From Azonexus sp. (GTDB lineage Bacteria > Pseudomonadota > Gammaproteobacteria > Burkholderiales > Rhodocyclaceae), in the NCBI GenBank assembly GCA_017983755.1, contig JAGOAU010000009.1:1-64000 (forward strand): 64,000 bases of DNA. The letters are read 5' to 3'. This document shows positions 1 through 64,000 of this stretch, one piece after another. The notes beneath the pieces are model-generated. The model saw only the letters and a program-made list of their open reading frames with translations, ran no database searches and was not told where the DNA came from. Position 1 is the first letter of the stretch. Every line of letters begins with the position of its first letter. Position numbers and translations under genes: made by a program.

Positions 1-13
1 CCAGATCCTTCAT
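1..13 (-). CDS. First codons of a gene running off the left edge, possibly an IS21-type transposase
   Basis: On the minus strand an ATG at 13-11 starts the reading M-K-D-L and continues past position 1. A good Shine-Dalgarno (AGGAGAT, complement of about 21-27) sits some 8 bases upstream of the ATG. Only four codons are visible, so the product cannot be identified. The transposase suggestion rests only on the repeats just upstream. Confidence 0.35.
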
Positions 14-127
14 GGTGATCATCTCCTAAAATCCTGCTCAAAAAATGAGCGGACGAGTTAATCACCCTGGTCAATTTTCAGCGCGCACAACCTCGCTTTT
101 CTGGTCAGTTTTCAACGAGCGTCAACA
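1..127 (-). mobile_element. Probable end of an IS21-family insertion sequence (body lies off the left edge)
   Basis: Two imperfect direct repeats of about 20 bases (67-86 and 101-120, both beginning CTGGTCA and matching at about 17 of 20 positions) lie upstream of a minus-strand start codon. The outer edge on the minus strand reads TGTTGAC (127-121). Several short repeats near the terminus, followed by a transposase gene reading inward, is the usual architecture of IS21-family ends. The transposase itself is outside the window, so the family assignment is inference from the repeat pattern only. Confidence 0.45.
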
Positions 128-798
128 AGCGCATAGATTTTGACAAAGACAGGTTACAAAAACCCCTCCCATGCGGAGCACAGGATGGAGGCAGGTTTGT
201 CCGCTACCTGGACGATTGCCCAGTAACCGGAACAGTTTTTGTTGCCCTTTGTGGGCAATGGGTGTCTTTGATTCGATGGCGTACTGTCACGACGTTGCGC
301 CGCTATTGCGCAGGCCGGAGGTCGATTCCATTGGTGCCGAATACGACCACGATTTCACTTTTGCACCTTCTTGGAAATGTTTCAAGCTTCATGATCAGCC
401 CGGGCGCCTGTGATTGATTTATCGTTGCGTGAAAGCAACAAGTCAGCTTGTGACTGGCTGGTTACGCGTACAACTCGATCATAGCGGCCATCCTGTCACC
501 ATCCATCGTGCGGCAGGTTCGCGTTACCAAACAGACGCTCGGCGTTGGCCAGGAACATCAGCGCCACAACTGCAAAATTTGCATTGAGGCGAAAATGTAT
601 TTAGCATAAAAGCCGCAGTGATACCTTTCTTTGCGCCCCAGGATCGGGTCCGGGGCGACGACTTGGTCGGTGAGTACGTACCGCCGCAGAATTGACCCGA
701 ACGTTAGTGCAGACACCATTTTTAGCTTTGCTCCAAGCGCTTCCCAGACCCGAGGAAGTAATGGCTGTCCGTACTGACTTGACCTTAAGGAGCCACAA
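128..798. other. Stretch without a convincing gene, probably decayed accessory DNA
   Basis: Between the IS-like end and the small gene at 799 no reading frame has a Shine-Dalgarno, a recognisable domain or a plausible composition. Frames open for about 80 codons near 171-413 are open in more than one phase at once, which argues against coding. The segment is noticeably richer in A+T than the core genes to the right. It may hold remnants of older insertions, but I recognise none. Confidence 0.4.
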
Positions 799-987
799 AT
801 GAGTCATACCCTGTCTAAAGCCGACATTGATTGTCGGGCCGAGCAACTCAATCCCGTCTCTCCGCAGTACTACCGGGACCGAGGCTACGCGCCTCATGAC
901 GCTATTGCGCTGGCAACGCTCGCGCAGCAACGCTATCAGATCGAAGTCTCCCACCAGAAGCAAACGCAACAGCGCGAACGCGGCTGA
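799..987 (+). CDS. Small protein of unknown function (62 aa)
   Basis: A 62-residue frame starts at ATG 799 with a clear Shine-Dalgarno (AAGGAG about 6-7 bases upstream), which makes translation credible. The protein is hydrophilic, with no signal peptide or membrane segment, one cysteine near residue 12, a Y-Y-R-D-R-G-Y stretch in the middle and a Gln/Arg-rich tail. I do not recognise a family. It ends 58 bases before the four-gene glycan/methyl-transfer-type operon and reads the same way, so it may share its promoter. A structural or precursor role there is speculation, because it has no obvious leader/core arrangement. Confidence 0.55.
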   Translation: MSHTLSKADIDCRAEQLNPVSPQYYRDRGYAPHDAIALATLAQQRYQIEVSHQKQTQQRERG

Positions 988-1045
988 TTGTTCCAATTGC
1001 CGGAATTCTCGTTGGATGAGTTCCGGCGTTCATCGTGGATGAATC

Positions 1046-1972
1046 ATGACAAAGACAATATTGGTCACCGGCTCATGCGGCCTGGTGGGGCGGCGGCTTT
1101 GCGCGTCTCTCAGAAGCGACGGTATTTCAGTGAACGAGTTGGATCTACGGGGTGAAGGTTCGAATTACGGTGATATCACCCATATGGCCGATATCGAAAG
1201 GGCCATCCGGAACTGCACAGGCGTTGTTCATCTTGCAGCTGTTTCAAGGGTGGTTTGGGGGCAGCGAGACCCTGATTTGTGTTGGCGTACAAACGTTACG
1301 GGGGTACAGAACTTGGCCCAGGTCGCGTTAGCTCAGAAATCAAAGCCGTGGATTCTATTTTCGAGTAGCCGAGAGGTTTACGGGCAGGCTCCTTCTCTCC
1401 CGGTCGAGGAGACGACTCCGCTGAATCCACTTAACGTCTATGCGCGCTCCAAGAGCAAAGGCGAACGCATAGTCATGGAGGCCTGCAATCAAGGCTTGCA
1501 GACAGCTGTCGTTCGGCTATCGAACGTCTATGGATGCACGAAAGATCATGCTGATCGCGTCATTCCTGCCTTCGCCAAGGCTGCCGTCGAAGGGCTGCCG
1601 CTACGCGTTGAAGGCAGCAATCACACGTTTGACTTCACGCACGTCGATGATGTCGTCCGAGGAATTAACGCGCTGATCGACGCCCTCTGCTCTGGACAAA
1701 AACTCTTGCCACCTTTGCATCTGGTGTCGGGGCGTCCGACCTCTCTGGGAGAGTTGGCAGCGCTCTGTCTTCGACTGGCGAAGAGTGGCGCGGTCGTGAC
1801 TGAGGCTGCGCCTCGATCCTATGACGTCGCTCAGTTTTACGGGGATCCGACGCGAGCACTGACGGTTCTCGGATGGAAGTCTGAAACTCCTTTGGAGGCG
1901 GGTCTGATGCGGCTCATTGATGACTTCAGACAGGCACTCAAATTACGCAGCGTAGCGGAGGTAACAGCATGA
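1046..1972 (+). CDS. NAD-dependent epimerase/dehydratase (extended SDR)
   Basis: This is an extended short-chain dehydrogenase/reductase of 308 residues, the family that epimerises or dehydrates nucleotide sugars. The N-terminus carries the Rossmann motif G9-x-x-G12-x-x-G15. A serine-rich stretch (S-S-S-R-E-V-Y-G) and the catalytic pair Y132-x-x-x-K136 follow in the expected order. A threonine/proline-rich loop and a typical C-terminal substrate-binding half complete it. It is the first gene of a four-gene run, and its TGA overlaps the next ATG (ATGA at 1969-1972), implying translational coupling to the glycosyltransferase/radical SAM gene. The likely role is to supply an activated sugar for that enzyme, but the substrate cannot be told from sequence. 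Codon choice looks more AT-rich than in the window's core genes. Confidence 0.85.
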   Translation: MTKTILVTGSCGLVGRRLCASLRSDGISVNELDLRGEGSNYGDITHMADIERAIRNCTGVVHLAAVSRVVWGQRDPDLCWRTNVTGVQNLAQVALAQKSKPWILFSSSREVYGQAPSLPVEETTPLNPLNVYARSKSKGERIVMEACNQGLQTAVVRLSNVYGCTKDHADRVIPAFAKAAVEGLPLRVEGSNHTFDFTHVDDVVRGINALIDALCSGQKLLPPLHLVSGRPTSLGELAALCLRLAKSGAVVTEAAPRSYDVAQFYGDPTRALTVLGWKSETPLEAGLMRLIDDFRQALKLRSVAEVTA

Positions 1973-4320
1973 AAATCCTGAAAGTGATCCATGGCTATCC
2001 GATGCGCTACAACGCCGGTTCCGAAGTCTATAGCCAGACACTCTGTCAGGGCCTGGCTGCCCGGCACGAAGTCCATGTTTTTACGCGTGAGGAAGACCCC
2101 TTTGCGCCGGACTACCGTCTCCGTAAAGAGAAGGATCCGGATGATGCAAGGATCAACTTGCATCTGGTGAATAACCCAAGGCTCAAGGATAGATACCGGG
2201 CAGAAGGGATTGATCAGAAATTTGCCGAAGTGCTGGAAGAGGTTCTGCCTGATGTCGTGCATGTCGGGCACCTCAACCATCTCTCAACTTCGCTACTTAA
2301 AGAGGCCGCCGAGCGTGGGATTCCGATTGTTTACACGCTACATGACTACTGGGTCATGTGTCCGAGAGGGCAGTTCATGCAGACCCTCCCGGAAGATCCA
2401 AACAATCTTTGGGCTGCCTGCGAAGGACAAGAGGATCGGAAGTGTGCGGAGCGTTGCTATGCGCGCTACTTCAGTGGTGCGCCCGATGAATACGAGGCAG
2501 ATGTCGCGTATTGGCAAGGCTGGGTCAATCGACGTATGTCGCATATGCGTGAGATGGCGGAGTTGGTTGATCTCTTCATTGCTCCAGCGCGCTACCTCCA
2601 GGATCGGTATCGCAACGACTTCGGCTTGCCTGAGCGCAAACTCATCTATCTGGATTACGGCTTCGATAGAAAGCGCTCTGCTGGGCGCAACAGGGCCCAG
2701 GAGGCTGACTTCACGTTTGGGTACATTGGTACCCACATCCCAGCCAAGGGGATTCATGACCTGATTCGTGCTTTTGGGCTCATCAAAGGGAAGGCGAGGC
2801 TCAGAATCTGGGGGCGCCCGCGTGGCCAGGAAACTGCTGCCTTGAAAGACATCGCTGCGAGCCTCCCTGCAGAGATAGCGGGCCGGATCGAATGGATGCC
2901 GGAATATAGAAATCAGGACATCGTTCGCGATGTATTTAATCGCGTCGATGCCATTGTTGTCCCGTCGGTCTGGGTGGAAAACTCACCGCTCGTCATTCAT
3001 GAAGCGCAGCAGGCTCGCGTGCCCGTCATTACGGCCAACACGGGCGGGATGGCGGAGTATGTACATCATGAGGTTAACGGACTCTTGTTTGAGCATCGTT
3101 CCTACAAAGCATTAGCTGAGCAGATGCAACGCTTCGTTGATGAACCCTTGTATGCGGCCAAGCTTGGTAGTCGTGGATATGCGTTCAGCCAGAGTGGCGA
3201 CATTCCTGACATCGATACCCATGTTCAGGAAATTGAAGCCCTGTACGAGCGCATCCTGCTCCGGCGGGACAGAACGAAACTGGAACATGCCGATGCGCCT
3301 TGGCGCATTACTTTTGATACGAACCCAGACACCTGCAACCTCAAATGCGTGATGTGCGAAGAGCATTCGCCGCACAGCGCTTTGCAGCCATTGCGCAAGT
3401 TGGATGGGCGTCGCCATCGCCGCATGCCGTTCGAGATGCTGAAACGCATTGTTGAAGAAACTGCCGGAAGAGGGTTGCGAGAGATTATCCCCTCAACGAT
3501 GGGTGAGCCGTTGCTCTATGAGCACTTCGAGGACATTCTGGCGTTGTGCGAGAAGCATCAGGTCAAACTGAACCTGACAACCAACGGGACCTTTCCTGGG
3601 TGCGGGGCTAGGGTTTGGGCAGGACGTATCGTGCCGGTCAGTTCAGATGTAAAGATCTCCTGGAACGGAGCCTGCAAAACAACGCATGAGTCGATCATGT
3701 TGGATTCGAAGTGGGATGAGGCGCTGCACAACTTGCGTGAGTTCATCGCTGTTCGCGATGAGTACACAGCGAGTGGCGGCAACCGCTGCCGTGTCACGCT
3801 CCAACTGACCTTCCTTGAGTCCAATGTCGAAGAACTTGCGGATGTCGTTCGCCTTGGCATTGAACTCGGTGTGGACCGGATCAAGGGCCATCATCTCTGG
3901 ACTCACTTCCCAGAGATCGAACAACTTTCGATGCGACGCAGTGTCGACGCGATCAAGCGCTGGAATGCAGCGGTTGAGAAAGCTCGAAATGTCGCCCTGG
4001 AGACGCCCCTGGCAAGCGGGAAGGCAATCCTTCTGGAGAACATCTTTCCGTTGGATGAAAACTCCACCCAAGAACTTACGCCTGATGGCCTCTGTCCCTT
4101 TTTGGGGCAGGAGGCATGGGTTAGTGCTCAGGGGCGCTTCGATCCTTGCTGTGCGCCAGACGCGCAGCGCAGGACTTTGGGGGAGTTCGGCGATTTGAGC
4201 GAAATGTCGCTGCTCAAGATCTGGCGGGGTGAATCCTACCGTTCTCTGGTTGCCAGTTACTGGAATCGCACCTTGTGCGCCTCCTGCATAATGAGAAAGC
4301 CCGTGGAGGACGGCTTATGA
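1969..4320 (+). CDS. Fused glycosyltransferase (GT4-like) and radical SAM/SPASM enzyme
   Basis: This 783-residue protein has two parts. Residues 1 to about 420 look like a GT-B glycosyltransferase of family 4: an N-terminal 'KVIHGYP...GSEVY' donor-side start, a C-terminal Rossmann half with 'GYIGTHIPAKG', and the 'E-N-S-P-L-V-I-H-E-A' loop that places the conserved Glu pair near the nucleotide sugar. Residues from about 445 onward form a radical SAM domain with C456-x-x-x-C460-x-x-C463. It is followed by a C-terminal cysteine set (C709, C727, C728, C770, C773) fitting a SPASM-type auxiliary cluster. Both halves look intact, with no frameshift at the joint. The start overlaps the epimerase stop and the end overlaps the next start, so it is coupled both ways. 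It may couple sugar transfer to a radical modification of the same acceptor (inference). Confidence 0.8.
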   Translation: MKILKVIHGYPMRYNAGSEVYSQTLCQGLAARHEVHVFTREEDPFAPDYRLRKEKDPDDARINLHLVNNPRLKDRYRAEGIDQKFAEVLEEVLPDVVHVGHLNHLSTSLLKEAAERGIPIVYTLHDYWVMCPRGQFMQTLPEDPNNLWAACEGQEDRKCAERCYARYFSGAPDEYEADVAYWQGWVNRRMSHMREMAELVDLFIAPARYLQDRYRNDFGLPERKLIYLDYGFDRKRSAGRNRAQEADFTFGYIGTHIPAKGIHDLIRAFGLIKGKARLRIWGRPRGQETAALKDIAASLPAEIAGRIEWMPEYRNQDIVRDVFNRVDAIVVPSVWVENSPLVIHEAQQARVPVITANTGGMAEYVHHEVNGLLFEHRSYKALAEQMQRFVDEPLYAAKLGSRGYAFSQSGDIPDIDTHVQEIEALYERILLRRDRTKLEHADAPWRITFDTNPDTCNLKCVMCEEHSPHSALQPLRKLDGRRHRRMPFEMLKRIVEETAGRGLREIIPSTMGEPLLYEHFEDILALCEKHQVKLNLTTNGTFPGCGARVWAGRIVPVSSDVKISWNGACKTTHESIMLDSKWDEALHNLREFIAVRDEYTASGGNRCRVTLQLTFLESNVEELADVVRLGIELGVDRIKGHHLWTHFPEIEQLSMRRSVDAIKRWNAAVEKARNVALETPLASGKAILLENIFPLDENSTQELTPDGLCPFLGQEAWVSAQGRFDPCCAPDAQRRTLGEFGDLSEMSLLKIWRGESYRSLVASYWNRTLCASCIMRKPVEDGL

Positions 4321-5987
4321 ACTGGCATGAACTGAATGTATCTGCCTTGGGAACACATCACGAACAAGCTGGCCAACCTGTCTATTCCGAGCGATTCGAC
4401 GAAGTACTCAAGTTCCACCCTCCTGGCCTGGCATCCGTAACGCGAGGCGATGAGGCGTGGCATATCGGCCCGGATGGTCAGGCTGCCTATGAACGTCGAT
4501 TCCTGCGCGCATTTGGCTTCTATGAAGGATTCGCAGCGGTGCAAGCCCTCGATGGCTGGCACCACATTCGGCCAGATGGGAGTGATGTCTATCCCGAACG
4601 GTACGATTGGTGCGGAAACTTCCAGAGCGGGCGTTGTACGGTAAGACTTCGTGACGGAAGTTATCGACATGTGTTTGCGGATCGATCACCTGTGTATCCG
4701 ACGATTTGGCGTTATGCAGGTGACTACAAGGATGGATTCTGTGTCGTCCAGAACGATGCTGGTCTCTCTACTCATCTGGATTTGAGTGGAGAGCAGCTTC
4801 ATGGCAACTGGTTCGTCGACCTGGACGTCTATCACAAGGGGTTCGCACGAGCTCGTGATGAAGATGGGTGGATGCACGTTGATCTGCAGGGGAGGCCGGT
4901 CTATGTTCGGCGTTTTTCCGCTGTCGAGCCGTTCTATAACGGCCAGGCAAGGGTGGAGCGATTTGACGGTGGCCTTGAGGTCATCGACGAGCAAGGGCAG
5001 AGGTTGATCGAGCTTCGTTCGGCCAAGCAATCCGAATTTGCATCGCTCTCGGCGGATCTGGTCGGCTTTTGGCGAACCCAAACCATTGCTGCAGCGGTAC
5101 GCCTAGGGGTTATCGAGGCTTTGCCCTGCTCATCCAGCAATCTTGCTGCCTTGTGTGGGTTGAATGGCGATGGAGCGCTGCGGCTGCTTCGCGCACTGGG
5201 AGAGCTCAAAATCGTTGAGCGCAATGCTGAAACCTGGCGTCTGAGCGTTCGTGGCGAGTTCTTGCGCGCAAACCATCCACTGACCTTGGCTGATGCGGCG
5301 CTTGAATACTCTGGTGCTCTTGGTGAGTTGTGGACATGCTTGCCCGAGGCGCTAAAGAAGGGTGGCGATTGGCAAGCGCCTGACATCTTTGGTGATGTCA
5401 CAAGAGATCCTGCACGTTTGAATGGATTTCACCGCATGCTTCGCAGTTATGCTTGCCACGACTATGCGTTAATTCCCGAGGCGTTGGGCTTGCAAGGTAA
5501 CGAGTTAGTTATTGATGCAGGCGGAGGATTCGGGACGCTTGCAATGAACATCCTGAATGCGCATCCCGATGTTCGCATAACGGTGCTCGATAAGCCTGAA
5601 GTGGTTGAGCAGGCACGGAGAGAGCTGAACTCTCTTTCGGGCCTGAATTGGCTGCCCGGAGATATCTTAGAGCCATGGGGTATCCGCGCCGATGTGGTGG
5701 TCTTGGCCAGAGTACTGCATGACTGGAATGACGAAGATGCAGTGCGAATCCTGATGCAAGCTAGAGCAACTTTACCCAAAGGAGGACGGCTTTTCATTAT
5801 CGAGATGTTGGTGTCTGAACAGGGTGTATCCGGCGCTCTGTGTGACCTGCATTTGCTGATGGTCACCGGGGGCAGGGAAAGATCCCGAGAAGCCTTCGAG
5901 AAACTACTCTGGCGAACAGGGTTTCACCTTGTCGAAGTTCGCCGGTTGGCGGCGCTCCCAGCTGTATTACTGGCAGAGGCTGTATGA
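4317..5987 (+). CDS. WG-like repeat protein fused to an O-methyltransferase
   Basis: I take the start at ATG 4317, inside an ATGA overlap and behind GGAGG, rather than the in-frame ATG at 4275, giving 556 residues. Residues roughly 10-215 are five or six repeats of about 40 residues of the type 'Y...F.EGFA.V...DGW..I...G..VY', which resemble WG/KWG beta-repeats. From about 235 onward the protein matches the methyltransferase_2 fold: a winged-helix dimerisation region, an SAM-binding motif at about 398-405 (I-D400-A-G-G-G-F-G), and H468-D-W-N-D-E, whose His is the general base in plant-type O-methyltransferases. The repeat domain could bind the acceptor or the partner enzyme. The methyl acceptor is unknown. 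It is coupled to both neighbours by four-base overlaps. Confidence 0.8.
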   Translation: MNWHELNVSALGTHHEQAGQPVYSERFDEVLKFHPPGLASVTRGDEAWHIGPDGQAAYERRFLRAFGFYEGFAAVQALDGWHHIRPDGSDVYPERYDWCGNFQSGRCTVRLRDGSYRHVFADRSPVYPTIWRYAGDYKDGFCVVQNDAGLSTHLDLSGEQLHGNWFVDLDVYHKGFARARDEDGWMHVDLQGRPVYVRRFSAVEPFYNGQARVERFDGGLEVIDEQGQRLIELRSAKQSEFASLSADLVGFWRTQTIAAAVRLGVIEALPCSSSNLAALCGLNGDGALRLLRALGELKIVERNAETWRLSVRGEFLRANHPLTLADAALEYSGALGELWTCLPEALKKGGDWQAPDIFGDVTRDPARLNGFHRMLRSYACHDYALIPEALGLQGNELVIDAGGGFGTLAMNILNAHPDVRITVLDKPEVVEQARRELNSLSGLNWLPGDILEPWGIRADVVVLARVLHDWNDEDAVRILMQARATLPKGGRLFIIEMLVSEQGVSGALCDLHLLMVTGGRERSREAFEKLLWRTGFHLVEVRRLAALPAVLLAEAV

Positions 5988-7303
5988 GTGATGAGATCAA
6001 ATGGGTTATCCCCCCATCGCTGGTACGTAATCTCGAAAGCATTCCGATTGATCGCCCCGTTGTTTTATTGTTGAGGCACTCCGTTCGTGGGCCGCTACCA
6101 CTTGGTGATGCAGGCAACAGCGTACCGATTACGGAGGCGGGTTGGAGCATTGCTCGCGAATTTGGACAGACGTTAGGGGCGCGTCTTAAAACACTGCAAA
6201 GCAGTCCGGTGCCGCGCTGTGTTCAAACTGCTCAAGCCTTGAAGGATGGTGCAGGCGTCCATACAGACATTACAAAGAACCGGTTGCTTGGAGATCCTGG
6301 TGTTTATGTACTCGATGGTGAGTCTGCCTGGAACAACTGGGTGACACTTGGTCACGAGGAGGTTATGCGGCATCTCGTCTCGGAGAGCGATGCGTTGCCA
6401 GGCATGGCTCGGCCGGATGAGTCGGCCCGATTCCTGGTTCATCACATGCTCTCCTTGGCTGGTAAAACGCCTGGTCTTCATGTCTTTGTTACGCATGACA
6501 GTCTGATAACGGCCACTGTTGCGAGGCTGCAGGGCGTGCATCACGGCCCGTCTGACTGGCCATGGTTCCTTGAGGGAGCACTTTTCTGGTGGGGTGCAGA
6601 AGGCTTGCATGTGGCATACAGGGAAAGCGAAAGCCTCAATAGAATGGACAGGTTGTGCGAGTTGAATGAGAGCGAGGTGATCGAGTTTGCTCGAAGAGAG
6701 ATTGCCGAGACAGTTGGTCTGGGCTGTGATGCACGCTTTTTCCTTGCTGGCGGAGCGTTCAAGTCACTTCTCACGGGAAGGCCTCCCCGAGACCTGGATT
6801 TTTGGGCGCCATCGCCTCGTGATCGGGAGATATTGTTGGATCAACTGCAAAAACGAGGGGCCATCAGGTTGCCGGATTCCGCATTCGCTGATGTCTTCGA
6901 GATTGGAGGACGTGTGGTAGAGGTTCCATTCAGGACCGAGCCAGCAAGCTTGCACGATCGGCTGAGCCGTTTTGATATTGCACTCTCTGCCGTCGGTGTT
7001 GAGCATCAACCCGGCGGAAGTTGGTCTGCCTTAATTCATCGTCAGGCCCTGCAATCAGTCGAGCGACGCGAGGTCTTGTTGCTTGAACCGCTCGTAAACT
7101 GGAAGTACGCCCTAGCAACACTAGAGCGAGTGCGGCGATATGCAAAGGAGCTTGGGTTCCGTGTTTCTTCTGAAGGAGAGGCCGCGATCTGGGAGTTGTT
7201 CTACTCGCAGCCTTCTGATGTTCGTAAAGATATGCTGGAGCGTTTTGAAAAGGTCTGCGTTGGGGGGTACGGAGTTGCAGAAGAGGCGGCATTCGTTACT
7301 TAG
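5984..7303 (+). CDS. Fused histidine phosphatase and nucleotidyltransferase
   Basis: This 439-residue protein has an N-terminal histidine-phosphatase half and a C-terminal nucleotidyltransferase half. The first carries L-R31-H32-S-V-R-G, a variant of the R-H-G signature, with the second histidine H171 in 'VFVTHDS'. The second (from about 215) carries G256-G257 followed by R-D270-L-D272, the G-G...D-x-D pattern of polymerase-beta-type nucleotidyltransferases, with a helical C-terminal tail. The metal-binding Asp pair is present, so the domain is probably active. The gene closes the coupled operon (ATGA overlap at 5984). Phosphatase plus nucleotidyltransferase recalls sugar-nucleotide making pathways, but this polymerase-beta fold is not the usual sugar-1-phosphate type. 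Its substrate may be a nucleotide, an RNA or an antibiotic-like molecule. Function is uncertain. Confidence 0.72.
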   Translation: MSDEIKWVIPPSLVRNLESIPIDRPVVLLLRHSVRGPLPLGDAGNSVPITEAGWSIAREFGQTLGARLKTLQSSPVPRCVQTAQALKDGAGVHTDITKNRLLGDPGVYVLDGESAWNNWVTLGHEEVMRHLVSESDALPGMARPDESARFLVHHMLSLAGKTPGLHVFVTHDSLITATVARLQGVHHGPSDWPWFLEGALFWWGAEGLHVAYRESESLNRMDRLCELNESEVIEFARREIAETVGLGCDARFFLAGGAFKSLLTGRPPRDLDFWAPSPRDREILLDQLQKRGAIRLPDSAFADVFEIGGRVVEVPFRTEPASLHDRLSRFDIALSAVGVEHQPGGSWSALIHRQALQSVERREVLLLEPLVNWKYALATLERVRRYAKELGFRVSSEGEAAIWELFYSQPSDVRKDMLERFEKVCVGGYGVAEEAAFVT

Positions 7304-7813
7304 CTGATGGCTTCGCCATCTGCGCAAGGCACTGCTTGGCATTGCATGGCGTTGAACGCTAATCATGAGCAGCATCACTCTGCTGACAGTAACTTTGGCG
7401 GTAACTATGAAATTTTAAAAATATAGATCGTTGCAGCACAGTGCTTTCGGCGATCAGTTTTATAGTCCCCGCCCCACCAAACCTTGAAAACCCGTCGCGA
7501 AATCGACGGGTTTTTCTTTTGTGTGGCAAAAATAATGAAAATCCCGACGTTGCGGCCTTTTTCCAAGAATGACAACGGTAAAAGTCGTTGATCAGCTTGC
7601 TGCGACTTGCTTATCCTTCGCTTAAAACTCGATAAATCAGTGGGGAGATGGAATAAAAATGAGGCTGACAGTGAGCATGCCTTCGCTGTTTTCAGGGTTG
7701 GAAGTTGCTCAACAGCCCGGCTTGTATCGTGATGGCAACAAGAACGGGATCGGGGAATCCGGTGCTCGGGTTTTCGCCGCAGGCATTGCATGCGGCTTCT
7801 AGCTGGGGGGGAA
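7304..7813. other. Non-coding stretch at the right edge of the accessory region
   Basis: No credible gene. Directly after the operon stop is a short hairpin with stem GATGGC/GCCATC (7306-7320) and no T-run. Around 7466-7480 a sequence ending CCCCGCCCCACCA resembles the 3' end of a tRNA, but no T-arm can be folded before it. It is followed at once by a strong terminator (7487-7515). The stretch is AT-rich up to about 7450 and shifts back to core-like composition after about 7690. Confidence 0.4.
7487..7515 (+). terminator. Rho-independent terminator
   Basis: An 11-bp stem AAAACCCGTCG / CGACGGGTTTT with a 6-base loop (7498-7503) is followed by a T-rich tract. It lies about 185 bases after the four-gene operon and can end its transcript. 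The A-run on the left side would let it also work on the minus strand. Confidence 0.75.
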
Positions 7814-8005
7814 ATGGCGGCAACCGCAGAGCGAAGGAAGGGTACGGATCGACGCGTACGTGACTTGGGGGCGCCAAGCGGAATGAGCGAACGGCGTGTG
7901 CAGGCTGAACGCCGGTTACCGACCCCGCAGGAGGCGCCCATTTCCGAATCTGACTGGGAGAAATATTTCGGTTCGGTCGCCAGGAAACTTGAGAACAGCA
8001 ACTAG
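7814..8005 (+). CDS. Small basic protein with repeated E-R-R motifs, unknown function (63 aa)
   Basis: The start is ATG 7814, three bases after a run of seven G that can act as a strong though very close Shine-Dalgarno. An in-frame ATG at 7790 is the alternative. The 63-residue product is rich in Arg and Glu, with E-R-R or D-R-R at three or four spaced positions in the first half, then a short acidic segment with W-E-K-Y-F. It has no signal peptide or membrane helix. A terminator follows 23 bases later (8028-8057), so it seems to be a monocistronic unit. I do not recognise a named family. Confidence 0.5.
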   Translation: MAATAERRKGTDRRVRDLGAPSGMSERRVQAERRLPTPQEAPISESDWEKYFGSVARKLENSN

Positions 8006-8027
8006 CGGCCAAGAACAGGGCAGCATC

Positions 8028-8057
8028 AAAACCCGCCGTGCAAACGACGGGTTTTTT
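8028..8057 (+). terminator. Rho-independent terminator
   Basis: A stem of AAAACCCG with CGGGTTTT, extended by CGT/ACG after one mismatch, ends in a run of six T (8052-8057). It closes the small gene ending at 8005 and resembles the terminator at 7487-7515. Confidence 0.7.
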
Positions 8058-8117
8058 ATTTCCCGCGCCTTGTCGTGTACTCTTTCTCCGTGAGCGCTTT
8101 TCCTGGGAGGTTTCAAG

Positions 8118-8393
8118 ATGGATGACCTGCAACAGCTGAAACTGAAGCCGACATTGAGTGTCCATGACGCGGCCCGGCTGCTGTCCTCCGATGCGGCGGC
8201 GTTGCGTGCCGCCGAAATCGAGCTTGCCCTGGCAGTCGACCGCGGCGAACTGGCGGCGAACATTCTGCGCTGGGCGACCGAGCAGTGGGAAGGCGAACGC
8301 CTCGAAGGGAATATCGACCGGATGCGGACCTTCATCGAGCGCGCGGATCTCGATGCCTGGCTCAAGGGCCAGGGCCGTTCGCTTCAGGGCTGA
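8118..8393 (+). CDS. Hypothetical protein (91 aa)
   Basis: A 91-residue soluble protein behind a good Shine-Dalgarno (GGGAGG about 9 bases upstream of ATG 8118). It is mostly alpha-helical by composition: a helix 'VHDAARLLSSDAAALRAAEIELA', then a second amphipathic region with several Glu/Arg pairs ending in W-L-K-G. No catalytic motif, signal peptide or membrane segment is visible. The first part loosely recalls short helical DNA-binding or adaptor proteins, but I cannot name a family. It is convergent with the lipoprotein gene that ends 40 bases downstream, and no clear terminator separates them. Confidence 0.55.
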   Translation: MDDLQQLKLKPTLSVHDAARLLSSDAAALRAAEIELALAVDRGELAANILRWATEQWEGERLEGNIDRMRTFIERADLDAWLKGQGRSLQG

Positions 8394-8433
8394 AGCCGCC
8401 CGGCGCGAGGTTCAGCCATTTCTCGTCGGCCGC

Positions 8434-8943
8434 CTAGCGGCTGCATACTTCGCGGAAGCGCCTGAGCATGCTTTCGGTGTAGCTCTGGGTCGAGCGGACG
8501 AGGCCGGTCGTATTGTCGAACAGCACGTTGAAGCGAGCCGGTTCGTTCCAGGCGTCGCAATAGCGCCACTCCCAGACCAGTTCGTCGCGTCGCTCGAAAT
8601 AGACGGTCCACTGCGGCTGCGACGGGCCCAGTGTGCGCAGCACATCATCCTTGGTCATGCCCTGGCGAATCAGGGCGAAATGCTTCATGTCGAGGACGCC
8701 GTTGAGGCTGGACATGATTCCCTTGCTGTCGATCATCACCATGAAGGTGTTGAAGCCGGCCGGGCCGCGCGGGTAAGCCAGCAGTTCGCCGCCACCCGGC
8801 TCCTGCCAGCGCATGGCGGGTTGTCCCATGAGCTGGATGACGTCATCGACGGTGCTGATGCCCGGTTTCAGGCCGCGCCCGTTGTAGGAAGCGCAGCCGG
8901 CGATGACGAGGGCGCAGATCAGAGTAACGAGGGTTTTTTTCAT
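8434..8943 (-). CDS. SmpA/OmlA (BamE-like) outer-membrane lipoprotein
   Basis: A 169-residue lipoprotein with a short signal peptide and lipobox V-I-A-G-C ending at Cys17, so it should be acylated and sorted to the outer membrane. The mature part holds two copies of the SmpA/OmlA-type motif: 'LKPGISTVDDVIQLMGQP' and, about 60 residues later, 'IRQGMTKDDVLRTLGPS'. BamE has one such domain and is shorter (about 110-120 residues), so this is a two-repeat relative rather than BamE itself. It starts 31 bases after the end of the DUF4824-like gene on the same strand and may belong to the same transcript. Its role in the envelope is unknown. Confidence 0.75.
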   Translation of the reverse strand: MKKTLVTLICALVIAGCASYNGRGLKPGISTVDDVIQLMGQPAMRWQEPGGGELLAYPRGPAGFNTFMVMIDSKGIMSSLNGVLDMKHFALIRQGMTKDDVLRTLGPSQPQWTVYFERRDELVWEWRYCDAWNEPARFNVLFDNTTGLVRSTQSYTESMLRRFREVCSR

Positions 8944-8974
8944 TGGGACATCTCGCGATCGTTTGCAGGAAGAG

Positions 8975-9841
8975 TCAATGGGCGGCAGCGGCCGGCGGGA
9001 TCACTTCGGCGATCCACGGTTCGAGGCGCTGGCCGACAGCCAGCGTCGCACTGAAGTGGTCGCCGCCGCCCGGTTCGCCGCGGGCGCGCAGTGATTCGAG
9101 CGGGCCGCGCAGCGCGTGCGGGACGTGGATCGGGCCGCTGCCGACGCGCGCGATGTAGCCGGTCATCTGCGGCTGGCCGGGGCCGCGGTCGCGGATGGCG
9201 GGACGCACGGTGCCGCGCAGCAGCATGAAGCGGCTGCGGTCGGGGTATTTCTGGCGCAAGGCGCCAGCGTCCAGCCCGGCATCGATGACGAAAAGCCGGC
9301 TGCTGATGTTTTCTTCCTGGGTCAAGGCGTCCTGGGCGCGCTTGGCGCGGCCGGCGAATTCCTTGCTGCCTGCGTTCGCCGCGGCCGCCGCTGCATGGCG
9401 TGCGGCGTTTTCCCGCGCCTGGTCGAGCGCCCGTTGTGCTGCCGGTCCGTCGAGCTCGAGGACGAAGACCGCCTGGCGCGGCAACTGCCGGGTATAGCGC
9501 CGGCGACCGTGGTCGGTATCGGTGTCGCCGAGGGTGAAGCCGAGCGCCTGCATGCGGGTGCCGTCGAGCCATTCCGGCGTGCCGCCGTTGACCGTGTAGC
9601 CGCTGATGAATTCTCCGGCCTCGCGGTCGCCAACGCGCCAGTTCAGGTTGAGCGCCAGGCCGCTGTTTTCCCGGTTGCGCAGGGCGCGCCAGGGCAGCTC
9701 CAATTCGCGCTCGCTGAGGGTCAGGGAGCTTTCGGGAGCCGCCGCGCGGTTCCACCAGACGCCGCCAAGGGCAACGGCGTTGGTCAGGGCGATCAGGCCG
9801 AGGCCGACGGCGAGGGTACGTGCACGCGCCCAGGCCTTCAT
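8975..9841 (-). CDS. DUF4824-like membrane-anchored protein
   Basis: The start is ATG at 9841, giving 288 residues. The reading frame is open further upstream, but this ATG overlaps the upstream stop as ATGA (9841-9838) and has GGAGG before it. One N-terminal membrane helix (about residues 8-29) is followed by a soluble, probably periplasmic domain with 'LTLSERELELPW' and 'RENSGLALNLNWR', which I associate with DUF4824 proteins, and an Ala-rich helical insert in the middle. Proteins of this type usually sit next to DUF2157 membrane proteins, as here. No enzymatic motif is seen. The biochemical function is unknown. Confidence 0.65.
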   Translation of the reverse strand: MKAWARARTLAVGLGLIALTNAVALGGVWWNRAAAPESSLTLSERELELPWRALRNRENSGLALNLNWRVGDREAGEFISGYTVNGGTPEWLDGTRMQALGFTLGDTDTDHGRRRYTRQLPRQAVFVLELDGPAAQRALDQARENAARHAAAAAANAGSKEFAGRAKRAQDALTQEENISSRLFVIDAGLDAGALRQKYPDRSRFMLLRGTVRPAIRDRGPGQPQMTGYIARVGSGPIHVPHALRGPLESLRARGEPGGGDHFSATLAVGQRLEPWIAEVIPPAAAAH

Positions 9842-10926
9842 GGCATTTCCTCCGCGTTGGCCGGGCGGAAGCTTCGGCGCAGCCGGTTGAGGATGAGCAG
9901 GATGAGCACTGCCGTCAGGCCGATGACGAGGAAGAACAGGTATTTCGGCATGATTTCCCACCACCATTCGTAGAACTTGGTGTATAGGAAGATGATGAAA
10001 AAAACGATGCCGGTATTGACCGTTTCCGGCCAGCCACGGCGGGCGCCGAGCCAGATGACGAGCGCGCTGGCGACGAAGCCGGCGACCTGGTAGGCGTTCT
10101 GGATCGTCCGCGGCGCGGCGTCGACATAACTGCCATGGGCCCAGTGGCTGAGGACCAGCATCGGGACGAACAGGCAGAGCAGGCCGAAGATCCGGTAGAG
10201 CGGCGCAAAGCCGTTTAAGCGGCGGTGCGGGACGAGCAGCGGGAAGGCGAAGAGCAGCGCGGCGACGGGAAAGAAGTTTTCCGGGCGCTCGCCGGTGTGC
10301 AGCCAGTAGATGCTGTTCCACGTGCCGACCCGTGCCTGCACCCAGGCGATGACACAGCAGATGCCGGCGACCAGCAGCAGGCGCAGGTCGCAGGTATAGG
10401 CGAGGAGGAAGGCCATCGCCGCCCACGGCAGCAGGGCGTTGTCGGTTGGCGTGATGTTGAAGATCTGGCCGAGCATAGAGATGTTCAGCACGAAACTGGC
10501 GAAGGCGACCAGCGCCGCCAGCTTGGTGAAGTAGCCGGTGGTGTCGCGCCCCTGAATCCACAGCGTCAGCCCGAAGGTGGCGAGCGAACTGGCGATCAGG
10601 ATGGCGACCTGGGCGCTTTCGCCGAAGTGGCCCCAGAACTGGTAAAAGAGGAAGAAGACGCTGGCCGCCAGTGCCAGTGCGCCGAGGAAGGAGGCGACGC
10701 GCATGCCGAGCGACAGCTGCTTGGCGCGGTTGTCGCGGTCGACATCGAAAAGTGAGGCAAATTCGGCCAGCAGCCGTTCGTGGTGGGTGCGTACCGCCAC
10801 TTGCTGCGCGGCGTCGAGATTGAGGATGCCCGCGTCGGCGAGGCGCGCGAGTTCATCGCGGAAAGTGCGGATGTCGTCGGCGCGCTGCTGTGCTTCGGCG
10901 CGCGAGGGCACAGCCGCTTCAGTCAT
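9838..10926 (-). CDS. DUF2157 multi-span membrane protein
   Basis: A membrane protein of 362 residues. The N-terminal 75 residues are soluble and helical, with 'LADAGILNLD', typical of the DUF2157 N-terminus. About ten hydrophobic helices follow from roughly residue 80 to the end. I choose ATG 10926 because it overlaps the riboflavin synthase stop (ATGACTGA). An upstream in-frame start at 10938 is possible. The gene is overlap-coupled downstream to the DUF4824-like gene, so the two products probably form a membrane complex. DUF2157 proteins have no established function. Confidence 0.75.
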   Translation of the reverse strand: MTEAAVPSRAEAQQRADDIRTFRDELARLADAGILNLDAAQQVAVRTHHERLLAEFASLFDVDRDNRAKQLSLGMRVASFLGALALAASVFFLFYQFWGHFGESAQVAILIASSLATFGLTLWIQGRDTTGYFTKLAALVAFASFVLNISMLGQIFNITPTDNALLPWAAMAFLLAYTCDLRLLLVAGICCVIAWVQARVGTWNSIYWLHTGERPENFFPVAALLFAFPLLVPHRRLNGFAPLYRIFGLLCLFVPMLVLSHWAHGSYVDAAPRTIQNAYQVAGFVASALVIWLGARRGWPETVNTGIVFFIIFLYTKFYEWWWEIMPKYLFFLVIGLTAVLILLILNRLRRSFRPANAEEMP

Positions 10927-11515
10927 CCCGCTCGGCACCGAGCAGTCGCTCGCAGTAGCGGGCGATCAGATCGACTTCGAGATTGACCCGGCTGCCCGCC
11001 TTGAGTTGATTAAGCGTCGTGTTTTCCAGGGTGTGCGGGATCAGGTTGATGGTGAAGATGTCGCCGGCGACCTCGTTGGTCGTCAGGCTGGTGCCGTTGA
11101 CGGTGATCGAGCCCTTGCGCGCGATGAATTTCGCCAATTCGTGCGGCGCCTGGATTTCCAGAAGGCGGTTGTCGCCGACCGGGTCGAAGCGCAGTACGGT
11201 GCCGACGCCGTCGACATGCCCGGAAACGAGGTGGCCGCCGAGGCGGTCGGCCAGGCGCAGGGCCTTCTCCAGGTTGATCTCGCCGGGGGCGTCGAGGCCG
11301 ACGGTACAGGAGAGGGTTTCCGGCGAGACGTCGACCATGAAGTGATTGCCTTCGTGCGCCACCACCGTCAGGCAGACGCCGTTGCAGGCGATCGAGTCGC
11401 CGAGGGCGACGTCGTCGAGGCCGAGGCTGCCGGCTTCGACATGCAGGCGAAAGCCCGCTTCGCGGGAGGTGAGATGGGTGATGCGGCCGACTGCGGCGAT
11501 GATTCCGGAGAACAT
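10919..11515 (-). CDS. ribE: Riboflavin synthase, alpha chain
   Basis: This enzyme dismutates two molecules of 6,7-dimethyl-8-ribityllumazine to riboflavin, the last step of vitamin B2 synthesis. The N-terminus M-F-S-G-I-I is the family signature and decides the start (ATG 11515 rather than 11527). Two lumazine-binding repeats follow, the first with 'DSIACNGVCLTV' and the second beginning near residue 95 with 'GHLVSGHVDGVG' and later 'SITVNGTSLT'. The length of 198 residues is normal. It heads a minus-strand unit with DUF2157 and DUF4824-like genes and is transcribed divergently from the binding-protein gene at 11644. Other riboflavin genes are not in the window. Confidence 0.95.
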   Translation of the reverse strand: MFSGIIAAVGRITHLTSREAGFRLHVEAGSLGLDDVALGDSIACNGVCLTVVAHEGNHFMVDVSPETLSCTVGLDAPGEINLEKALRLADRLGGHLVSGHVDGVGTVLRFDPVGDNRLLEIQAPHELAKFIARKGSITVNGTSLTTNEVAGDIFTINLIPHTLENTTLNQLKAGSRVNLEVDLIARYCERLLGAERDD

Positions 11516-11587
11516 GGGGGACACCATTTCAACAAAAATCCAACTTTATCACGCGCCGTTGACCATGCGGCTTGCAGGGAAATCCGG

Positions 11588-11617
11588 TTGGTAATAGGGT
11601 CTTCACCTTTGCATAAT
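11588..11617 (+). promoter_or_regulatory. Candidate sigma70 promoter for the binding-protein gene
   Basis: A -35-like TTGGTA (11588-11593) and a -10-like CATAAT (11612-11617) are separated by 18 bases. The predicted transcription start would be near 11624, about 20 bases before ATG 11644 and just upstream of the Shine-Dalgarno GGGAGAGAG. Confidence 0.45.
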
Positions 11618-11643
11618 CGATTCATCAAAGGGAGAGAGACATA

Positions 11644-12783
11644 ATGAAGAAGACCATCCTCGCCACGCTGCTGTCGACACTGGCTGCGGCCGCCTTCGCC
11701 GACCTCAACGTCGGCGTCACGCTGTCCGCCACCGGCCCCGCCGCCTCGCTCGGCATCCCCGAGAAGAACACCATCGACCTGCTGCCGAAGACGATCGCCG
11801 GCCAGAAGGTGAATTACATCGTGCTCGACGATGCCTCCGATACGACGACGGCGGTCAAGAACGCGCGCAAGCTGATCAGCGAGAACAGGGTCGACGTGAT
11901 CATCGGCTCGACGACGACGCCCAACTCGCTGGCCATGATCGACGTCGCCGCCGAGAGCGAGACGCCGATGATCGCCTTGGCTGCCTCGGCGCGCATCGTC
12001 GAGCCGATGGACGACAAGCGGAAGTGGGTGTTCAAGACGCCGCAGAACGACGCCCAGATGGCGACCGCCATCGTCGAGCACATGACCAGCAACAACGTTC
12101 AGACGGTCGCCTACATCGGCTTTTCCGACGCCTATGGCGAAGGCTGGTGGAGCGGCTTCTCGAAGATCGCCGAGGCGCGCAAGCTCAAGCTGGTCGCCAA
12201 CGAGCGCTTCAACCGTACCGACACCTCGGTCACCGGGCAGGTACTCAAGGTGCTTGCCGCCAAGCCGGACGCCGTGCTGATCGGTGGCGCCGGCACGCCG
12301 GCCGCCCTGCCCCAGCGCTCGCTCAAGGAAAAGGGTTTCAAGGGCATCATCTATCAGACGCACGGCGTCGCCAACAACGATTTCCTGCGCGTCTGCGGCA
12401 AGGATTGCGAGGGAACGCTGCTGCCCACCGGTCCGGTCCTGGTCGCCGCCCAGTTGCCCGCCGACAACCCGGTCAAGAAATCGGCCAGCGAATACGTAAA
12501 CAAGTACGAAACTGCCTACGGCCCCGGCAGCGTCACCGCTTTCGGCGGCTATGCCTGGGATGCCGGGCTGCTGCTCGCCAATGCCGTGCCCGTCGCCCTC
12601 AAGCAGGGCCAGCCCGGCAGCAAGGAATTCCGCATGGCCCTGCGTGATGCGCTGGAAACGACCAAAGACCTGTCCGGTGCCCACGGCGTTTACAACATGA
12701 GCGCCAGGGATCACCTCGGCCTCGACCAGCGCGCCCGCGTCATGGTCAAGGTCGAGAACGGCACCTGGAAACTGGTCAAGTAG
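11644..12783 (+). CDS. Branched-chain-amino-acid-type ABC transporter binding protein, copy 1
   Basis: A periplasmic type-1 substrate-binding protein of 379 residues, with a signal peptide cleaved probably after residue 19 (A-F-A before D-L-N-V-G). The mature part has the Leu/Ile/Val-binding fold, including '[16 protein letters not shown]', 'WVFKTPQNDAQMA' and 'DAYGEGW'. It has a paralogue of identical length immediately downstream (about 78% identical by eye). This copy carries two cysteines in 'RVCGKDCEG', replaced by Gly and Val in the second copy. Shine-Dalgarno GGGAGAGAG precedes the start. It feeds the LivHMG-LivF transporter that follows. The ligand cannot be read from sequence, and amino acids, amides or aromatic acids are all possible. 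Confidence 0.9.
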   Translation: MKKTILATLLSTLAAAAFADLNVGVTLSATGPAASLGIPEKNTIDLLPKTIAGQKVNYIVLDDASDTTTAVKNARKLISENRVDVIIGSTTTPNSLAMIDVAAESETPMIALAASARIVEPMDDKRKWVFKTPQNDAQMATAIVEHMTSNNVQTVAYIGFSDAYGEGWWSGFSKIAEARKLKLVANERFNRTDTSVTGQVLKVLAAKPDAVLIGGAGTPAALPQRSLKEKGFKGIIYQTHGVANNDFLRVCGKDCEGTLLPTGPVLVAAQLPADNPVKKSASEYVNKYETAYGPGSVTAFGGYAWDAGLLLANAVPVALKQGQPGSKEFRMALRDALETTKDLSGAHGVYNMSARDHLGLDQRARVMVKVENGTWKLVK

Positions 12784-12865
12784 GCATCGTCGTTTGCCGC
12801 GCGAGGCCCGGGGCGGCACCGCGCGGCGTGGTAAACTGCCGCCCTTTCCGCCACGGAGCGACTCC

Positions 12866-14005
12866 ATGTTCAAGAAACCGACGCTGGCTGCGCTGGCCGT
12901 CCTGTCCTCCGTCGCGCTCGCCGACGTCAATGTCGGCGTGTCCGTTTCCGCCACCGGCCCGGCCGCCTCGCTCGGCATCCCGGAAAAGAACACCATCGCC
13001 CTGCTGCCGACGACGATCGCCGGCCAGAAGGTCAATTACATCGTTCTTGACGACGCCACCGACCCGACAGCGGCGACCAAGAACATCAAGAAGCTGATCG
13101 GCGAGAGCAAGGTCGATGTGATGATCGGCTCGACGACGACGCCCAATTCGCTGGCCATGATGGACGTCGCGGTCGACAGCGAAACGCCGCTCATTTCCAT
13201 GGCCGGCTCGGCGATAGTCGTCGAGCCGATGGATGCCAAGCGCCAATGGGTCTTCAAGACCGCCCAGAACGACGCGCACATGGCGACCGCCATCGTCCAG
13301 CACATGACCGACAAGGGCGTGCAGAACGTTGCCTTCATCGGTTTCGCCGACGCCTACGGCGAAGGCTGGTACAAGGAGTTCGCCAGGATCGCCGAGGCGC
13401 GCAAGCTCAAGATCGTCGCCAGCGAGCGCTACCAGCGCAATGACACCTCGGTGACCGGCCAGATCCTAAAGATCATGGCCGCCCGGCCGGATGCGGTGCT
13501 GATCGGTGGCGCCGGCACGCCGGCCGCGCTGCCGCAGAAGACGCTGAAGGAAAAGGGCTACAAGGGCCTGATCTACCAGACGCATGGGGTCGCCAACAAC
13601 GATTTCCTGCGCGTCGGCGGCAAGGATGTCGAGGGTGCCTTCCTGCCGGTCGGGCCGATGGTGGTTGCCGCGCAGTTGCCGGCCGACAACCCGGTCCGCA
13701 AGTCGGCGCTGGAATACGTTACCAAGTACGAGGCGGTGCACGGCAAGGGCAGCGTCAGTTCCTTCGGCGGCCACGCCTGGGATGCCGGCGTGCTGCTCCA
13801 GTACGCCATTCCTCAGGCGCTGAAAAAGGGACAGCCGGGGACAAGGGAATTCCGCAAGGCGCTGCGCGATGCCCTGGAATCCGTCAAGGACCTGCCGGCC
13901 GCGCACGGCATCTTCAACATGTCGCCGAATGATCACCAGGGTTTCGACCAGCGCGCCCGGGTCATGGTGACCATCGAAAACGGTGGCTGGAAGCTCGTGA
14001 AGTAA
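12866..14005 (+). CDS. Branched-chain-amino-acid-type ABC transporter binding protein, copy 2
   Basis: The second member of a tandem pair, also 379 residues, with a signal peptide ending at A-L-A before D-V-N-V-G. The start at ATG 12866 is chosen by the signal peptide and a GGAG eight bases upstream. The frame is open further upstream but there encodes an unlikely Pro/Arg-rich extension. Domains match copy 1 throughout, with differences scattered rather than clustered, and the cysteine pair is missing. The 82-base gap between copies holds no obvious promoter or terminator. The pair probably arose by duplication and may give the same permease two ligand ranges. Confidence 0.9.
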
Positions 14006-14051
14006 GCGCCAGCTCGCGCTGCCAGGATTTTCCGACCGTCGTTTTCCGCGC

Positions 14052-16913
14052 ATGGACCTGCAAATTCTCCTCCTCCTCGGCCAGGATGGCGTCACCAACG
14101 GCGCCATCTATGCCCTGCTCGCCCTGGCGCTGGTGCTGGTCTTCGCCGTCACCCGCGTCATCTTCATTCCGCAGGGCGAATTCGTCGCCTACGGGGCGTT
14201 GACCCTGGCTGCCCTGCAGGCTGGCAAGGTGCCGGGAACGGTCTGGCTGTTGCTCGCCCTCGGTTCGGCGGTCGCCCTGGTTGACGGCGTCCGGCTGGTG
14301 CGCGACGGGCGTTTCCGCAAGCTGCCGCCGCTGCTCATCTTCAACGTCGGCATCCCGCTGCTTTGCGCCGGCGGCCTCTTCGTCGTGCCACCAACCCAGC
14401 TGCCGCTGTGGGCGCAGGTCGCGGTCGCCATGCTGCTGGTCGTGCCGCTCGGGCCGATGATCTACCGCGTCGCCTTCCAGCCGCTGGCCGGCGCCTCGGT
14501 GCTGGTGCTGCTGATCGTCTCGGTCGCCGTGCATCTGGCGCTGATCGGCCTCGGCCTGCTCTTCTTCGGCGCCGAGGGGTCGCGCACGCCGGCCTTCACC
14601 GACATCAGCTTCGAACTGGCCGGCGCGCCGCTGCAGGGGCAGACGATCCTTGTCGTCGTCGCCTCGGCGCTGCTCATCATCGGGCTATATTTTTTCTTCG
14701 AGCGCACGGTGTACGGCAAGGCCCTGCGCGCCACCGCGATGAACCGCACCGGCGCCCGCCTGATGGGCATCCCGCCGGCGCTCGCCGGCAAGCTGTGCTT
14801 CACGCTGGCCGCCGCCATCGGCGTCTTTTCCGGCGTCCTGATCGCGCCGATCACCACCATCTATTACGACTCCGGCTTCCTGATCGGCCTCAAGGGCTTC
14901 GTCGGGGCGATCATCGGCGGCCTCGCCTCCTACCCGTTGGCGGCGCTTGGCGCCCTGCTGGTCGGCCTGCTGGAGTCGTATTCGTCCTTCTATGCCAGCG
15001 CCTTCAAGGAAGTGATCGTCTTCACGCTGATCATCCCGGTGCTGCTGTGGCGCTCGCTGACCGCGCACCACGTCGAGGAGGAAGAGGAAAAGGCCGACGA
15101 CGCCGGCGGCGGCCGGCGAATTTCGGCCAAAAAGACGGTCGACCGCAACCGACTCGTCCGCCAGTTGCCGCTGCTCGCCTGTGTCGGCCTGCTCGTTGCG
15201 GCGCCGCTGGTCCTGCCGGAATTCTCGGTCACCCTGCTCAACTACATCGGCCTCTACGCCATCGTCGCCGTCGGCCTCGTGCTGCTGACCGGGGTCGGCG
15301 GGCTGACTTCCTTCGGCCAGGCGGCCTTCGTCGGCCTCGGCGCCTACACGACGGCCTGGCTGACCACCGCGCACGGCGTTTCGCCGTGGCTGACGCTGCT
15401 CATCGGCCTCGCCCTGACGGCGGCGGTCGCCCTCTTCCTCGGCTTCATCACGCTGCGCATGGGCGGCCACTACCTGCCGCTCGGCACCATCGCCTGGGGC
15501 ATCAGCCTCTATTTCCTGTTCGGCAACGTCGAGTTCCTCGGCGGCCACACCGGCATCACCGGCATTCCGGCGGTATCGCTGTTCGGCTGGGAGCTGAAGT
15601 CGGGGCGCGAGTTCTTCTACCTGATCTGGCTGATCGTCCTGCTGGCCATCCTCGGCATCCGTAACCTGCTCGATTCGCGCACCGGGCGCGCCATCCGGGC
15701 GCTCAAGGGGGGCACGGTGATGGCCGAGGCGATGGGTGTGGACACGGCGCGCGCCAAGATCGTCATCTTCCTGCTCGCCGCCCTGCTGGCCAGCGTTTCC
15801 GGCTGGCTCTACGCCCATTTCCAGCGTTTCGTGAACCCGACGCCGTTCTCGCTCACGCAGGGCATCGAATACCTGTTCATGGCGGTGGTCGGCGGCATCG
15901 GCCACGTCTGGGGCGCCGTGCTCGGCGCCGGGCTGATCACCCTTCTCAAGCAGTGGCTGCAGGACTGGTTGCCGCAGCTGCTCGGCCAGAGCGGCAATTT
16001 CGAGATCATCGTCTTCGGTATCGCCATGGTGCTGGTGTTGCAGCGCGCCCGCGCCGGCCTGTGGCCGGTCGTCCTGCGCCTGCTGCCGGCGCGCGCGGCG
16101 GCGCATGAGGTGCCGCACGGCGAAGCCCTGCCGCGGCGGCCGGCGCTCGCTGCCGGCACCCTGCTGCTCGATGCGCGCGATGTCACCAAGCGCTTCGGCG
16201 GCCTGGTCGCCAACAACCGGCTGTCGCTCTCGGTGAAGGCCAGCGAGATCATGGCGCTGATCGGTCCGAACGGCGCCGGCAAGAGCACGATGTTCAACTG
16301 CATCTCCGCGGTCAACCCGGCCAGCGAGGGCAAAATCGAGTTTCTCGGCGAGTCGACCGCAACGTTGGCCGCGCGTGACGTCGCCCGGCGCGGCATGAGC
16401 CGTACCTTCCAGCATGTCCGCCTGCTCGGCCAGATGTCGGTGCTGGAAAACGTCGCCATCGGCGCCCACCTGCGCGGCGGCCGCGGTGTCGCGGCGGCAG
16501 CCCTGCGCCTCGATCGCGCCGAGGAGCAGCGCCTGCTCGCCGAGGCGGCGCACCAGATCGAGCGCGTCGGCCTCGCCGCACACATGTTCGAAGCCGCCGG
16601 CAGCCTGGCACTTGGCCAGCAGCGCATCGTCGAGATCGCCCGCGCGCTGGCCTCTGATCCCTGCCTGCTGCTCCTCGACGAGCCGGCCGCCGGCCTGCGC
16701 TACAAGGAAAAGCAGGCGCTGGCCGAACTGCTGCACAAATTACGTGCCGAGGGCATGGGCATCCTGCTCGTCGAGCACGACATGGATTTCGTCATGGGCC
16801 TCGCCGACCGCGTGGTGGTCATGGAGTTCGGTGAGAAGATTGCCGAGGGGCGGCCGGAGGAAGTCCAGCGCGACCCGCGCGTGCTCGAAGCCTACCTTGG
16901 CGGCGTGGAGTGA
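14052..16913 (+). CDS. LivH-LivM-LivG fusion: ABC transporter permease-permease-ATPase
   Basis: A single 953-residue chain combines three subunits normally made separately. Residues 1 to about 335 are a LivH-type permease, followed by a charged linker (E-E-E-E-E-K near 340). Residues about 365-670 are a LivM-type permease containing '[14 protein letters not shown]'. Residues about 690-953 are a LivG-type ATPase with Walker A G738-P-N-G-A-G-K744-S-T, the LivG-style signature 'LALGQQR', and Walker B ending D876-E877. The LivH part has an extra soluble-looking segment near residues 75-115. No frameshift is visible. It acts in the inner membrane with the two binding proteins upstream and LivF downstream, which starts four bases after its stop. 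Two-domain Liv fusions are known. A three-domain one is less common. Confidence 0.9.
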
Positions 16914-16917
16914 GACG

Positions 16918-17679
16918 ATGACGCGGCATCCGCACCTGCACGACCACGAAATCATCCTCGACGTAAAGCACCTGTCCGTCGCCTACGGCAAGGTCGAGGC
17001 GCTGCACGACGTCAGCCTGACCATCCGCCGCGGCGAGATCGTCACCGTCATTGGTCCCAATGGTGCCGGCAAGACGACATTGCTCTCGGCGCTGATGGGC
17101 CTCCTGCCGGCGACCGGCGATATCGTCTACATGGGCCAGGGACAGGGCCGCGAGCGCGAAGTCGAGACGCTGGTCCGCCACGGCATGACACTGGTTCCGG
17201 AAAAGCGCGAGCTGTTCGCGGAGATGAGCGTCGAGGACAACCTGATCCTCGGTGCCTTCGACCGCTACCGTACCGGTCACCGCGACCACATGGAGACGAT
17301 GGACGAGGTCTTCGAGCTCTTCCCGCGCCTCGAGGAGCGCCGCGCCCAGCTGGCTGGCACGCTGTCCGGCGGCGAGCGCCAGATGCTGGCGATGGGCCGC
17401 GCGCTGATGGCCAAGCCCCGGCTGCTGATGCTCGACGAACCCAGCCTTGGCCTGGCGCCGCTGATCATCAAGGAAATCTTCCGCATCATCGCCGAGCTCA
17501 AGGAAACCGGCGTCGCCATCCTGCTCGTCGAGCAAAATGCCCGCGCCGCGCTGCAGGTTTCCGACTACGCCTACGTGCTGGAGACCGGCGAAGTCTCGCT
17601 GGCTGGTCCCAGCCAGGATCTGGCGGCCGATCCGCGCGTCATCGAAAGCTACCTGGGCCTCGGCCACAAGCAGCACTGA
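16918..17679 (+). CDS. livF: LivF-type ABC transporter ATP-binding protein
   Basis: The second ATPase of the branched-chain-amino-acid-type transporter, 253 residues. Walker A is G46-P-N-G-A-G-K52-T-T, the signature is L-S-G-G-E-R-Q, and Walker B is L-L-M-L-D-E-P. The LivF-specific 'LVPEKRELFAEMSVEDNL' follows the Q-loop, and the C-terminus ends 'IESYLGLG', standard for LivF. It begins four bases after the LivHMG stop and should pair with the LivG domain of that fusion. It is the last gene of the transporter run. The convergent FecR-like gene ends only 12 bases downstream, with no evident terminator between them. Confidence 0.93.
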   Translation: MTRHPHLHDHEIILDVKHLSVAYGKVEALHDVSLTIRRGEIVTVIGPNGAGKTTLLSALMGLLPATGDIVYMGQGQGREREVETLVRHGMTLVPEKRELFAEMSVEDNLILGAFDRYRTGHRDHMETMDEVFELFPRLEERRAQLAGTLSGGERQMLAMGRALMAKPRLLMLDEPSLGLAPLIIKEIFRIIAELKETGVAILLVEQNARAALQVSDYAYVLETGEVSLAGPSQDLAADPRVIESYLGLGHKQH

Positions 17680-17691
17680 CCGGCAGTCCGG

Positions 17692-19701
17692 CTAACGCTG
17701 CCCCCGGTCGCCGCCGCGGCGCTCGTCCGGCCCGCGGCCACCCCGATTGTGATCCGCCTGTGGCGGCGGGCGCGGTTCGTTGCGCGGCATCTCGCGCATC
17801 GGCGGTGGTGAAGGCTGGCGTGGCGGCTGGGCCTGCGGCTGTGGCTGGAATTGCGGTTGCGGCATGGCCCGCGGCGCTTCGCGCGGCATCGGCGCCGCCC
17901 GCTCGGGTTGCGGTTGGCGAAATTGCTGCGCTTCACGATATTGCTGCGGCTCGCGATAGGTGTCGCGCCGTTGCTCGCGCTGGACTGGCGTCGGCTGCTG
18001 CATTTCGCGCATCGCTGGCGGCGCCTGGCGATAGCGCTCTTCCCGCATTGGCTGGGATGGCATGGCGGGTTGCGGACGATCATGGTCGACGCGTGGTGTG
18101 CCCGGCATGGCCGGCGAGCTGGGCATGGCCCGGCCACTCTGGCGATCCTCGGAATAAGGTGCGCGTCCGCGGTTTTCCATGTTCCGGTTGTATTCCGGCG
18201 CACCGCGCGCAGCATCCGGCCCGGGGTAGCGCCCACCGGTCTCCGGCGGACGGTTGGCCGGCGATGCCTGGTCGCGCCGACCTTCCTGGCCGCCCGGCGG
18301 CATGGCGGCCGCGGGTTGCTGGAAGCGCTCGGACGGTGGCCTGACCTGCTGTCGCGGCGGGGGAGCATAGCGTTCCGGCCCGTTCTGCTGGGCTGCGCGG
18401 GCTGCGCCGGCCGGTGGCGCCAGCCATTCGCCGCCCGGTGCCCGGGATTTGACGGGCGCCTGTCCGAGTTCATTGCGGTCGTAAGGGCGAACGCTGTTGC
18501 GGTTGATCGGCTTGCCTTCGCGGAGCATGTTGGAGGGAACGACGGTGACCGCATGCGGCTGTCCCTGGTGCGCGTAGTGCGGCCGATATTCCGGGCGCAA
18601 CGCGCGGTCGATGTGCGCGTGGTCGTGGACATGCGCGACGTTGATCCGACGCACGTAGGTCGGGCTGGTGCGATAACCGGGCACATAGACTTCGCGCGGC
18701 GCCAGCGGGAACCAGCCGACCGCCGGCGCGGAACTGTAGCCGAAGCGGACGTTCCAGCCCGGGTCGCCGACCCAGCCGACGAGGGCGGGCGCATACACGG
18801 GACGCGCGGCGTAGGTGCCCGGCGCCCAGCCCCAGCGGCCGCCGACCTGCACCCAGCGCCCGTAATGGAAGGGGGCGAAACCCCAGGGAGCGGCATCGAC
18901 CCACGTCCAGCCCCAGGGTTCGATCCAGGCCCAGCGCCCGTCGCGATAGGGCGCCCAGTCGGCGGCAACCGCACGCGGATACCAGACCGTGCCGTAGTCG
19001 GGGGCGGAACTCCAGTCGCCGTAGGCATCGAGATCCTGATAGCCGGTCATGTAGGGCGAAACGTGGCGGCGGGCGGCGTTCGAACGTTCGCGGTTGTCCT
19101 GCACCGAAACCCAGGCGTCGAAATCGTCCCCGTAAGGCGCCGCATCGACGCCGATCAAGCCGCGCTCGTCGAAGGTGGCCATCTCGCCCGGGCGCACGAC
19201 GATCGGACGTTCGCCGGTGTCGACCTCGGCGCTGCCCGCCTGGGCGGCGACGGTCGTGCGGTCGGGCTGCACCTCGATCCGGTAGCGGCCGGGCCCGGGA
19301 AAACGAACGCGCCCGCCCGGCGTACTGACCTGCAGGTCGTCGGCCTGGTCGCGGTCGCGGATGGTCACCGCCAACGTGCCCTCGGCCAGCAAAAGATCGA
19401 CGATCTGGTCGTTGACCGCGACGAACTCGGCGCGGCTGTTGCCGGCCAGGCGGTAGGCGGTGGAGCCGATCCAGACCTCGGCGCGGCTGCGTCGTTCGGT
19501 ATCGATGATGGTGCCGCTGCTGATCGGCCAGTTGATCGCTGCCGGGCTGCCCGGATCCTGGCGGTCGGCCCGCAGGGTGACATCGCCATCGATCTGCGAC
19601 AGGCGGCCAACCCGCCCCGGCGGGTCACCGGCGGCCTGTACCGGTGCCAGAAAGCCGAGCAGGGCGGCCAGCCCGAGAAAATAGCGAATGCGTGAATACA
19701 T
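17692..19701 (-). CDS. Secreted FecR-domain/DUF6600 protein with proline-rich tail
   Basis: A 669-residue exported protein. The signal peptide (to about residue 24, V-Q-A-A) is followed by a FecR-like beta domain ('VGRLSQIDGDVTL...STPGGRVRFPGPGRYRI', to about residue 195). A tryptophan/glycine-rich region then contains repeated 'W...YGRW...GWAP' motifs, matching DUF6600. From about residue 400 the chain is low complexity, dominated by Pro, Arg, Gln and Met with many 'REA/REMP' units. The start is ATG 19701, with GGAG six bases upstream. A TTG and an ATG just before it are alternatives. It is periplasmic or surface-exposed, but no receptor or sigma factor lies next to it, so classical FecR signalling is not indicated. 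Function is unknown. Confidence 0.75.
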   Translation of the reverse strand: MYSRIRYFLGLAALLGFLAPVQAAGDPPGRVGRLSQIDGDVTLRADRQDPGSPAAINWPISSGTIIDTERRSRAEVWIGSTAYRLAGNSRAEFVAVNDQIVDLLLAEGTLAVTIRDRDQADDLQVSTPGGRVRFPGPGRYRIEVQPDRTTVAAQAGSAEVDTGERPIVVRPGEMATFDERGLIGVDAAPYGDDFDAWVSVQDNRERSNAARRHVSPYMTGYQDLDAYGDWSSAPDYGTVWYPRAVAADWAPYRDGRWAWIEPWGWTWVDAAPWGFAPFHYGRWVQVGGRWGWAPGTYAARPVYAPALVGWVGDPGWNVRFGYSSAPAVGWFPLAPREVYVPGYRTSPTYVRRINVAHVHDHAHIDRALRPEYRPHYAHQGQPHAVTVVPSNMLREGKPINRNSVRPYDRNELGQAPVKSRAPGGEWLAPPAGAARAAQQNGPERYAPPPRQQVRPPSERFQQPAAAMPPGGQEGRRDQASPANRPPETGGRYPGPDAARGAPEYNRNMENRGRAPYSEDRQSGRAMPSSPAMPGTPRVDHDRPQPAMPSQPMREERYRQAPPAMREMQQPTPVQREQRRDTYREPQQYREAQQFRQPQPERAAPMPREAPRAMPQPQFQPQPQAQPPRQPSPPPMREMPRNEPRPPPQADHNRGGRGPDERRGGDRGQR

Positions 19702-19711
19702 CATCAACTCC

Positions 19712-19727
19712 GTCAGCCGCGGCTGAC
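19712..19727. promoter_or_regulatory. Perfect 16-bp palindrome upstream of the FecR/DUF6600 gene
   Basis: GTCAGCCGCGGCTGAC is a perfect dyad lying between the start of the minus-strand FecR-like gene and mnmG, and it abuts the Shine-Dalgarno of the former. Size and position suit an operator for a dimeric repressor. No regulator can be named. Confidence 0.4.
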
Positions 19728-19926
19728 TGTCAGGGTCATTGGTAGACTGCTTAACGCATTAGAACCCGATCGGATGAATTTCGAGCGCGCAAAATCGTTT
19801 CAGGATGTTGCCGGACGGCGCTTCCGGACCTGCCGCAGGCCGCGATGGCGCGGGAAAACCTGTGATTTTTCAGCGGCCTGACGTAAAATCCGCGGTTCCC
19901 TACTGCGCCGCAACATACCCTTTTCG

Positions 19927-21813
19927 ATGCTTTATCCCACCCGTTTCGATGTCATCGTCGTCGGCGGCGGTCACGCCGGCACCGAGGCTGCGCTTGCCGC
20001 AGCGCGGGCCGGTGCGAGCACGCTGCTGCTGACGCACAACCTCGACACGTTGGGGGCGATGAGTTGCAACCCGTCGATCGGCGGCATCGGCAAGGGCCAT
20101 CTGGTGCGCGAGGTCGATGCGCTGGGCGGCGCGATGGCGGCGGCCACCGACGAGGCCGGCATTCAGTTCCGCATCCTCAACGCCTCGAAAGGCCCGGCCG
20201 TGCGCGCCACGCGCGCCCAGGCCGACCGCGTGCTGTACAAGCAGGCGATCCGCGGTCGACTCGAAAATCAGGCCAATTTGACCATTTTCGCCCAGGCCTG
20301 CGACGACCTGATCGTCGAGGGTGATAAGGTCTGCGGCGCCATCACCCAGCTCGGTATCCGCTTCATGGCCGAGGCCGTCGTCCTCACCGCCGGCACCTTC
20401 CTCAACGGCAAGATCCACGTCGGACTGGAGAACTACACTGGCGGCCGCATGGGCGATCCGCCCTCGGTTTCGCTGGCCGCCCGGCTCAAGGAACTGAACC
20501 TGCCGCAGGGCCGCCTGAAAACCGGCACACCGCCACGCCTCGACGGCAAGACCATCGATTTCTCGGTGATGGAGGAGCAGCATTCGGACGATCCGCTGCC
20601 GGTGTTCTCCTTCCTCGGCAATGCCGCGCAGCACACGAAACAGCTGCCGTGCTGGATCACCGAGACCAACGAACGCACGCACGACATCATCCGCAGCGGG
20701 CTGGACCGCTCGCCGATGTACACCGGCGTCATCGAGGGGGTCGGCCCGCGTTACTGCCCGTCGATCGAGGACAAGATCCACCGTTTCGCCGACAAGGATC
20801 GCCACAACGTCTTCCTCGAGCCGGAAGGCCTGGCGACGCACGAAATCTACCCGAACGGCGTGTCGACCAGCCTGCCCTTCGACATCCAGCTGGCGCTGGT
20901 GCGCTCGATCCGCGGCCTGGAAAACTGCCATATTCTGCGCCCCGGCTACGCCATCGAATACGACTTCTACGATCCGCGCGGCCTCAAGGACACACTGGAA
21001 ACCAAGGCGATCCACGGCCTGTTCTTCGCCGGCCAGATCAACGGCACCACCGGCTATGAGGAAGCGGCAGCGCAGGGTTTGCTGGCCGGCATCAACGCCG
21101 TGTGCTACGTCCGTGGCGAGGACGGCTGGTGCCCGAGGCGCAACGAAGCCTATCTCGGCGTGCTGGTCGACGACCTGATCACGCGCGGTGTCTCTGATCC
21201 CTACCGGATGTTCACCAGCCGTGCGGAATACCGCCTGAGCCTGCGCGAGGACAACGCCGACCTGCGCCTGACCGAACGGGGGCGCCAACTCGGCCTGGTC
21301 GACGACGCCCGCTGGGATGCTTTCTGCCGCAAGCGCGACGCCATCGCCGCTGAGCAGGAGCGCCTGAAGGCGACCTGGGTCAATCCGAAGATGACCCCGG
21401 CGGAAGATTGCATCCGCGTCCTCGGCAAGCCCATCGAGCACGAATACAACCTGTTCGAACTGCTGCGCCGGCCGGAAATTTCCTATGGCGAGCTACTGAC
21501 GCTGCCCGGTGCCGGGGAAGCGCAAACCGATCCGCTGGTCGTCGAACAACTGGAAATCTCCGCCAAGTACCAGGGTTACATCGACCGTCAGGCTGAAGAA
21601 GTGGCGCGCTCGGGCGCCTACGAAAACACGGTGCTGCCGGCCGATCTCGATTACAGCGCGGTGGCTGGCCTGTCCAACGAGGTCAAGCAGAAGCTGACAC
21701 AGCACAAGCCGCAAACGATCGGTCAGGCCTCGCGCATCCAGGGGGTGACGCCGGCGGCGATCTCGCTGCTGCTGATCCACCTGAAACGCTTCAACCTGTC
21801 GCAGGCCGCATGA
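19927..21813 (+). CDS. mnmG: tRNA uridine-5-carboxymethylaminomethyl modification enzyme, FAD subunit
   Basis: MnmG (GidA) works with the GTPase MnmE to add a carboxymethylaminomethyl group to U34 of certain tRNAs, using FAD and methylene-THF. The protein has 628 residues, normal for the family. The FAD motif G13-G-G-H-A-G begins near the N-terminus, and the GidA signatures '[12 protein letters not shown]' and '[21 protein letters not shown]' are present. The C-terminal MnmE-binding helical domain is complete. It opens the mnmG-rsmG-parA-parB run and overlaps rsmG by four bases. A -10-like TAAAAT lies at 19884-19889 without a good -35. Confidence 0.97.
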
Positions 21814-22424
21814 GCACCCCCCTGGCTGACGGCCTCGCCGAACTGGGAATCGCCCTGCCCGAGGCGGGACAGCGGCAGTTGCTAGCCTTCCGCGACCTGC
21901 TGCTCAAGTGGAACAAGACCTACAACCTGACCGCCCTGCGCGATCCGGATCAGGCGATCTCGCACCACCTGCTCGATTCGCTGGCCATCCTGCCGCAGAT
22001 CGGCGAAGGTTCACTGCTCGACGTTGGCAGCGGCGGCGGCCTGCCGGGCATTCCGCTGGCCATCGCCCGCCCCGCGCTTGCGGTCGCCATGGTCGACACG
22101 GTCCAGAAGAAGGCCAGCTTTCTGCAACAGGCATCGATCGAACTGGGCCTGAAGAATGTTACGGTCCACCATGCCCGGGTCGAGGAAATGCAGGGACAAT
22201 ACGCACAGATCAGCTCGCGCGCCTTTGCCGAACTTGGCCTCTTCGTCAGCCTGACCCGCCACCTGCTGGCGCCGGGCGGTCGCTGGCTGGCCATGAAGGG
22301 GGGGCGCCCGGATGCTGAACTCAGGGCCTTGCCGGCCGATGTCGCGGTCGAGGCCATCCTGCCGCTGACCGTGCCGGGGCTCGCTGCCGAACGACATTTG
22401 ATCATTTTGAAAGCCGGGTCATGA
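21810..22424 (+). CDS. rsmG: 16S rRNA (guanine-527-N7)-methyltransferase
   Basis: RsmG (GidB) methylates N7 of G527 in 16S rRNA, where loss can confer low-level streptomycin resistance. The 204-residue protein has the conserved '[14 protein letters not shown]', followed by the SAM-binding motif '[17 protein letters not shown]', and 'SRAFAELG' toward the active site. Length is normal. The start overlaps the mnmG stop (ATGA) and the stop overlaps the parA start, so translation is probably coupled through the run. Confidence 0.96.
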
Positions 22425-23182
22425 AAGCACTCGCCATTACCAACCAGAAAGGCGGCGTCGGCAAGACGACGACGGCGGTCAATCTTGCCGCCTGCCTCGC
22501 TGCCGAGGGGCGGCGCGTCCTGTTGATCGACCTCGATCCGCAGGGCAACGCGACGACCGGCGCCGGCATCACCAAGAAGGAAGCACTGCCGACCGTCTAT
22601 CAGTTGCTGATCGGGGCTGCCACGCTGGCCGAGGTCTGCATCGCGACCGATTTCGGCTTCGACGTGCTGCCGGCCAACCGAGAACTGGCCGGTGCCGAAG
22701 TCGAGCTGATCGAACTCGATCAGCGCGAATACCGCCTGAAGAATGCCCTGCAGGCCGGCCATGCCAGCTACGATTTCATCCTGATCGATTGTCCGCCGGC
22801 GCTCAACATGTTGACGGTCAACGGCCTGGTGGCTGCCGATTCCGTGCTGATTCCGATGCAGTGCGAATACTATGCGCTGGAGGGCCTGTCCGACCTCGTC
22901 GAAACCCTGCGCAAGGTACGCGCCCACCTTAATTCGCGCCTTGAGATCGAGGGCCTGCTGCGCACCATGTACAACCCGCAGAGCACCCTGACGCAACAGG
23001 TTTCCGGCGAGCTGGAAAGCCACTTCGGCAGCAAGGTCTACCAGACCATCGTGCCGCGCAATGTGCGCCTGGCCGAGGCGCCGTCCTATGGCAAGCCGGT
23101 CATCGCCTTCGACAAAAGCTCCAAGGGCGCGCAGGCCTACAGCGCGCTCGCCAAGGAAATCCTCGAAAGGGTCGCCCCATGA
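22421..23182 (+). CDS. parA: Chromosome partitioning ATPase ParA
   Basis: ParA/Soj-type ATPase that, with ParB and parS sites, segregates the chromosome origin. It has 253 residues. The deviant Walker A K10-G-G-V-G-K-T-T begins near the N-terminus, the Walker B-type '[14 protein letters not shown]' follows, and '[15 protein letters not shown]' is the typical C-terminal motif of chromosomal ParA. It overlaps rsmG and parB by four bases each. The short length without an N-terminal DNA-binding extension marks it as the chromosomal rather than the plasmid large type. Confidence 0.96.
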
Positions 23183-24033
23183 TCAAGATGAAAGGACTCG
23201 GCCGCGGCCTCGATGCGTTGCTCACCGGCAATGACAGGCCGCATGGCGACGAACAGCGGAACCTGCCGGTCGACCGCCTGAAACCGGGCAAATACCAGCC
23301 GCGCACCCACATGGATGAAACCTCGCTGGCCGAGCTGGCGGCGTCGATCAAGGCGCAGGGGGTCATGCAGCCGATCCTGGTGCGCGCGGTCGATAACACG
23401 CCGGGTGCCGAGCGCTACGAAATCGTCGCCGGCGAACGCCGCTGGCGCGCTTCGCAGCTGGCCGGGCTGAGTGAAGTGCCGGTGCTCGTCCGCAGCATTC
23501 CCGACGAGCAGGCGCTGGCCATGGCGCTGATCGAGAACATCCAGCGCGAGAACCTGAACCCGCTGGAAGAAGCGCAGGGCCTGCAACGCCTGATCGACGA
23601 ATTCGGCCTGACCCACCAGCAGGCGGCCGATGCCGTCGGCCGTTCGCGCCCCGCCGCCACCAATTTGCTGCGTTTGTTGCAGTTGACCGCAACCGTCCAG
23701 GAAATGCTGATGTCCGGCAAGCTCGACATGGGCCATGCCCGGGCACTTCTGCCGCTGAGTGGCGGGCAGCAGGTGGCGGTGGCCCAGCGCATCGTGCAGA
23801 AAGGCCTGTCGGTGCGCGAAGCCGAGCGTCTGGTGCAGCATCTGCTGAATCCCCCGAAAAAAGTGCCGGCCAAGGACATCGACCGTGACCTGCTGCGTTT
23901 GCAGGAAGAACTGTCGGATGGTCTCGGGGCGAATGTCGCCATTCGTTCCAACAAGAAAGGTGCCGGCAAGGTGACGATCGACTTCGGCAGCCTCGACCAG
24001 CTCGATGGCCTGATTTCGCGCCTGCGCGGGTGA
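23179..24033 (+). CDS. parB: Chromosome partitioning protein ParB
   Basis: ParB/Spo0J, the CTP-dependent clamp that loads at parS and spreads. It has 284 residues. The N-terminus begins K-G-L-G-R-G-L-D-A-L-L, typical of chromosomal ParB. The CTP-binding region has 'YEIVAGERRWRAS' and 'ALIENIQRENLNPLEEA'. The helix-turn-helix follows ('THQQAADAVGRSRPAATNLLRLL'), and a C-terminal dimerisation segment ends the chain. The start overlaps parA. I looked for a TGTTTCACGTGAAACA-like parS in the window and did not find one. Confidence 0.96.
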   Translation: MIKMKGLGRGLDALLTGNDRPHGDEQRNLPVDRLKPGKYQPRTHMDETSLAELAASIKAQGVMQPILVRAVDNTPGAERYEIVAGERRWRASQLAGLSEVPVLVRSIPDEQALAMALIENIQRENLNPLEEAQGLQRLIDEFGLTHQQAADAVGRSRPAATNLLRLLQLTATVQEMLMSGKLDMGHARALLPLSGGQQVAVAQRIVQKGLSVREAERLVQHLLNPPKKVPAKDIDRDLLRLQEELSDGLGANVAIRSNKKGAGKVTIDFGSLDQLDGLISRLRG

Positions 24034-24105
24034 TTCGATGGCAAAATCGCGAACGTTTCGCCGATTCGGGAAAACCCTTGTTTTGTGCGTTGCAGCATTT
24101 GACTC

Positions 24106-25327
<1,222 letters not shown>

Positions 25328-25391
25328 GTTTTTTGGCAGTTTCCCGTAGTTTTCAGTTCTTAACTTTAACCGTAACAACCTACCTTACTGA

Positions 25392-25661
<270 letters not shown>

Positions 25662-25700
25662 TCTCCACGCGCCTGTAACCCTAATTACCAGGAGGTTAGC

Positions 25701-26171
25701 GTGAATATCAACGCGACACTGATTGGCCAGGCAATCTGGTTTGCTGTCTTCATCTGGATCACGATGAAGTATGTCTGGCCGCCGCTGCAAAAAGCGATGG
25801 CAGACCGTCAAGCCCAGATCGCTGAAGGCCTGGCTGCGGCCGAACGTGGCAAGCACGAGCAAGAGCTCGCTGCCAAGCGTTCTGCTGATGCGCTGCGTGA
25901 AGCCAAGGAGAAATCCGCGGATCTCGTCGCCCAAGCCGAAAAGCGTGCGCAACAGATCGTCGAAGAAGCCAAAGGCACGGCCAATGTCGAAAAGGACAAG
26001 ATCGTCGCCAGCGCTCAAGCCGAAATCGAACAGGAAGTCGAACGTGCCAAGCAGCAGTTGCGTGAGCGCGTCGCCGAACTGGCCGTTGCCGGTGCCGAGA
26101 AGATCCTGCGCAAGGAAATCAACGCGTCCGCGCATGCCGACATGCTGGTCGCCCTGAAACAGGACCTGTAA
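25701..26171 (+). CDS. atpF: ATP synthase Fo subunit b
   Basis: The peripheral-stalk subunit: one N-terminal membrane helix (about residues 5-25) followed by a long, charged, Ala/Glu/Lys-rich coiled coil to residue 156. The start is GTG 25701 with AGGAGG seven bases upstream. The conserved '[19 protein letters not shown]' follows the membrane segment. Length is that of a homodimeric b subunit, and no second b-type gene is present. It is separated from atpH by only two bases. Confidence 0.96.
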
Positions 26172-26173
26172 GC

Positions 26174-26710
26174 ATGGCTGAATCCGTCACTATCGCCCGC
26201 CCTTACGCCGAAGCCCTGTTTCGTGCGGCAAAGGAAAGCGGCAATCTGGCCAAGTGGGCCGAGCAGCTAGCCCTGCTCGGTCAGGTGGCTGCCAATCCCG
26301 AGGCCCGTGCGGCCATCGGCGATCCCAATGTGGCGGCCCCGCAACTGGTCGACCTGTTCCGGTCTGCCTGCGGTACGGCGGTAGGTGCGGAGCTGTCGAA
26401 TTTCATCCAGCTGCTGTCCAACAATGACCGTCTGGGGCTGTTGCCGGAAATCGCCGGCTTGTACGAAAGCTACAAGCAGGCCGAGGAAGGCACTAAGCAG
26501 GCCGAAATCGTTTCGGCTTTCCCGATCGACGCTTCCCAGGTCAACGCACTCGTTCCCCAGCTCGAAGCAGTCTTCAAGACCAAGCTCGAGGCTTCGGTGT
26601 CGGTTGATCCGGCACTGATTGGTGGTATCAAGGTTATCGTTGGCGACCAGATGCTGGATGCTTCAGTCCGCGGCAAGCTCGACGCCATGGCTACGGCGCT
26701 GAACAACTAG
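26174..26710 (+). CDS. atpH: ATP synthase F1 subunit delta
   Basis: Delta joins the F1 head to the b stalk. The 178-residue protein begins with the family-typical 'ARPYAEALFRAAKE' and ends with the conserved 'GGIKVIVGDQMLDASVRGKLDAMA'. It starts two bases after the atpF stop and is followed by atpA after nine bases, whose Shine-Dalgarno (AGGAGA) lies at the delta stop. All lengths and order match the standard operon. Confidence 0.96.
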   Translation: MAESVTIARPYAEALFRAAKESGNLAKWAEQLALLGQVAANPEARAAIGDPNVAAPQLVDLFRSACGTAVGAELSNFIQLLSNNDRLGLLPEIAGLYESYKQAEEGTKQAEIVSAFPIDASQVNALVPQLEAVFKTKLEASVSVDPALIGGIKVIVGDQMLDASVRGKLDAMATALNN

Positions 26711-26719
26711 GAGAATTTC

Positions 26720-28258
26720 ATGCAGTTGAATCCTTCCGAAATTTCTGAACTGATCAAGAGCAAGATCCAGAACCTGCAAGGCGCATCGGAAGTGCGCACG
26801 CAGGGCACGGTGGTTTCCGTTACTGACGGTATCTGTCGCGTGCACGGCCTGCAGGATGTAATGCAGGGCGAAATGCTGGAATTCCCCGGTAACACGTTCG
26901 GCATGGCGCTCAACCTCGAGCGCGACTCCGTCGGTGCGGTGGTTCTTGGTGAATACGAGCACATCTCCGAAGGCGACATCGTCAAGACGACGGGCCGCAT
27001 TCTGGAAGTCCCGGTCGGTACCGAACTGTTGGGCCGCGTGGTCAACTCGCTCGGTCAGCCGATCGACGGCAAGGGCCCACTGAACAACAAGGCGAGCGAC
27101 AAGATCGAAAAGGTCGCCCCTGGCGTTATTTGGCGTAAATCGGTTTCCCAGCCAGTTCAGACCGGCCTCAAGGCGATCGACGCCATGGTGCCGGTTGGCC
27201 GTGGCCAGCGCGAACTGATCATTGGCGACCGTCAGACCGGCAAGACTGCCGTCGCTGTCGATGCGATCATCAACCAGAAGGGTACCGGCGTTAAGTGTAT
27301 CTACGTGGCTGTCGGCCAGAAGGCTTCTACCGTTGCCAACGTCGTGCGCAAGCTGGAAGAGCACGGTGCGCTGGCCTACACAATCGTCGTTGCCGCCACC
27401 GCCTCCGAATCCGCCGCACTGCAGTACATCGCACCGTACGCCGGTTGCACCATGGGTGAGTACTTCCGCGACCGTGGCGAAGATGCACTGATCATTTATG
27501 ACGATCTGACCAAGCAAGCCTGGGCCTACCGTCAGGTTTCCCTGCTGCTGCGTCGTCCGCCGGGCCGCGAAGCGTATCCGGGTGACGTGTTCTATCTCCA
27601 CTCCCGCTTGCTGGAACGCGCTGCTCGCGTTTCCGAAGATTGGGTTGTGAAGCTCACCAACGGCGAGATCAAGGGCCAGACCGGGTCGCTGACCGCGCTG
27701 CCGGTGATCGAAACGCAGGCCGGCGACGTGTCCGCCTTCGTTCCGACCAACGTCATCTCGATTACCGACGGCCAGATCTTCCTGGAAACTGACCTCTTCA
27801 ACGCCGGTATCCGCCCTGCCATTAACGCCGGTATTTCCGTGTCGCGCGTCGGTGGTGCCGCCCAGACCAAGATCATCAAGAAGCTCGGCGGCGGTGTCCG
27901 CCTGGCGTTGGCCCAGTATCGCGAACTGGCTGCCTTCGCGCAGTTTGCTTCCGATCTCGACGAAGCTACCCGCAAGCAGCTCGAGCGCGGCCGTCTGGTC
28001 ACCGAACTGATGAAGCAGCCCCAGTATTCGCCGATGAGCATCTCCGAAATGGCCGTGACGCTATACGCAGCGGACAAGGGCTACTTCGACGATGTCGAAG
28101 TGAAGCGCGCCCTGGAATGCGAAAAGGCCATGATCGGTTACCTCAAGGCTAACTGTGCCGACCTCATGAACACCATGGAGTCGACCGCCGAACTGAATGC
28201 CGAGTCCGAGAAGCAACTTGCCGCCGGCATTGTCGCTTTCAAGAGCAGCTGGGCCTGA
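26720..28258 (+). CDS. atpA: ATP synthase F1 subunit alpha
   Basis: The non-catalytic nucleotide-binding subunit, 512 residues. The N-terminus '[16 protein letters not shown]' is standard and the P-loop is G-D-R-Q-T-G-K-T-A. The conserved '[17 protein letters not shown]' carries the arginine that reaches into the catalytic site of beta. No unusual insert is seen. GGAGAA precedes the ATG, and atpG follows after 14 bases. Confidence 0.98.
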
Positions 28259-28272
28259 TCTAGGAGAACGCC

Positions 28273-30571
<2,299 letters not shown>

Positions 30572-30598
30572 TTAGCGTCTCCAGCATAGGAGCCAGTC

Positions 30599-31024
30599 AT
30601 GGCAATTTCTGTTCATTGTGATGTCGTCAGCGCGGAAGAGTCGATCTTCTCGGGTGTGGTCGAGTTTGCAGTGTTCCCCGGCGAAGCTGGCGAACTCGGC
30701 ATCCTGCCGCATCACACGCCGCTGCTTACCCGCATCAAGCCGGGCACCATTCGTCTGAAGCTGCAAGGTCAGACCGATTTCGAACTGGTGTATGTGTCCG
30801 GTGGCATGCTGGAGGTTCAGCCTTCCATGATCACCGTGCTGGCCGATACGGCTATCCGCGCTCACGATCTGGACGAAGCCAAGGCCCTGGAAGCCAAGAA
30901 GCGTGCCGAGGAAGCTCTCGCCAATCGCAACGCCGAAATGGACTACGCTGCGGCGGAATCCGAACTGGCACAGGCCATCGCCCAGTTGCAGGCCATCCAG
31001 CGTTTGCGCAAATCGATCCACTGA
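30599..31024 (+). CDS. atpC: ATP synthase F1 subunit epsilon
   Basis: The small rotor subunit that can inhibit ATP hydrolysis: 141 residues, an N-terminal beta-sandwich ('[11 protein letters not shown]', '[19 protein letters not shown]') and two C-terminal helices rich in Ala and Glu. Length is at the upper normal range. AGGAG precedes the ATG. It is the last gene of the operon, followed 17 bases later by a bidirectional terminator. Confidence 0.97.
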
Positions 31025-31040
31025 TTCACGTCAGCGGACA

Positions 31041-31068
31041 AAAAAGGGCAGCCTCGGCTGCCCTTTTT
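31041..31068. terminator. Bidirectional rho-independent terminator after the atp operon
   Basis: GGGCAGC / GCTGCCC with a CTCG tetraloop, flanked by A5 on the left and T5 on the right. The symmetry lets it end both the atp transcript from the left and the ubiJ transcript from the right. Confidence 0.9.
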
Positions 31069-31092
31069 ATTTGCCGGAACGACTGGATTAAT

Positions 31093-31668
31093 TCAGGCCT
31101 GAAGCCTTGCAATCCGCTTTTCCAGACGAGCCAGGTCGTCCCGCAGACGATCCACCTCCTCGGCAAAAAGTAGAAGATCGCGGGCGGTTGCAAGCAGCAG
31201 TGATTCCTCGGTTACGTATTCAGCGAAATTTTCACCCAGTCGTTGAACCGAAGAACGATGCCAGTTGATCCCGTCGACCAACAGGCGCGCCAGTCGCCGC
31301 GCTGGTATGTCGCCGATTACCCCGGCGAGGTCACCTTCATAATCCCAGTGCACGTTCCTGAAGACGAAGGCGAGGGTTTCAGCGAAATTCGCGGCGCCGC
31401 TCAGGCGTGCCGAAGCGAACAGGCCGGCCGGCTCGGTGAGCAATTTAACCGGGGCTTCCGGTCCGAAGGATATGGTAACCGCTGCCGCTTCTTCCCGGGT
31501 TGCGGGACGAAACAGTCCGGAATCATCCACGGTCATTGCCAGGCTGATGGGTCCCCCTTCGATCAGTGCAGTCTGTCCGCGAAATGGCTGCAGCCGCAGG
31601 CGCGCCCATTCTTCTCCGGAGAGCAGGTGATTCAGCAGGGGGAGGATGATGGCACTGGGGGCCAGCAT
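31093..31668 (-). CDS. ubiJ: Ubiquinone biosynthesis accessory factor UbiJ (SCP2 domain)
   Basis: UbiJ is the lipid-binding scaffold of the soluble ubiquinone-making complex. The 191-residue protein has an N-terminal SCP2-like sterol-carrier domain (residues about 10-110) and a C-terminal helical segment that ends in a coiled coil (from about 165, 'EEVDRLRDDLARLEKRIARL'), the family's usual layout. It lies 40 bases downstream of ubiE on the same strand. ubiB, often the next gene, is absent here because the strand ends at the atp terminator. Confidence 0.88.
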   Translation of the reverse strand: MLAPSAIILPLLNHLLSGEEWARLRLQPFRGQTALIEGGPISLAMTVDDSGLFRPATREEAAAVTISFGPEAPVKLLTEPAGLFASARLSGAANFAETLAFVFRNVHWDYEGDLAGVIGDIPARRLARLLVDGINWHRSSVQRLGENFAEYVTEESLLLATARDLLLFAEEVDRLRDDLARLEKRIARLQA

Positions 31669-31708
31669 CAGTTTTCCAGTATCGTCAGTTGCATCTGGTC
31701 CTTCCAGT

Positions 31709-32446
31709 CTAGAACTTGAAGCCCCGATGCAAGGCGACGACCCCCAGCGCCATATTGAAATACTCGACCTTCTCGAGTCCGGCCCTTTCCATCATCCCCT
31801 TCAACTCCTCCTGGCACGGGTGGACGCGGATCGACTCGGAAAGATAGCGATAGCTGTCCGCATCGTTGGTCACCAGTTTCCCGACGCGCGGGATGACATG
31901 GAAGGAATAGAAGTCGTAGGCTGGCGCCAGCGGCTTCCAGATCTGCGAAAACTCGAGAACCAGCAAACGGCCGCCAGGGCGCAGCACGCGATGCATCTCG
32001 GCCAGCGCGACGTCCTTGTGCGTCATGTTGCGCAGGCCGAAGGCGACGGTGATGCAATCGAACCAGTCGTCCGGGAAGGGCAGTTTTTCGGCATCGCACT
32101 GAGCGGTCGGTACCATGTAGCCCTTGTCAAGCAGGCGGTCGCGGCCGCGTGCCAGCATGGCGTTGTTGATGTCGGTCAGCCAGACCTGGCCGCTCTTGCC
32201 GACCTTCTTGGCAAAGGCCAGGGCGAGATCGCCGGTGCCGCCGGCCACGTCGAGCACGCGCGATCCTTCGCGGACGCCGCTGCGCTGGATGGTAAAGGCC
32301 TTCCACAGCCGGTGCATGCCGCCGGACATGAGATCGTTCATCAAGTCGTAGCGGCTGGCAACCGAGTCGAAGACATCGGCGACGCGGCGCGCCTTCTCGC
32401 GTTCCTTGACGGTTTCGTAGCCGAAATGCGTGGTGTCGTTTTTCAT
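31709..32446 (-). CDS. ubiE: Ubiquinone/menaquinone C-methyltransferase
   Basis: UbiE methylates the benzoquinol (and, where made, naphthoquinol) ring carbon using SAM. The 245-residue chain has the UbiE signatures '[20 protein letters not shown]' and '[15 protein letters not shown]' (SAM motif I), then '[20 protein letters not shown]' and '[12 protein letters not shown]'. All are intact. It begins four bases after the DUF971 gene and precedes ubiJ, forming one minus-strand operon for quinone synthesis. Confidence 0.96.
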
Positions 32447-32450
32447 GGTT

Positions 32451-32870
32451 TCAATGGTGTTGACCGCAACTGCCGCCGCTCGGGCGTGAAGTGGTGTCGA
32501 TATCGCGGGACAGCCCCTGTGCGTCGATCTGCTTCAGGTATTCCTGCCACAGTTCGTCGTGATGCTTGCCCAGGTTGTAGAGAAGATCCCAGGAATAGAG
32601 GCCGCTGTCGTGCCCGTCCGAAAAGACGAAACGTACGGCATAGGTGCCGACCGGTTCGATGCGTTCGATATCCACGTTACGCTTGCCGGTCTGCAGCGTT
32701 TCCTGTCCCGGACCGTGGCCGCGCGCTTCCGCCGACGGCGTATAGACCCGCAGGTACTCGAAATCCAGTTTGTAGCGCTCGCCGTTTTCGTAGGCGATCT
32801 CGAGCAGGCGTGATTTCTGGTGCAGCTTGATTTCGCTCGGAATCGGCGTGTCGCGTTCGATGCCAGCCAT
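32451..32870 (-). CDS. DUF971 (gamma-butyrobetaine hydroxylase-like N-terminal) protein
   Basis: A 139-residue protein made almost wholly of the DUF971 domain, with '[18 protein letters not shown]' and '[17 protein letters not shown]', the most conserved part. The C-terminal tail 'GGSCGQHH' carries a Cys and two His that could bind metal. Related domains occur in Fe-S and Mrp/ApbC contexts and at the N-terminus of butyrobetaine hydroxylase. As a stand-alone protein next to ubiE it is common in betaproteobacteria. Its biochemical role is unproven. The start is preceded by GGAG. Confidence 0.85.
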
Positions 32871-32934
32871 AGGAAAGTCTCCACAATGAGGGGGCTAGTT
32901 TACCGCACTCGCCGCCATCGGGAGGCGAGATGCG

Positions 32935-34533
32935 TCAAAGCGCCTCGTAGCTGACCCGGTCGAAATCGCTGCCGCGTTGCCGGATGTGTTTCATGCGCAG
33001 CAGCCTTGAATTTCCACCGGCGTATACCTCCAGGGTACCGCTGGCCTGGTACATGCCACTCGGAATGACGACCGATCCCTCTTCGTGAATGGCGGCAACC
33101 GGCGGCAACAGAAAGCCGCGCACATAACGGTCGGCGTGCCCGGCATTCTTGGGGGCATGGCGAACGCCAACCGCTTCCGGCATGCCGGGGAGGACGGAAA
33201 CGCCGACCACCAGGTCGCCGCTGCCCTCCTGCATCAGCCAACTCGCCTGGCCGAGCAGGAAGCGCTCGCCGTCGTGCGGGCAGACGGCGAGCAACTGGCT
33301 GTGGGCGATCTTCTGTCCGGCATGACTGCGGGCCAAGCGGAAACCGTTGGCCGAGTGATTGATCACGGCCCACTCTTCGATTGGGAAATCGAGTTTTGGC
33401 TTGATGCTCAGCGCCTGCCCGGGTATGGCCTGGTCGCGGAAAGTGAACAGTTCCTCGAACTCCGCGCGCGAATAGGTGCTCGCCGAGTCTGGCTGGATGA
33501 ACTCCTCGCCGCCGATGAAGAAATGCATCGCGTCGAAACCTACGGCGACCCGCGCGGCGCCCTCCGAGGGAAAGCGACGGAAGCGGCGCGGCGAGGCCGT
33601 CTGCGTCCACGGCCGGGAGAGGTGTTCAAGCAGCTGGATGACATGTCCGGAGGTGTCTTCGCCGAGCCCGAGCTGCGACGGCGTCATGCGTTGATGCAGT
33701 TGCGCGAGCATGTGGCTGATCTGCAGCCCGAGGCGGCTGGTATCGAGCCGGCGGGCGTCGGCGCCGATATGATTGTCGGCACCGGTCGGGTGGATCGGCA
33801 GATCCTTCATCAGTTCGACGATGTAGGGCGGCACCTCGTACTCGTCGTCGAGGCGGTGCAGCGAGACCAGCGGCGCCCACAGACCGGCCCAGCGGCGGAT
33901 CAGGTTGAGGTTGCGAACGCTGTTGCTATAGGGGCTGGCCACTTCGATCAACAGCAGCGTGACGTAGGCGGCGGCACAATGCGTCGCCTGCAGATCGTTC
34001 TCCAGCGAATCGTTGACCGGCGTGTAGATGATGCCCCATTGCTCGGCGGTCTCGTAATAGCCGTGCAGGTCGTGCCAGATGCCGGCCGGCACCTCGCGCC
34101 GTGCCCGGAAATGTTCGAGAATGAGCATGCCGGTGTAGTACAGGCAGCGGTGCAGGATGGTCGCCACCAGGGTCGAATATTGCGGATTGTCGGGCGCTGG
34201 TTCCTGCAGGCGCGCGCACAGCGCGTAGGCTTTGCCCATGCGCTGCCAGCCCGCCAGCACCTGCTGGAAACACTGATTTTCTTCATCCGACAGCACCAGC
34301 GGCTTGTTGTGGTAGCGCCGCGCCATCTCCTCCTCGACGAAGTGCATCGGCACCCGGGCCTGCTCGAGCAAGGCCATCAGAATACTGGCCTCGGGCGGAT
34401 TCTCGAGCAGTGCGTCGAGGAATTCGATGAGCTGTTTTTCGGCGAGTTGCGGGTTGGCCAGCGGCAGCTGCGAAAGATAGTTCGCGCCGCTTTGCAGGTC
34501 GGGAATCGACAGGGAGGACGACGCCATGTTCAT
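32935..34533 (-). CDS. Conserved hypothetical protein (532 aa), possible C-terminal PilZ-like domain
   Basis: I cannot name the family. The first 270 residues are helical and soluble, with paired Trp, Tyr and His residues and several 'LLE' segments. The last 220 residues look like beta structure and include 'RRFRRFPSEGAARVAVGFDAMHF', which recalls the R-x-x-x-R part of PilZ domains, and 'INHSANGFRLA', which recalls the second PilZ motif (D/N-x-S-x-x-G). A c-di-GMP-binding role is therefore possible but unproven, and the spacing between the two motifs is longer than usual. There is no signal peptide or membrane span. The gene starts six bases after the HIT gene and is probably co-transcribed with it. 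ATG 34527 is an alternative start. Confidence 0.6.
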   Translation of the reverse strand: MNMASSSLSIPDLQSGANYLSQLPLANPQLAEKQLIEFLDALLENPPEASILMALLEQARVPMHFVEEEMARRYHNKPLVLSDEENQCFQQVLAGWQRMGKAYALCARLQEPAPDNPQYSTLVATILHRCLYYTGMLILEHFRARREVPAGIWHDLHGYYETAEQWGIIYTPVNDSLENDLQATHCAAAYVTLLLIEVASPYSNSVRNLNLIRRWAGLWAPLVSLHRLDDEYEVPPYIVELMKDLPIHPTGADNHIGADARRLDTSRLGLQISHMLAQLHQRMTPSQLGLGEDTSGHVIQLLEHLSRPWTQTASPRRFRRFPSEGAARVAVGFDAMHFFIGGEEFIQPDSASTYSRAEFEELFTFRDQAIPGQALSIKPKLDFPIEEWAVINHSANGFRLARSHAGQKIAHSQLLAVCPHDGERFLLGQASWLMQEGSGDLVVGVSVLPGMPEAVGVRHAPKNAGHADRYVRGFLLPPVAAIHEEGSVVIPSGMYQASGTLEVYAGGNSRLLRMKHIRQRGSDFDRVSYEAL

Positions 34534-34538
34534 GTTGT

Positions 34539-34976
34539 TCAGCCTTGGTTTTCTTCGGGATGCAGTTGCTTGCGTAGTGCCTGGCGCAGCGTGTCGTCCG
34601 CGACGACGGCGCGTTGTCGTGCCGGGTTCTCGCGTTGCACGTTGCCCCAGACCGGCTCGGGAAAATTGCGGTCATCGTGCCAGCGCGGGATGACGTGCCA
34701 GTGCAGGTGCGGCGTCATGTTGCCGAAACTGGCGAGATTGACCTTGTCCGGTGCGAACAGCGAGCGCACCGTCTTTTCGACGGCGAAGACCACGTTCATC
34801 AGGCCTTGGCGCTCGCCGGGGTCGAGATCGGTCATCTCGCGCACATGGGCTGTCCAGATGACCCGGCAGAAGCCCGGGTAGTGCGGGTCATCGACGCGTA
34901 CGACGCGGCAGGTCGGCGATTCCCAGAGGATGGTCCCGCCCGTTGCAGCGCATAACTCGCAGATATTGCCGTCCAT
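34539..34976 (-). CDS. HIT-family nucleotide hydrolase/transferase
   Basis: A 145-residue histidine-triad protein. The triad is H90-L-H92-W-H94-V, with the expected 'NLASFGNMTPHLHWHVIPR' context. A C-x-x-C (C6/C9) near the N-terminus may bind zinc, as in several bacterial HIT proteins. These enzymes hydrolyse or transfer nucleotide phosphates such as AMP-lysine or AppppA. The substrate here is unknown. The gene lies 116 bases downstream of the large oxidoreductase stop. A nine-bp dyad sits 36-62 bases before its start. Confidence 0.88.
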   Translation of the reverse strand: MDGNICELCAATGGTILWESPTCRVVRVDDPHYPGFCRVIWTAHVREMTDLDPGERQGLMNVVFAVEKTVRSLFAPDKVNLASFGNMTPHLHWHVIPRWHDDRNFPEPVWGNVQRENPARQRAVVADDTLRQALRKQLHPEENQG

Positions 34977-35011
34977 CCAGCCGTTCCTGATTCAATAAGG
35001 TTGCAAGGATT

Positions 35012-35038
35012 GCACTTGCATAAAAATACTGCAAGTGC
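35012..35038. promoter_or_regulatory. Nine-bp inverted repeat upstream of the HIT gene
   Basis: GCACTTGCA (35012-35020) and TGCAAGTGC (35030-35038) form a perfect inverted repeat around a nine-base AT-rich centre. No T-run follows on either strand, so it is more likely an operator than a terminator. It lies between the end of the oxidoreductase gene and the start of the HIT gene, both on the minus strand. Confidence 0.45.
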
Positions 35039-35091
35039 TTCCTCGATTGTCCCGCAGGCTGTTGCGGTCGACTGCAAAAAACAGCCGAAAA

Positions 35092-38000
35092 TCAGAGCAG
35101 AACGCGTTCGATGCCGCCGTTGTTGGCGCGGTCGACGTACTGCGCTGCCCAGTTTTCGCCGAGCAGGTGCCTGGCCAGTTCGACGACGATGTAGTCCGCC
35201 GTGGTATCGGCATCGTCGTCATAACGGGAAAGACCCTGCAGACACGCCGGGCACGAGGTCAGGATCTTGACCTCGCCGGTGAAACCGTCGGCACGTAGTT
35301 TGGCGGCGCCCTTCTCGATTTCTTCCTGCTTGCGGAACTTCACCTGGGTCGCGATATCCGGCCGTGAATAGGCGAAGGAGCCTGCATCGCCGCAGCAGCG
35401 GTCGGTCAGCGGCACTTCCTGGCCCATCAGCGTCTTGGTCACGGCCAGCGGCGCGTAGGCCTTCATCGGCGTGTGGCAGGGGTCGTGGTACATGTAGCGG
35501 GTACCCGTAACACCTTCCAGCTTGACGCCCTTTTCCATCAGGTATTCGTGGATGTCGAGCAGGCGGCAGCCGGGGAAGATCTTCTCGAACTGGTATTTCT
35601 GCAACTGATCCATGCAGGTGCCGCAGGAAACGATCACCGTCTTGATGTCGAGATAGTTCAGTGTGTTGGCGACGCGGTGGAAGAGCACGCGGTTGTCGGT
35701 GGTGATCTTCTGGCCCTTGTCGTCGTCGCCCGAAGCGTTCTGCGGGTAGCCGCAGCACAGGTAGCCCGGCGGCAGCACGGTGGTCGCGCCGACCTCGTAG
35801 AGCATCGCCTGCGTGGCCAGACCGACCTGCGAGAACAGGCGTTCCGAGCCGCAACCCGGGAAGTAGAACACGGCGTCCGAGTCCTCGGTGGTTTTCTGCG
35901 GGTTGCGGATGACCGGGATGACCTTGTCGTCCTCGATGTCGAGCAGGGCACGCGAGGTGCGCTTGGGCAGGTTGCCCGGCATCGGCCGGTTCATGAAGTG
36001 GATGATCTGGGTCTTGATGCTCGGCGCACCAAGCGTGGCCGGCGGATGGACGCGGGTCTCCCGGACCAGGCCGACCGCCTTGGCCGCCTTGTGGGCCAGA
36101 CGCTGGGCCTTGAAGCCGAAGTCCATCATGACCCCGCGCATCAGCTTGATGGTCGCCGGGTCCTTCAGATTCAGGTAGGTCATTGCCGCCAGGGTGCCCG
36201 GGCTCGTTCGCTTCTTGCCCTGCTTGCGCAGGAAGTTGCGCATCGCCACCGACACGTCGCCGAAGTCGATATCGACCGGGCAGGGTTTCAGGCAGCGGTG
36301 GCAGACCGTGCAGTGGTCGGCAACGTCGTTGAATTCGTCGAAATGCTTCAGCGAAATGCCGCGCCGCGTCTGTTCCTCATAAAGGAAGGCTTCGACCAGC
36401 AGCGAGGTGGCGAGAATCTTGTTGCGCGGGGAGTAGAGCAGGTTGGCGCGCGGCACGTGGGTCGAGCACACCGGCTTGCATTTGCCGCAGCGCAGGCAGT
36501 CCTTGACCATGTCGGAAATCTTGCCGATCTCCGACTGCTCCATGATCAGCGACTCGGTGCCGAGCAGGCTGAACGACGGCGTGTAAGCGTTGCCCATGTC
36601 GCCGCCGGGCATCAGCTTGCCCTTGTTGAAGCGGCCTTCCGGGTCGACCTTCTGCTTGTAGGCGCGGAAGGGACCGAGTTCTTCTTCGGTCAGGAATTCC
36701 AGCTTGGTGATACCGATGCCGTGTTCGCCCGAAATGACGCCATCCAGCGAACGGGCGAGCTGCATGATGCGCTCGACGGCATGGTGCGCCGTCTGCAGCA
36801 TCTCGTAGTTGTCCGAGTTGACCGGGATGTTGGTGTGCACATTGCCGTCGCCAGCGTGCATGTGCAGCGCGACGAAGACGCGGCCGCGCAGCACATCCTT
36901 GTGGATGGCCTCGATGCGCTCGACGATGGGGCGATAGACCGTGCCATCAAAGATCTTGGCCAGGCGTGCCTTCAGCTCCTGCTTCCACGAGGTGCGCACC
37001 GAGTAGTCCTGCATCCGGTGGAACAGGACGGGATTGTTCGCCTTGTTGGTCAGTTCGCCGGCCTGCACGCCGTAGGACAGGAAGCGCGATTCGGCTTCGG
37101 CCAGCGGCAGGTCGAGGTTGTCGAGCAGCCACTCCCAGCGCAGGCGGACGGCCGCGACGTAGTCGAGCGCAGCCTGGCGGCGGTCGCCGATCAGCACGTC
37201 CTTGTCGAGGTTGGCGTCGCCAGCATGCAGCGGTAGTTCGCCCTTGAGGAATTCGGAGAGCGCGTCGCACAGGGCCAGCTTGTTCTGCGTGGACAGCTCG
37301 ATGTTGATGCGCTCGATGCCGTCGCAATAATCGCCCATGCGCGGCAGCGGAATCACCACGTCTTCATTGACCTTAAAGGCGTTGGTGTGGCGCGAGATGG
37401 CGGCGGTGCGCGAGCGGTCGAGCCAGAATTTCTTGCGCGTTTCGGCGTCGACCGCGATGAAGCCTTCGGCCGAGCGCAGGTTGCACATGCGAACGACCTC
37501 GGAGGCGGCGGCCATCACGGCCTTTTCGTCGTGGCCGACGAGGTCGCCCAACAGCACCATCTTCGGCCGGCCGTGGCGCTTGGCCTTGGTCGCGTAGCCG
37601 ACGGCCTTTACATAGCGCTCGTCCAGGTGTTCGAGGCCGGCCAGTTGCACGCCGGCGGCCAGGCCGGCGCCGCCCGGCTTGAAGTAGTCGGTGATCTCGA
37701 CGATGGCCGGCACCGCTTCACGGACCTGGCCGAAGAATTCCAGGCAGACGGTGCGCGCCACCGGCGGCATCTTGTGCAGCACCCAGCGGGCGGCGACGAT
37801 GATGCCGTCGGTGCCTTCCTTTTGCACGCCCGGCACGCCGCCGAGGAACTTGTCGGTGACGTCCTTGCCCAGCCCGATCTTGCGGCAGGCGGCGCCCGGC
37901 ATGGTCAGGATTTCCTCGCCGAGCAGCTTCTTGCCGCTCGGGTCGAAACGCTTCAGGCGGAACTCGACCTTTTCCTGCTCGTGGATCTTGCCGTAGTTGT

Positions 38001-38967
38001 GATTGACCCGTTCGACTTCCAGCCAGTTGCCGTCCGGATCGACCATCTTCCACCAGGCCAGGTTGTCGAGCGCGGTGCCCCACAGCACGGCCTTCTTGCC
38101 GCCGGCGTTCATGGCGATGTTGCCGCCGATGCAGGAGGCCGAGGCCGAGGTCGGGTCGACGGCGAAGACGCGGCCGGCCGCCGAAGCGGCTTCCGAAACG
38201 CGCTCGGTGACGACGCCGGCGCCGGTGCGGATGGTCGCGTACGGCGTTTCGTGGCCGGCCAGCACCAGTTCTTCGACCGGGCCGATGTCGATCAGCTTTT
38301 CGGTGTTGATCACCGCCGAGTAGGGCGTCAGCGGCACGGCGCCGCCGGTGTAGCCGGTGCCGCCGCCGCGCGGGATGATGGTCAGGCCGGCCTCGATGCA
38401 GCCGCGCACGAGATGGCCGATTTCCTCCTCGGTGTCAGGATTGAGGACGACGAAGGGGTATTCGACGCGCCAGTCGGTGGCATCGGTGACGTGCGAGACG
38501 CGGGCGAGGCCATCGAAGGCGATGTTATCCTTGCGCGTGTGCTTGCCGAGGATCTTCTGTACCTTGCGCCGGAGGTCGATGGTTTCGCCGAAGCGGACCT
38601 CGAAGCGGTCGACCGCTTCATGGGCGGCTTCGACCAGCCGCCTGACCTTGGCCGAACGTTCCGGATCTTCCAGTTCGCTCTCGGCGCGCCGCTTTTCGAC
38701 TTCCTTCAGGCGATGGCGCAGGGCATTGACCAGCGCTTCGCGGCGCTCGCGATTGTCGAGCAGGTCGTCTTCGAGGTAGGGATTGCGCTGCACGACCCAG
38801 ATGTCGCCCAGCACCTCGTAGAGCATCCGCGCCGAGCGGCCGGTGACGCGCTCGCTGCGCAATTCGTCGAGCACCGCCCAGTTGTCGGCGCCGAGCAGGC
38901 GAATCACGATCTCGCGATCGGAAAACGAGGTGTAGTTGTAGGGGATTTCGCGCAGGCGGGCAGTCAT
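35092..38967 (-). CDS. Multidomain FAD/FMN- and Fe-S-containing oxidoreductase (DUF3683, D-lactate dehydrogenase-like)
   Basis: A 1291-residue single chain. An N-terminal DUF3683-type region (to about 150) precedes an FAD-binding PCMH domain ('[19 protein letters not shown]', '[17 protein letters not shown]'), then an FAD-oxidase C-terminal domain of the glycolate/D-lactate type ('[11 protein letters not shown]'). A 4Fe-4S ferredoxin domain has [11 protein letters not shown] and [12 protein letters not shown]. The C-terminal half holds two CCG cysteine domains ('[10 protein letters not shown]...LCCGYPQ', 'SCGTCMDQ...DPCHTPMK...DRCCGDAG'). These are the parts of glycolate oxidase GlcDEF-like or LldEFG-like enzymes joined in one protein. 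It likely oxidises a 2-hydroxy acid and passes electrons to quinone. All cluster cysteines are present. The substrate is not provable from sequence. Confidence 0.88.
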
Positions 38968-39058
38968 GGAAGCGGCCGGAGGTCCGTCAAAAGGTGGATT
39001 TTAGCGTATTGCAGCGCAACACGCGGGGTCAGGTAGACCGTCGCAGGCCGGCGAGGTT

Positions 39059-39484
39059 TCACATGCTTGTCGCGGCCTGCGCCACCAGCCAGTAACGCGC
39101 CAGCTTGCCGATGGCCATGTAGGCACAGCACGGCAGCCAGTGCAGGCGCAGCCAGCCGGCCGCCACGCACAGCGCGTCGCCAATCAGCGGCGCCCAGGCC
39201 AGCAACAGCACTGGGCTGCCCCAGCGCTCGACTTTGTCCTTGTGGGGAATGCGTTCAAGACGCTGCCATTTCGGCAGCACGCGGCCGCACCACCACGAGG
39301 TCATGCCACCGGCGGTATTGCCCAGCGTCGCCAATGTCAGCGCCGCCCCCTGTTCGCCGGGATGCAGTTGCAGGAAGCCCCACAGCAGGGCCTCGGAACC
39401 GCCGGGGAGGATGGTCGCCGAGAGGAAACTCGCCGCCAGCAGGCCCCAAAGACCGCTTTCCGCCGTGACGTTTAGCCACTCCAC
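39059..39484 (-). CDS. YqaA-type small membrane protein (VTT/DedA-like)
   Basis: A 141-residue membrane protein with four or five hydrophobic segments. It has 'LSATILPGGSEALLWG' near the start and 'LGNTAGGMTSWWCGR' in the middle, the pattern of YqaA/DedA-related (VTT-domain) proteins, and no signal peptide apart from the first helix. The start is GTG 39484, with AAGGGAGA about 12 bases upstream. It lies back to back with ilvA, whose ATG is 39 bases away, so their promoters overlap. DedA relatives are implicated in lipid-carrier or proton-dependent transport. The specific role here is unknown. Confidence 0.8.
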   Translation of the reverse strand: MEWLNVTAESGLWGLLAASFLSATILPGGSEALLWGFLQLHPGEQGAALTLATLGNTAGGMTSWWCGRVLPKWQRLERIPHKDKVERWGSPVLLLAWAPLIGDALCVAAGWLRLHWLPCCAYMAIGKLARYWLVAQAATSM

Positions 39485-39522
39485 CCGTAGAATCTCCCTT
39501 TTGCCTTAATGAGTTGCGCGCA

Positions 39523-41055
39523 ATGCACCCGGATTATCTCGAAAAAGTCCTTAACGCACAGGTTTACGACGTGGCGATCGAAACGCCGCTCGACCTGGCC
39601 GGCAACCTTTCCGCCCGGGTCGGCAACAAGATCAGCCTGAAGCGCGAGGACATGCAGCCGGTGTTTTCCTTCAAGCTGCGCGGCGCCTACAACAAGATCG
39701 CCAGCCTCTCGGCCGAGAAGCTCAAGCGCGGCGTGATCTGCGCCTCGGCCGGCAACCATGCCCAGGGCGTCGCGCTGTCGGCGGCCAAGGTCGGCTGCCG
39801 GGCGGTCATCGTCATGCCGACCTCGACACCGTGGATCAAGATCGAGGCAGTCAAGCGGCGCGGCGGCGAAGTCGTGCTGTTCGGCGATTCCTTCGACGAG
39901 GCCTGTGCCCATGCCCTCGAACTCGAAAAATCCGAGAAGCTGACCTTCGTCCACCCCTTCGACGATCCCGAAGTGATCGCCGGCCAGGGCACCGTCGCCA
40001 TGGAGATCCTCCGCCAGCACTCGCGCCACAACGGGCCGATCCACGCCGTTTTCTGCGCCATCGGCGGCGGCGGGCTGGCCGCCGGCGTGGCTGCCTACAT
40101 CAAGCGTCTGCGTCCGGAAATCAAAGTCATCGGCGTCGAAACCTTCGATGCCGACGCGATGAAGCAGTCGCTGGAAAAAGGCCACCGCGTCCGCTTGCCG
40201 CAGGTCGGGCTGTTCGCCGACGGTACCGCCGTCAAGTTCGTCGGCGAGGAAACCTTCCGCCTGTGCAAGGAATACCTCGACGAGGTGATCCTGGTCGATA
40301 CCGACGCCATCTGCGCGGCGATCAAGGACGTCTTCGAGGATACCCGCTCGATCCTCGAACCGGCCGGCGCGCTGGCCGTCGCCGGTGCGAAAGAGTATGC
40401 CCGCCAGCACAAGCTGAAGGACAAGAACCTGATCGCCGTCACCTCCGGCGCCAACATGAACTTCGACCGCCTGCGCTTCGTCGCCGAGCGCGCCGAGTTT
40501 GGTGAGCAGCGCGAGGCCGTCTTCGCCGTCACGCTGCCCGAGAAGCCGGGCGCCTACAAGAAATTCCTGGCGCTGATCGGCAAGCGCAACGTCACCGAAT
40601 TCAACTACCGCTACCACACGGCGGCCGAGGCCCACGTTTTCGTCGGCGTCCAGGTCGTTGACCGCAAGGAATCGCTGAAGCTGGTCGACAGCCTGCAGAA
40701 GCATGGCTACCCGACGCTCGACCTGACCGACGACGAGATGGCCAAGAACCATGTCCGCCACATGGTCGGCGGCCATGCGCCGCAGGTCTGCAACAACGGC
40801 ATGAGCGAGCTGCTCTATCGCTTCGAATTCCCCGAGCGGCCGGGCGCGCTGATGAATTTCCTGACCCAGATGAGCGCCGGCTGGAACATCAGCCTGTTCC
40901 ATTACCGCAACCACGGCGCCGACTACGGTCGCGTGCTGGTCGGCATGCAGGTGCCGGCGGGCGAGATGAGCGAATTCAAGGCCTTCCTGAAGAACCTCGG
41001 CTACGCGCATTGGGACGAAAGCCGGAACCCGGCCTACAAGTTGTTCCTTGGTTAA
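39523..41055 (+). CDS. ilvA: Threonine ammonia-lyase, biosynthetic
   Basis: IlvA converts threonine to 2-oxobutanoate, the first committed step to isoleucine. I start at ATG 39523, three codons inside a TTG-initiated extension, giving 510 residues. The PLP-binding lysine is K51 in 'SFKLRGAYN', followed by 'SAGNHAQGVALSA' and the phosphate-binding 'IGGGGLAAG'. The C-terminal part carries two ACT-like regulatory domains (each with an 'E-x-P-G-A' turn), so isoleucine feedback is expected. Length marks the biosynthetic rather than the catabolic enzyme. Confidence 0.96.
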   Translation: MHPDYLEKVLNAQVYDVAIETPLDLAGNLSARVGNKISLKREDMQPVFSFKLRGAYNKIASLSAEKLKRGVICASAGNHAQGVALSAAKVGCRAVIVMPTSTPWIKIEAVKRRGGEVVLFGDSFDEACAHALELEKSEKLTFVHPFDDPEVIAGQGTVAMEILRQHSRHNGPIHAVFCAIGGGGLAAGVAAYIKRLRPEIKVIGVETFDADAMKQSLEKGHRVRLPQVGLFADGTAVKFVGEETFRLCKEYLDEVILVDTDAICAAIKDVFEDTRSILEPAGALAVAGAKEYARQHKLKDKNLIAVTSGANMNFDRLRFVAERAEFGEQREAVFAVTLPEKPGAYKKFLALIGKRNVTEFNYRYHTAAEAHVFVGVQVVDRKESLKLVDSLQKHGYPTLDLTDDEMAKNHVRHMVGGHAPQVCNNGMSELLYRFEFPERPGALMNFLTQMSAGWNISLFHYRNHGADYGRVLVGMQVPAGEMSEFKAFLKNLGYAHWDESRNPAYKLFLG

Positions 41056-41075
41056 TTCATTTTGATTATATTTTT

Positions 41076-41095
41076 GTGAAAATTCATTCTTTCAC
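41076..41095. promoter_or_regulatory. Inverted repeat GTGAAA-N8-TTTCAC upstream of the sulfate-binding protein gene
   Basis: GTGAAA (41076-41081) and TTTCAC (41090-41095) are perfect complements around an eight-base AT-rich centre, in an AT-rich stretch between ilvA and the binding-protein gene. This fits an operator for a dimeric regulator. CysB is a reasonable candidate from gene context, though its sites are degenerate and I cannot confirm it. Confidence 0.4.
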
Positions 41096-41115
41096 AGAAT
41101 AACCAAGCAAACCTA

Positions 41116-41155
41116 GACTCCAGTCATCGCGAATTTATTTCAAATGACTGGAGTC
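41116..41155 (+). promoter_or_regulatory. 12-bp hairpin that covers the Shine-Dalgarno of the sulfate-binding protein gene
   Basis: GACTCCAGTCAT (41116-41127) is the perfect complement of ATGACTGGAGTC (41144-41155), with a 16-base AT-rich loop. The right arm contains CTGGAG, the Shine-Dalgarno of the gene that starts at 41160. When folded in RNA it would block ribosome binding, so it looks like a translational switch such as a thermometer or a protein- or ligand-controlled leader. Confidence 0.6.
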
Positions 41156-41159
41156 CCCC

Positions 41160-42155
41160 ATGCGCAAATTTGCCCTTTTCGCGGCGTTGACCGCAACACT
41201 CACGCTCGGCAGCGCGGTCGCCCAGACCTCGCTGCTCAATGTGTCCTACGATCCGACCCGCGAACTCTACAAGGATTACAACGCGGCTTTCGCCAAGCAC
41301 TGGCTGGCGAAGACCGGGCAGACGCTGAATTTTCGCCAGTCGCACGGCGGCTCCGGCAAGCAGGCGATGGCCGTGCGCGACGGGCTGGAGGCCGACGTCG
41401 TGACGTTGGCGCTGGCCTACGACATCGACGCGCTGGTCGAACGCAACCTGATTCCGGCCGACTGGCAGAAGCGCTTCCCGCACAATTCCTCGCCCTACAC
41501 CTCGACCATCGTTTTCCTGGTGCGCAAGGGCAACCCCAAGGGGATCAAGGACTGGGGCGATCTGGCGAAGCCGGGCGTCGGCGTCATCACGCCCAACCCG
41601 AAAACCTCGGGCGGCGCGCGCTGGAACTACCTGGCGGCCTGGGCCTGGGCGCTCAAGCAGCCGGGCGGTAACGAGCAGAAGGCCAAGGAACTGGTCACCG
41701 CCATCTTCAGGAACGTGCCGGTCCTCGATTCCGGGGCGCGCGGCTCGACCACCACCTTCGTCGAACGCGGCCTCGGCGACGTGCTGATCGCCTGGGAGAA
41801 CGAGGCGCAACTGGCCGTGAATGAAATCGGCAAGGACAGGTTCGAGATCGTCGCCCCCAGCCTGTCGATCCTTGCCGAGCCGCCGGTCGCCGTCGTCGAC
41901 AAGGTGGTCGAGAAGCGCGGCACGCGGCTGACGGCGCAGGCCTATCTCGACTACCTGTATTCCGAGGAAGGGCAAACGATCGCCGCGAAGCACTACTACC
42001 GGCCGCGCGACCCCAAAGTAGCGGCCAGGTACGTGAACCAATTTCCGAAACTTAAGCTGGTTACCATCGATGACACCTTCGGCGGCTGGCCAAAGGCGCA
42101 GAAGACACACTTCGCCGATGGCGGGACGTTCGACCAGATCTACCTGAAGAAATAG
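41160..42155 (+). CDS. sbp: Periplasmic sulfate-binding protein of a sulfate/thiosulfate ABC transporter
   Basis: A 331-residue binding protein with a signal peptide cleaved probably after A-V-A near residue 21. The mature chain has the sulfate-binding family motifs '[17 protein letters not shown]', 'QSHGGSGKQ', '[16 protein letters not shown]' and '[27 protein letters not shown]', which line the sulfate pocket. Length is normal. No cysT/cysW/cysA permease genes lie beside it, so it must work with a transporter elsewhere. Its ATG is preceded by a hairpin that hides the Shine-Dalgarno. The degenerate EAL gene follows nine bases after its stop. Confidence 0.93.
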
Positions 42156-42164
42156 GAGGAAGCC

Positions 42165-42980
42165 ATGCCGCTGACCGATCTCGTCCGTTATTTCAATCTT
42201 GCCGACGCTGCCGGCGAGAGCACGCTGTATCTGGAAGGCGAGCGGGCGGCTGCATGGCACATGGGCTTGCGGCTGGGCTCGCTGTTCCAGCCGATCGTCG
42301 ATCTGCAGCGCGAACGCGTCGTCGGCCACCGGGCCTCGCTCAGCGCGCGGCGCGAGGACGGTACGCCGGTCAGCAGCGAAGCGGCCTACGCCTTGTGTGA
42401 AACCGCCGAGGCGGTCATTCATTTCGACCGCCTGTGCCGGACGCTGCACGCCCTCAATCTGCTCGCCCAACGGCGCCATGTCGGTGGCTATCTGCAACTG
42501 GCGGTGCATCCGCGTCACCTGCGGGCGGTCCAGAATCAGCACGGGCTGGTATACGAGGCGATTCTCAAGCGCTGCGGGCTCGGCCCCACGGACATCGTGC
42601 TGGAAATCGACACCGGCCAGGGGAGCCTGGACGCCCGTCTGGGCGAGGCGGTGAACAGCTATCGCCAGCGTGGTTACCGGCTGGCGCTGAGCGTCCCGCC
42701 GGAGGACGCAGCGCCGGCCGCGCTGCTGGCGCTGAAGCCGGACATCGTGAAATTTCGCCTGGGGGAAGAAGGGGATTTGCCAGGCGCCGCGCGCCATGCC
42801 GGCGTTGCCGTCGAGCTGACCGGCATCGACAGCGGCCAGGATTTTGCACTGGCACGCGCCGCCGGCGTCGATTTGGGCCAGGGCAATCTCTTTGGCCAGC
42901 CGCAGGCCGATTGCCGCGCCACCCACAGCAGCCAGAGAGTCGCCTACAATTCCCTATCCCCAACCGGAGCCCGGACATGA
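42165..42980 (+). CDS. Degenerate EAL-domain protein
   Basis: A 271-residue protein with the overall EAL (c-di-GMP phosphodiesterase) fold but lost catalytic residues. Where active enzymes have E-A-L this one has R56-A57-S58 ('GHRAS'), and no D-D-F-G-x-G motif remains. The late '[12 protein letters not shown]' is kept, matching D-x-x-Q-G-x-x-F-G/A-x-P. It is therefore probably a binding or signalling protein rather than an enzyme, like other non-catalytic EAL regulators. Placement between the sulfate-binding protein and cysK is unusual. GGAGG precedes the start, and the stop overlaps cysK (ATGA). A -10-like TACAAT (42945-42950) near its end may give cysK extra transcription. Confidence 0.78.
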
Positions 42981-43909
42981 AAATCGCCAACAACGTCACC
43001 GAACTGGTCGGCAACACGCCGCTGGTCAAGCTCAACCGCGTTACCGAAGGCTGCGGCGCCACCATCGCCGCCAAGCTGGAATTCTTCAACCCCGGCCATA
43101 GCGTCAAGGACCGCATCGCGGTCTCGATGCTCGACGCCGCGCAGGCCGCCGGCAAGATCGGCCCGGATACCGTCGTCCTTGAGCCGACTTCCGGCAATAC
43201 CGGCATCGGCCTCGCCATGGTCTGCGCCGCACGCGGCATCAAGTGCGCCTTCACGATGCCGGAAACCATGAGCCGCGAGCGCAAGCTGCTACTCAAGGCC
43301 TATGGCGCCGAGCTGATTCTGACCCCGGGTCCGGACGGCATGGGCGGCGCCATCGCCAAGGCCAAGGCGTTGGCCGAAGCCGATTCCAGGTATTTCATCC
43401 CGCAGCAATTCGAAAATCCGGCCAATCCGGCCGTCCACCGCAACACGACTGCCGAGGAGGTCTGGAAGGATACCGACGGCCAGGTCGACATCTTCGTTTC
43501 CGGCGTCGGCACCGGCGGCACCGTCACCGGCGTCGGCGAAGTGCTGAAGGCGCGCAAGCCGGGCGTCCGCATCGTTGCCGTCGAACCCGACGCCTCGCCG
43601 GTGCTTTCCGGCGGCGCCAAGGGGCCGCACCCGATCCAGGGCATCGGCGCCGGCTTCGTGCCGGCGGTGCTGAATACCGCGATCTACGACGAGGTGATTC
43701 GCGTCAAGAACGACGACGCCTTTACCATCGCCCGCCGCATGGCGACCGAGGAAGGCCTGCTGGTCGGCATCTCCTCCGGCGCCGCGACCTGGGCCGCGCT
43801 CGAACTGGCGAAGCGCCCGGAGAATGCCGGCAAGCTGATCGTCGTCGTGATTCCGTCGTTCGGCGAACGCTACCTGTCGACCGCGCTCTACCAGCATCTC
43901 GAGGTTTGA
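42977..43909 (+). CDS. cysK: Cysteine synthase (O-acetylserine sulfhydrylase)
   Basis: Makes cysteine from O-acetylserine and sulfide. The 310-residue PLP enzyme has the active-site lysine K44 in 'NPGHSVKDR', the substrate loop '[10 protein letters not shown]', and '[10 protein letters not shown]' and 'GIGAGFVP' binding the cofactor phosphate and the bisubstrate pocket. Length and '[11 protein letters not shown]' fit CysK better than CysM. It overlaps the EAL gene upstream (ATGA) and the aminotransferase-like gene downstream (TTGA), so the run appears translationally linked. Confidence 0.93.
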
Positions 43910-45036
43910 GCATCTTTGACACGCCGGTCGAGCGGCGCGACTCCGACTCCATCAAGTGGGGCAAGTACGCCGGTCGCGACATCCTGCCGCTGTGGGTGGC
44001 GGATATGGATTTCGCCGCGCCGCCGCCGGTGCTTACCGCTCTGCATCGGCGCATCGAGCACGGCGTTTTCGGCTATGGCGGACCATGGCCGACGCTGACG
44101 GAGTCAGTGCTCGCTCACCTCGAAGGCGAGTATGGCTGGGCGATCGAAGCGGAATGGATCGTCTGGCTGCCGGGGCTGGTCACCGGTCTCAACGTCGCCT
44201 GCCGCGCGGTCGACGGCGAAGTGTTGACGGCGACGCCGATCTATCCGCCCTTCCTGTCGGCGCCCCGTTTTTCGGGAAGAAAACTCAGTCGTGTCGAACT
44301 CGCGTGCAGCGATAACCGCTGGCAGTGGGACAAAATTGCCCTGCAAAACGCGTCGACCGCAGCAACCCGGCTTTTCCTGCTCTGCCACCCGCACAATCCG
44401 GTCGGCCGCTGCTGGAACGAGGAAGAACTGCGCGACCTCGCCGTCTTCGCCGAACGGAACGACCTGATCGTCTGTTCCGACGAAATCCACTGCGGCCTGA
44501 TCCTCGACCCCGACAAGCGCCACCTCCCCTTCGCCAGCCTGTCGCCGGACGCGGCGAAGCGCAGCATCACGCTGATGGCGCCGTCGAAAACCTACAACAT
44601 CCCCGGTCTCGGCTGCGCCTTCGCGGTGATTCCCGACGCCGCCCTGCGCCGCCGCTTCCTGCGCGCCATGGACGGTATCGTGCCGCACGTGAACGTGCTC
44701 GGCCTCGCCGCCTGCGAAGCCGCCTACCGCGACTGTGGTGCCTGGCATCGCGAATTGATCGCCTATCTGGCAGGCAACCGCGATCTGGTGGCTGCTGCGG
44801 TCGACGCCGAAAAAGGGGCAAAAATGACGCCGGTCGAGGCCACCTACCTGGCCTGGATCGACGTCCGCGAACTGGGCCTGGCCAACCCGGCCAGCCATTT
44901 CGAGGCGCACGGGCTCGGCCTTTCCGATGGCGCCGATTTCGGCGCACCGGGCTGGCTGCGGCTCAACTTCGGCTGCGCCCGCGCCACGCTGGATGCGGCG
45001 CTCGGGCGCTTCGCCGCCGCCTGCCGCGCCGCATGA
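43906..45036 (+). CDS. PatB/MalY-type PLP-dependent C-S lyase (cystathionine beta-lyase-like)
   Basis: A 376-residue class-I aminotransferase-fold protein of the MalY/PatB group. Diagnostic parts are '[16 protein letters not shown]' near the start, '[10 protein letters not shown]', 'CHPHNPVGR', '[11 protein letters not shown]' and the PLP lysine in '[15 protein letters not shown]'. I choose TTG 43906 as the start because it overlaps the cysK stop (TTGA) and no ATG or GTG lies at a suitable place. The Shine-Dalgarno is poor, so coupling to cysK probably matters. Beta-C-S lyases of this group break cystathionine or cysteine conjugates, which suits the sulfur context. No regulatory role like that of E. 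coli MalY can be inferred. Confidence 0.85.
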
Positions 45037-45320
45037 GCGCCTACACCCTGACCCTGCTGGCGCTGCTCGCGGCATTGATCGCCCAGTCGTGGGCCACCGG
45101 GCTGGCGACCGAACGCTTCCTGCGCACGGAGCAGAGCGCGCTGGCGCGCCGCTCGTGGATGGCGCTGGCCATCGCCTCGCTGATCTTCGCCCTGCAGCAT
45201 GGCTACGCGCTCGAACTGGCGGTCAGCACCGGCCTCTACGACCTCCGCCAGGCCGTGCTGGCCGGCGTCGCCTCCCTGCTCCTGGCGCTCGCCGTCCATG
45301 GGCTCAGGCGACCGGCCTGA
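45033..45320 (+). CDS. Small membrane protein (95 aa)
   Basis: A 95-residue protein with three hydrophobic helices (about residues 3-22, 42-57 and 72-90) and a short basic tail. It has no motif that I can place. The start overlaps the C-S lyase stop (ATGA), so it belongs to the cysK-centred run. Its 3' end overlaps the convergent 5-formyl-THF cyclo-ligase gene by 17 bases. A transport or membrane-anchor role for the C-S lyase pathway is conceivable but unsupported. Confidence 0.65.
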   Translation: MSAYTLTLLALLAALIAQSWATGLATERFLRTEQSALARRSWMALAIASLIFALQHGYALELAVSTGLYDLRQAVLAGVASLLLALAVHGLRRPA

Positions 45321-45882
45321 AGGCGCCGTTCTCGGTGACGATCCAGTCCAGCCGCTGGTCGTGCTCCTCGGGCCGGATGCTGTCCATGCGGTTGATCTCG
45401 AAGCCGACGCCGACCGCCAGCGGGCGCGGTACGAGCGCCGCCAGCGTGCGGTCGAAAAAGCCGCCGCCGTAGCCGAGGCGGAAGCCCGCCGCGTCGAAAC
45501 CGTTGAGCGGCAGCAGGATCAGGTCAGGCGTCAGCCAGGCGCCGGCGATCGGTGTCGGAATCCCGTAACGGTCGGGTTCGAGCGGCGTTTCCGGTGTCCA
45601 TTCACGGAAGGCGAGCGGCTGACCCTCTGCAACGACGACCGGCAACGCCGTGCGCGCACCGGCGCGCGCCCAGGTCGCCAGCAAGGCGCGGACGTCCGGT
45701 TCGTGCTTGATCGGCCAGCAGAAGGCGGCGACCGCCGGCAGCGGCACGGCGGCCTGCGCATGCGCGACGATGCGCGCCGACAGCGCAGCGTGTTCGGCCT
45801 CGGCGAGCGCGGCGCGGCGCGCCACCATCTCCTGCCGCAGCCCGCGTCGCCACGCCGTGTTATCCTCGGAAAGCCTTTTCAT
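45304..45882 (-). CDS. 5-formyltetrahydrofolate cyclo-ligase
   Basis: Converts 5-formyl-THF to 5,10-methenyl-THF with ATP, recycling a dead-end folate. The 192-residue protein has the family motif 'LLPLNGFDAAGFRLGYGGGFFDRTL' (split across the ATP/substrate site) and 'R-x-x-L-R' near the N-terminus. Length matches YgfA relatives. In E. coli this gene follows zapA and 6S RNA, whereas here it stands alone, convergent with the small membrane protein gene and divergent from slt (14 bases apart at their starts). Confidence 0.92.
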   Translation of the reverse strand: MKRLSEDNTAWRRGLRQEMVARRAALAEAEHAALSARIVAHAQAAVPLPAVAAFCWPIKHEPDVRALLATWARAGARTALPVVVAEGQPLAFREWTPETPLEPDRYGIPTPIAGAWLTPDLILLPLNGFDAAGFRLGYGGGFFDRTLAALVPRPLAVGVGFEINRMDSIRPEEHDQRLDWIVTENGAFRPVA

Positions 45883-45896
45883 CCCAAGAATCTAGC

Positions 45897-47828
45897 ATGA
45901 AGTTTCACGCGCTCCTTCTCAGCCTGTTCGTTTCCTTGCCGCTCTTTGCCCAGGACAGCCGCGACAGCGCCTTCCTCGCCGCCCGCGACGCCTTCCGCGC
46001 CGGCGACCGCAACAAGCTGGAGCGCGCCGCCGGGCAACTCGGCAACCACGAACTGGCGCCCTACGTCGAGAACTACCAGCTGCGCATGAACATGGACCAG
46101 GGCGACAGCCAGGCCATCCGTGATTTCCTGGAGCGCAACGAGCGCAGCTACGTCGCCGAGAAGCTGCGCGCCGATTGGATCCGCTGGCTGGGCAAGCGCG
46201 GCATGTGGGCCGAGATCGATGTCGAATACCCGAAACTGATCGCCCCCGAGCCCGATGTCACCTGCTATTTCCAGCAGGCGCGGCTCGCCGCCGGCGACAA
46301 GGTGGTGCTCGACGAGGCGCAGAAGCTGTGGCTGACCATGCTGGAGCCGCCGGAAGCCTGCCGCCCGGTGCTCGAAGCGCTGATCCGCGACAACCGCGTG
46401 ACGGCCGACGATGTCTGGACCCGTGCGCGCCGGCAGTTCGAGGCCAACCGCACCGGCAACGCCAGGAATACGCTCGGCGCCCTGCCGGCCAGCCAGGCCC
46501 CGGATGCCAAGGCGCTCGACCTGGTGATCTCCAGCCCGATGGGCTACCTGGTCAGGCAGGCGGGCAACTGGCAAACGACGCGCGCCGGCCGCGAACTGGC
46601 AGCGCTGGCGATCCAGCGCATCGCCGCCAACGACCCGCGAGCAGCGGCCAACGAACTGGAAAAGCTGCAGGGCCGCATGCAGGAGTCGGAACGCCAGTGG
46701 GCGTGGAGCCAGATCGGCCTGCAGGGCGCCAAAAAACACTATCCCGAAGCCGTGGCGTGGTTTGCCCAGGCCGGCTCGGCGCCGCTCTCCGACGAGGGTT
46801 ATCAATGGAAGGTGCGTGCCGCCCTGCGCGCCCACGACTGGAGCATGGTCCTGGCGACCATCAGCGAGATGCCGCCGGCGCTCGCCGCGCAGCCCGAGTG
46901 GATCTACTGGCTGGCCCGCGCCTACAAGGCGGGCGGCCTGACCAGCGAAGCCGATGCGCTGTTCGAGAAGATCGCCGGCCAGGCCAATTTTTACGGCAAT
47001 CTGGCCGACGAAGAGCTCGGGCGCAAGGTTATCATCCCGCCGAAAGCCAAGGCGCCGACCGCCGAAGAACAGAAGGCGGCGCGCGACAACCCGGGTATCC
47101 GGCGGGCGCTGGCCTTCTTCCGCGTCGACATGCGGACCGAGGCAGTCCGCGAATGGAACTGGTCGCTGCGCGGCATGGACGACCGCGAACTGCTGGCCGC
47201 CGCCGAACTGGCGAAGCGCAACCAGATCTGGGACCGTGCCATCAATACCGCCGACCGCACCAAAAACGAGCACGACTTCACGCTGCGCTTCCTCGCGCCC
47301 TATGGTGACCAGGTGCGTCCGGCGGCACAGAACCAGGCGCTCGACGACGCCTGGGTCTACGGTCTGATGCGCCAGGAAAGCCGTTTCATCACCGGCGCCA
47401 AGTCGAATGTCGGCGCCTCCGGCCTGATGCAGCTGATGCCTGCCACCGCCAAGTGGGTGGCCAAGAAGATCGGACTCAAGGACTACAACCACGGGCGCGT
47501 CAACGATACCGAGGTGAATGTACTGCTCGGCACCAGCTACATGCGTCTGGTCATGGAAAATCTCGACAATCATCCGGTGCTGACCTCGGCCGCCTACAAC
47601 GCCGGCCCCGGCCGTGCCAAGAAATGGCGCGCCGACCAGCCGCTGGAGGGCGCCATCTACGCCGAGACCATCCCGTTCAACGAAACCCGCGATTACGTCA
47701 AGAAAGTGATGAGCAACTCGGTCTACTACTCGACGCTATTCACCGGCCGCCCGGATTCGCTCAAGGCGCGGCTCGGGGTCGTCGGTGCCCGCACGGCCGA
47801 TGCCCCGAAGGATGCGGACTTGCCCTGA
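45897..47828 (+). CDS. slt: Soluble lytic murein transglycosylase
   Basis: Slt70-type periplasmic enzyme that cleaves peptidoglycan with formation of 1,6-anhydromuramic acid. It has 643 residues. A signal peptide (to about residue 18, L-F-A) precedes a long alpha-helical superhelix built of TPR-like hairpins, then a C-terminal lysozyme-like domain. The catalytic Glu is E494 in 'MRQESRF', followed by 'GASGLMQLMPATAKW' and 'AAYNAGPGRAKKW'. The order and spacing are normal. It is divergent from the folate gene and followed after 36 bases by the DUF1631 gene. Confidence 0.95.
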   Translation: MKFHALLLSLFVSLPLFAQDSRDSAFLAARDAFRAGDRNKLERAAGQLGNHELAPYVENYQLRMNMDQGDSQAIRDFLERNERSYVAEKLRADWIRWLGKRGMWAEIDVEYPKLIAPEPDVTCYFQQARLAAGDKVVLDEAQKLWLTMLEPPEACRPVLEALIRDNRVTADDVWTRARRQFEANRTGNARNTLGALPASQAPDAKALDLVISSPMGYLVRQAGNWQTTRAGRELAALAIQRIAANDPRAAANELEKLQGRMQESERQWAWSQIGLQGAKKHYPEAVAWFAQAGSAPLSDEGYQWKVRAALRAHDWSMVLATISEMPPALAAQPEWIYWLARAYKAGGLTSEADALFEKIAGQANFYGNLADEELGRKVIIPPKAKAPTAEEQKAARDNPGIRRALAFFRVDMRTEAVREWNWSLRGMDDRELLAAAELAKRNQIWDRAINTADRTKNEHDFTLRFLAPYGDQVRPAAQNQALDDAWVYGLMRQESRFITGAKSNVGASGLMQLMPATAKWVAKKIGLKDYNHGRVNDTEVNVLLGTSYMRLVMENLDNHPVLTSAAYNAGPGRAKKWRADQPLEGAIYAETIPFNETRDYVKKVMSNSVYYSTLFTGRPDSLKARLGVVGARTADAPKDADLP

Positions 47829-47864
47829 TATCCAGATTGCTGCAAAAGAAACGCGTGAAACGAA

Positions 47865-49931
47865 ATGTCCTTCACCACTGACAACGAAACCCTGCAAGTA
47901 CCTGACGATGCCTGGGAAATATTGCGCGACTGCCGCGCCTGGTTCCTGAAGCAGGCCAGTCAACTGCTCCGCGAGGCCGACCCGGTTTCCGAGGAGGCGC
48001 TGGCTGCCTACGTCAAGGCCATCGGGACGTATTTCGATGAAAAGACCACCAGCGAGCGGCGGACTTCCTTTGACCAGCTCGGCGATCTCACCGCCTCCAA
48101 CATTTCGCTGGTCGGCGAGTGCGACCTCGAACTGGACATTCGCCTCGGCAGCTTTTCTGCACTGCTGACCGAGAGCAACGGCAAGGAGTTGTGGCGCGTC
48201 TATCTGCGTTTCGTCACCTTGCTCGGGCGTCCCGATCTGTCGCCGGCCGACAATCCGGTCGGGCCGAAGGCCTTTGCCCGCGGGCTGACCGCCCTGTGCG
48301 GCGTGCTTGACGAGGCTTCCGACCTGACGCTGGAGCGGATCGGACGTCTGGAAGAGCACTTTTCCGAATTTCTCCCGGCGCTCTATGCCGGTCTCAACGA
48401 TTTCCTGATCGGGCGCAAGGTATCGGCGGCCCAGCCGACCATCGTCACGGCACCCGATGCGGCCACGGCGGCGTCGGCCAGCGGGGTGGCCGGCAGCATC
48501 GCGGTCGACCCGGCGGTCGCCCTGCAGCGAAGTCTGCTCGGGCAGGCGCAGAGTGGTGGCGGCGACGTAACCATGGGGGCCGGCATCGCTGCCTCGTTGT
48601 TGAGCCAGGCGATGTTCGGCCGCCTGCTGGCCCGCCTCGACGATCTCGAACGCTTGGGCCATGGCGGCGAGGGCGGCGCGGAGGGCAAGGCACCGCGTGC
48701 GCTCGACTCGACCCGTCTCGGGGTGCCGGCGGGGGCGCCCGAGGCCGCGGCAATTGATGCCCTGGCGATGATCTTCGAGGCCATTTTCGCCTCGCCGACG
48801 CTGCCCGATCCGATCAAGACGGCGCTTTCCAGCCTGCAGATCCCGACCTTGCGTGCGGTCATGCTCGATCGCGATTTCTTCACGGCCGATGCCCATCCGG
48901 CGCGCCAGCTGCTCGACAAGATGGCGCGGGCCGCAGTCGGCCTGCCGTTCGATGTGTCGTCCCGGCATCCGTTGTGCGCCATCATCCAGCAGATCGCCTC
49001 GCGCGTGCGCGCCGAGTTCGTCAATGACACGCAGGTGCTAACGCGTTACGTGGGCGAGCTCGACAAGCTGATCGCCCGCCGCGACAACAGCGCCGCACAG
49101 GCGGCGGCCAGTTACCGGCCGCTGCTGCAGCGCCTCGAACAAGGCGATCAGGCGGATATGGCGAGCCGCCAGGCGATCGATACCTTCTGCCTGCGCAGCG
49201 ACGTGCCGCCGGCGATTTCGCGCTTCCTGCGCGACCACTGGCAGCGACTGCTGCGCCAGGTCTGGCTGGAAAGCGGTGAAGCGAGCGCCGAGTGGCAGGA
49301 AAACAAGGCAGTCGTCGATCAATTGCTGTGGAGTGTCCAGCCCAAGGTAGATATCGAAGAGCGCAAACGGCTGGCCCGCGATCTGCCGCAGATGCTGCAA
49401 AGGATTTCCGCAGGCATGCAGCGGGTGTCGGTGCCGGAGGCGGCGCGCGCCGAATTTCTCGACGCCTGCTTCGCGCTGCAGACGGCGGCGATGCGCGGTG
49501 CTCCACGCCAGGAGAGCGAAGCCATTCCGACGGTGACGCCGGCAGCGGCGCGGCCGGTTGCCGGCGTGGCGCCGGCCCTCAGCGAATTGCGCAGCGGTGT
49601 CCAGCGGCTGCGCATCTACGATCTGGGCGGGGCCGCCCGGGGCGCTGGCCGCTATCGTCAATCAGCCGTCCGCGCCGGCGACTGGCTGAGTTTCCGGCTG
49701 GCCGACGAGGAGCCGATCTGTGGCCGCATCTGCCATGTTGCCAAGGGTACCGGCAAACTGCTGCTGGCCAATCCGGACTGGGACTTCGCCGTCCTGCTGC
49801 ATCCGGTGCTGGCCGAGAGCCAGCTCAGGGACGGCCTGGCCAGCATCAGCTCCGGGGTTTCGCTGTTCAATGCGGCGGCCGAGCAGGCGCTGCGGCGTAC
49901 GCCTCAGGCGGCCGAAGTACGCCAAAGCTGA
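47865..49931 (+). CDS. DUF1631 protein
   Basis: A 688-residue soluble protein of the DUF1631 type. The middle and C-terminal thirds hold the characteristic helical region with 'HPARQLLDKMARAAVGLPFD', 'FLRDHWQRLLRQVWLESGE' and 'LLWSVQPK', ending in a small beta-rich segment ('VRAGDWLSFRLADEEPICGRICHV') that resembles a PilZ-like barrel. The N-terminal third is helical and includes a glycine/alanine-rich linker near residues 190-260. There is no signal peptide. Function is unknown. Some relatives are linked to cell-surface or c-di-GMP regulation only by neighbourhood. Confidence 0.8.
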   Translation: MSFTTDNETLQVPDDAWEILRDCRAWFLKQASQLLREADPVSEEALAAYVKAIGTYFDEKTTSERRTSFDQLGDLTASNISLVGECDLELDIRLGSFSALLTESNGKELWRVYLRFVTLLGRPDLSPADNPVGPKAFARGLTALCGVLDEASDLTLERIGRLEEHFSEFLPALYAGLNDFLIGRKVSAAQPTIVTAPDAATAASASGVAGSIAVDPAVALQRSLLGQAQSGGGDVTMGAGIAASLLSQAMFGRLLARLDDLERLGHGGEGGAEGKAPRALDSTRLGVPAGAPEAAAIDALAMIFEAIFASPTLPDPIKTALSSLQIPTLRAVMLDRDFFTADAHPARQLLDKMARAAVGLPFDVSSRHPLCAIIQQIASRVRAEFVNDTQVLTRYVGELDKLIARRDNSAAQAAASYRPLLQRLEQGDQADMASRQAIDTFCLRSDVPPAISRFLRDHWQRLLRQVWLESGEASAEWQENKAVVDQLLWSVQPKVDIEERKRLARDLPQMLQRISAGMQRVSVPEAARAEFLDACFALQTAAMRGAPRQESEAIPTVTPAAARPVAGVAPALSELRSGVQRLRIYDLGGAARGAGRYRQSAVRAGDWLSFRLADEEPICGRICHVAKGTGKLLLANPDWDFAVLLHPVLAESQLRDGLASISSGVSLFNAAAEQALRRTPQAAEVRQS

Positions 49932-49981
49932 TCGATTTGCCTTAAAATCCGGTTTTCAAAGAACAGTTTCCGGGGTTCCAA

Positions 49982-50944
49982 ATGGACATCAAGAAGGTCT
50001 TGCTGCTGGGGGGTAGCGGTTTCGTCGGTACCTACATCGCCAATCGGCTGTCGCAGCGCGGCGTCGAGGTCACCATTCCGACGCGCCGCCGCGAGCGGAC
50101 CAAGGCGCTGATCATCCAGCCCAACGTCGAGATGCCGGAAATCAACATCAATGCCGAAGGAGCGCTGGTCGAACTGATGCGCGGCAAGGATGTTGTCATC
50201 AATCTGGTCGGCGTCCTGCACAGCCGCGATGTCCAGCTGCCGTACAGCAAGGATTTTGCCGAGGCCCACGTCGAATTGCCGAAAAAGATCGTCGCCGCCT
50301 GCAAGCAGGCCGGCGTCCGTCGTCTGCTGCACATGAGCGCGCTTGGTGCTATCCCGAAGGGGCCGTCGGAATACCTTTGCTCCAAGGGCGACGGCGAGGC
50401 GGTCGTGATGGCCGCCCAGGGCGATCTTGACGTCACCGTTTTCCGTCCCTCGGTCATCTTCGGTCTCGGCGATTCCTTCCTGTCGATGTTCGCCGGGGTG
50501 CTGCGCAAGTTGCCGTTCTTCCCGCTCGGCTTCGGCCACGCCCGCTTCCAGCCGGTGTGGGTGGCCGATGTCGCCGATGCCTTCGTCGATAGCATGGGCA
50601 ACCCGGACACCTTCGGGCAGGCCTACGACCTGGTCGGTCCCCGCATCTACACCCTGCGCGAACTGGTCGATTACACCGCCCGACTGGTCGGCAGTACGGC
50701 CAGGGTGATCCCGCTCTCCGAAGGCTGGGCCTACTTGCAGGCCGGCCTGATGTGGCTGTCGCCGAAGCCGCTGATGTCGCCCGACAACCTGCGTTCGATG
50801 CAGGTCGACAGCGTCTGCGACGGCAAGTGCAACCTGCCGGCCAACTGGCGGCCGACGGCGCTGGAAGCGATTGCGCCGACCTACGTCGCCCACAATACCC
50901 CGAAGGGCAAGCTGGACGGCTTCCGTTACCGCGCCGGGCGCTGA
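49982..50944 (+). CDS. NAD(P)-binding protein of the complex I NDUFA9-like SDR family
   Basis: A 320-residue atypical SDR. The Rossmann motif is '[16 protein letters not shown]' at the N-terminus. The middle has '[24 protein letters not shown]' where a classical SDR has Y-x-x-x-K, so a Tyr and a Lys four residues apart are retained. The C-terminal half resembles bacterial homologues of the mitochondrial NDUFA9 subunit. Such proteins are widespread in betaproteobacteria, often near quinone or tRNA genes. The substrate is not known. cca starts 16 bases after its stop. Confidence 0.85.
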
Positions 50945-50960
50945 GCCCGCGGCGCCGCCG

Positions 50961-52199
50961 ATGCAGATCTACATCGTTGGTGGTGCCGTGCGTGACGAAC
51001 TGCTCGGGCGCCCGGTCGCCGACCGCGACTACGTGGTCGTCGGCGCCAGCCCGCAGGCCATGCTCGACCGGGGTTTCCGGCCGGTCGGCAAGGACTTCCC
51101 GGTTTTTCTCCATCCCGAAACGAACGAGGAATACGCGCTCGCGCGGACCGAGCGCAAGACCGGGCACGGCTATCACGGCTTCGCCTTCCACGCGGCGCCG
51201 GAGGTCACGCTGGAAGACGACCTGGCGCGGCGCGACCTGACCATCAACGCGATGGCGCGGGCGGCCGACGGCACGCTGGTCGATCCCTTCTGCGGTCGAC
51301 GCGATCTGGAGGCCAAAATCCTGCGTCACGTCGGGCCGGCCTTTGCCGAAGATCCGGTGCGCATCCTGCGCATCGCCCGCTTCGCCGCCCGCTTCGGCGA
51401 TTTTTCGCTGGCCCCGGAAACCCGCGAACTGATGCGCGGCATGGTCGCCGCCGGCGAGGTCGATCACCTGGTTGCCGAGCGCGTCTGGCAGGAACTGGCC
51501 AAGGGTCTAATGGAAGCGCAGCCTTCGCGCATGTTCACAGTGCTGCGCGAATGCGGCGCACTGGCCCGCCTGCTGCCCGAGGTCGACGCGCTGTTCGGCG
51601 TGGCGCAGCGTGCCGACTACCATCCGGAAATCGATACCGGCGTGCACACCATGATGGTGGTCGACCAGGCGGCACGCCACGATTTCGCGCTGCCGGTGCG
51701 CTTCGCCGCGCTGACCCATGATCTCGGCAAGGCAACGACGCCGGCCGACATCCTGCCGCGCCACATCGGCCACGAGATGCGCAGCGTGCAGCTGGTGACC
51801 GCCTTGTGCGAACGCCTGCGCGTGCCCGGCGAGTGCCGCGACCTCGCCCTGCTCGCCGCGCGCTACCACGGCGACATCCATCGTGCCGGCGATCTGCGCG
51901 CGGCGACGCTGGTGACCCTGCTGGAACGGACCGATGCGCTGCGCCGGCCGGAGCGCTTCCGCCAGTTGCTGCAGGCCTGCCGGTGCGATTACAACGGCCG
52001 CCTGGGCTGGCAGGACCGCCCTTACGACAGTCCGCAACGCCTGCTGGCGGTGCTGGCTGCGGTCAACGCCGTCGAAGCGGGCAAAATCGCCGCCGCCTGC
52101 GCCGACAAGGCGAAAATTCCGGAAAGCATCCATGCGGCGCGGGTTGCCGCCGTCAAGCGCCTGCTAGATGAAGCGCGAAACGACCAGGAGAATCAGTGA
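50961..52199 (+). CDS. cca: Multifunctional CCA tRNA nucleotidyltransferase/HD phosphohydrolase
   Basis: Adds and repairs the 3' CCA of tRNAs. The start at ATG 50961 gives 412 residues. The class II signature is G7-G-A-V-R-D with the metal pair D21-x-D23. The next motif '[12 protein letters not shown]' and '[15 protein letters not shown]' follow. The C-terminal HD domain is intact ('[12 protein letters not shown]'), so 2',3'-cyclic phosphodiesterase/phosphatase activity is expected, as in E. coli. Its 3' end overlaps the convergent DUF2905 gene by 36 bases. Confidence 0.95.
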
Positions 52200-52361
52200 G
52201 AAGAGGATCGTCGTCGTAAATGGCAGGTAGTAGGTGCGGCCGCGAAAGCGGAAGGCGATGTCGCCCGGCAGCTTGCCGAAACGGATGAAACGCGCGACAT
52301 GCGGGGCGATGATGCCCAGCAGGAAAATGGCGATCACCAGTGTCAGAATCCACTTCAGCAT
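52164..52361 (-). CDS. DUF2905 small membrane protein
   Basis: A 65-residue protein with two hydrophobic helices separated by '[24 protein letters not shown]', the DUF2905 hallmark. I start at ATG 52361 ('MLKWILTL'), although the frame is open upstream with a non-matching extension. Its last 36 bases overlap the 3' end of cca on the other strand, so the two messages are complementary there. Function is unknown. Confidence 0.85.
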
Positions 52362-52425
52362 GTCGACTTGCGCTACCCTTGGTAAGCACGCATTTAAGCA
52401 TGCTTCACCCAACAAGCGAATTGCA

Positions 52426-53232
52426 ATGATAAAAACCGAAAAAATCGACGGCCTGGAGGTTTTCTCCTGCATGCCGGCGCGCAAGACCAATCGCCCGCCC
52501 CTGCTTTTCGTTCATGGCGCCTTTGCCGGTGGCTGGATGTGGACCGAGACCTTCATGCCCTTCCTCGCCGAAGCCGGCTATCCCTGTCACGCCCTTTCCC
52601 TGCGCGGACATGGCGGCAGCTACGGGCGCGAGCACATCGACTGGCATTCGGTTAACGACTACGTCGATGACGTCGCTGCCATTGTCGATTGGCTGGGGGA
52701 GGCGCCGGTGCTGATCGGCCATTCGATGGGCGGTTTCATCGTCCAGAAATACCTGGAACACCACACCGTTCCCGGTGCCGCACTGCTGTGCTCGGTGCCG
52801 CCGCAGGGGCTGATCGCCGCCCAGTTCCACATGCTGTTCCAGAAGCCGCACCTGTTCATGGACATCAACAGCATCATGGCGGGTGACCACGCGGACAGCC
52901 AGACCTTGCGCGAAGCCCTGTTTGCCGGCGAGGTCGACGAGGCCATGCTCCAGGTCTGGATGGGGCGCATGCAGACCGAGTCGCACCGGGCGCTGTGGGA
53001 CATGTCGATGTTCAACCTGCCCAATCTGCACGCGATGAACCGGCCGCCGATGCTGATTCTCGGGGCCGAGCTCGATGTTCTGACCCCGGCTTTTCTGGTC
53101 CAGTCGACCGGCCACAGCTACGGCCTGCCGGTCCATATCTTCCGCGACATGGGCCATGCCGTGACCCATGAGAAGGATTGGCCGCTGGTCGCCGCCACCC
53201 TGCGCGACTGGCTGGATACGCTGGCAGCCTGA
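52426..53232 (+). CDS. Alpha/beta-hydrolase
   Basis: A 268-residue alpha/beta-hydrolase. The start at ATG 52426 is chosen because the frame upstream runs through the divergent gene's leader. The oxyanion-hole motif is 'FVHGAFAGGWMW', the nucleophile elbow is G-H-S100-M-G-G, the acid is in 'LGAELDVLTP' and the base His is in 'DMGHAVTHE'. All parts of the triad are visible. The substrate (ester, thioester or other) cannot be told. A 10-bp palindrome AAGCATGCTT (52396-52405) lies in the divergent region with DUF2905. Confidence 0.88.
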   Translation: MIKTEKIDGLEVFSCMPARKTNRPPLLFVHGAFAGGWMWTETFMPFLAEAGYPCHALSLRGHGGSYGREHIDWHSVNDYVDDVAAIVDWLGEAPVLIGHSMGGFIVQKYLEHHTVPGAALLCSVPPQGLIAAQFHMLFQKPHLFMDINSIMAGDHADSQTLREALFAGEVDEAMLQVWMGRMQTESHRALWDMSMFNLPNLHAMNRPPMLILGAELDVLTPAFLVQSTGHSYGLPVHIFRDMGHAVTHEKDWPLVAATLRDWLDTLAA

Positions 53233-53329
53233 GAGTGCAGTGCAAGCTGATTAAGACAAGGCTGATGTTGCATTTGGTGTGGAATCGCTCCACTATTAAT
53301 CCTGTTCCCAACCATCGTCAGCCAGTGCA

Positions 53330-54289
53330 ATGAGCCAGTCGGAAAAAACTGCGGAATCGAGCAAGATTCTCGACGCCATCCGTGCCAAGCGCGAGCGCCG
53401 CACGGGCCATGTCGGCGACATCGCCGGCCTGGAAGCTTCGCTGATTGCCGACATCGAGGCCTTCGACCTCAACGAGGCCGAACGGCAGGCACGGCGCGAG
53501 CAGCTGGCGAGCCTTGGCGGCATGGGCAGCGCGGCGCTGGCCTTTCCCGAGATCGTGCCGAGCGGGGCCGTGCGCAACCTTGACAGCCGGCGGGTCGGCC
53601 AGGGCGATGACGGACAGGATCCGCAGAGCATTGTCGAAGGCAGCAGCCTGCTTGGCCAGCTGCGTAGGCAGGCGGCAGTCCGCCAGCGCGAACTGCACAC
53701 CGAGCTGGCCGAGCGCTCGGCCAGCAACAACGCGCTGGAGCAGACGCTCAAGTACATGTTCTTCTACCTGCACGATCTCGTGCAGCAGCTCAATATCGTC
53801 AAGCCGGCCATCCCGCGCGATTACACGGCGGCTGGCGATGTCGTGTTCAAGGATCTGGTCTGGCAGGAAGGTTTCGCCGATTACCGGACCCAATCGCAGG
53901 CTGCGGGGGCGATGGTCGAGCTGGTCACGCTGTCCTATCAGCTGGCATCGCCGCTCACCTTCACGATCGAGCGTGACGGACCGGCCGTCGAACGTCTGCG
54001 CACCGCGCTGTTCGATTACGGCCTGCAGTTCTCGTGCAAGGAATTCAAGAATGAGCGCAGCTACGTCGAGCGCGCCGAATTCCAGGTCAGTGGCCAGGTT
54101 GCCGTCAGTGCCCGCTGGAAGGCGGATTTCGCCAACGGCAAGCTGATCCTCGAATCGCGCAACCTCGAACGCCTGGGCAGCACCAGCCAGGCGATCCGGC
54201 CGGATGCGGTCGACCAGGCCTTGCTCGACGAATTCGGCCGCCTGGTGCTCGGGCTGCCCAACCGCTTCCGCGAGCTGGCGCGGCGCTGA
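53330..54289 (+). CDS. Conserved hypothetical protein (319 aa)
   Basis: Unrecognised. The first 150 residues are strongly charged and helical, with heptad-like patterns around 'NEAERQARREQLASL' and 'RQAAVRQRELHTELAERSA', suggesting a coiled coil. The last 150 residues look like a mixed alpha/beta domain with no cysteine cluster and no nucleotide-binding loop. There is no signal peptide or membrane helix. The Shine-Dalgarno before ATG 53330 is poor, so the start is uncertain, though the frame is firmly coding by composition. Both flanking genes have unrelated functions. Confidence 0.65.
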   Translation: MSQSEKTAESSKILDAIRAKRERRTGHVGDIAGLEASLIADIEAFDLNEAERQARREQLASLGGMGSAALAFPEIVPSGAVRNLDSRRVGQGDDGQDPQSIVEGSSLLGQLRRQAAVRQRELHTELAERSASNNALEQTLKYMFFYLHDLVQQLNIVKPAIPRDYTAAGDVVFKDLVWQEGFADYRTQSQAAGAMVELVTLSYQLASPLTFTIERDGPAVERLRTALFDYGLQFSCKEFKNERSYVERAEFQVSGQVAVSARWKADFANGKLILESRNLERLGSTSQAIRPDAVDQALLDEFGRLVLGLPNRFRELARR

Positions 54290-54298
54290 GCGAGCGGC

Positions 54299-54772
54299 CT
54301 AGAGCCGGCCGTCGAATCTCAGGGCGGATTGCTTGAGGTTTTCGATGACGCTGGTCGCCAGCGTGATCTCGCGCAGGTAGCAGCCGAGCGCGGTAATCAG
54401 GGTCAGCATGGCGGCGATGAACAAGCCGCCGATCTTGGCATAGACGTCGACCTGCAGTTCGTGGCCGACGAAGAGGGCGACCACGACCAGGCAAACCAGC
54501 AGATAACAGGTGGTGCACAGAATGATCGCCCAGTGGATCAGCTTGGCGCGGCGCGACAGCGAAACGACCGACGACAGGTTCTTGATGCGGTCGCTCAGCG
54601 GCGATTCCTCGAGCAGTTCCTTTTCGATCCGATGAAAGGCGTCGATGATGCGTGCAAGGCGATTGGAGAGCACGCCGAGCAAGGCGCCGACGCTGGTCAG
54701 CAGAAATACCGGGGCGACGGCCAGTTGGATGATCTGGGCAAGGCTTGAAACCTGACTGGGAATATCGCTCAT
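54299..54772 (-). CDS. DUF2721 membrane protein
   Basis: A 157-residue membrane protein with three long hydrophobic helices (about 15-37, 80-103 and 112-133). It has '[29 protein letters not shown]' at the start, the DUF2721 hallmark, and a soluble 'RRIEKELL'-like helical loop between the first two helices. Function is unknown. It is divergent from selO and convergent with the unknown gene ending at 54289. Confidence 0.85.
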
Positions 54773-54920
54773 GGCTTGGCTTTCAGGAGGGGAGCGTCGG
54801 CGATTTTACCGGAGCGCGGCGCCCAAGTCTGCCTGGCGGAGCGCGCGCGAAATGCCGAACCATCGGCTGTTTTGCTACTCTCAAGGCTGGCTCCGATATT
54901 TCAGATTCTCTGGCAACCCA

Positions 54921-56420
54921 ATGAACGCACCAGAAACCCTTCGCCTCGAACAACTCGTCTTCGACAACAGCTTCGCCGCCCTGCCCGAGACCTTCTACAC
55001 CCGCCTGGCGCCGCTCGGCCTGCCGGCGCCCTATCTGGTCGCCGCCAGCCCCGACGTGGCGGCATTGATCGGACTCGATCCCGGCGAGTTCCGGCGCCCC
55101 GAATTCTGTGAAATCTTCGCCGGCAACTGCCTGCCGCCGGGCAGTGACGCACTGGCCGCTGTCTATTCCGGGCACCAGTTCGGCGTCTGGGCGGGGCAGC
55201 TTGGCGACGGCCGCGCGCATCTGCTGGGCGGCCTGCGCAACGCGCGCGGGCATTGGGAAATCCAGCTCAAGGGCGCCGGGCGCACGCCGTATTCGCGTGG
55301 TGCCGACGGGCGCGCCGTGCTGCGCTCGTCGATCCGCGAGTTCCTGTGCTCCGAAGCGATGGCCGGACTCGGCATCCCGACCACGCGGGCGCTGTCCGTC
55401 GTCGGCGCCGATCTGCCGGTGCGCCGCGAAACGATCGAGACCGCGGCGGTCGTCGCCCGCGTGGCGCCCAGCTTCGTCCGCTTCGGCTCCTTCGAGCACT
55501 GGGCCGCGCGCGGCCGCCACGACGAACTGCGGCAGCTGGCCGACTACGTGATCGCGGTCTTCCGCCCGGAATGCCGGGAGGCCGCCAATCCCTACGCCGC
55601 GCTGCTGACCGACGCCAGCCGCCGCACCGGCGAGCTGATGGCGCACTGGATGTCAGTCGGCTTCATGCACGGGGTGATGAACACCGACAACATGTCGATC
55701 CTCGGCCTGACCCTCGACTACGGCCCCTTCGGCTTCATGGAAGCCTTCGACGCCGGCCACATCTGCAACCATTCCGACACCCACGGCCGCTACACTTTCC
55801 GCAACCAGCCGCATGTCGCGCAATGGAATCTTTACCGCCTGGCCGATGCCCTGCTGCCGTTGATCGGCAAGCCGACGCTGGCCCAGGGCGCGGTCGACGA
55901 CCATTTCGGGCCGGCTTTCGAGGCCAGATTCGAGCAACTGATGTGCGCCAAGCTCGGCTTCCGCGTCGCCCTCGAAGACGACGAAAACTTCATCGGCGAA
56001 ACCTTCGGCCTGCTGCAACAGCATCGTCCGGACTTCACGCAGTTCTTCCGTGCCCTGTCGCACTTGCCTGCTGCGGTCGACCCCGAAAAACAGGCCAAAA
56101 CCGACGCCGTGCTGCGCGACCAGTTCGTCGACCGCGCCGCCTGCGATGCCTGGCTGACCAACTGGCGCGCCCGGCTGGCGCAAACGCCGTGGGACGACGC
56201 TGCGCGCCAGACGGCGATGCGCGCCGTCAACCCGAAATACGTGCTGCGCAACTGGCTGGCCGAAGTCGCGATCCGCCAGGCGCAGGACAAGGATTTTTCC
56301 GAGGTCGAACGTCTGCTCGCCTGTCTGCGCCGCCCGTTCGACGAGCAGCCGGAATTCGAACACTATGCCGCGTTGCCGCCCGACTGGGCGAACGGGCTCG
56401 AGGTCAGCTGTTCCAGCTAG
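54921..56420 (+). CDS. selO: Protein AMPylase SelO (YdiU family)
   Basis: SelO is a pseudokinase that transfers AMP to Ser, Thr or Tyr of proteins and is tied to redox stress. The start at ATG 54921 gives 499 residues. The family start '[20 protein letters not shown]' is present, with '[18 protein letters not shown]', '[27 protein letters not shown]', '[28 protein letters not shown]' (metal-binding and catalytic Asn/Asp) and '[11 protein letters not shown]'. The C-terminus lacks the selenocysteine/cysteine motif near the very end of some eukaryotic members but ends in C-S-S, with a Cys two residues before the last. It overlaps btuD by four bases, tail to tail. Confidence 0.93.
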
Positions 56421-57190
56421 GCGGGAACGAAGCAGCGCTGGCCGGCCTGTTCGAACTGGCGCAGCGGGTAGCCGTAGAGCGCGCTGAGCTTTTCGGCGGT
56501 CAGAACGGTGTCGACCGCGCCCAGTTCGCAATGGCCGTCGCCGTCGATCAGCAGCCCCCGGTCGCAGAAGCGGTGGGCGAGCGCCGGGTCGTGCAGGACC
56601 ATGACGACGCCCGCGCCGCAGTCGCGCGCCGCGCCGGCGAACAGTTCGAGGACGGCCATCTGGTGGTTGAGGTCGAGGTGGGCGAGCGGTTCGTCGAGCA
56701 GGTAAAGCGGCGCCGCCTGGGCGAGCAGGGTGGCGATGGCCAGACGCTGGCGTTCGCCGCCGGAGAGGGTGTGGATCTGGCGCCCTTCCATGCCGTCGAG
56801 GCCGACGGCGGCGAGCGCGCTGCGCGCCAGGTCGGCGTCGCGCTGTGTTTCCCAGTCCCAGCGACCGAGGTGCGGGTGGCGGCCGGTGAGAGCCGTTTCA
56901 AGGACCGTCGAGCCGAACGGGTCGGCCTGCGTCTGGCCCAGCCAGGCGCGGCGCAACGCGGCGGCGCGCGGCGCCAGCGCGGCATAGGCTGTGCCGCCCA
57001 GTTCGATGCGACCGGCAGCCGGTTCGCGCAACCCGGCCAGTGTGGCGAGCAGGGTGGACTTGCCGGCGCCGTTGCGGCCGAGGATGGCCAGCCGCTGGCC
57101 AGCCGTGATGTCGAGGTCAAGCCGGCGCACGACCTGGTGTCCGCCGATGTCTACCGAAAGGCCGTGGGCGGCCAGCAACGGGGCGCTCAT
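56417..57190 (-). CDS. btuD: Cobalamin ABC transporter ATP-binding protein (BtuD type)
   Basis: A 257-residue ABC ATPase with Walker [10 protein letters not shown], signature L-S-G-G-E-R-Q-R and Walker B '[12 protein letters not shown]'. It belongs to the FecCD/BtuCD ATPase group. The start overlaps the btuC stop (ATGA), and the btuB-btuC-btuD order behind a cobalamin riboswitch indicates vitamin B12 or cobinamide import rather than siderophore import. No btuF-type binding protein gene lies in the operon. Confidence 0.88.
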
Positions 57191-58164
57191 CGGGCCTGAC
57201 GCGAGAGCAGGAAGAGGAAGACCGGCACGCCGATCAGCGCCGTTAGCACGCCGACCGGCAGTTGCTGCGGGGCGATCAGCGAGCGCGCCAGGGTGTCGGC
57301 CAGCATCAGCAGCGCACCGCCGGCCAGTGCCGAGGCGGGCAGCAGCAGGCGCTGGTCGTTGCCGGTGACAAGCCGGACCAGATGCGGGACGACGAGGCCG
57401 ATGAAGCCGATCGAGCCGGCCGTCGTTACCGAGGCGGCAGTGGCCAGCGAGGCGAGCAGGAAAACGGCATAGCGCAGGCGGTTGACCGCAACACCCAGCG
57501 CCTGCGCCTGCAGCAGCCCGCGCGCCAGCAGGTTGAGCTCGCGCGCGAAGGGCATCGCCAGCACCAGCGCGATGGCCAGCGCCAACGTGGGCGGCCAGGC
57601 GCTGGCGGCCTGGCCGAGGTCGCCGGTCAGCCAGAAGAGCATGCCACGCAGGCGGTCTTCCGGGGCGATCGCCAGCATCAGCGAGATCAGCGCGCCGCAG
57701 CCGGCGGCGACGATGACGCCGGTCAGCAGCAGGCGCGTCTGCGTCCAGCTACCGTCGCCGTGGGCCAGTCCGAAGACCAGGAACATGGCGCCGAGGGCGC
57801 CGGCGAAGGCCAGCCCGTCGATGCCGAACGTCGGCAGGCCGACCATGATGGCAAACAGCGCGCCGACGCCGGCGCCACCGGAAATACCGAGAATGTAGGG
57901 ATCGGCCAGCGGGTTGCGCAGCAGCACCTGCATCAGCCCGCCGGCCAATGCCAGCAGGCCGCCGCAGGCGAAACCGGCGAGGGCGCGCGGCAGGCGCAGT
58001 TCGCGGACGATGTCGGCGCCGGGCGCGTCGCGCCCGAGCAGGGCGGCGAGGACGTCGGCCGCCGCGACCGGGATGCTGCCGGCCGCCAGCGCCGCCCAGA
58101 AACTCGCCAGTGCTAGCAGCACGAGCACGGCGAGGATCAGGAAGGCGCGGCGGCGGTCGGGCAT
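57187..58164 (-). CDS. btuC: Cobalamin ABC transporter permease (BtuC type)
   Basis: A 325-residue FecCD-family permease with nine or ten membrane helices. Family markers are 'RLPRALAGFACGGLLALAGGLMQVLLRNPLADPYILGISGGAG' (split by helices) and 'GFIGLVVPHLVRLVTGNDQRLLLP'. The start ATG 58164 shares one base with the btuB stop (TGATG), so translation is coupled. The reading frame is open far upstream in antisense-like composition, but the true start is set by the overlap and the length. Confidence 0.9.
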   Translation of the reverse strand: MPDRRRAFLILAVLVLLALASFWAALAAGSIPVAAADVLAALLGRDAPGADIVRELRLPRALAGFACGGLLALAGGLMQVLLRNPLADPYILGISGGAGVGALFAIMVGLPTFGIDGLAFAGALGAMFLVFGLAHGDGSWTQTRLLLTGVIVAAGCGALISLMLAIAPEDRLRGMLFWLTGDLGQAASAWPPTLALAIALVLAMPFARELNLLARGLLQAQALGVAVNRLRYAVFLLASLATAASVTTAGSIGFIGLVVPHLVRLVTGNDQRLLLPASALAGGALLMLADTLARSLIAPQQLPVGVLTALIGVPVFLFLLSRQAR

Positions 58165-60137
58165 CAGCGGAAGTTGTAGCTCGCGGTCATCAGGAAGGTA
58201 CGGCCATCGGCGGGGTAGTAATAATAGTCCGACTGGAAGGTCGAATAGCCGGCGTAGGGCGAGTACTTCTGGTCGAAGGCGTTGAGCAGGCGCGCCGAGA
58301 TCGACCACGGCTTGAAATTCCAGCCGGCCATGAAGTCGACCGTGGTGTAGCCGGACAGCTTGTCGTGAATATTGGCAAAGTCGCCGCTGTAGTAGCGTTC
58401 GCCGACGTAGTTGAGCACCGCCGAATACTGGCCGATGGCGGCGCCGTCCCAGATCAGCCGCGCCGAGGCCTTGTTGTGCGGAACCAGCGGCACCTGCTTG
58501 CCGTCGTAGATGCCTTCGCGGAAGGTCGAGTCGGTGTAGGTGTAGGTCGCACGGGCCAGCAGCGAGGGCACGATGCGCCAGTCGCCTTCGAGTTCGAGGC
58601 CCTGGCGGCGTGTCTTGTCGAGATTGACGTTGGAGAACAGCGAACCGTCGTAGGCGATTTCGTCGTCCAGGTCCATCCGGTAGAGCGCGGCGCGACCCTT
58701 GACCGGGCCCAGCGTCACGCTGCCGCCGATTTCGCCGAGCGTGCCGGTCTGCGGCTTGAGGTTGCCGGCGAAGGTGGGGTTGCCGGTGAACGGGTCGTAA
58801 CCGAACAGTTCGTCGGTGTTGGCGAAGCGGAAGGTGGTGCCGCCCTTGCCGTAGACGCGCCAGCCGTTGCCGGCATAGCTGAGGCCGAGATCCCAGGCGC
58901 TGCGGGTGTATTCGGCGCTGCCGCTCATCGCCGGCTGCATGCCGAAGAAGCCCATGTAGGCGTCCTGCGTAGCGGACTGGTCGACGCGCTGGCTGCGCGC
59001 GCCGAGCGTGGTGGCGAGGCCGGCGACCCATTCGGTGACGTTCTGGAAGTAGAAGCCGGTGCTGTCCTGCTTGGCGCCCTGCGTGGCGGATGTCGTGTAG
59101 GTGGCGTCGACTTCTCCGGAGTAGTAGTCGATACCGGCCACGGTCTCGCTCTTCAGGACGCCGAGGCCGTGCTGCCAGCGCAGGCGCGGGGTGACCGACC
59201 AGTTGTCGCGCGTGCGGTCGGCCTGGCTGCCGAAGGAGACGTAGTTGGCGTGCTGGTTCTGGCGGTCGTACGAGATCTCCGCCTCGAAGCGCAGGGTGTC
59301 GGTGATCGGCAGCGCGACGCCGGGGCGCAGGCGATAGCCGTCGCTGCGCTGCGAGTCGTTGGGCGAGGTCGAGGTCTTCGGATTGTTCTGGTAGGCGGCG
59401 CTCAGCAGGTAGCCGGGGAGACCGGAATGGTCGTTGTACACGGCGTAGTCGACGAAGGCCTCGCCCTTCCCGATGTAGAGTCCGCCGCGCCCGCTGAGGG
59501 CGGCCTGCTCGGCCTGCGAGTTCTCGCGCCAGCCGCCGGTGTGGGCATAACGGGCGAAGGCGTTGGCATAGCCGGTTTCGTTGCCGTAGGCGCCGTTGAG
59601 GTCGACGGTCTGGGTGTCGTAGCTGCCGATGCCCACCGTCGCCCCGAAGCGCGGCGTGCCCGACTTGTCGGTGATGATATTGACCACGCCGCCGGTCGCC
59701 TTGTCGCCGTACAGCACGGTGCCGGCGCCACGCATGATTTCGATGCGCTGCACGCTGTCGAGCGGGATCGCCGACCAGCTGACGCTGCCCATGTCGATCG
59801 GGTTCATGCGCTGGCCGTCGAGGAGGATCAGCGTGTTGCTGCCGGCGGTTTCGCCGAAGCCGCGGATGTCGACCGTCGAGTCGATGCCGAGGCTGCCGTA
59901 GAGGGCGCGCACATCGACGCCGGCGCTGCCCTTGAGCATGCTCGGCAGGTCGCGCGCCGGCGTGTTGCGGATGTCGTCGCGGGTGATGACGCTGACGTTG
60001 GCCGCCACGTTGGTATCGGGTTCGCTGAAGCGGGTGGCGCTGACGATGACCGGGTCGAGATCGGCGGCCTGGGCGTGCGCGGGCGCCAGAAAGGCGACGG
60101 AGAGGGCCGCGGCGAGCGGCGTGAGACGTGGATTCAT
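58164..60137 (-). CDS. btuB: TonB-dependent outer-membrane receptor for cobalamin (BtuB type)
   Basis: A 657-residue outer-membrane receptor. The signal peptide ends near A-Q-A-A (about residue 24), and a TonB-box-like 'DPVIVSATRF' follows. The plug domain has 'IRNTPARDLPSML' and 'GSNTLILLDGQRMNPIDM'. The barrel of about 22 strands ends in aromatic 'MTASYNFR', the C-terminal Phe being second to last. GGGAGA precedes ATG 60137. Because the gene lies behind a cobalamin riboswitch and before btuC and btuD, the ligand is almost surely a corrinoid. Confidence 0.93.
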   Translation of the reverse strand: MNPRLTPLAAALSVAFLAPAHAQAADLDPVIVSATRFSEPDTNVAANVSVITRDDIRNTPARDLPSMLKGSAGVDVRALYGSLGIDSTVDIRGFGETAGSNTLILLDGQRMNPIDMGSVSWSAIPLDSVQRIEIMRGAGTVLYGDKATGGVVNIITDKSGTPRFGATVGIGSYDTQTVDLNGAYGNETGYANAFARYAHTGGWRENSQAEQAALSGRGGLYIGKGEAFVDYAVYNDHSGLPGYLLSAAYQNNPKTSTSPNDSQRSDGYRLRPGVALPITDTLRFEAEISYDRQNQHANYVSFGSQADRTRDNWSVTPRLRWQHGLGVLKSETVAGIDYYSGEVDATYTTSATQGAKQDSTGFYFQNVTEWVAGLATTLGARSQRVDQSATQDAYMGFFGMQPAMSGSAEYTRSAWDLGLSYAGNGWRVYGKGGTTFRFANTDELFGYDPFTGNPTFAGNLKPQTGTLGEIGGSVTLGPVKGRAALYRMDLDDEIAYDGSLFSNVNLDKTRRQGLELEGDWRIVPSLLARATYTYTDSTFREGIYDGKQVPLVPHNKASARLIWDGAAIGQYSAVLNYVGERYYSGDFANIHDKLSGYTTVDFMAGWNFKPWSISARLLNAFDQKYSPYAGYSTFQSDYYYYPADGRTFLMTASYNFR

Positions 60138-60254
60138 GATTCTCCCTTTCGCGGCAGGCGTCCCCGCATGCCGGAATGACTGAAAAGGAAGCACTGGGAG
60201 AATGAACGCAGGTCAAGGCCCGGCACCACACCCCCGTGGCACTTCCGCTGGTTT

Positions 60255-60432
60255 GTCCCAGGCCGGTATCCGGGCTCGCAAGTCTTGACGCGCCGCCTTC
60301 CCAGGCCGAAACCCAGTGGCGTTGTGGCGCGCCCGCACTTGCTTACCGTTGCGGGGGCAGCAGCGGAATTGTCCGAAAGGACGCACCGCTTTCCCGTTTA
60401 ACCGCGGTTGGAGAATCCTTCCGCAGCACCTG
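60255..60432 (-). promoter_or_regulatory. Cobalamin riboswitch
   Basis: Read on the minus strand, this leader contains the series of conserved pieces of the cobalamin family: 'GGTGC' near its 5' end, 'GGGAA' and 'GGTGCG' next, then 'CCCCCGCAACGGTAA' and 'GCCACTGGG', and finally the B12-box-like 'GAGCCCGGATACCGGCC'. It lies 118-295 bases upstream of the btuB start. Binding of adenosylcobalamin would be expected to reduce btuBCD expression. Edges are estimated to within about 15 bases. Confidence 0.88.
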
Positions 60433-60527
60433 ACACGGCGCGCATTCTACATGGCGGCTTGCTGCGATGCACCAGAAACTTGCATCGCCGATCCCGACAA
60501 AGCACTTTCAGAATAAAGGCTTAGTCC

Positions 60528-60557
60528 TTGACCACACGGGCTTTCAGCCTCTATAGT
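60528..60557 (+). promoter_or_regulatory. Candidate sigma70 promoter for the zapB-like/zapA unit
   Basis: TTGACC (60528-60533) and TATAGT (60552-60557) are separated by 18 bases. The predicted transcription start is at about 60564, one base before the chosen ATG (60565). Confidence 0.6.
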
Positions 60558-60564
60558 GCGCGCC

Positions 60565-60762
60565 ATGAATACCGAACTCGATGCGCTCGAAAACAAGATC
60601 GAACAGGTCGTCGCCCTGGTGCATCAGTTGCGCGCCGAGAACGAAGTGCTGAAGAACCAGATGGCGGCGGCCGAGGCCGAACGCCTGCACCTGCGCCAGA
60701 CGATGACGGTCGCCCGCGAGCGTCTCGAAGGCCTGATGGACAAGCTGCCCGAGGATGCCTGA
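60565..60762 (+). CDS. Small coiled-coil protein, ZapB-like (TIGR02449-type)
   Basis: A 65-residue, almost fully helical protein with clear heptads ('LDALENKIEQVVALVHQLRAENEVLKNQM' pattern). It stands directly before zapA, as the TIGR02449/ZapB-like proteins do in proteobacteria. It probably binds ZapA or the FtsZ ring. The start is ATG 60565, since a GTG three codons upstream overlaps the -10 box. No Shine-Dalgarno is visible and the promoter predicts a transcript beginning at or next to the ATG, so the mRNA may be leaderless. zapA begins one base after the stop. Confidence 0.8.
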   Translation: MNTELDALENKIEQVVALVHQLRAENEVLKNQMAAAEAERLHLRQTMTVARERLEGLMDKLPEDA

Positions 60763-60763
60763 G

Positions 60764-61099
60764 ATGAGCGCGGAACCGAATTTCCTCGACGTCAAGATCA
60801 TGGGCCGCGACTACCGCGTCGCCTGCACCCCGGAAGAACGCGACGCGCTGCTGGCGGCGGTCGATCTGGTCGATAGCAAGATGCGCGAAATCGCCCAACG
60901 CACCAAGAGCACCATCGCCGAACGCGTGGCGGTGATGGCGGCGCTCAACATCGCGCATGAACACCTTTCCATGCCACCGGCCGCGGCGGAAAAAGAAGTC
61001 GATTATGCGGTTGATACTTCCGACGCAAAGCGTAGAATCGACGACATGGGAGCACGGATCGATGTCGTGCTTGCGCCCCAGCAGCAACTGGACTTGTAG
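60764..61099 (+). CDS. zapA: Cell division protein ZapA
   Basis: ZapA cross-links FtsZ filaments at midcell. The 111-residue protein has the N-terminal 'DVKIMGRDYRVACTPEERDALLAA' and a long C-terminal helix beginning near 'VDLVDSKMREIAQRT'. A central 'ERVAVMAALNIAHEHL' is typical. I start at ATG 60764, one base after the upstream stop, rather than ATG 60755. It is followed 36 bases later by 6S RNA, the same neighbourhood as in E. coli. Confidence 0.93.
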   Translation: MSAEPNFLDVKIMGRDYRVACTPEERDALLAAVDLVDSKMREIAQRTKSTIAERVAVMAALNIAHEHLSMPPAAAEKEVDYAVDTSDAKRRIDDMGARIDVVLAPQQQLDL

Positions 61100-61135
61100 T
61101 CATTTGCCGCTGACCCCGGCGCCGCCCGCCGAGCG

Positions 61136-61320
61136 TCCCCTGCGGTGTTTGTCTAGACCATAGATTCCTTGAACCAATGCTAATTGGCATCGGTTGCGGA
61201 CCATTGAAACCGCTGTTGTGAACGCCCTTCGTCGGGTGGTCCTGAAGCGGGAGGAAAGCAGCCACTCTGAACCCAGGTTCAGGATGCCGGTCTGACGGCA
61301 CTTGCGGGGGCCTTTTTTTG
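61136..61320 (+). ncRNA. ssrS: 6S RNA
   Basis: 6S RNA binds the sigma70 RNA polymerase holoenzyme as a promoter mimic. Between zapA and the EVE gene lies an RNA of about 175-180 bases. Its ends can pair (TCCCCTGCGG near 61136 with TTGCGGGGG ending at 61310), an internal region is largely self-complementary with a central open part, and a T-run follows at 61313-61319. Synteny after zapA and the size fit 6S RNA well. Exact ends are estimates, and I could not run a covariance model. Confidence 0.75.
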
Positions 61321-61354
61321 GCCGAGAAAATGATCGAGCATCTTTCCTGAAGCG

Positions 61355-61834
61355 ATGCAGTTCTGGCTGATGAAATCCGAGCCGGACGAGGTATCGATCG
61401 ATGACCTCGCCGCCGCCCCCGACCGTATCGTTCCCTGGTTCGGGGTGCGCAACTACCAGGCGCGCAATTTCATGCGCGACACGATGCAGATCGGCGACCT
61501 CGCCTTCTTCTATCACTCGGGTTGCGCCGAACCGGGCATTGCCGGCATCTGCGAGATCTGCTCCGAGCCTTATCCCGATGAAACCCAGTTCGTTGCGGTC
61601 GACCCCTATTTCGACCCGAAATCCAAACCTGAACAGCCTCGCTGGTGGCTGCGCGACGTGCGTTTCGTCAGGAAAACGCGTTACCTTCCGCTGGCCGAAC
61701 TGCGCACCCATCCCGAACTTGCTAGCATGCGCCTCCTCGCGCGCGGCAACCGGCTGTCGATCACGCCGGTGACGGTCGAGGAATGGAGGTTCATCACCGA
61801 ACATCTGCTCGGCATAGAAGGATTCAAGGGGTAG
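61355..61834 (+). CDS. EVE-domain protein
   Basis: A 159-residue single EVE domain (PUA-like fold that binds modified bases). It has 'WLMKSEPDEVSIDDL' at the start, 'WFGVRNYQARNFMRD' with the Trp/Gly/Arg set lining the pocket, 'GDLAFFYHSG' and 'WWLRDVRF'. Length is normal. EVE proteins bind modified cytosine or adenine in RNA or DNA and appear in tRNA-related and defence contexts. Here no restriction gene is adjacent, so a housekeeping role is likely. TauE/SafE begins two bases after its stop. Confidence 0.9.
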   Translation: MQFWLMKSEPDEVSIDDLAAAPDRIVPWFGVRNYQARNFMRDTMQIGDLAFFYHSGCAEPGIAGICEICSEPYPDETQFVAVDPYFDPKSKPEQPRWWLRDVRFVRKTRYLPLAELRTHPELASMRLLARGNRLSITPVTVEEWRFITEHLLGIEGFKG

Positions 61835-61836
61835 AA

Positions 61837-62643
61837 ATGAGTATCGAGTGGCTCGCCGCCTATTTGCTGCTGGGGGCTTTTGTCGGTTTTTTCGCCGGTC
61901 TGCTGGGCGTCGGCGGAGGCGGCATCATGGTGCCGTTGCTGACCACGATGTTCGCTGCGCAAGGCTTTCCCAAGGAACACATGGTCCACCTGGCGCTCGG
62001 CACATCGATGGCGGCCATCGTCCTGACATCCATCGCCAGCCTCCGGGCGCACCATGCGCACGGGGCCGTGCGCTGGGATATCGTCAAGGGCATCACGCCC
62101 GGCGTGTTGCTGGGCACCTTTGCCGGCACCTTCGTCGCGTCGTCCGTGTCGACCCGGCCGCTGGCGATCTTTTTCGCCTGCTTCATGGCCTACGTGTCCT
62201 TGCAGATGATCCTCAACGTCAAGCCCAAGCCCTCGCGCGAGTTGCCCGGTGCCGCCGGGTTGACGGGCGTCGGCACAGGTATCGGCGTCGTTTCGGCACT
62301 GGTGGCGATTGGCGGTGGTTCGCTCTCTGTTCCGTTTATGACCTGGTGCAACGTGAAGATGCAGAACGCCATCGGCACCTCGGCGGCGATCGGTCTGCCG
62401 ATTGCGCTGGCCGGCGCAGCTGGCTATCTCATCAACGGCTGGGGCAGTGCCGGCCTCCCAGAATGGTCGCTGGGTTATGTATTCCTGCCTGGGCTGGTCC
62501 TGATCAGCGCTGTCTCAACCTTTACGGCGCCGTTCGGCGCCCGCTTGGCCCATCGTCTGCCGGTGGCTACCCTCAAGAGGATTTTTGCCGGCGTGCTCGT
62601 TCTGCTCTCGGCGAAGATGCTGCATACCGTGTTCGCCGGTTGA
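61837..62643 (+). CDS. TauE/SafE-family membrane exporter
   Basis: A 268-residue membrane protein of eight predicted helices in two inverted halves. The halves begin 'GAFVGFFAGLLGVGGGGIMVPLL' and 'GVGTGIGVVSALVAIGGGSLSVPFM', the G-x-G-G-G motif of TauE/SafE exporters of sulfite, sulfoacetate or similar organosulfur anions. The start at ATG 61837 places it two bases after the EVE gene. The substrate is unknown. A link to the sulfur genes at 41-45 kb is only by family. Confidence 0.88.
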   Translation: MSIEWLAAYLLLGAFVGFFAGLLGVGGGGIMVPLLTTMFAAQGFPKEHMVHLALGTSMAAIVLTSIASLRAHHAHGAVRWDIVKGITPGVLLGTFAGTFVASSVSTRPLAIFFACFMAYVSLQMILNVKPKPSRELPGAAGLTGVGTGIGVVSALVAIGGGSLSVPFMTWCNVKMQNAIGTSAAIGLPIALAGAAGYLINGWGSAGLPEWSLGYVFLPGLVLISAVSTFTAPFGARLAHRLPVATLKRIFAGVLVLLSAKMLHTVFAG

Positions 62644-63420
62644 TCAGCGCGCGTTGAAGATCGGCTTGCGCTTCTCCAGGAAGGCGGCCAGACCTTCCCG
62701 GTAGTCCTCGGTGTCGAGAAAGGCGAACGACGCCGCCTTTTCCTCGTCGTTGAGCGGGCGGCCGCTCTGCAGGCGGCGGATCCACTGCTTGTGCCAGCCG
62801 GCGACCAGCGGCGCGCCGGCGCAGATGCGGCGGGCCGTGGCGTAGGCTTCGTCGGCGACCTGCGCGTCCGGCACGACGCGCGTCACCAGGCCTTTCTCGT
62901 AGGCCTCGCCGGCATTCAGGATGCGCCCTTCGAGCAGGATTTCCTTCATCACTGCGGCGCCGGCGAGCTTGAGCAGGCCTTCCATTTCGCCCGGATACAT
63001 CGAGAAGCCGAGACGGTTGATCGGCGCGCCGAAACGGGCCGATTCGTTGCAGATGCGCAGGTCGCAGACGCCGGCGATTTCCAGCCCGCCGCCGATGCAG
63101 GCCCCCTGGATCAGGGCGACGGTCGGGTGCGGACAATCGGCGATGGCGTTGAGCGCGGCGGCGACCTGGCCGTGATAGTGGAGCGCCTGTTCGAGCGTGG
63201 CGCGGGCGGTGACGAATTCCTCGAGATCGCCGCCGGCGGCAAATGCCTCGTTGCCGGCGCCGCGCAGGACGATGCAGCGGATGTCGCGGTCGACCGACAG
63301 TGCGGCCATGTTTTCGGCCAGCTGGAGCCACATGTCGAGGTTGATGGCGTTCAGCTTGCCGGGATTGTTCAGCGTCAGGGTGGCGATTTCGCCGTCGCGA
63401 AAAAAATCAATAGTGCTCAT
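62644..63420 (-). CDS. Enoyl-CoA hydratase/isomerase family protein
   Basis: A 258-residue crotonase-fold protein. The oxyanion-hole parts are 'RGAGNEAFAAGGDLEEF' (first strand) and 'QGACIGGGLEIAGVCDLRI'. A Glu in 'PGEMEGLLKLAG' stands where hydratases carry a catalytic Glu. The later 'EKGLVTRVVP' is standard. No acyl-CoA dehydrogenase or thiolase is adjacent, so the exact substrate is unclear, and hydratase or isomerase are both possible. It is divergent from yjcH. The stop lies next to the TauE/SafE stop (62643), with no space for a terminator. Confidence 0.88.
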   Translation of the reverse strand: MSTIDFFRDGEIATLTLNNPGKLNAINLDMWLQLAENMAALSVDRDIRCIVLRGAGNEAFAAGGDLEEFVTARATLEQALHYHGQVAAALNAIADCPHPTVALIQGACIGGGLEIAGVCDLRICNESARFGAPINRLGFSMYPGEMEGLLKLAGAAVMKEILLEGRILNAGEAYEKGLVTRVVPDAQVADEAYATARRICAGAPLVAGWHKQWIRRLQSGRPLNDEEKAASFAFLDTEDYREGLAAFLEKRKPIFNAR

Positions 63421-63459
63421 AGGTTATCTCGAATGACCATATAAAAATTATGGGATTAA

Positions 63460-63473
63460 TCGATCCAAATCAA
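63460..63473. promoter_or_regulatory. FNR/Anr-like box in the yjcH upstream region
   Basis: The minus-strand reading TTGATTTGGATCGA matches the FNR/Anr consensus TTGAT-N4-ATCAA at nine of ten defined positions. It lies 79-93 bases before the yjcH start and 40-53 bases before the enoyl-CoA hydratase start. The position suits regulation of either gene by oxygen state. Confidence 0.4.
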
Positions 63474-63552
63474 AGGCAGCATGTCTTGTATAAGATAGAA
63501 TACTGCGGATTTTTCGGCGGTAATTATTAATTAAAAGTTAGGAGATTAAGCC

Positions 63553-63873
63553 ATGAGCAGCGCGATGTATGAGCGAATGCGGGCCAACCCGAAATTCCAG
63601 GAGCTTGTCGCAAGACGGGGGCGGTTTGCCTGGACGTTGGCAGCAGTTGTCCTGACCATGTTTTACGGTTTCGTAATGGTGGTCGCCTTCAATCCCACGT
63701 CGCTGGGACAACCGGTTGCCGAAGGCTCGATGCTGACGGTCGGTGTCGCCGTGGAACTTTTCATGTTCATTTTCTTCTGGGTGCTGACTGCCGTTTACGT
63801 CAAGCGCGCCAATACGGAATTCGACGCCCTGACGCAGGAAATCGTCAAGGAAGCCTGGAAGGAGAATAAATGA
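63553..63873 (+). CDS. yjcH: DUF485 inner-membrane protein (YjcH), partner of acetate permease
   Basis: A 106-residue protein with two membrane helices (about residues 25-45 and 60-80), 'RRGRFAWTLAAVVLTMFYGFVMVVAFNP' features and a soluble C-terminal helix. DUF485 proteins are encoded next to actP and appear to be needed for its function. AGGAG precedes the ATG. The stop overlaps the actP start as ATGA. A FNR/Anr-like site lies upstream. Confidence 0.9.
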   Translation: MSSAMYERMRANPKFQELVARRGRFAWTLAAVVLTMFYGFVMVVAFNPTSLGQPVAEGSMLTVGVAVELFMFIFFWVLTAVYVKRANTEFDALTQEIVKEAWKENK

Positions 63874-64000
63874 TGCGCCAACTGATTATCGCGCTCGGAC
63901 TACTGAGCCTCTCCGCCCTCGCCGTTGCGGCCGGCGATCCGCTTGGCGCCGCTGAAAAGCAGGCGACCAACTGGCACGCCATCATCATGTTCTGCATTTT
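63870..64000 (+). CDS. actP: Cation/acetate symporter ActP, N-terminal part (cut by the window edge)
   Basis: The first 43 codons run off the right edge. The frame starts with M-M-R-Q and a hydrophobic segment that can act as a signal peptide ('LGLLSLSALAVAAG'). It is followed by 'ATNWHAIIMFCIF', close to the known start of acetate permeases of the sodium:solute symporter family. The start (ATG 63870 or 63873) overlaps or abuts the yjcH stop. The yjcH-actP pairing decides the identification. Confidence 0.8.
   Translation, partial: MMRQLIIALGLLSLSALAVAAGDPLGAAEKQATNWHAIIMFCI

What the first reader, a model, noticed from the sequence alone, without database searches (positions are those of the whole stretch)
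1046..7303. Four-gene ATGA-coupled operon of three unusual fusion enzymes and an epimerase: a candidate undescribed biosynthetic system
All four junctions-in-line are exact ATGA overlaps (1969, 4317, 5984), so the genes are expected to be translated in fixed ratio. The products are an NDP-sugar-type SDR, a GT4 joined to radical SAM/SPASM, a WG-like-repeat protein joined to an O-methyltransferase, and a histidine phosphatase joined to a polymerase-beta-type nucleotidyltransferase. This covers sugar activation, transfer, radical modification, methylation and nucleotide/phosphate chemistry. I know of no described pathway with this exact set. The location beside an IS-like end and the AT-richer codon use suggest transfer. 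The product could be a modified glycan, a glycosylated peptide or another small molecule.
Basis: partly seen in the sequence, partly recalled or inferred. Interest (0 to 1): 0.78.

Follow-up and report, generated by a model that had tools for sequence, protein, structure and literature searches.

The report
Free-living relative of Wolbachia's Undecim cluster
A small mobile set of enzyme genes, already seen without a known job in the phage of the insect bacterium Wolbachia, also sits in unrelated free-living microbes, here together with a new-looking structured RNA and a tiny gene in front of it.

Summary
The four genes and three exact ATGA overlaps are real, and the domain calls hold: SDR; GT4 + radical SAM/SPASM; WG repeats + O-methyltransferase; histidine phosphatase + polymerase-beta-type tail (weakest call). 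The set is not undescribed: genes 1-3 match, in order, UC2-UC4 (WD0612-WD0614) of the Undecim Cluster of Wolbachia phage WO, whose function is unknown.

New here: (1) the cassette is found in six bacterial phyla and one Asgard MAG, on a prophage-like contig and on panBCE plasmids of louse-fly Arsenophonus, wider than the papers read report; (2) GT, radical SAM and WG occur together in every locus long enough to tell, fused or split; (3) the five loci with an added PhyH dioxygenase, phage WO included, have lost the methyltransferase's SAM-binding motif, so 'methylation' for WD0614 is doubtful; (4) upstream lie two parts I found reported nowhere: a covarying ~147-nt leader RNA (633-779), which also turned up in two loci outside the training sets, and a conserved 62-codon ORF (799-987).

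Best reading: a mobile pathway making a small glycoside through a phosphorylated intermediate, with a radical SAM step and O-methyl capping. Substrate and product are unknown.

The parts
633..779 (+). structured leader RNA (covarying stems; three-way junction in the 3' half)
   Evidence: A8 (MAFFT, 6 loci): 98.4% of cells paired, 8 pairs with changes on both sides, covariation score 0.235 against 0.152 +/- 0.017 in shuffles and at most 0.079 when slid; the fifth measure, further pair types, is reached by 74 of 500 shuffles. Found in loci outside the training sets: L007 Sandaracinus, 36.9 bits with R1, and L090, 72.1 bits with R2. No Rfam match near threshold
799..987 (+). small ORF, 62 codons, motif D-x-R-x-x-Q-L-N-...-Y-x-R-x-R
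   Evidence: homologs upstream of the cassette in L003, L004, L005, L008 (core deleted in frame), L009 (broken), L007 (TTG start), L011 and L090 (two motif copies); changes most frequent at third codon positions in 5 of 5 comparisons; 3 of 121 family genomes have it, all three cluster bearers
999..1027 (.). hairpin between small ORF and gene 1, terminator- or attenuator-like
   Evidence: inverted repeat; 11-pair consensus in 6 loci, one compensatory pair only
1046..1972 (+). NDP-sugar type SDR (epimerase/dehydratase)
   Evidence: PF01370 E 1.2e-43; UC2 of phage WO 38%
1969..4320 (+). GT4 glycosyltransferase fused to radical SAM/SPASM enzyme
   Evidence: PF00534, PF04055, PF13186; phrog_21308 over 1-777, E 3.3e-205; cluster cysteines CX3CX2C, C, CC, CX2C invariant in 16 rows
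4317..5987 (+). WG-repeat domain fused to class-2 O-methyltransferase, SAM motif intact
   Evidence: PF14903, PF08100, PF00891; motifs intact; model pLDDT 86.8; closest folds LaPhzM, DtpM, AlpH, MmcR
5984..7303 (+). histidine phosphatase fused to a polymerase-beta-type nucleotidyltransferase-like domain
   Evidence: PF00300; fold matches RosC, HFP, Rv2419c; tail weakly like CCA-adding enzymes; tail present in window, L006, L008 and L090

Best explanation
It is a horizontally transferred biosynthetic cassette, homologous in its first three genes to UC2-UC4 of the Wolbachia Undecim Cluster. Proposed mechanism: the SDR prepares an NDP-sugar; the GT4 domain moves it to an acceptor; the tethered radical SAM/SPASM domain oxidises or rearranges the product; the WG domain binds the intermediate and presents it to the tethered O-methyltransferase, which caps a hydroxyl; a phosphatase removes a phosphate from acceptor or intermediate. 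The product is a small modified glycoside, not a polysaccharide. The leader RNA regulates the unit in cis. Shown: homology, order, coupling, co-occurrence, RNA covariation. Inferred: every chemical step, the acceptor, the product, the RNA's role.
For: 27 loci compared, L090 added later. WG 27 of 27; GT and rSAM 26 of 27 (L010 starts inside gene 3). Loci fetched by GT or rSAM queries alone (L040-042, L078, L079) have WG, 5 of 5; loci fetched by WG alone (L045/L090, L048, L049, L050) have GT and rSAM, 4 of 4. GT-rSAM fused in 14, split in 12; WG-OMT fused in 22, split in 3: fused here, separate there, so the partners probably work together. A phosphatase in 16 of 27: histidine type in 15, tyrosine-phosphatase family PF13350 in L079, which points to a needed dephosphorylation. 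No polymerase or flippase was noticed among neighbours (Pfam run on selected neighbours only); exporters sit in two loci (ABC in L048; MATE in L049). Concatenated tree: Sandaracinus (Myxococcota) with Halomonas 97/98, and holding the two Myxococcota together is rejected, p 1e-4, group chosen after seeing the trees.
Against: No substrate, no product, no assay. SDR and phosphatase are each missing from 11 of 27 loci, and five (L013, L014, L015, L019, L078) lack both (contig ends explain some), so they are not universal. GT4 and SPASM enzymes are also common in surface glycan loci (recalled), and the published guess for UC1-UC3 and UC10 is exopolysaccharide or LPS (PMC9203015, section 16). The radical SAM domain has only weak matches to solved enzymes (anSME, 8vpo, BtrN, E 1.6e-4 to 6e-4).
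Confidence: 0.45

Rival explanations
1. Surface-glycan modification cassette: it decorates LPS, capsule or exopolysaccharide, as lysogenic-conversion genes do.
For: GT4 + SDR; cargo between endolysin and integrase genes on L079 and on phage WO; UDP-glucose dehydrogenase near the L016 and WO copies; published view for UC1-UC3 and UC10.
Against: No polymerase, flippase or anchor gene was noticed near the cassettes (not every neighbour was scanned); methyltransferase is nearest to small-molecule natural-product enzymes; found in hosts with very different envelopes, including an Asgard MAG.
Confidence: 0.25
2. RiPP-like system: the 62-residue peptide is the substrate, glycosylated, radical-modified and methylated.
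For: Small ORF upstream in 9 loci counting L090; Y24, R26, R28 invariant in the 6 rows aligned; L090's ORF carries the motif twice; 3 of 121 family genomes have it, all cluster bearers; SPASM enzymes often act on peptides (recalled).
Against: Not found upstream of the Halomonas, cyanobacterial, Chloroflexota, Asgard, Arsenophonus and WO copies; L008 has lost the YYRDRG core in frame while its enzyme frames are open; a hairpin separates it from the operon; Pfam shows no peptidase or leader-binding domain in the four proteins.
Confidence: 0.12
3. The WG-repeat protein is itself the substrate or carrier of the GT and radical SAM enzymes.
For: GT + rSAM + WG is the only trio present throughout; OMT is missing in L078 and not seen before the contig end in L019; WG is more alike to the window's than OMT is in 22 of 22 loci; five histidines (49, 83, 118, 153, 187) recur every 34-35 residues.
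Against: Fusion to an enzyme and many invariant residues suit a binding scaffold equally well; no direct test.
Confidence: 0.12
4. Anti-phage defence module.
For: L050 lies near DarTG and L049 near AbiE and an integrase; weak pVip-type hit for the radical SAM domain.
Against: Weak hits only; the other loci were not scanned with PADLOC and there is no enrichment test; the architecture is biosynthetic.
Confidence: 0.05

Closest known systems
Undecim Cluster of Wolbachia phage WO (WD0611-WD0621), UC2-UC4
   Same: SDR, GT4-radical SAM fusion, WG-OMT fusion, same order and orientation
   Different: no PhyH, aldolase or UGDH homolog found in window 1-20000; window has an intact SAM motif in the OMT, a histidine phosphatase, a leader RNA and a small ORF
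Arsenophonus plasmids of louse flies (CP132902, CP132904, CP132908)
   Same: SDR, GT, radical SAM, WG-OMT in order
   Different: GT and radical SAM in different frames, OMT motif lost, PhyH, SHMT-like and threonine aldolase genes, beside panBCE
Roseoflavin enzymes RosC (histidine phosphatase) and RosA (methyltransferase)
   Same: fold matches of gene 4 (rank 1) and of gene 3 (rank 21): dephosphorylate, then methylate
   Different: no flavin evidence, RosB not looked for, low sequence identity (18% and 24%)
Glucosyl-3-phosphoglycerate phosphatase Rv2419c
   Same: histidine phosphatase acting after a glycosyltransferase on a phosphorylated acceptor (fold rank 14; pathway recalled)
   Different: unrelated GT family and no radical SAM enzyme (recalled)

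Membership tests
Undecim Cluster | UC2-UC4 homologs in order | tested here: met
   tblastn on L048: SDR 38%, GT 50%, rSAM 53%, WG 44%, OMT 22%
Undecim Cluster | all eleven genes incl. PhyH, ABC exporter, two threonine aldolases, UDP-glucose dehydrogenase | tested here: not met
   no PhyH, aldolase or UGDH homolog in window 1-20000; one generic ABC hit 25% at 16966; UC1, UC9 and UC11 not searched there; contig starts at window base 1
Undecim Cluster | association with phage WO or WO-like island | tested here: inconclusive
   neighbours in the window were not scanned for phage genes; contig begins 1045 bases upstream
RiPP cluster | precursor peptide always present | tested here: not met
   small ORF in 8 of 27 loci, 9 of 28 with L090
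Known NCBIfam radical SAM families | score above curated cut-off | tested here: not met
   best radical SAM model TIGR04317, 54 bits, cut-off 380; 25 best of 43 families shown
Rfam RNA families | match above gathering score | tested here: not met
   window 1-8500 and 560-830: nothing near threshold
Anti-phage defence (PADLOC) | core model match | tested here: not met
   for the four proteins only pVip 19 bits and mad2 33 bits, partial
Methyltransf_2 enzymes | glycine-rich SAM motif and HDW motif | tested here: met
   DAGGGFG and LHDW in window; both motifs kept in 18 of 23 loci and in L090
Polysaccharide biosynthesis locus | polymerase, flippase or export genes conserved nearby | tested here: inconclusive
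   in the neighbour clustering of 19 loci only two non-cassette groups link different phyla, C4 (L009 and Hormoscilla) and C20 (L017 and L023; the L023 member is a sigma-54 activator); many neighbours had no Pfam scan

The most novel reading that the evidence does not exclude
The leader is a new class of cis-regulatory RNA that senses a precursor or product of this pathway, and the cassette makes an unknown radical-modified glycoside that phages and plasmids carry into insect symbionts because it benefits the symbiosis; in the symbiont branch a dioxygenase has taken over from a dead methyltransferase.
Probability: 0.25. Interest if true: 0.85.

Novelty: new variant of a known kind. Interest (0 to 1): 0.6.

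Why it matters
The Undecim Cluster is kept by many Wolbachia and highly expressed (PMC9203015) and largely duplicated in an obligate strain (PMC12801941), yet its function is unknown, and Wolbachia is hard to manipulate (recalled). A compact version in culturable bacteria such as Azospira oryzae DSM 21223 (L004) makes the core chemistry directly testable. The leader RNA, if a riboswitch, would point to the ligand class.

Tried and rejected
Small-ORF family outside the cassette: 31 of 229 class genomes passed E 0.1 with A3, but every hit except the window's own is weak (E 2e-4 or worse), many with stops in the frame. A motif scan of all eleven listed loci gave two chance-like strings. No match in plasmids or phages. 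Leader RNA elsewhere: two 25-bit hits in G031:C24 and G114:C15 lack most of the 3' half and are taken as chance; a second copy in G1167 lies in a 96%-identical 9-kb repeat of the same error-rich contig. The leader was not found in 20 other loci, nor upstream in L011 with filters off. Viral scan with the WO protein found nothing; exact 24-base leader pattern in viral contigs found nothing; leader DNA in plasmids found nothing. Empty site: a congener shares DNA only from window 8515 on, but the left flank is missing, so no empty site is shown. One clade for the PhyH-bearing loci is neither shown nor rejected (p 0.074), so loss of the methyltransferase may be one or two events. MFE of the single leader is not unusual (z -1.48, 13 of 200 shuffles as low); the case for the RNA rests on covariation and on the two untrained finds. 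A WG-only fold search was not run.

Full report
WHAT IS THERE. The four ORFs lie at 1046-1972, 1969-4320, 4317-5987 and 5984-7303 on the + strand. ATGA stands at all three junctions. In six loci 16 of 18 junctions are exact 4-base overlaps (starts, ORF ends). Pfam gives Epimerase; Glycos_transf_1 plus Radical_SAM plus SPASM; WG_beta_rep plus Dimerisation plus Methyltransf_2; and His_Phos_1. The C-terminal 214 residues of gene 4 have no Pfam match; their only PDB sequence matches are CCA-adding enzymes at E 0.27-0.68. The gene 4 model (pLDDT 76.4, weaker in the tail) matches RosC and other histidine phosphatases, and also tRNA nucleotidyltransferases 1vfg and 4wby, which I take to be matches of the tail (one search prints no ranges). 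The cluster is AT-richer than the rest of the window (0.549 against 0.645 +/- 0.038), and a congener, G1157, shares the flanking DNA only from about 8515 on.

RELATIVES. A scan of one genome per species for gene 3 gave 33 loci; 18 of them (L003-L019, L023) encode the WG domain, the other 15 only a methyltransferase. The 18 include Accumulibacter, Azospira, Azonexaceae, Paludibacterium, Halomonas, Thiomargarita, two Myxococcota, a Dehalococcoidia MAG, three Hormoscilla, a Phycisphaeraceae, a Chitinophagales and a Heimdallarchaeota MAG. MAG contigs may be misbinned, and the archaeal host rests on one 8.1-kb contig. The set is rare: 4 of 395 genomes of the family, 3 of 369 of the class and 1 of 398 of the phylum, the window's own genome counted in each. 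Further copies lie on three Arsenophonus plasmids, in Wolbachia phage WO and on two IMG/VR contigs.

WHAT ALWAYS TRAVELS TOGETHER. I compared 27 loci in one table. WG is in 27, GT and rSAM in 26 (L010 is cut), OMT in 25, SDR in 16 next to the cassette, a phosphatase in 16, the nucleotidyltransferase tail in 3, PhyH in 5. GT-rSAM is fused in 14, in separate frames in 12 (one, L009, in an error-rich assembly). WG-OMT is fused in 22, apart in 3, not assessable in 2. In the Heimdallarchaeota contig all parts are separate genes. L090, read last, has all parts, the nucleotidyltransferase tail included. In L079 a PF13350 phosphatase takes the place of the histidine phosphatase, and GT, rSAM, phosphatase, OMT and WG stand between an endolysin and an integrase. 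Because most loci were found with gene 3, co-occurrence is tested only by the subsets fetched with other queries: 5 of 5 loci fetched by GT or rSAM have WG, and 4 of 4 fetched by WG have GT and rSAM. In the family the GT-rSAM query found 3 of 150 genomes and the WG query 4 of 395; all three of the former are among the latter.

TRANSFER. In the concatenated GT+rSAM+WG tree the window groups with Accumulibacter (99/97), Sandaracinus with Halomonas (97/98), Dehalococcoidia with Hormoscilla (99/98). Keeping the two Myxococcota as one clade costs 78 log units (p 1e-4), a group chosen after I saw the trees. The three domain trees agree on Sandaracinus with Halomonas (89, 94 and 93) and on the five-row clade of the window; they disagree elsewhere, for example the rSAM tree does not join Dehalococcoidia with Hormoscilla or WO with L049, and L050, L018 and L011 move. 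So common transfer is shown for the window's neighbourhood, not for every branch.

THE KNOWN RELATIVE. PMC9203015 (section 16 read whole, other passages by search) defines the Undecim Cluster, WD0611-WD0621, with UC3 as a GT/radical SAM fusion; it reports transfer between Wolbachia and Rickettsia, homologs in Cardinium and Phycorickettsia, and proposes glycan synthesis, methylation and export. PMC4701759 (passages) shows that nine of ten proteins WD0611-WD0620 are made, calls the WD0614 fusion unusual, and notes possible syntenic homologs in Desulfovibrio hydrothermalis, Haliangium and others. PMC12801941 (passages) reports duplication in an obligate Wolbachia and says functions are unknown. 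PMC10654098 (passages) mentions the Arsenophonus plasmids for pantothenate. PMC10877061 and PMC10438800 (passages) report the cluster in further Wolbachia. Searches joining WG repeats and radical SAM found nothing. Searches listed papers; of these I read only PMC9203015, and the titles and abstract starts of the rest did not suggest this set.

A CORRECTION TO THE KNOWN RELATIVE. Of 23 loci with an alignable OMT, 18 keep DAGGGxG-like and LHDW motifs; five lose the glycine motif: L016, L040, L041, L042 and phage WO L048. The same five are the only ones of 27 with PhyH. Pfam at E 0.001 no longer sees Methyltransf_2 in the WO protein, though it still sees the C-terminal half in Arsenophonus L040 (E 1.3e-11, residues 445-533). 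So methylation by WD0614, as proposed, is doubtful, while the window's enzyme looks active. Whether this is one event or two is open (p 0.074).

TWO UNREPORTED PARTS. Upstream DNA 632-798 is 78-92% identical to five relatives, against 53-72% before it, 63-83% in the small ORF and 47-76% in the gap after it. On a MAFFT alignment of six loci the consensus structure keeps 98.4% of cells paired, with 8 pairs changed on both sides. On four of five measures no shuffle of 500 reaches the observed value; on the fifth, further pair types, 74 do. Slid versions have a covariation score of 0.079 or less. The structure came from RNAalifold on the same alignment, and the six are close kin, so I rely on loci outside the training sets. 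The model R1 finds Sandaracinus L007 at 6762-6934, 36.9 bits, E 3.3e-7 over 26 sources, just before the small ORF's frame. R2, built with L007, finds L090 at 72.1 bits, again just before a small ORF. With L007, 12 of 41 pairs show changes on both sides, though that alignment is fitted to the model. A single leader does not fold better than shuffles. UCGGGUC in the first hairpin could also pair with GACCCGA, as the single-sequence fold has it. In 150 family genomes strong hits are only in the three cluster bearers of that draw. The small ORF follows, with most changes at third codon positions (19, 20, 32, 14 and 28 against 4, 12, 13, 8 and 16 at second positions), then a hairpin, then gene 1. 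In L090 the small ORF has the motif DNRxxQLNP twice.

MECHANISM. Shown: shared ancestry, order, coupling, co-occurrence, conserved catalytic motifs, RNA covariation. Inferred: sugar activation by the SDR, transfer by GT4, a radical SAM step (weakly like anSME and BtrN), methylation by an enzyme whose nearest solved relatives methylate small natural products, and dephosphorylation. The replacement of one phosphatase fold by another is my best argument for a phosphorylated intermediate; the RosC/RosA and Rv2419c matches are analogies. In the PhyH branch a dioxygenase, threonine aldolases and, in WO, an ABC exporter are added.

VERDICT. Real, conserved and interesting, but a free-living variant of a published, uncharacterised cluster; the leader RNA, small ORF and methyltransferase loss are the new points.

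Noticed in passing
window 1-130: Two GGTCARTTTTCA-type repeats at the contig start look like an IS21-type end (recalled, not tested); 1-127 matches congener G1156 (L053) at 85%.
   Followed up: partly
L040-L042: Louse-fly Arsenophonus plasmids carry SDR, GT, radical SAM, WG-OMT, PhyH, an SHMT-like gene and a threonine aldolase next to panBCE; only pantothenate is discussed in the passages read of PMC10654098.
   Followed up: partly
L016 5219-13772: An uncultured proteobacterium has an Undecim-like set outside Wolbachia: UDP-glucose dehydrogenase, SDR, GT, rSAM, WG-OMT (SAM motif lost), PhyH, threonine aldolase.
   Followed up: yes
L079 4698-12648: Cassette with a PF13350 phosphatase between endolysin and integrase on an IMG/VR contig; looks like prophage cargo.
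   Followed up: partly
L050 5231-6938; L049 3552-4801: DarTG and AbiE genes lie near two of the cassettes.
   Followed up: partly
window 4317-5021: WG repeats carry a histidine where usual WG repeats have glycine (recalled), recurring at 49, 83, 118, 153 and 187.
   Followed up: no
L009, L089: Paludibacterium record holds a 96%-identical second 9-kb copy with many frame breaks; likely assembly error.
   Followed up: partly
L090 8466-8788 (- strand): The small ORF of this divergent copy has the DNRxxQLNP motif twice.
   Followed up: no
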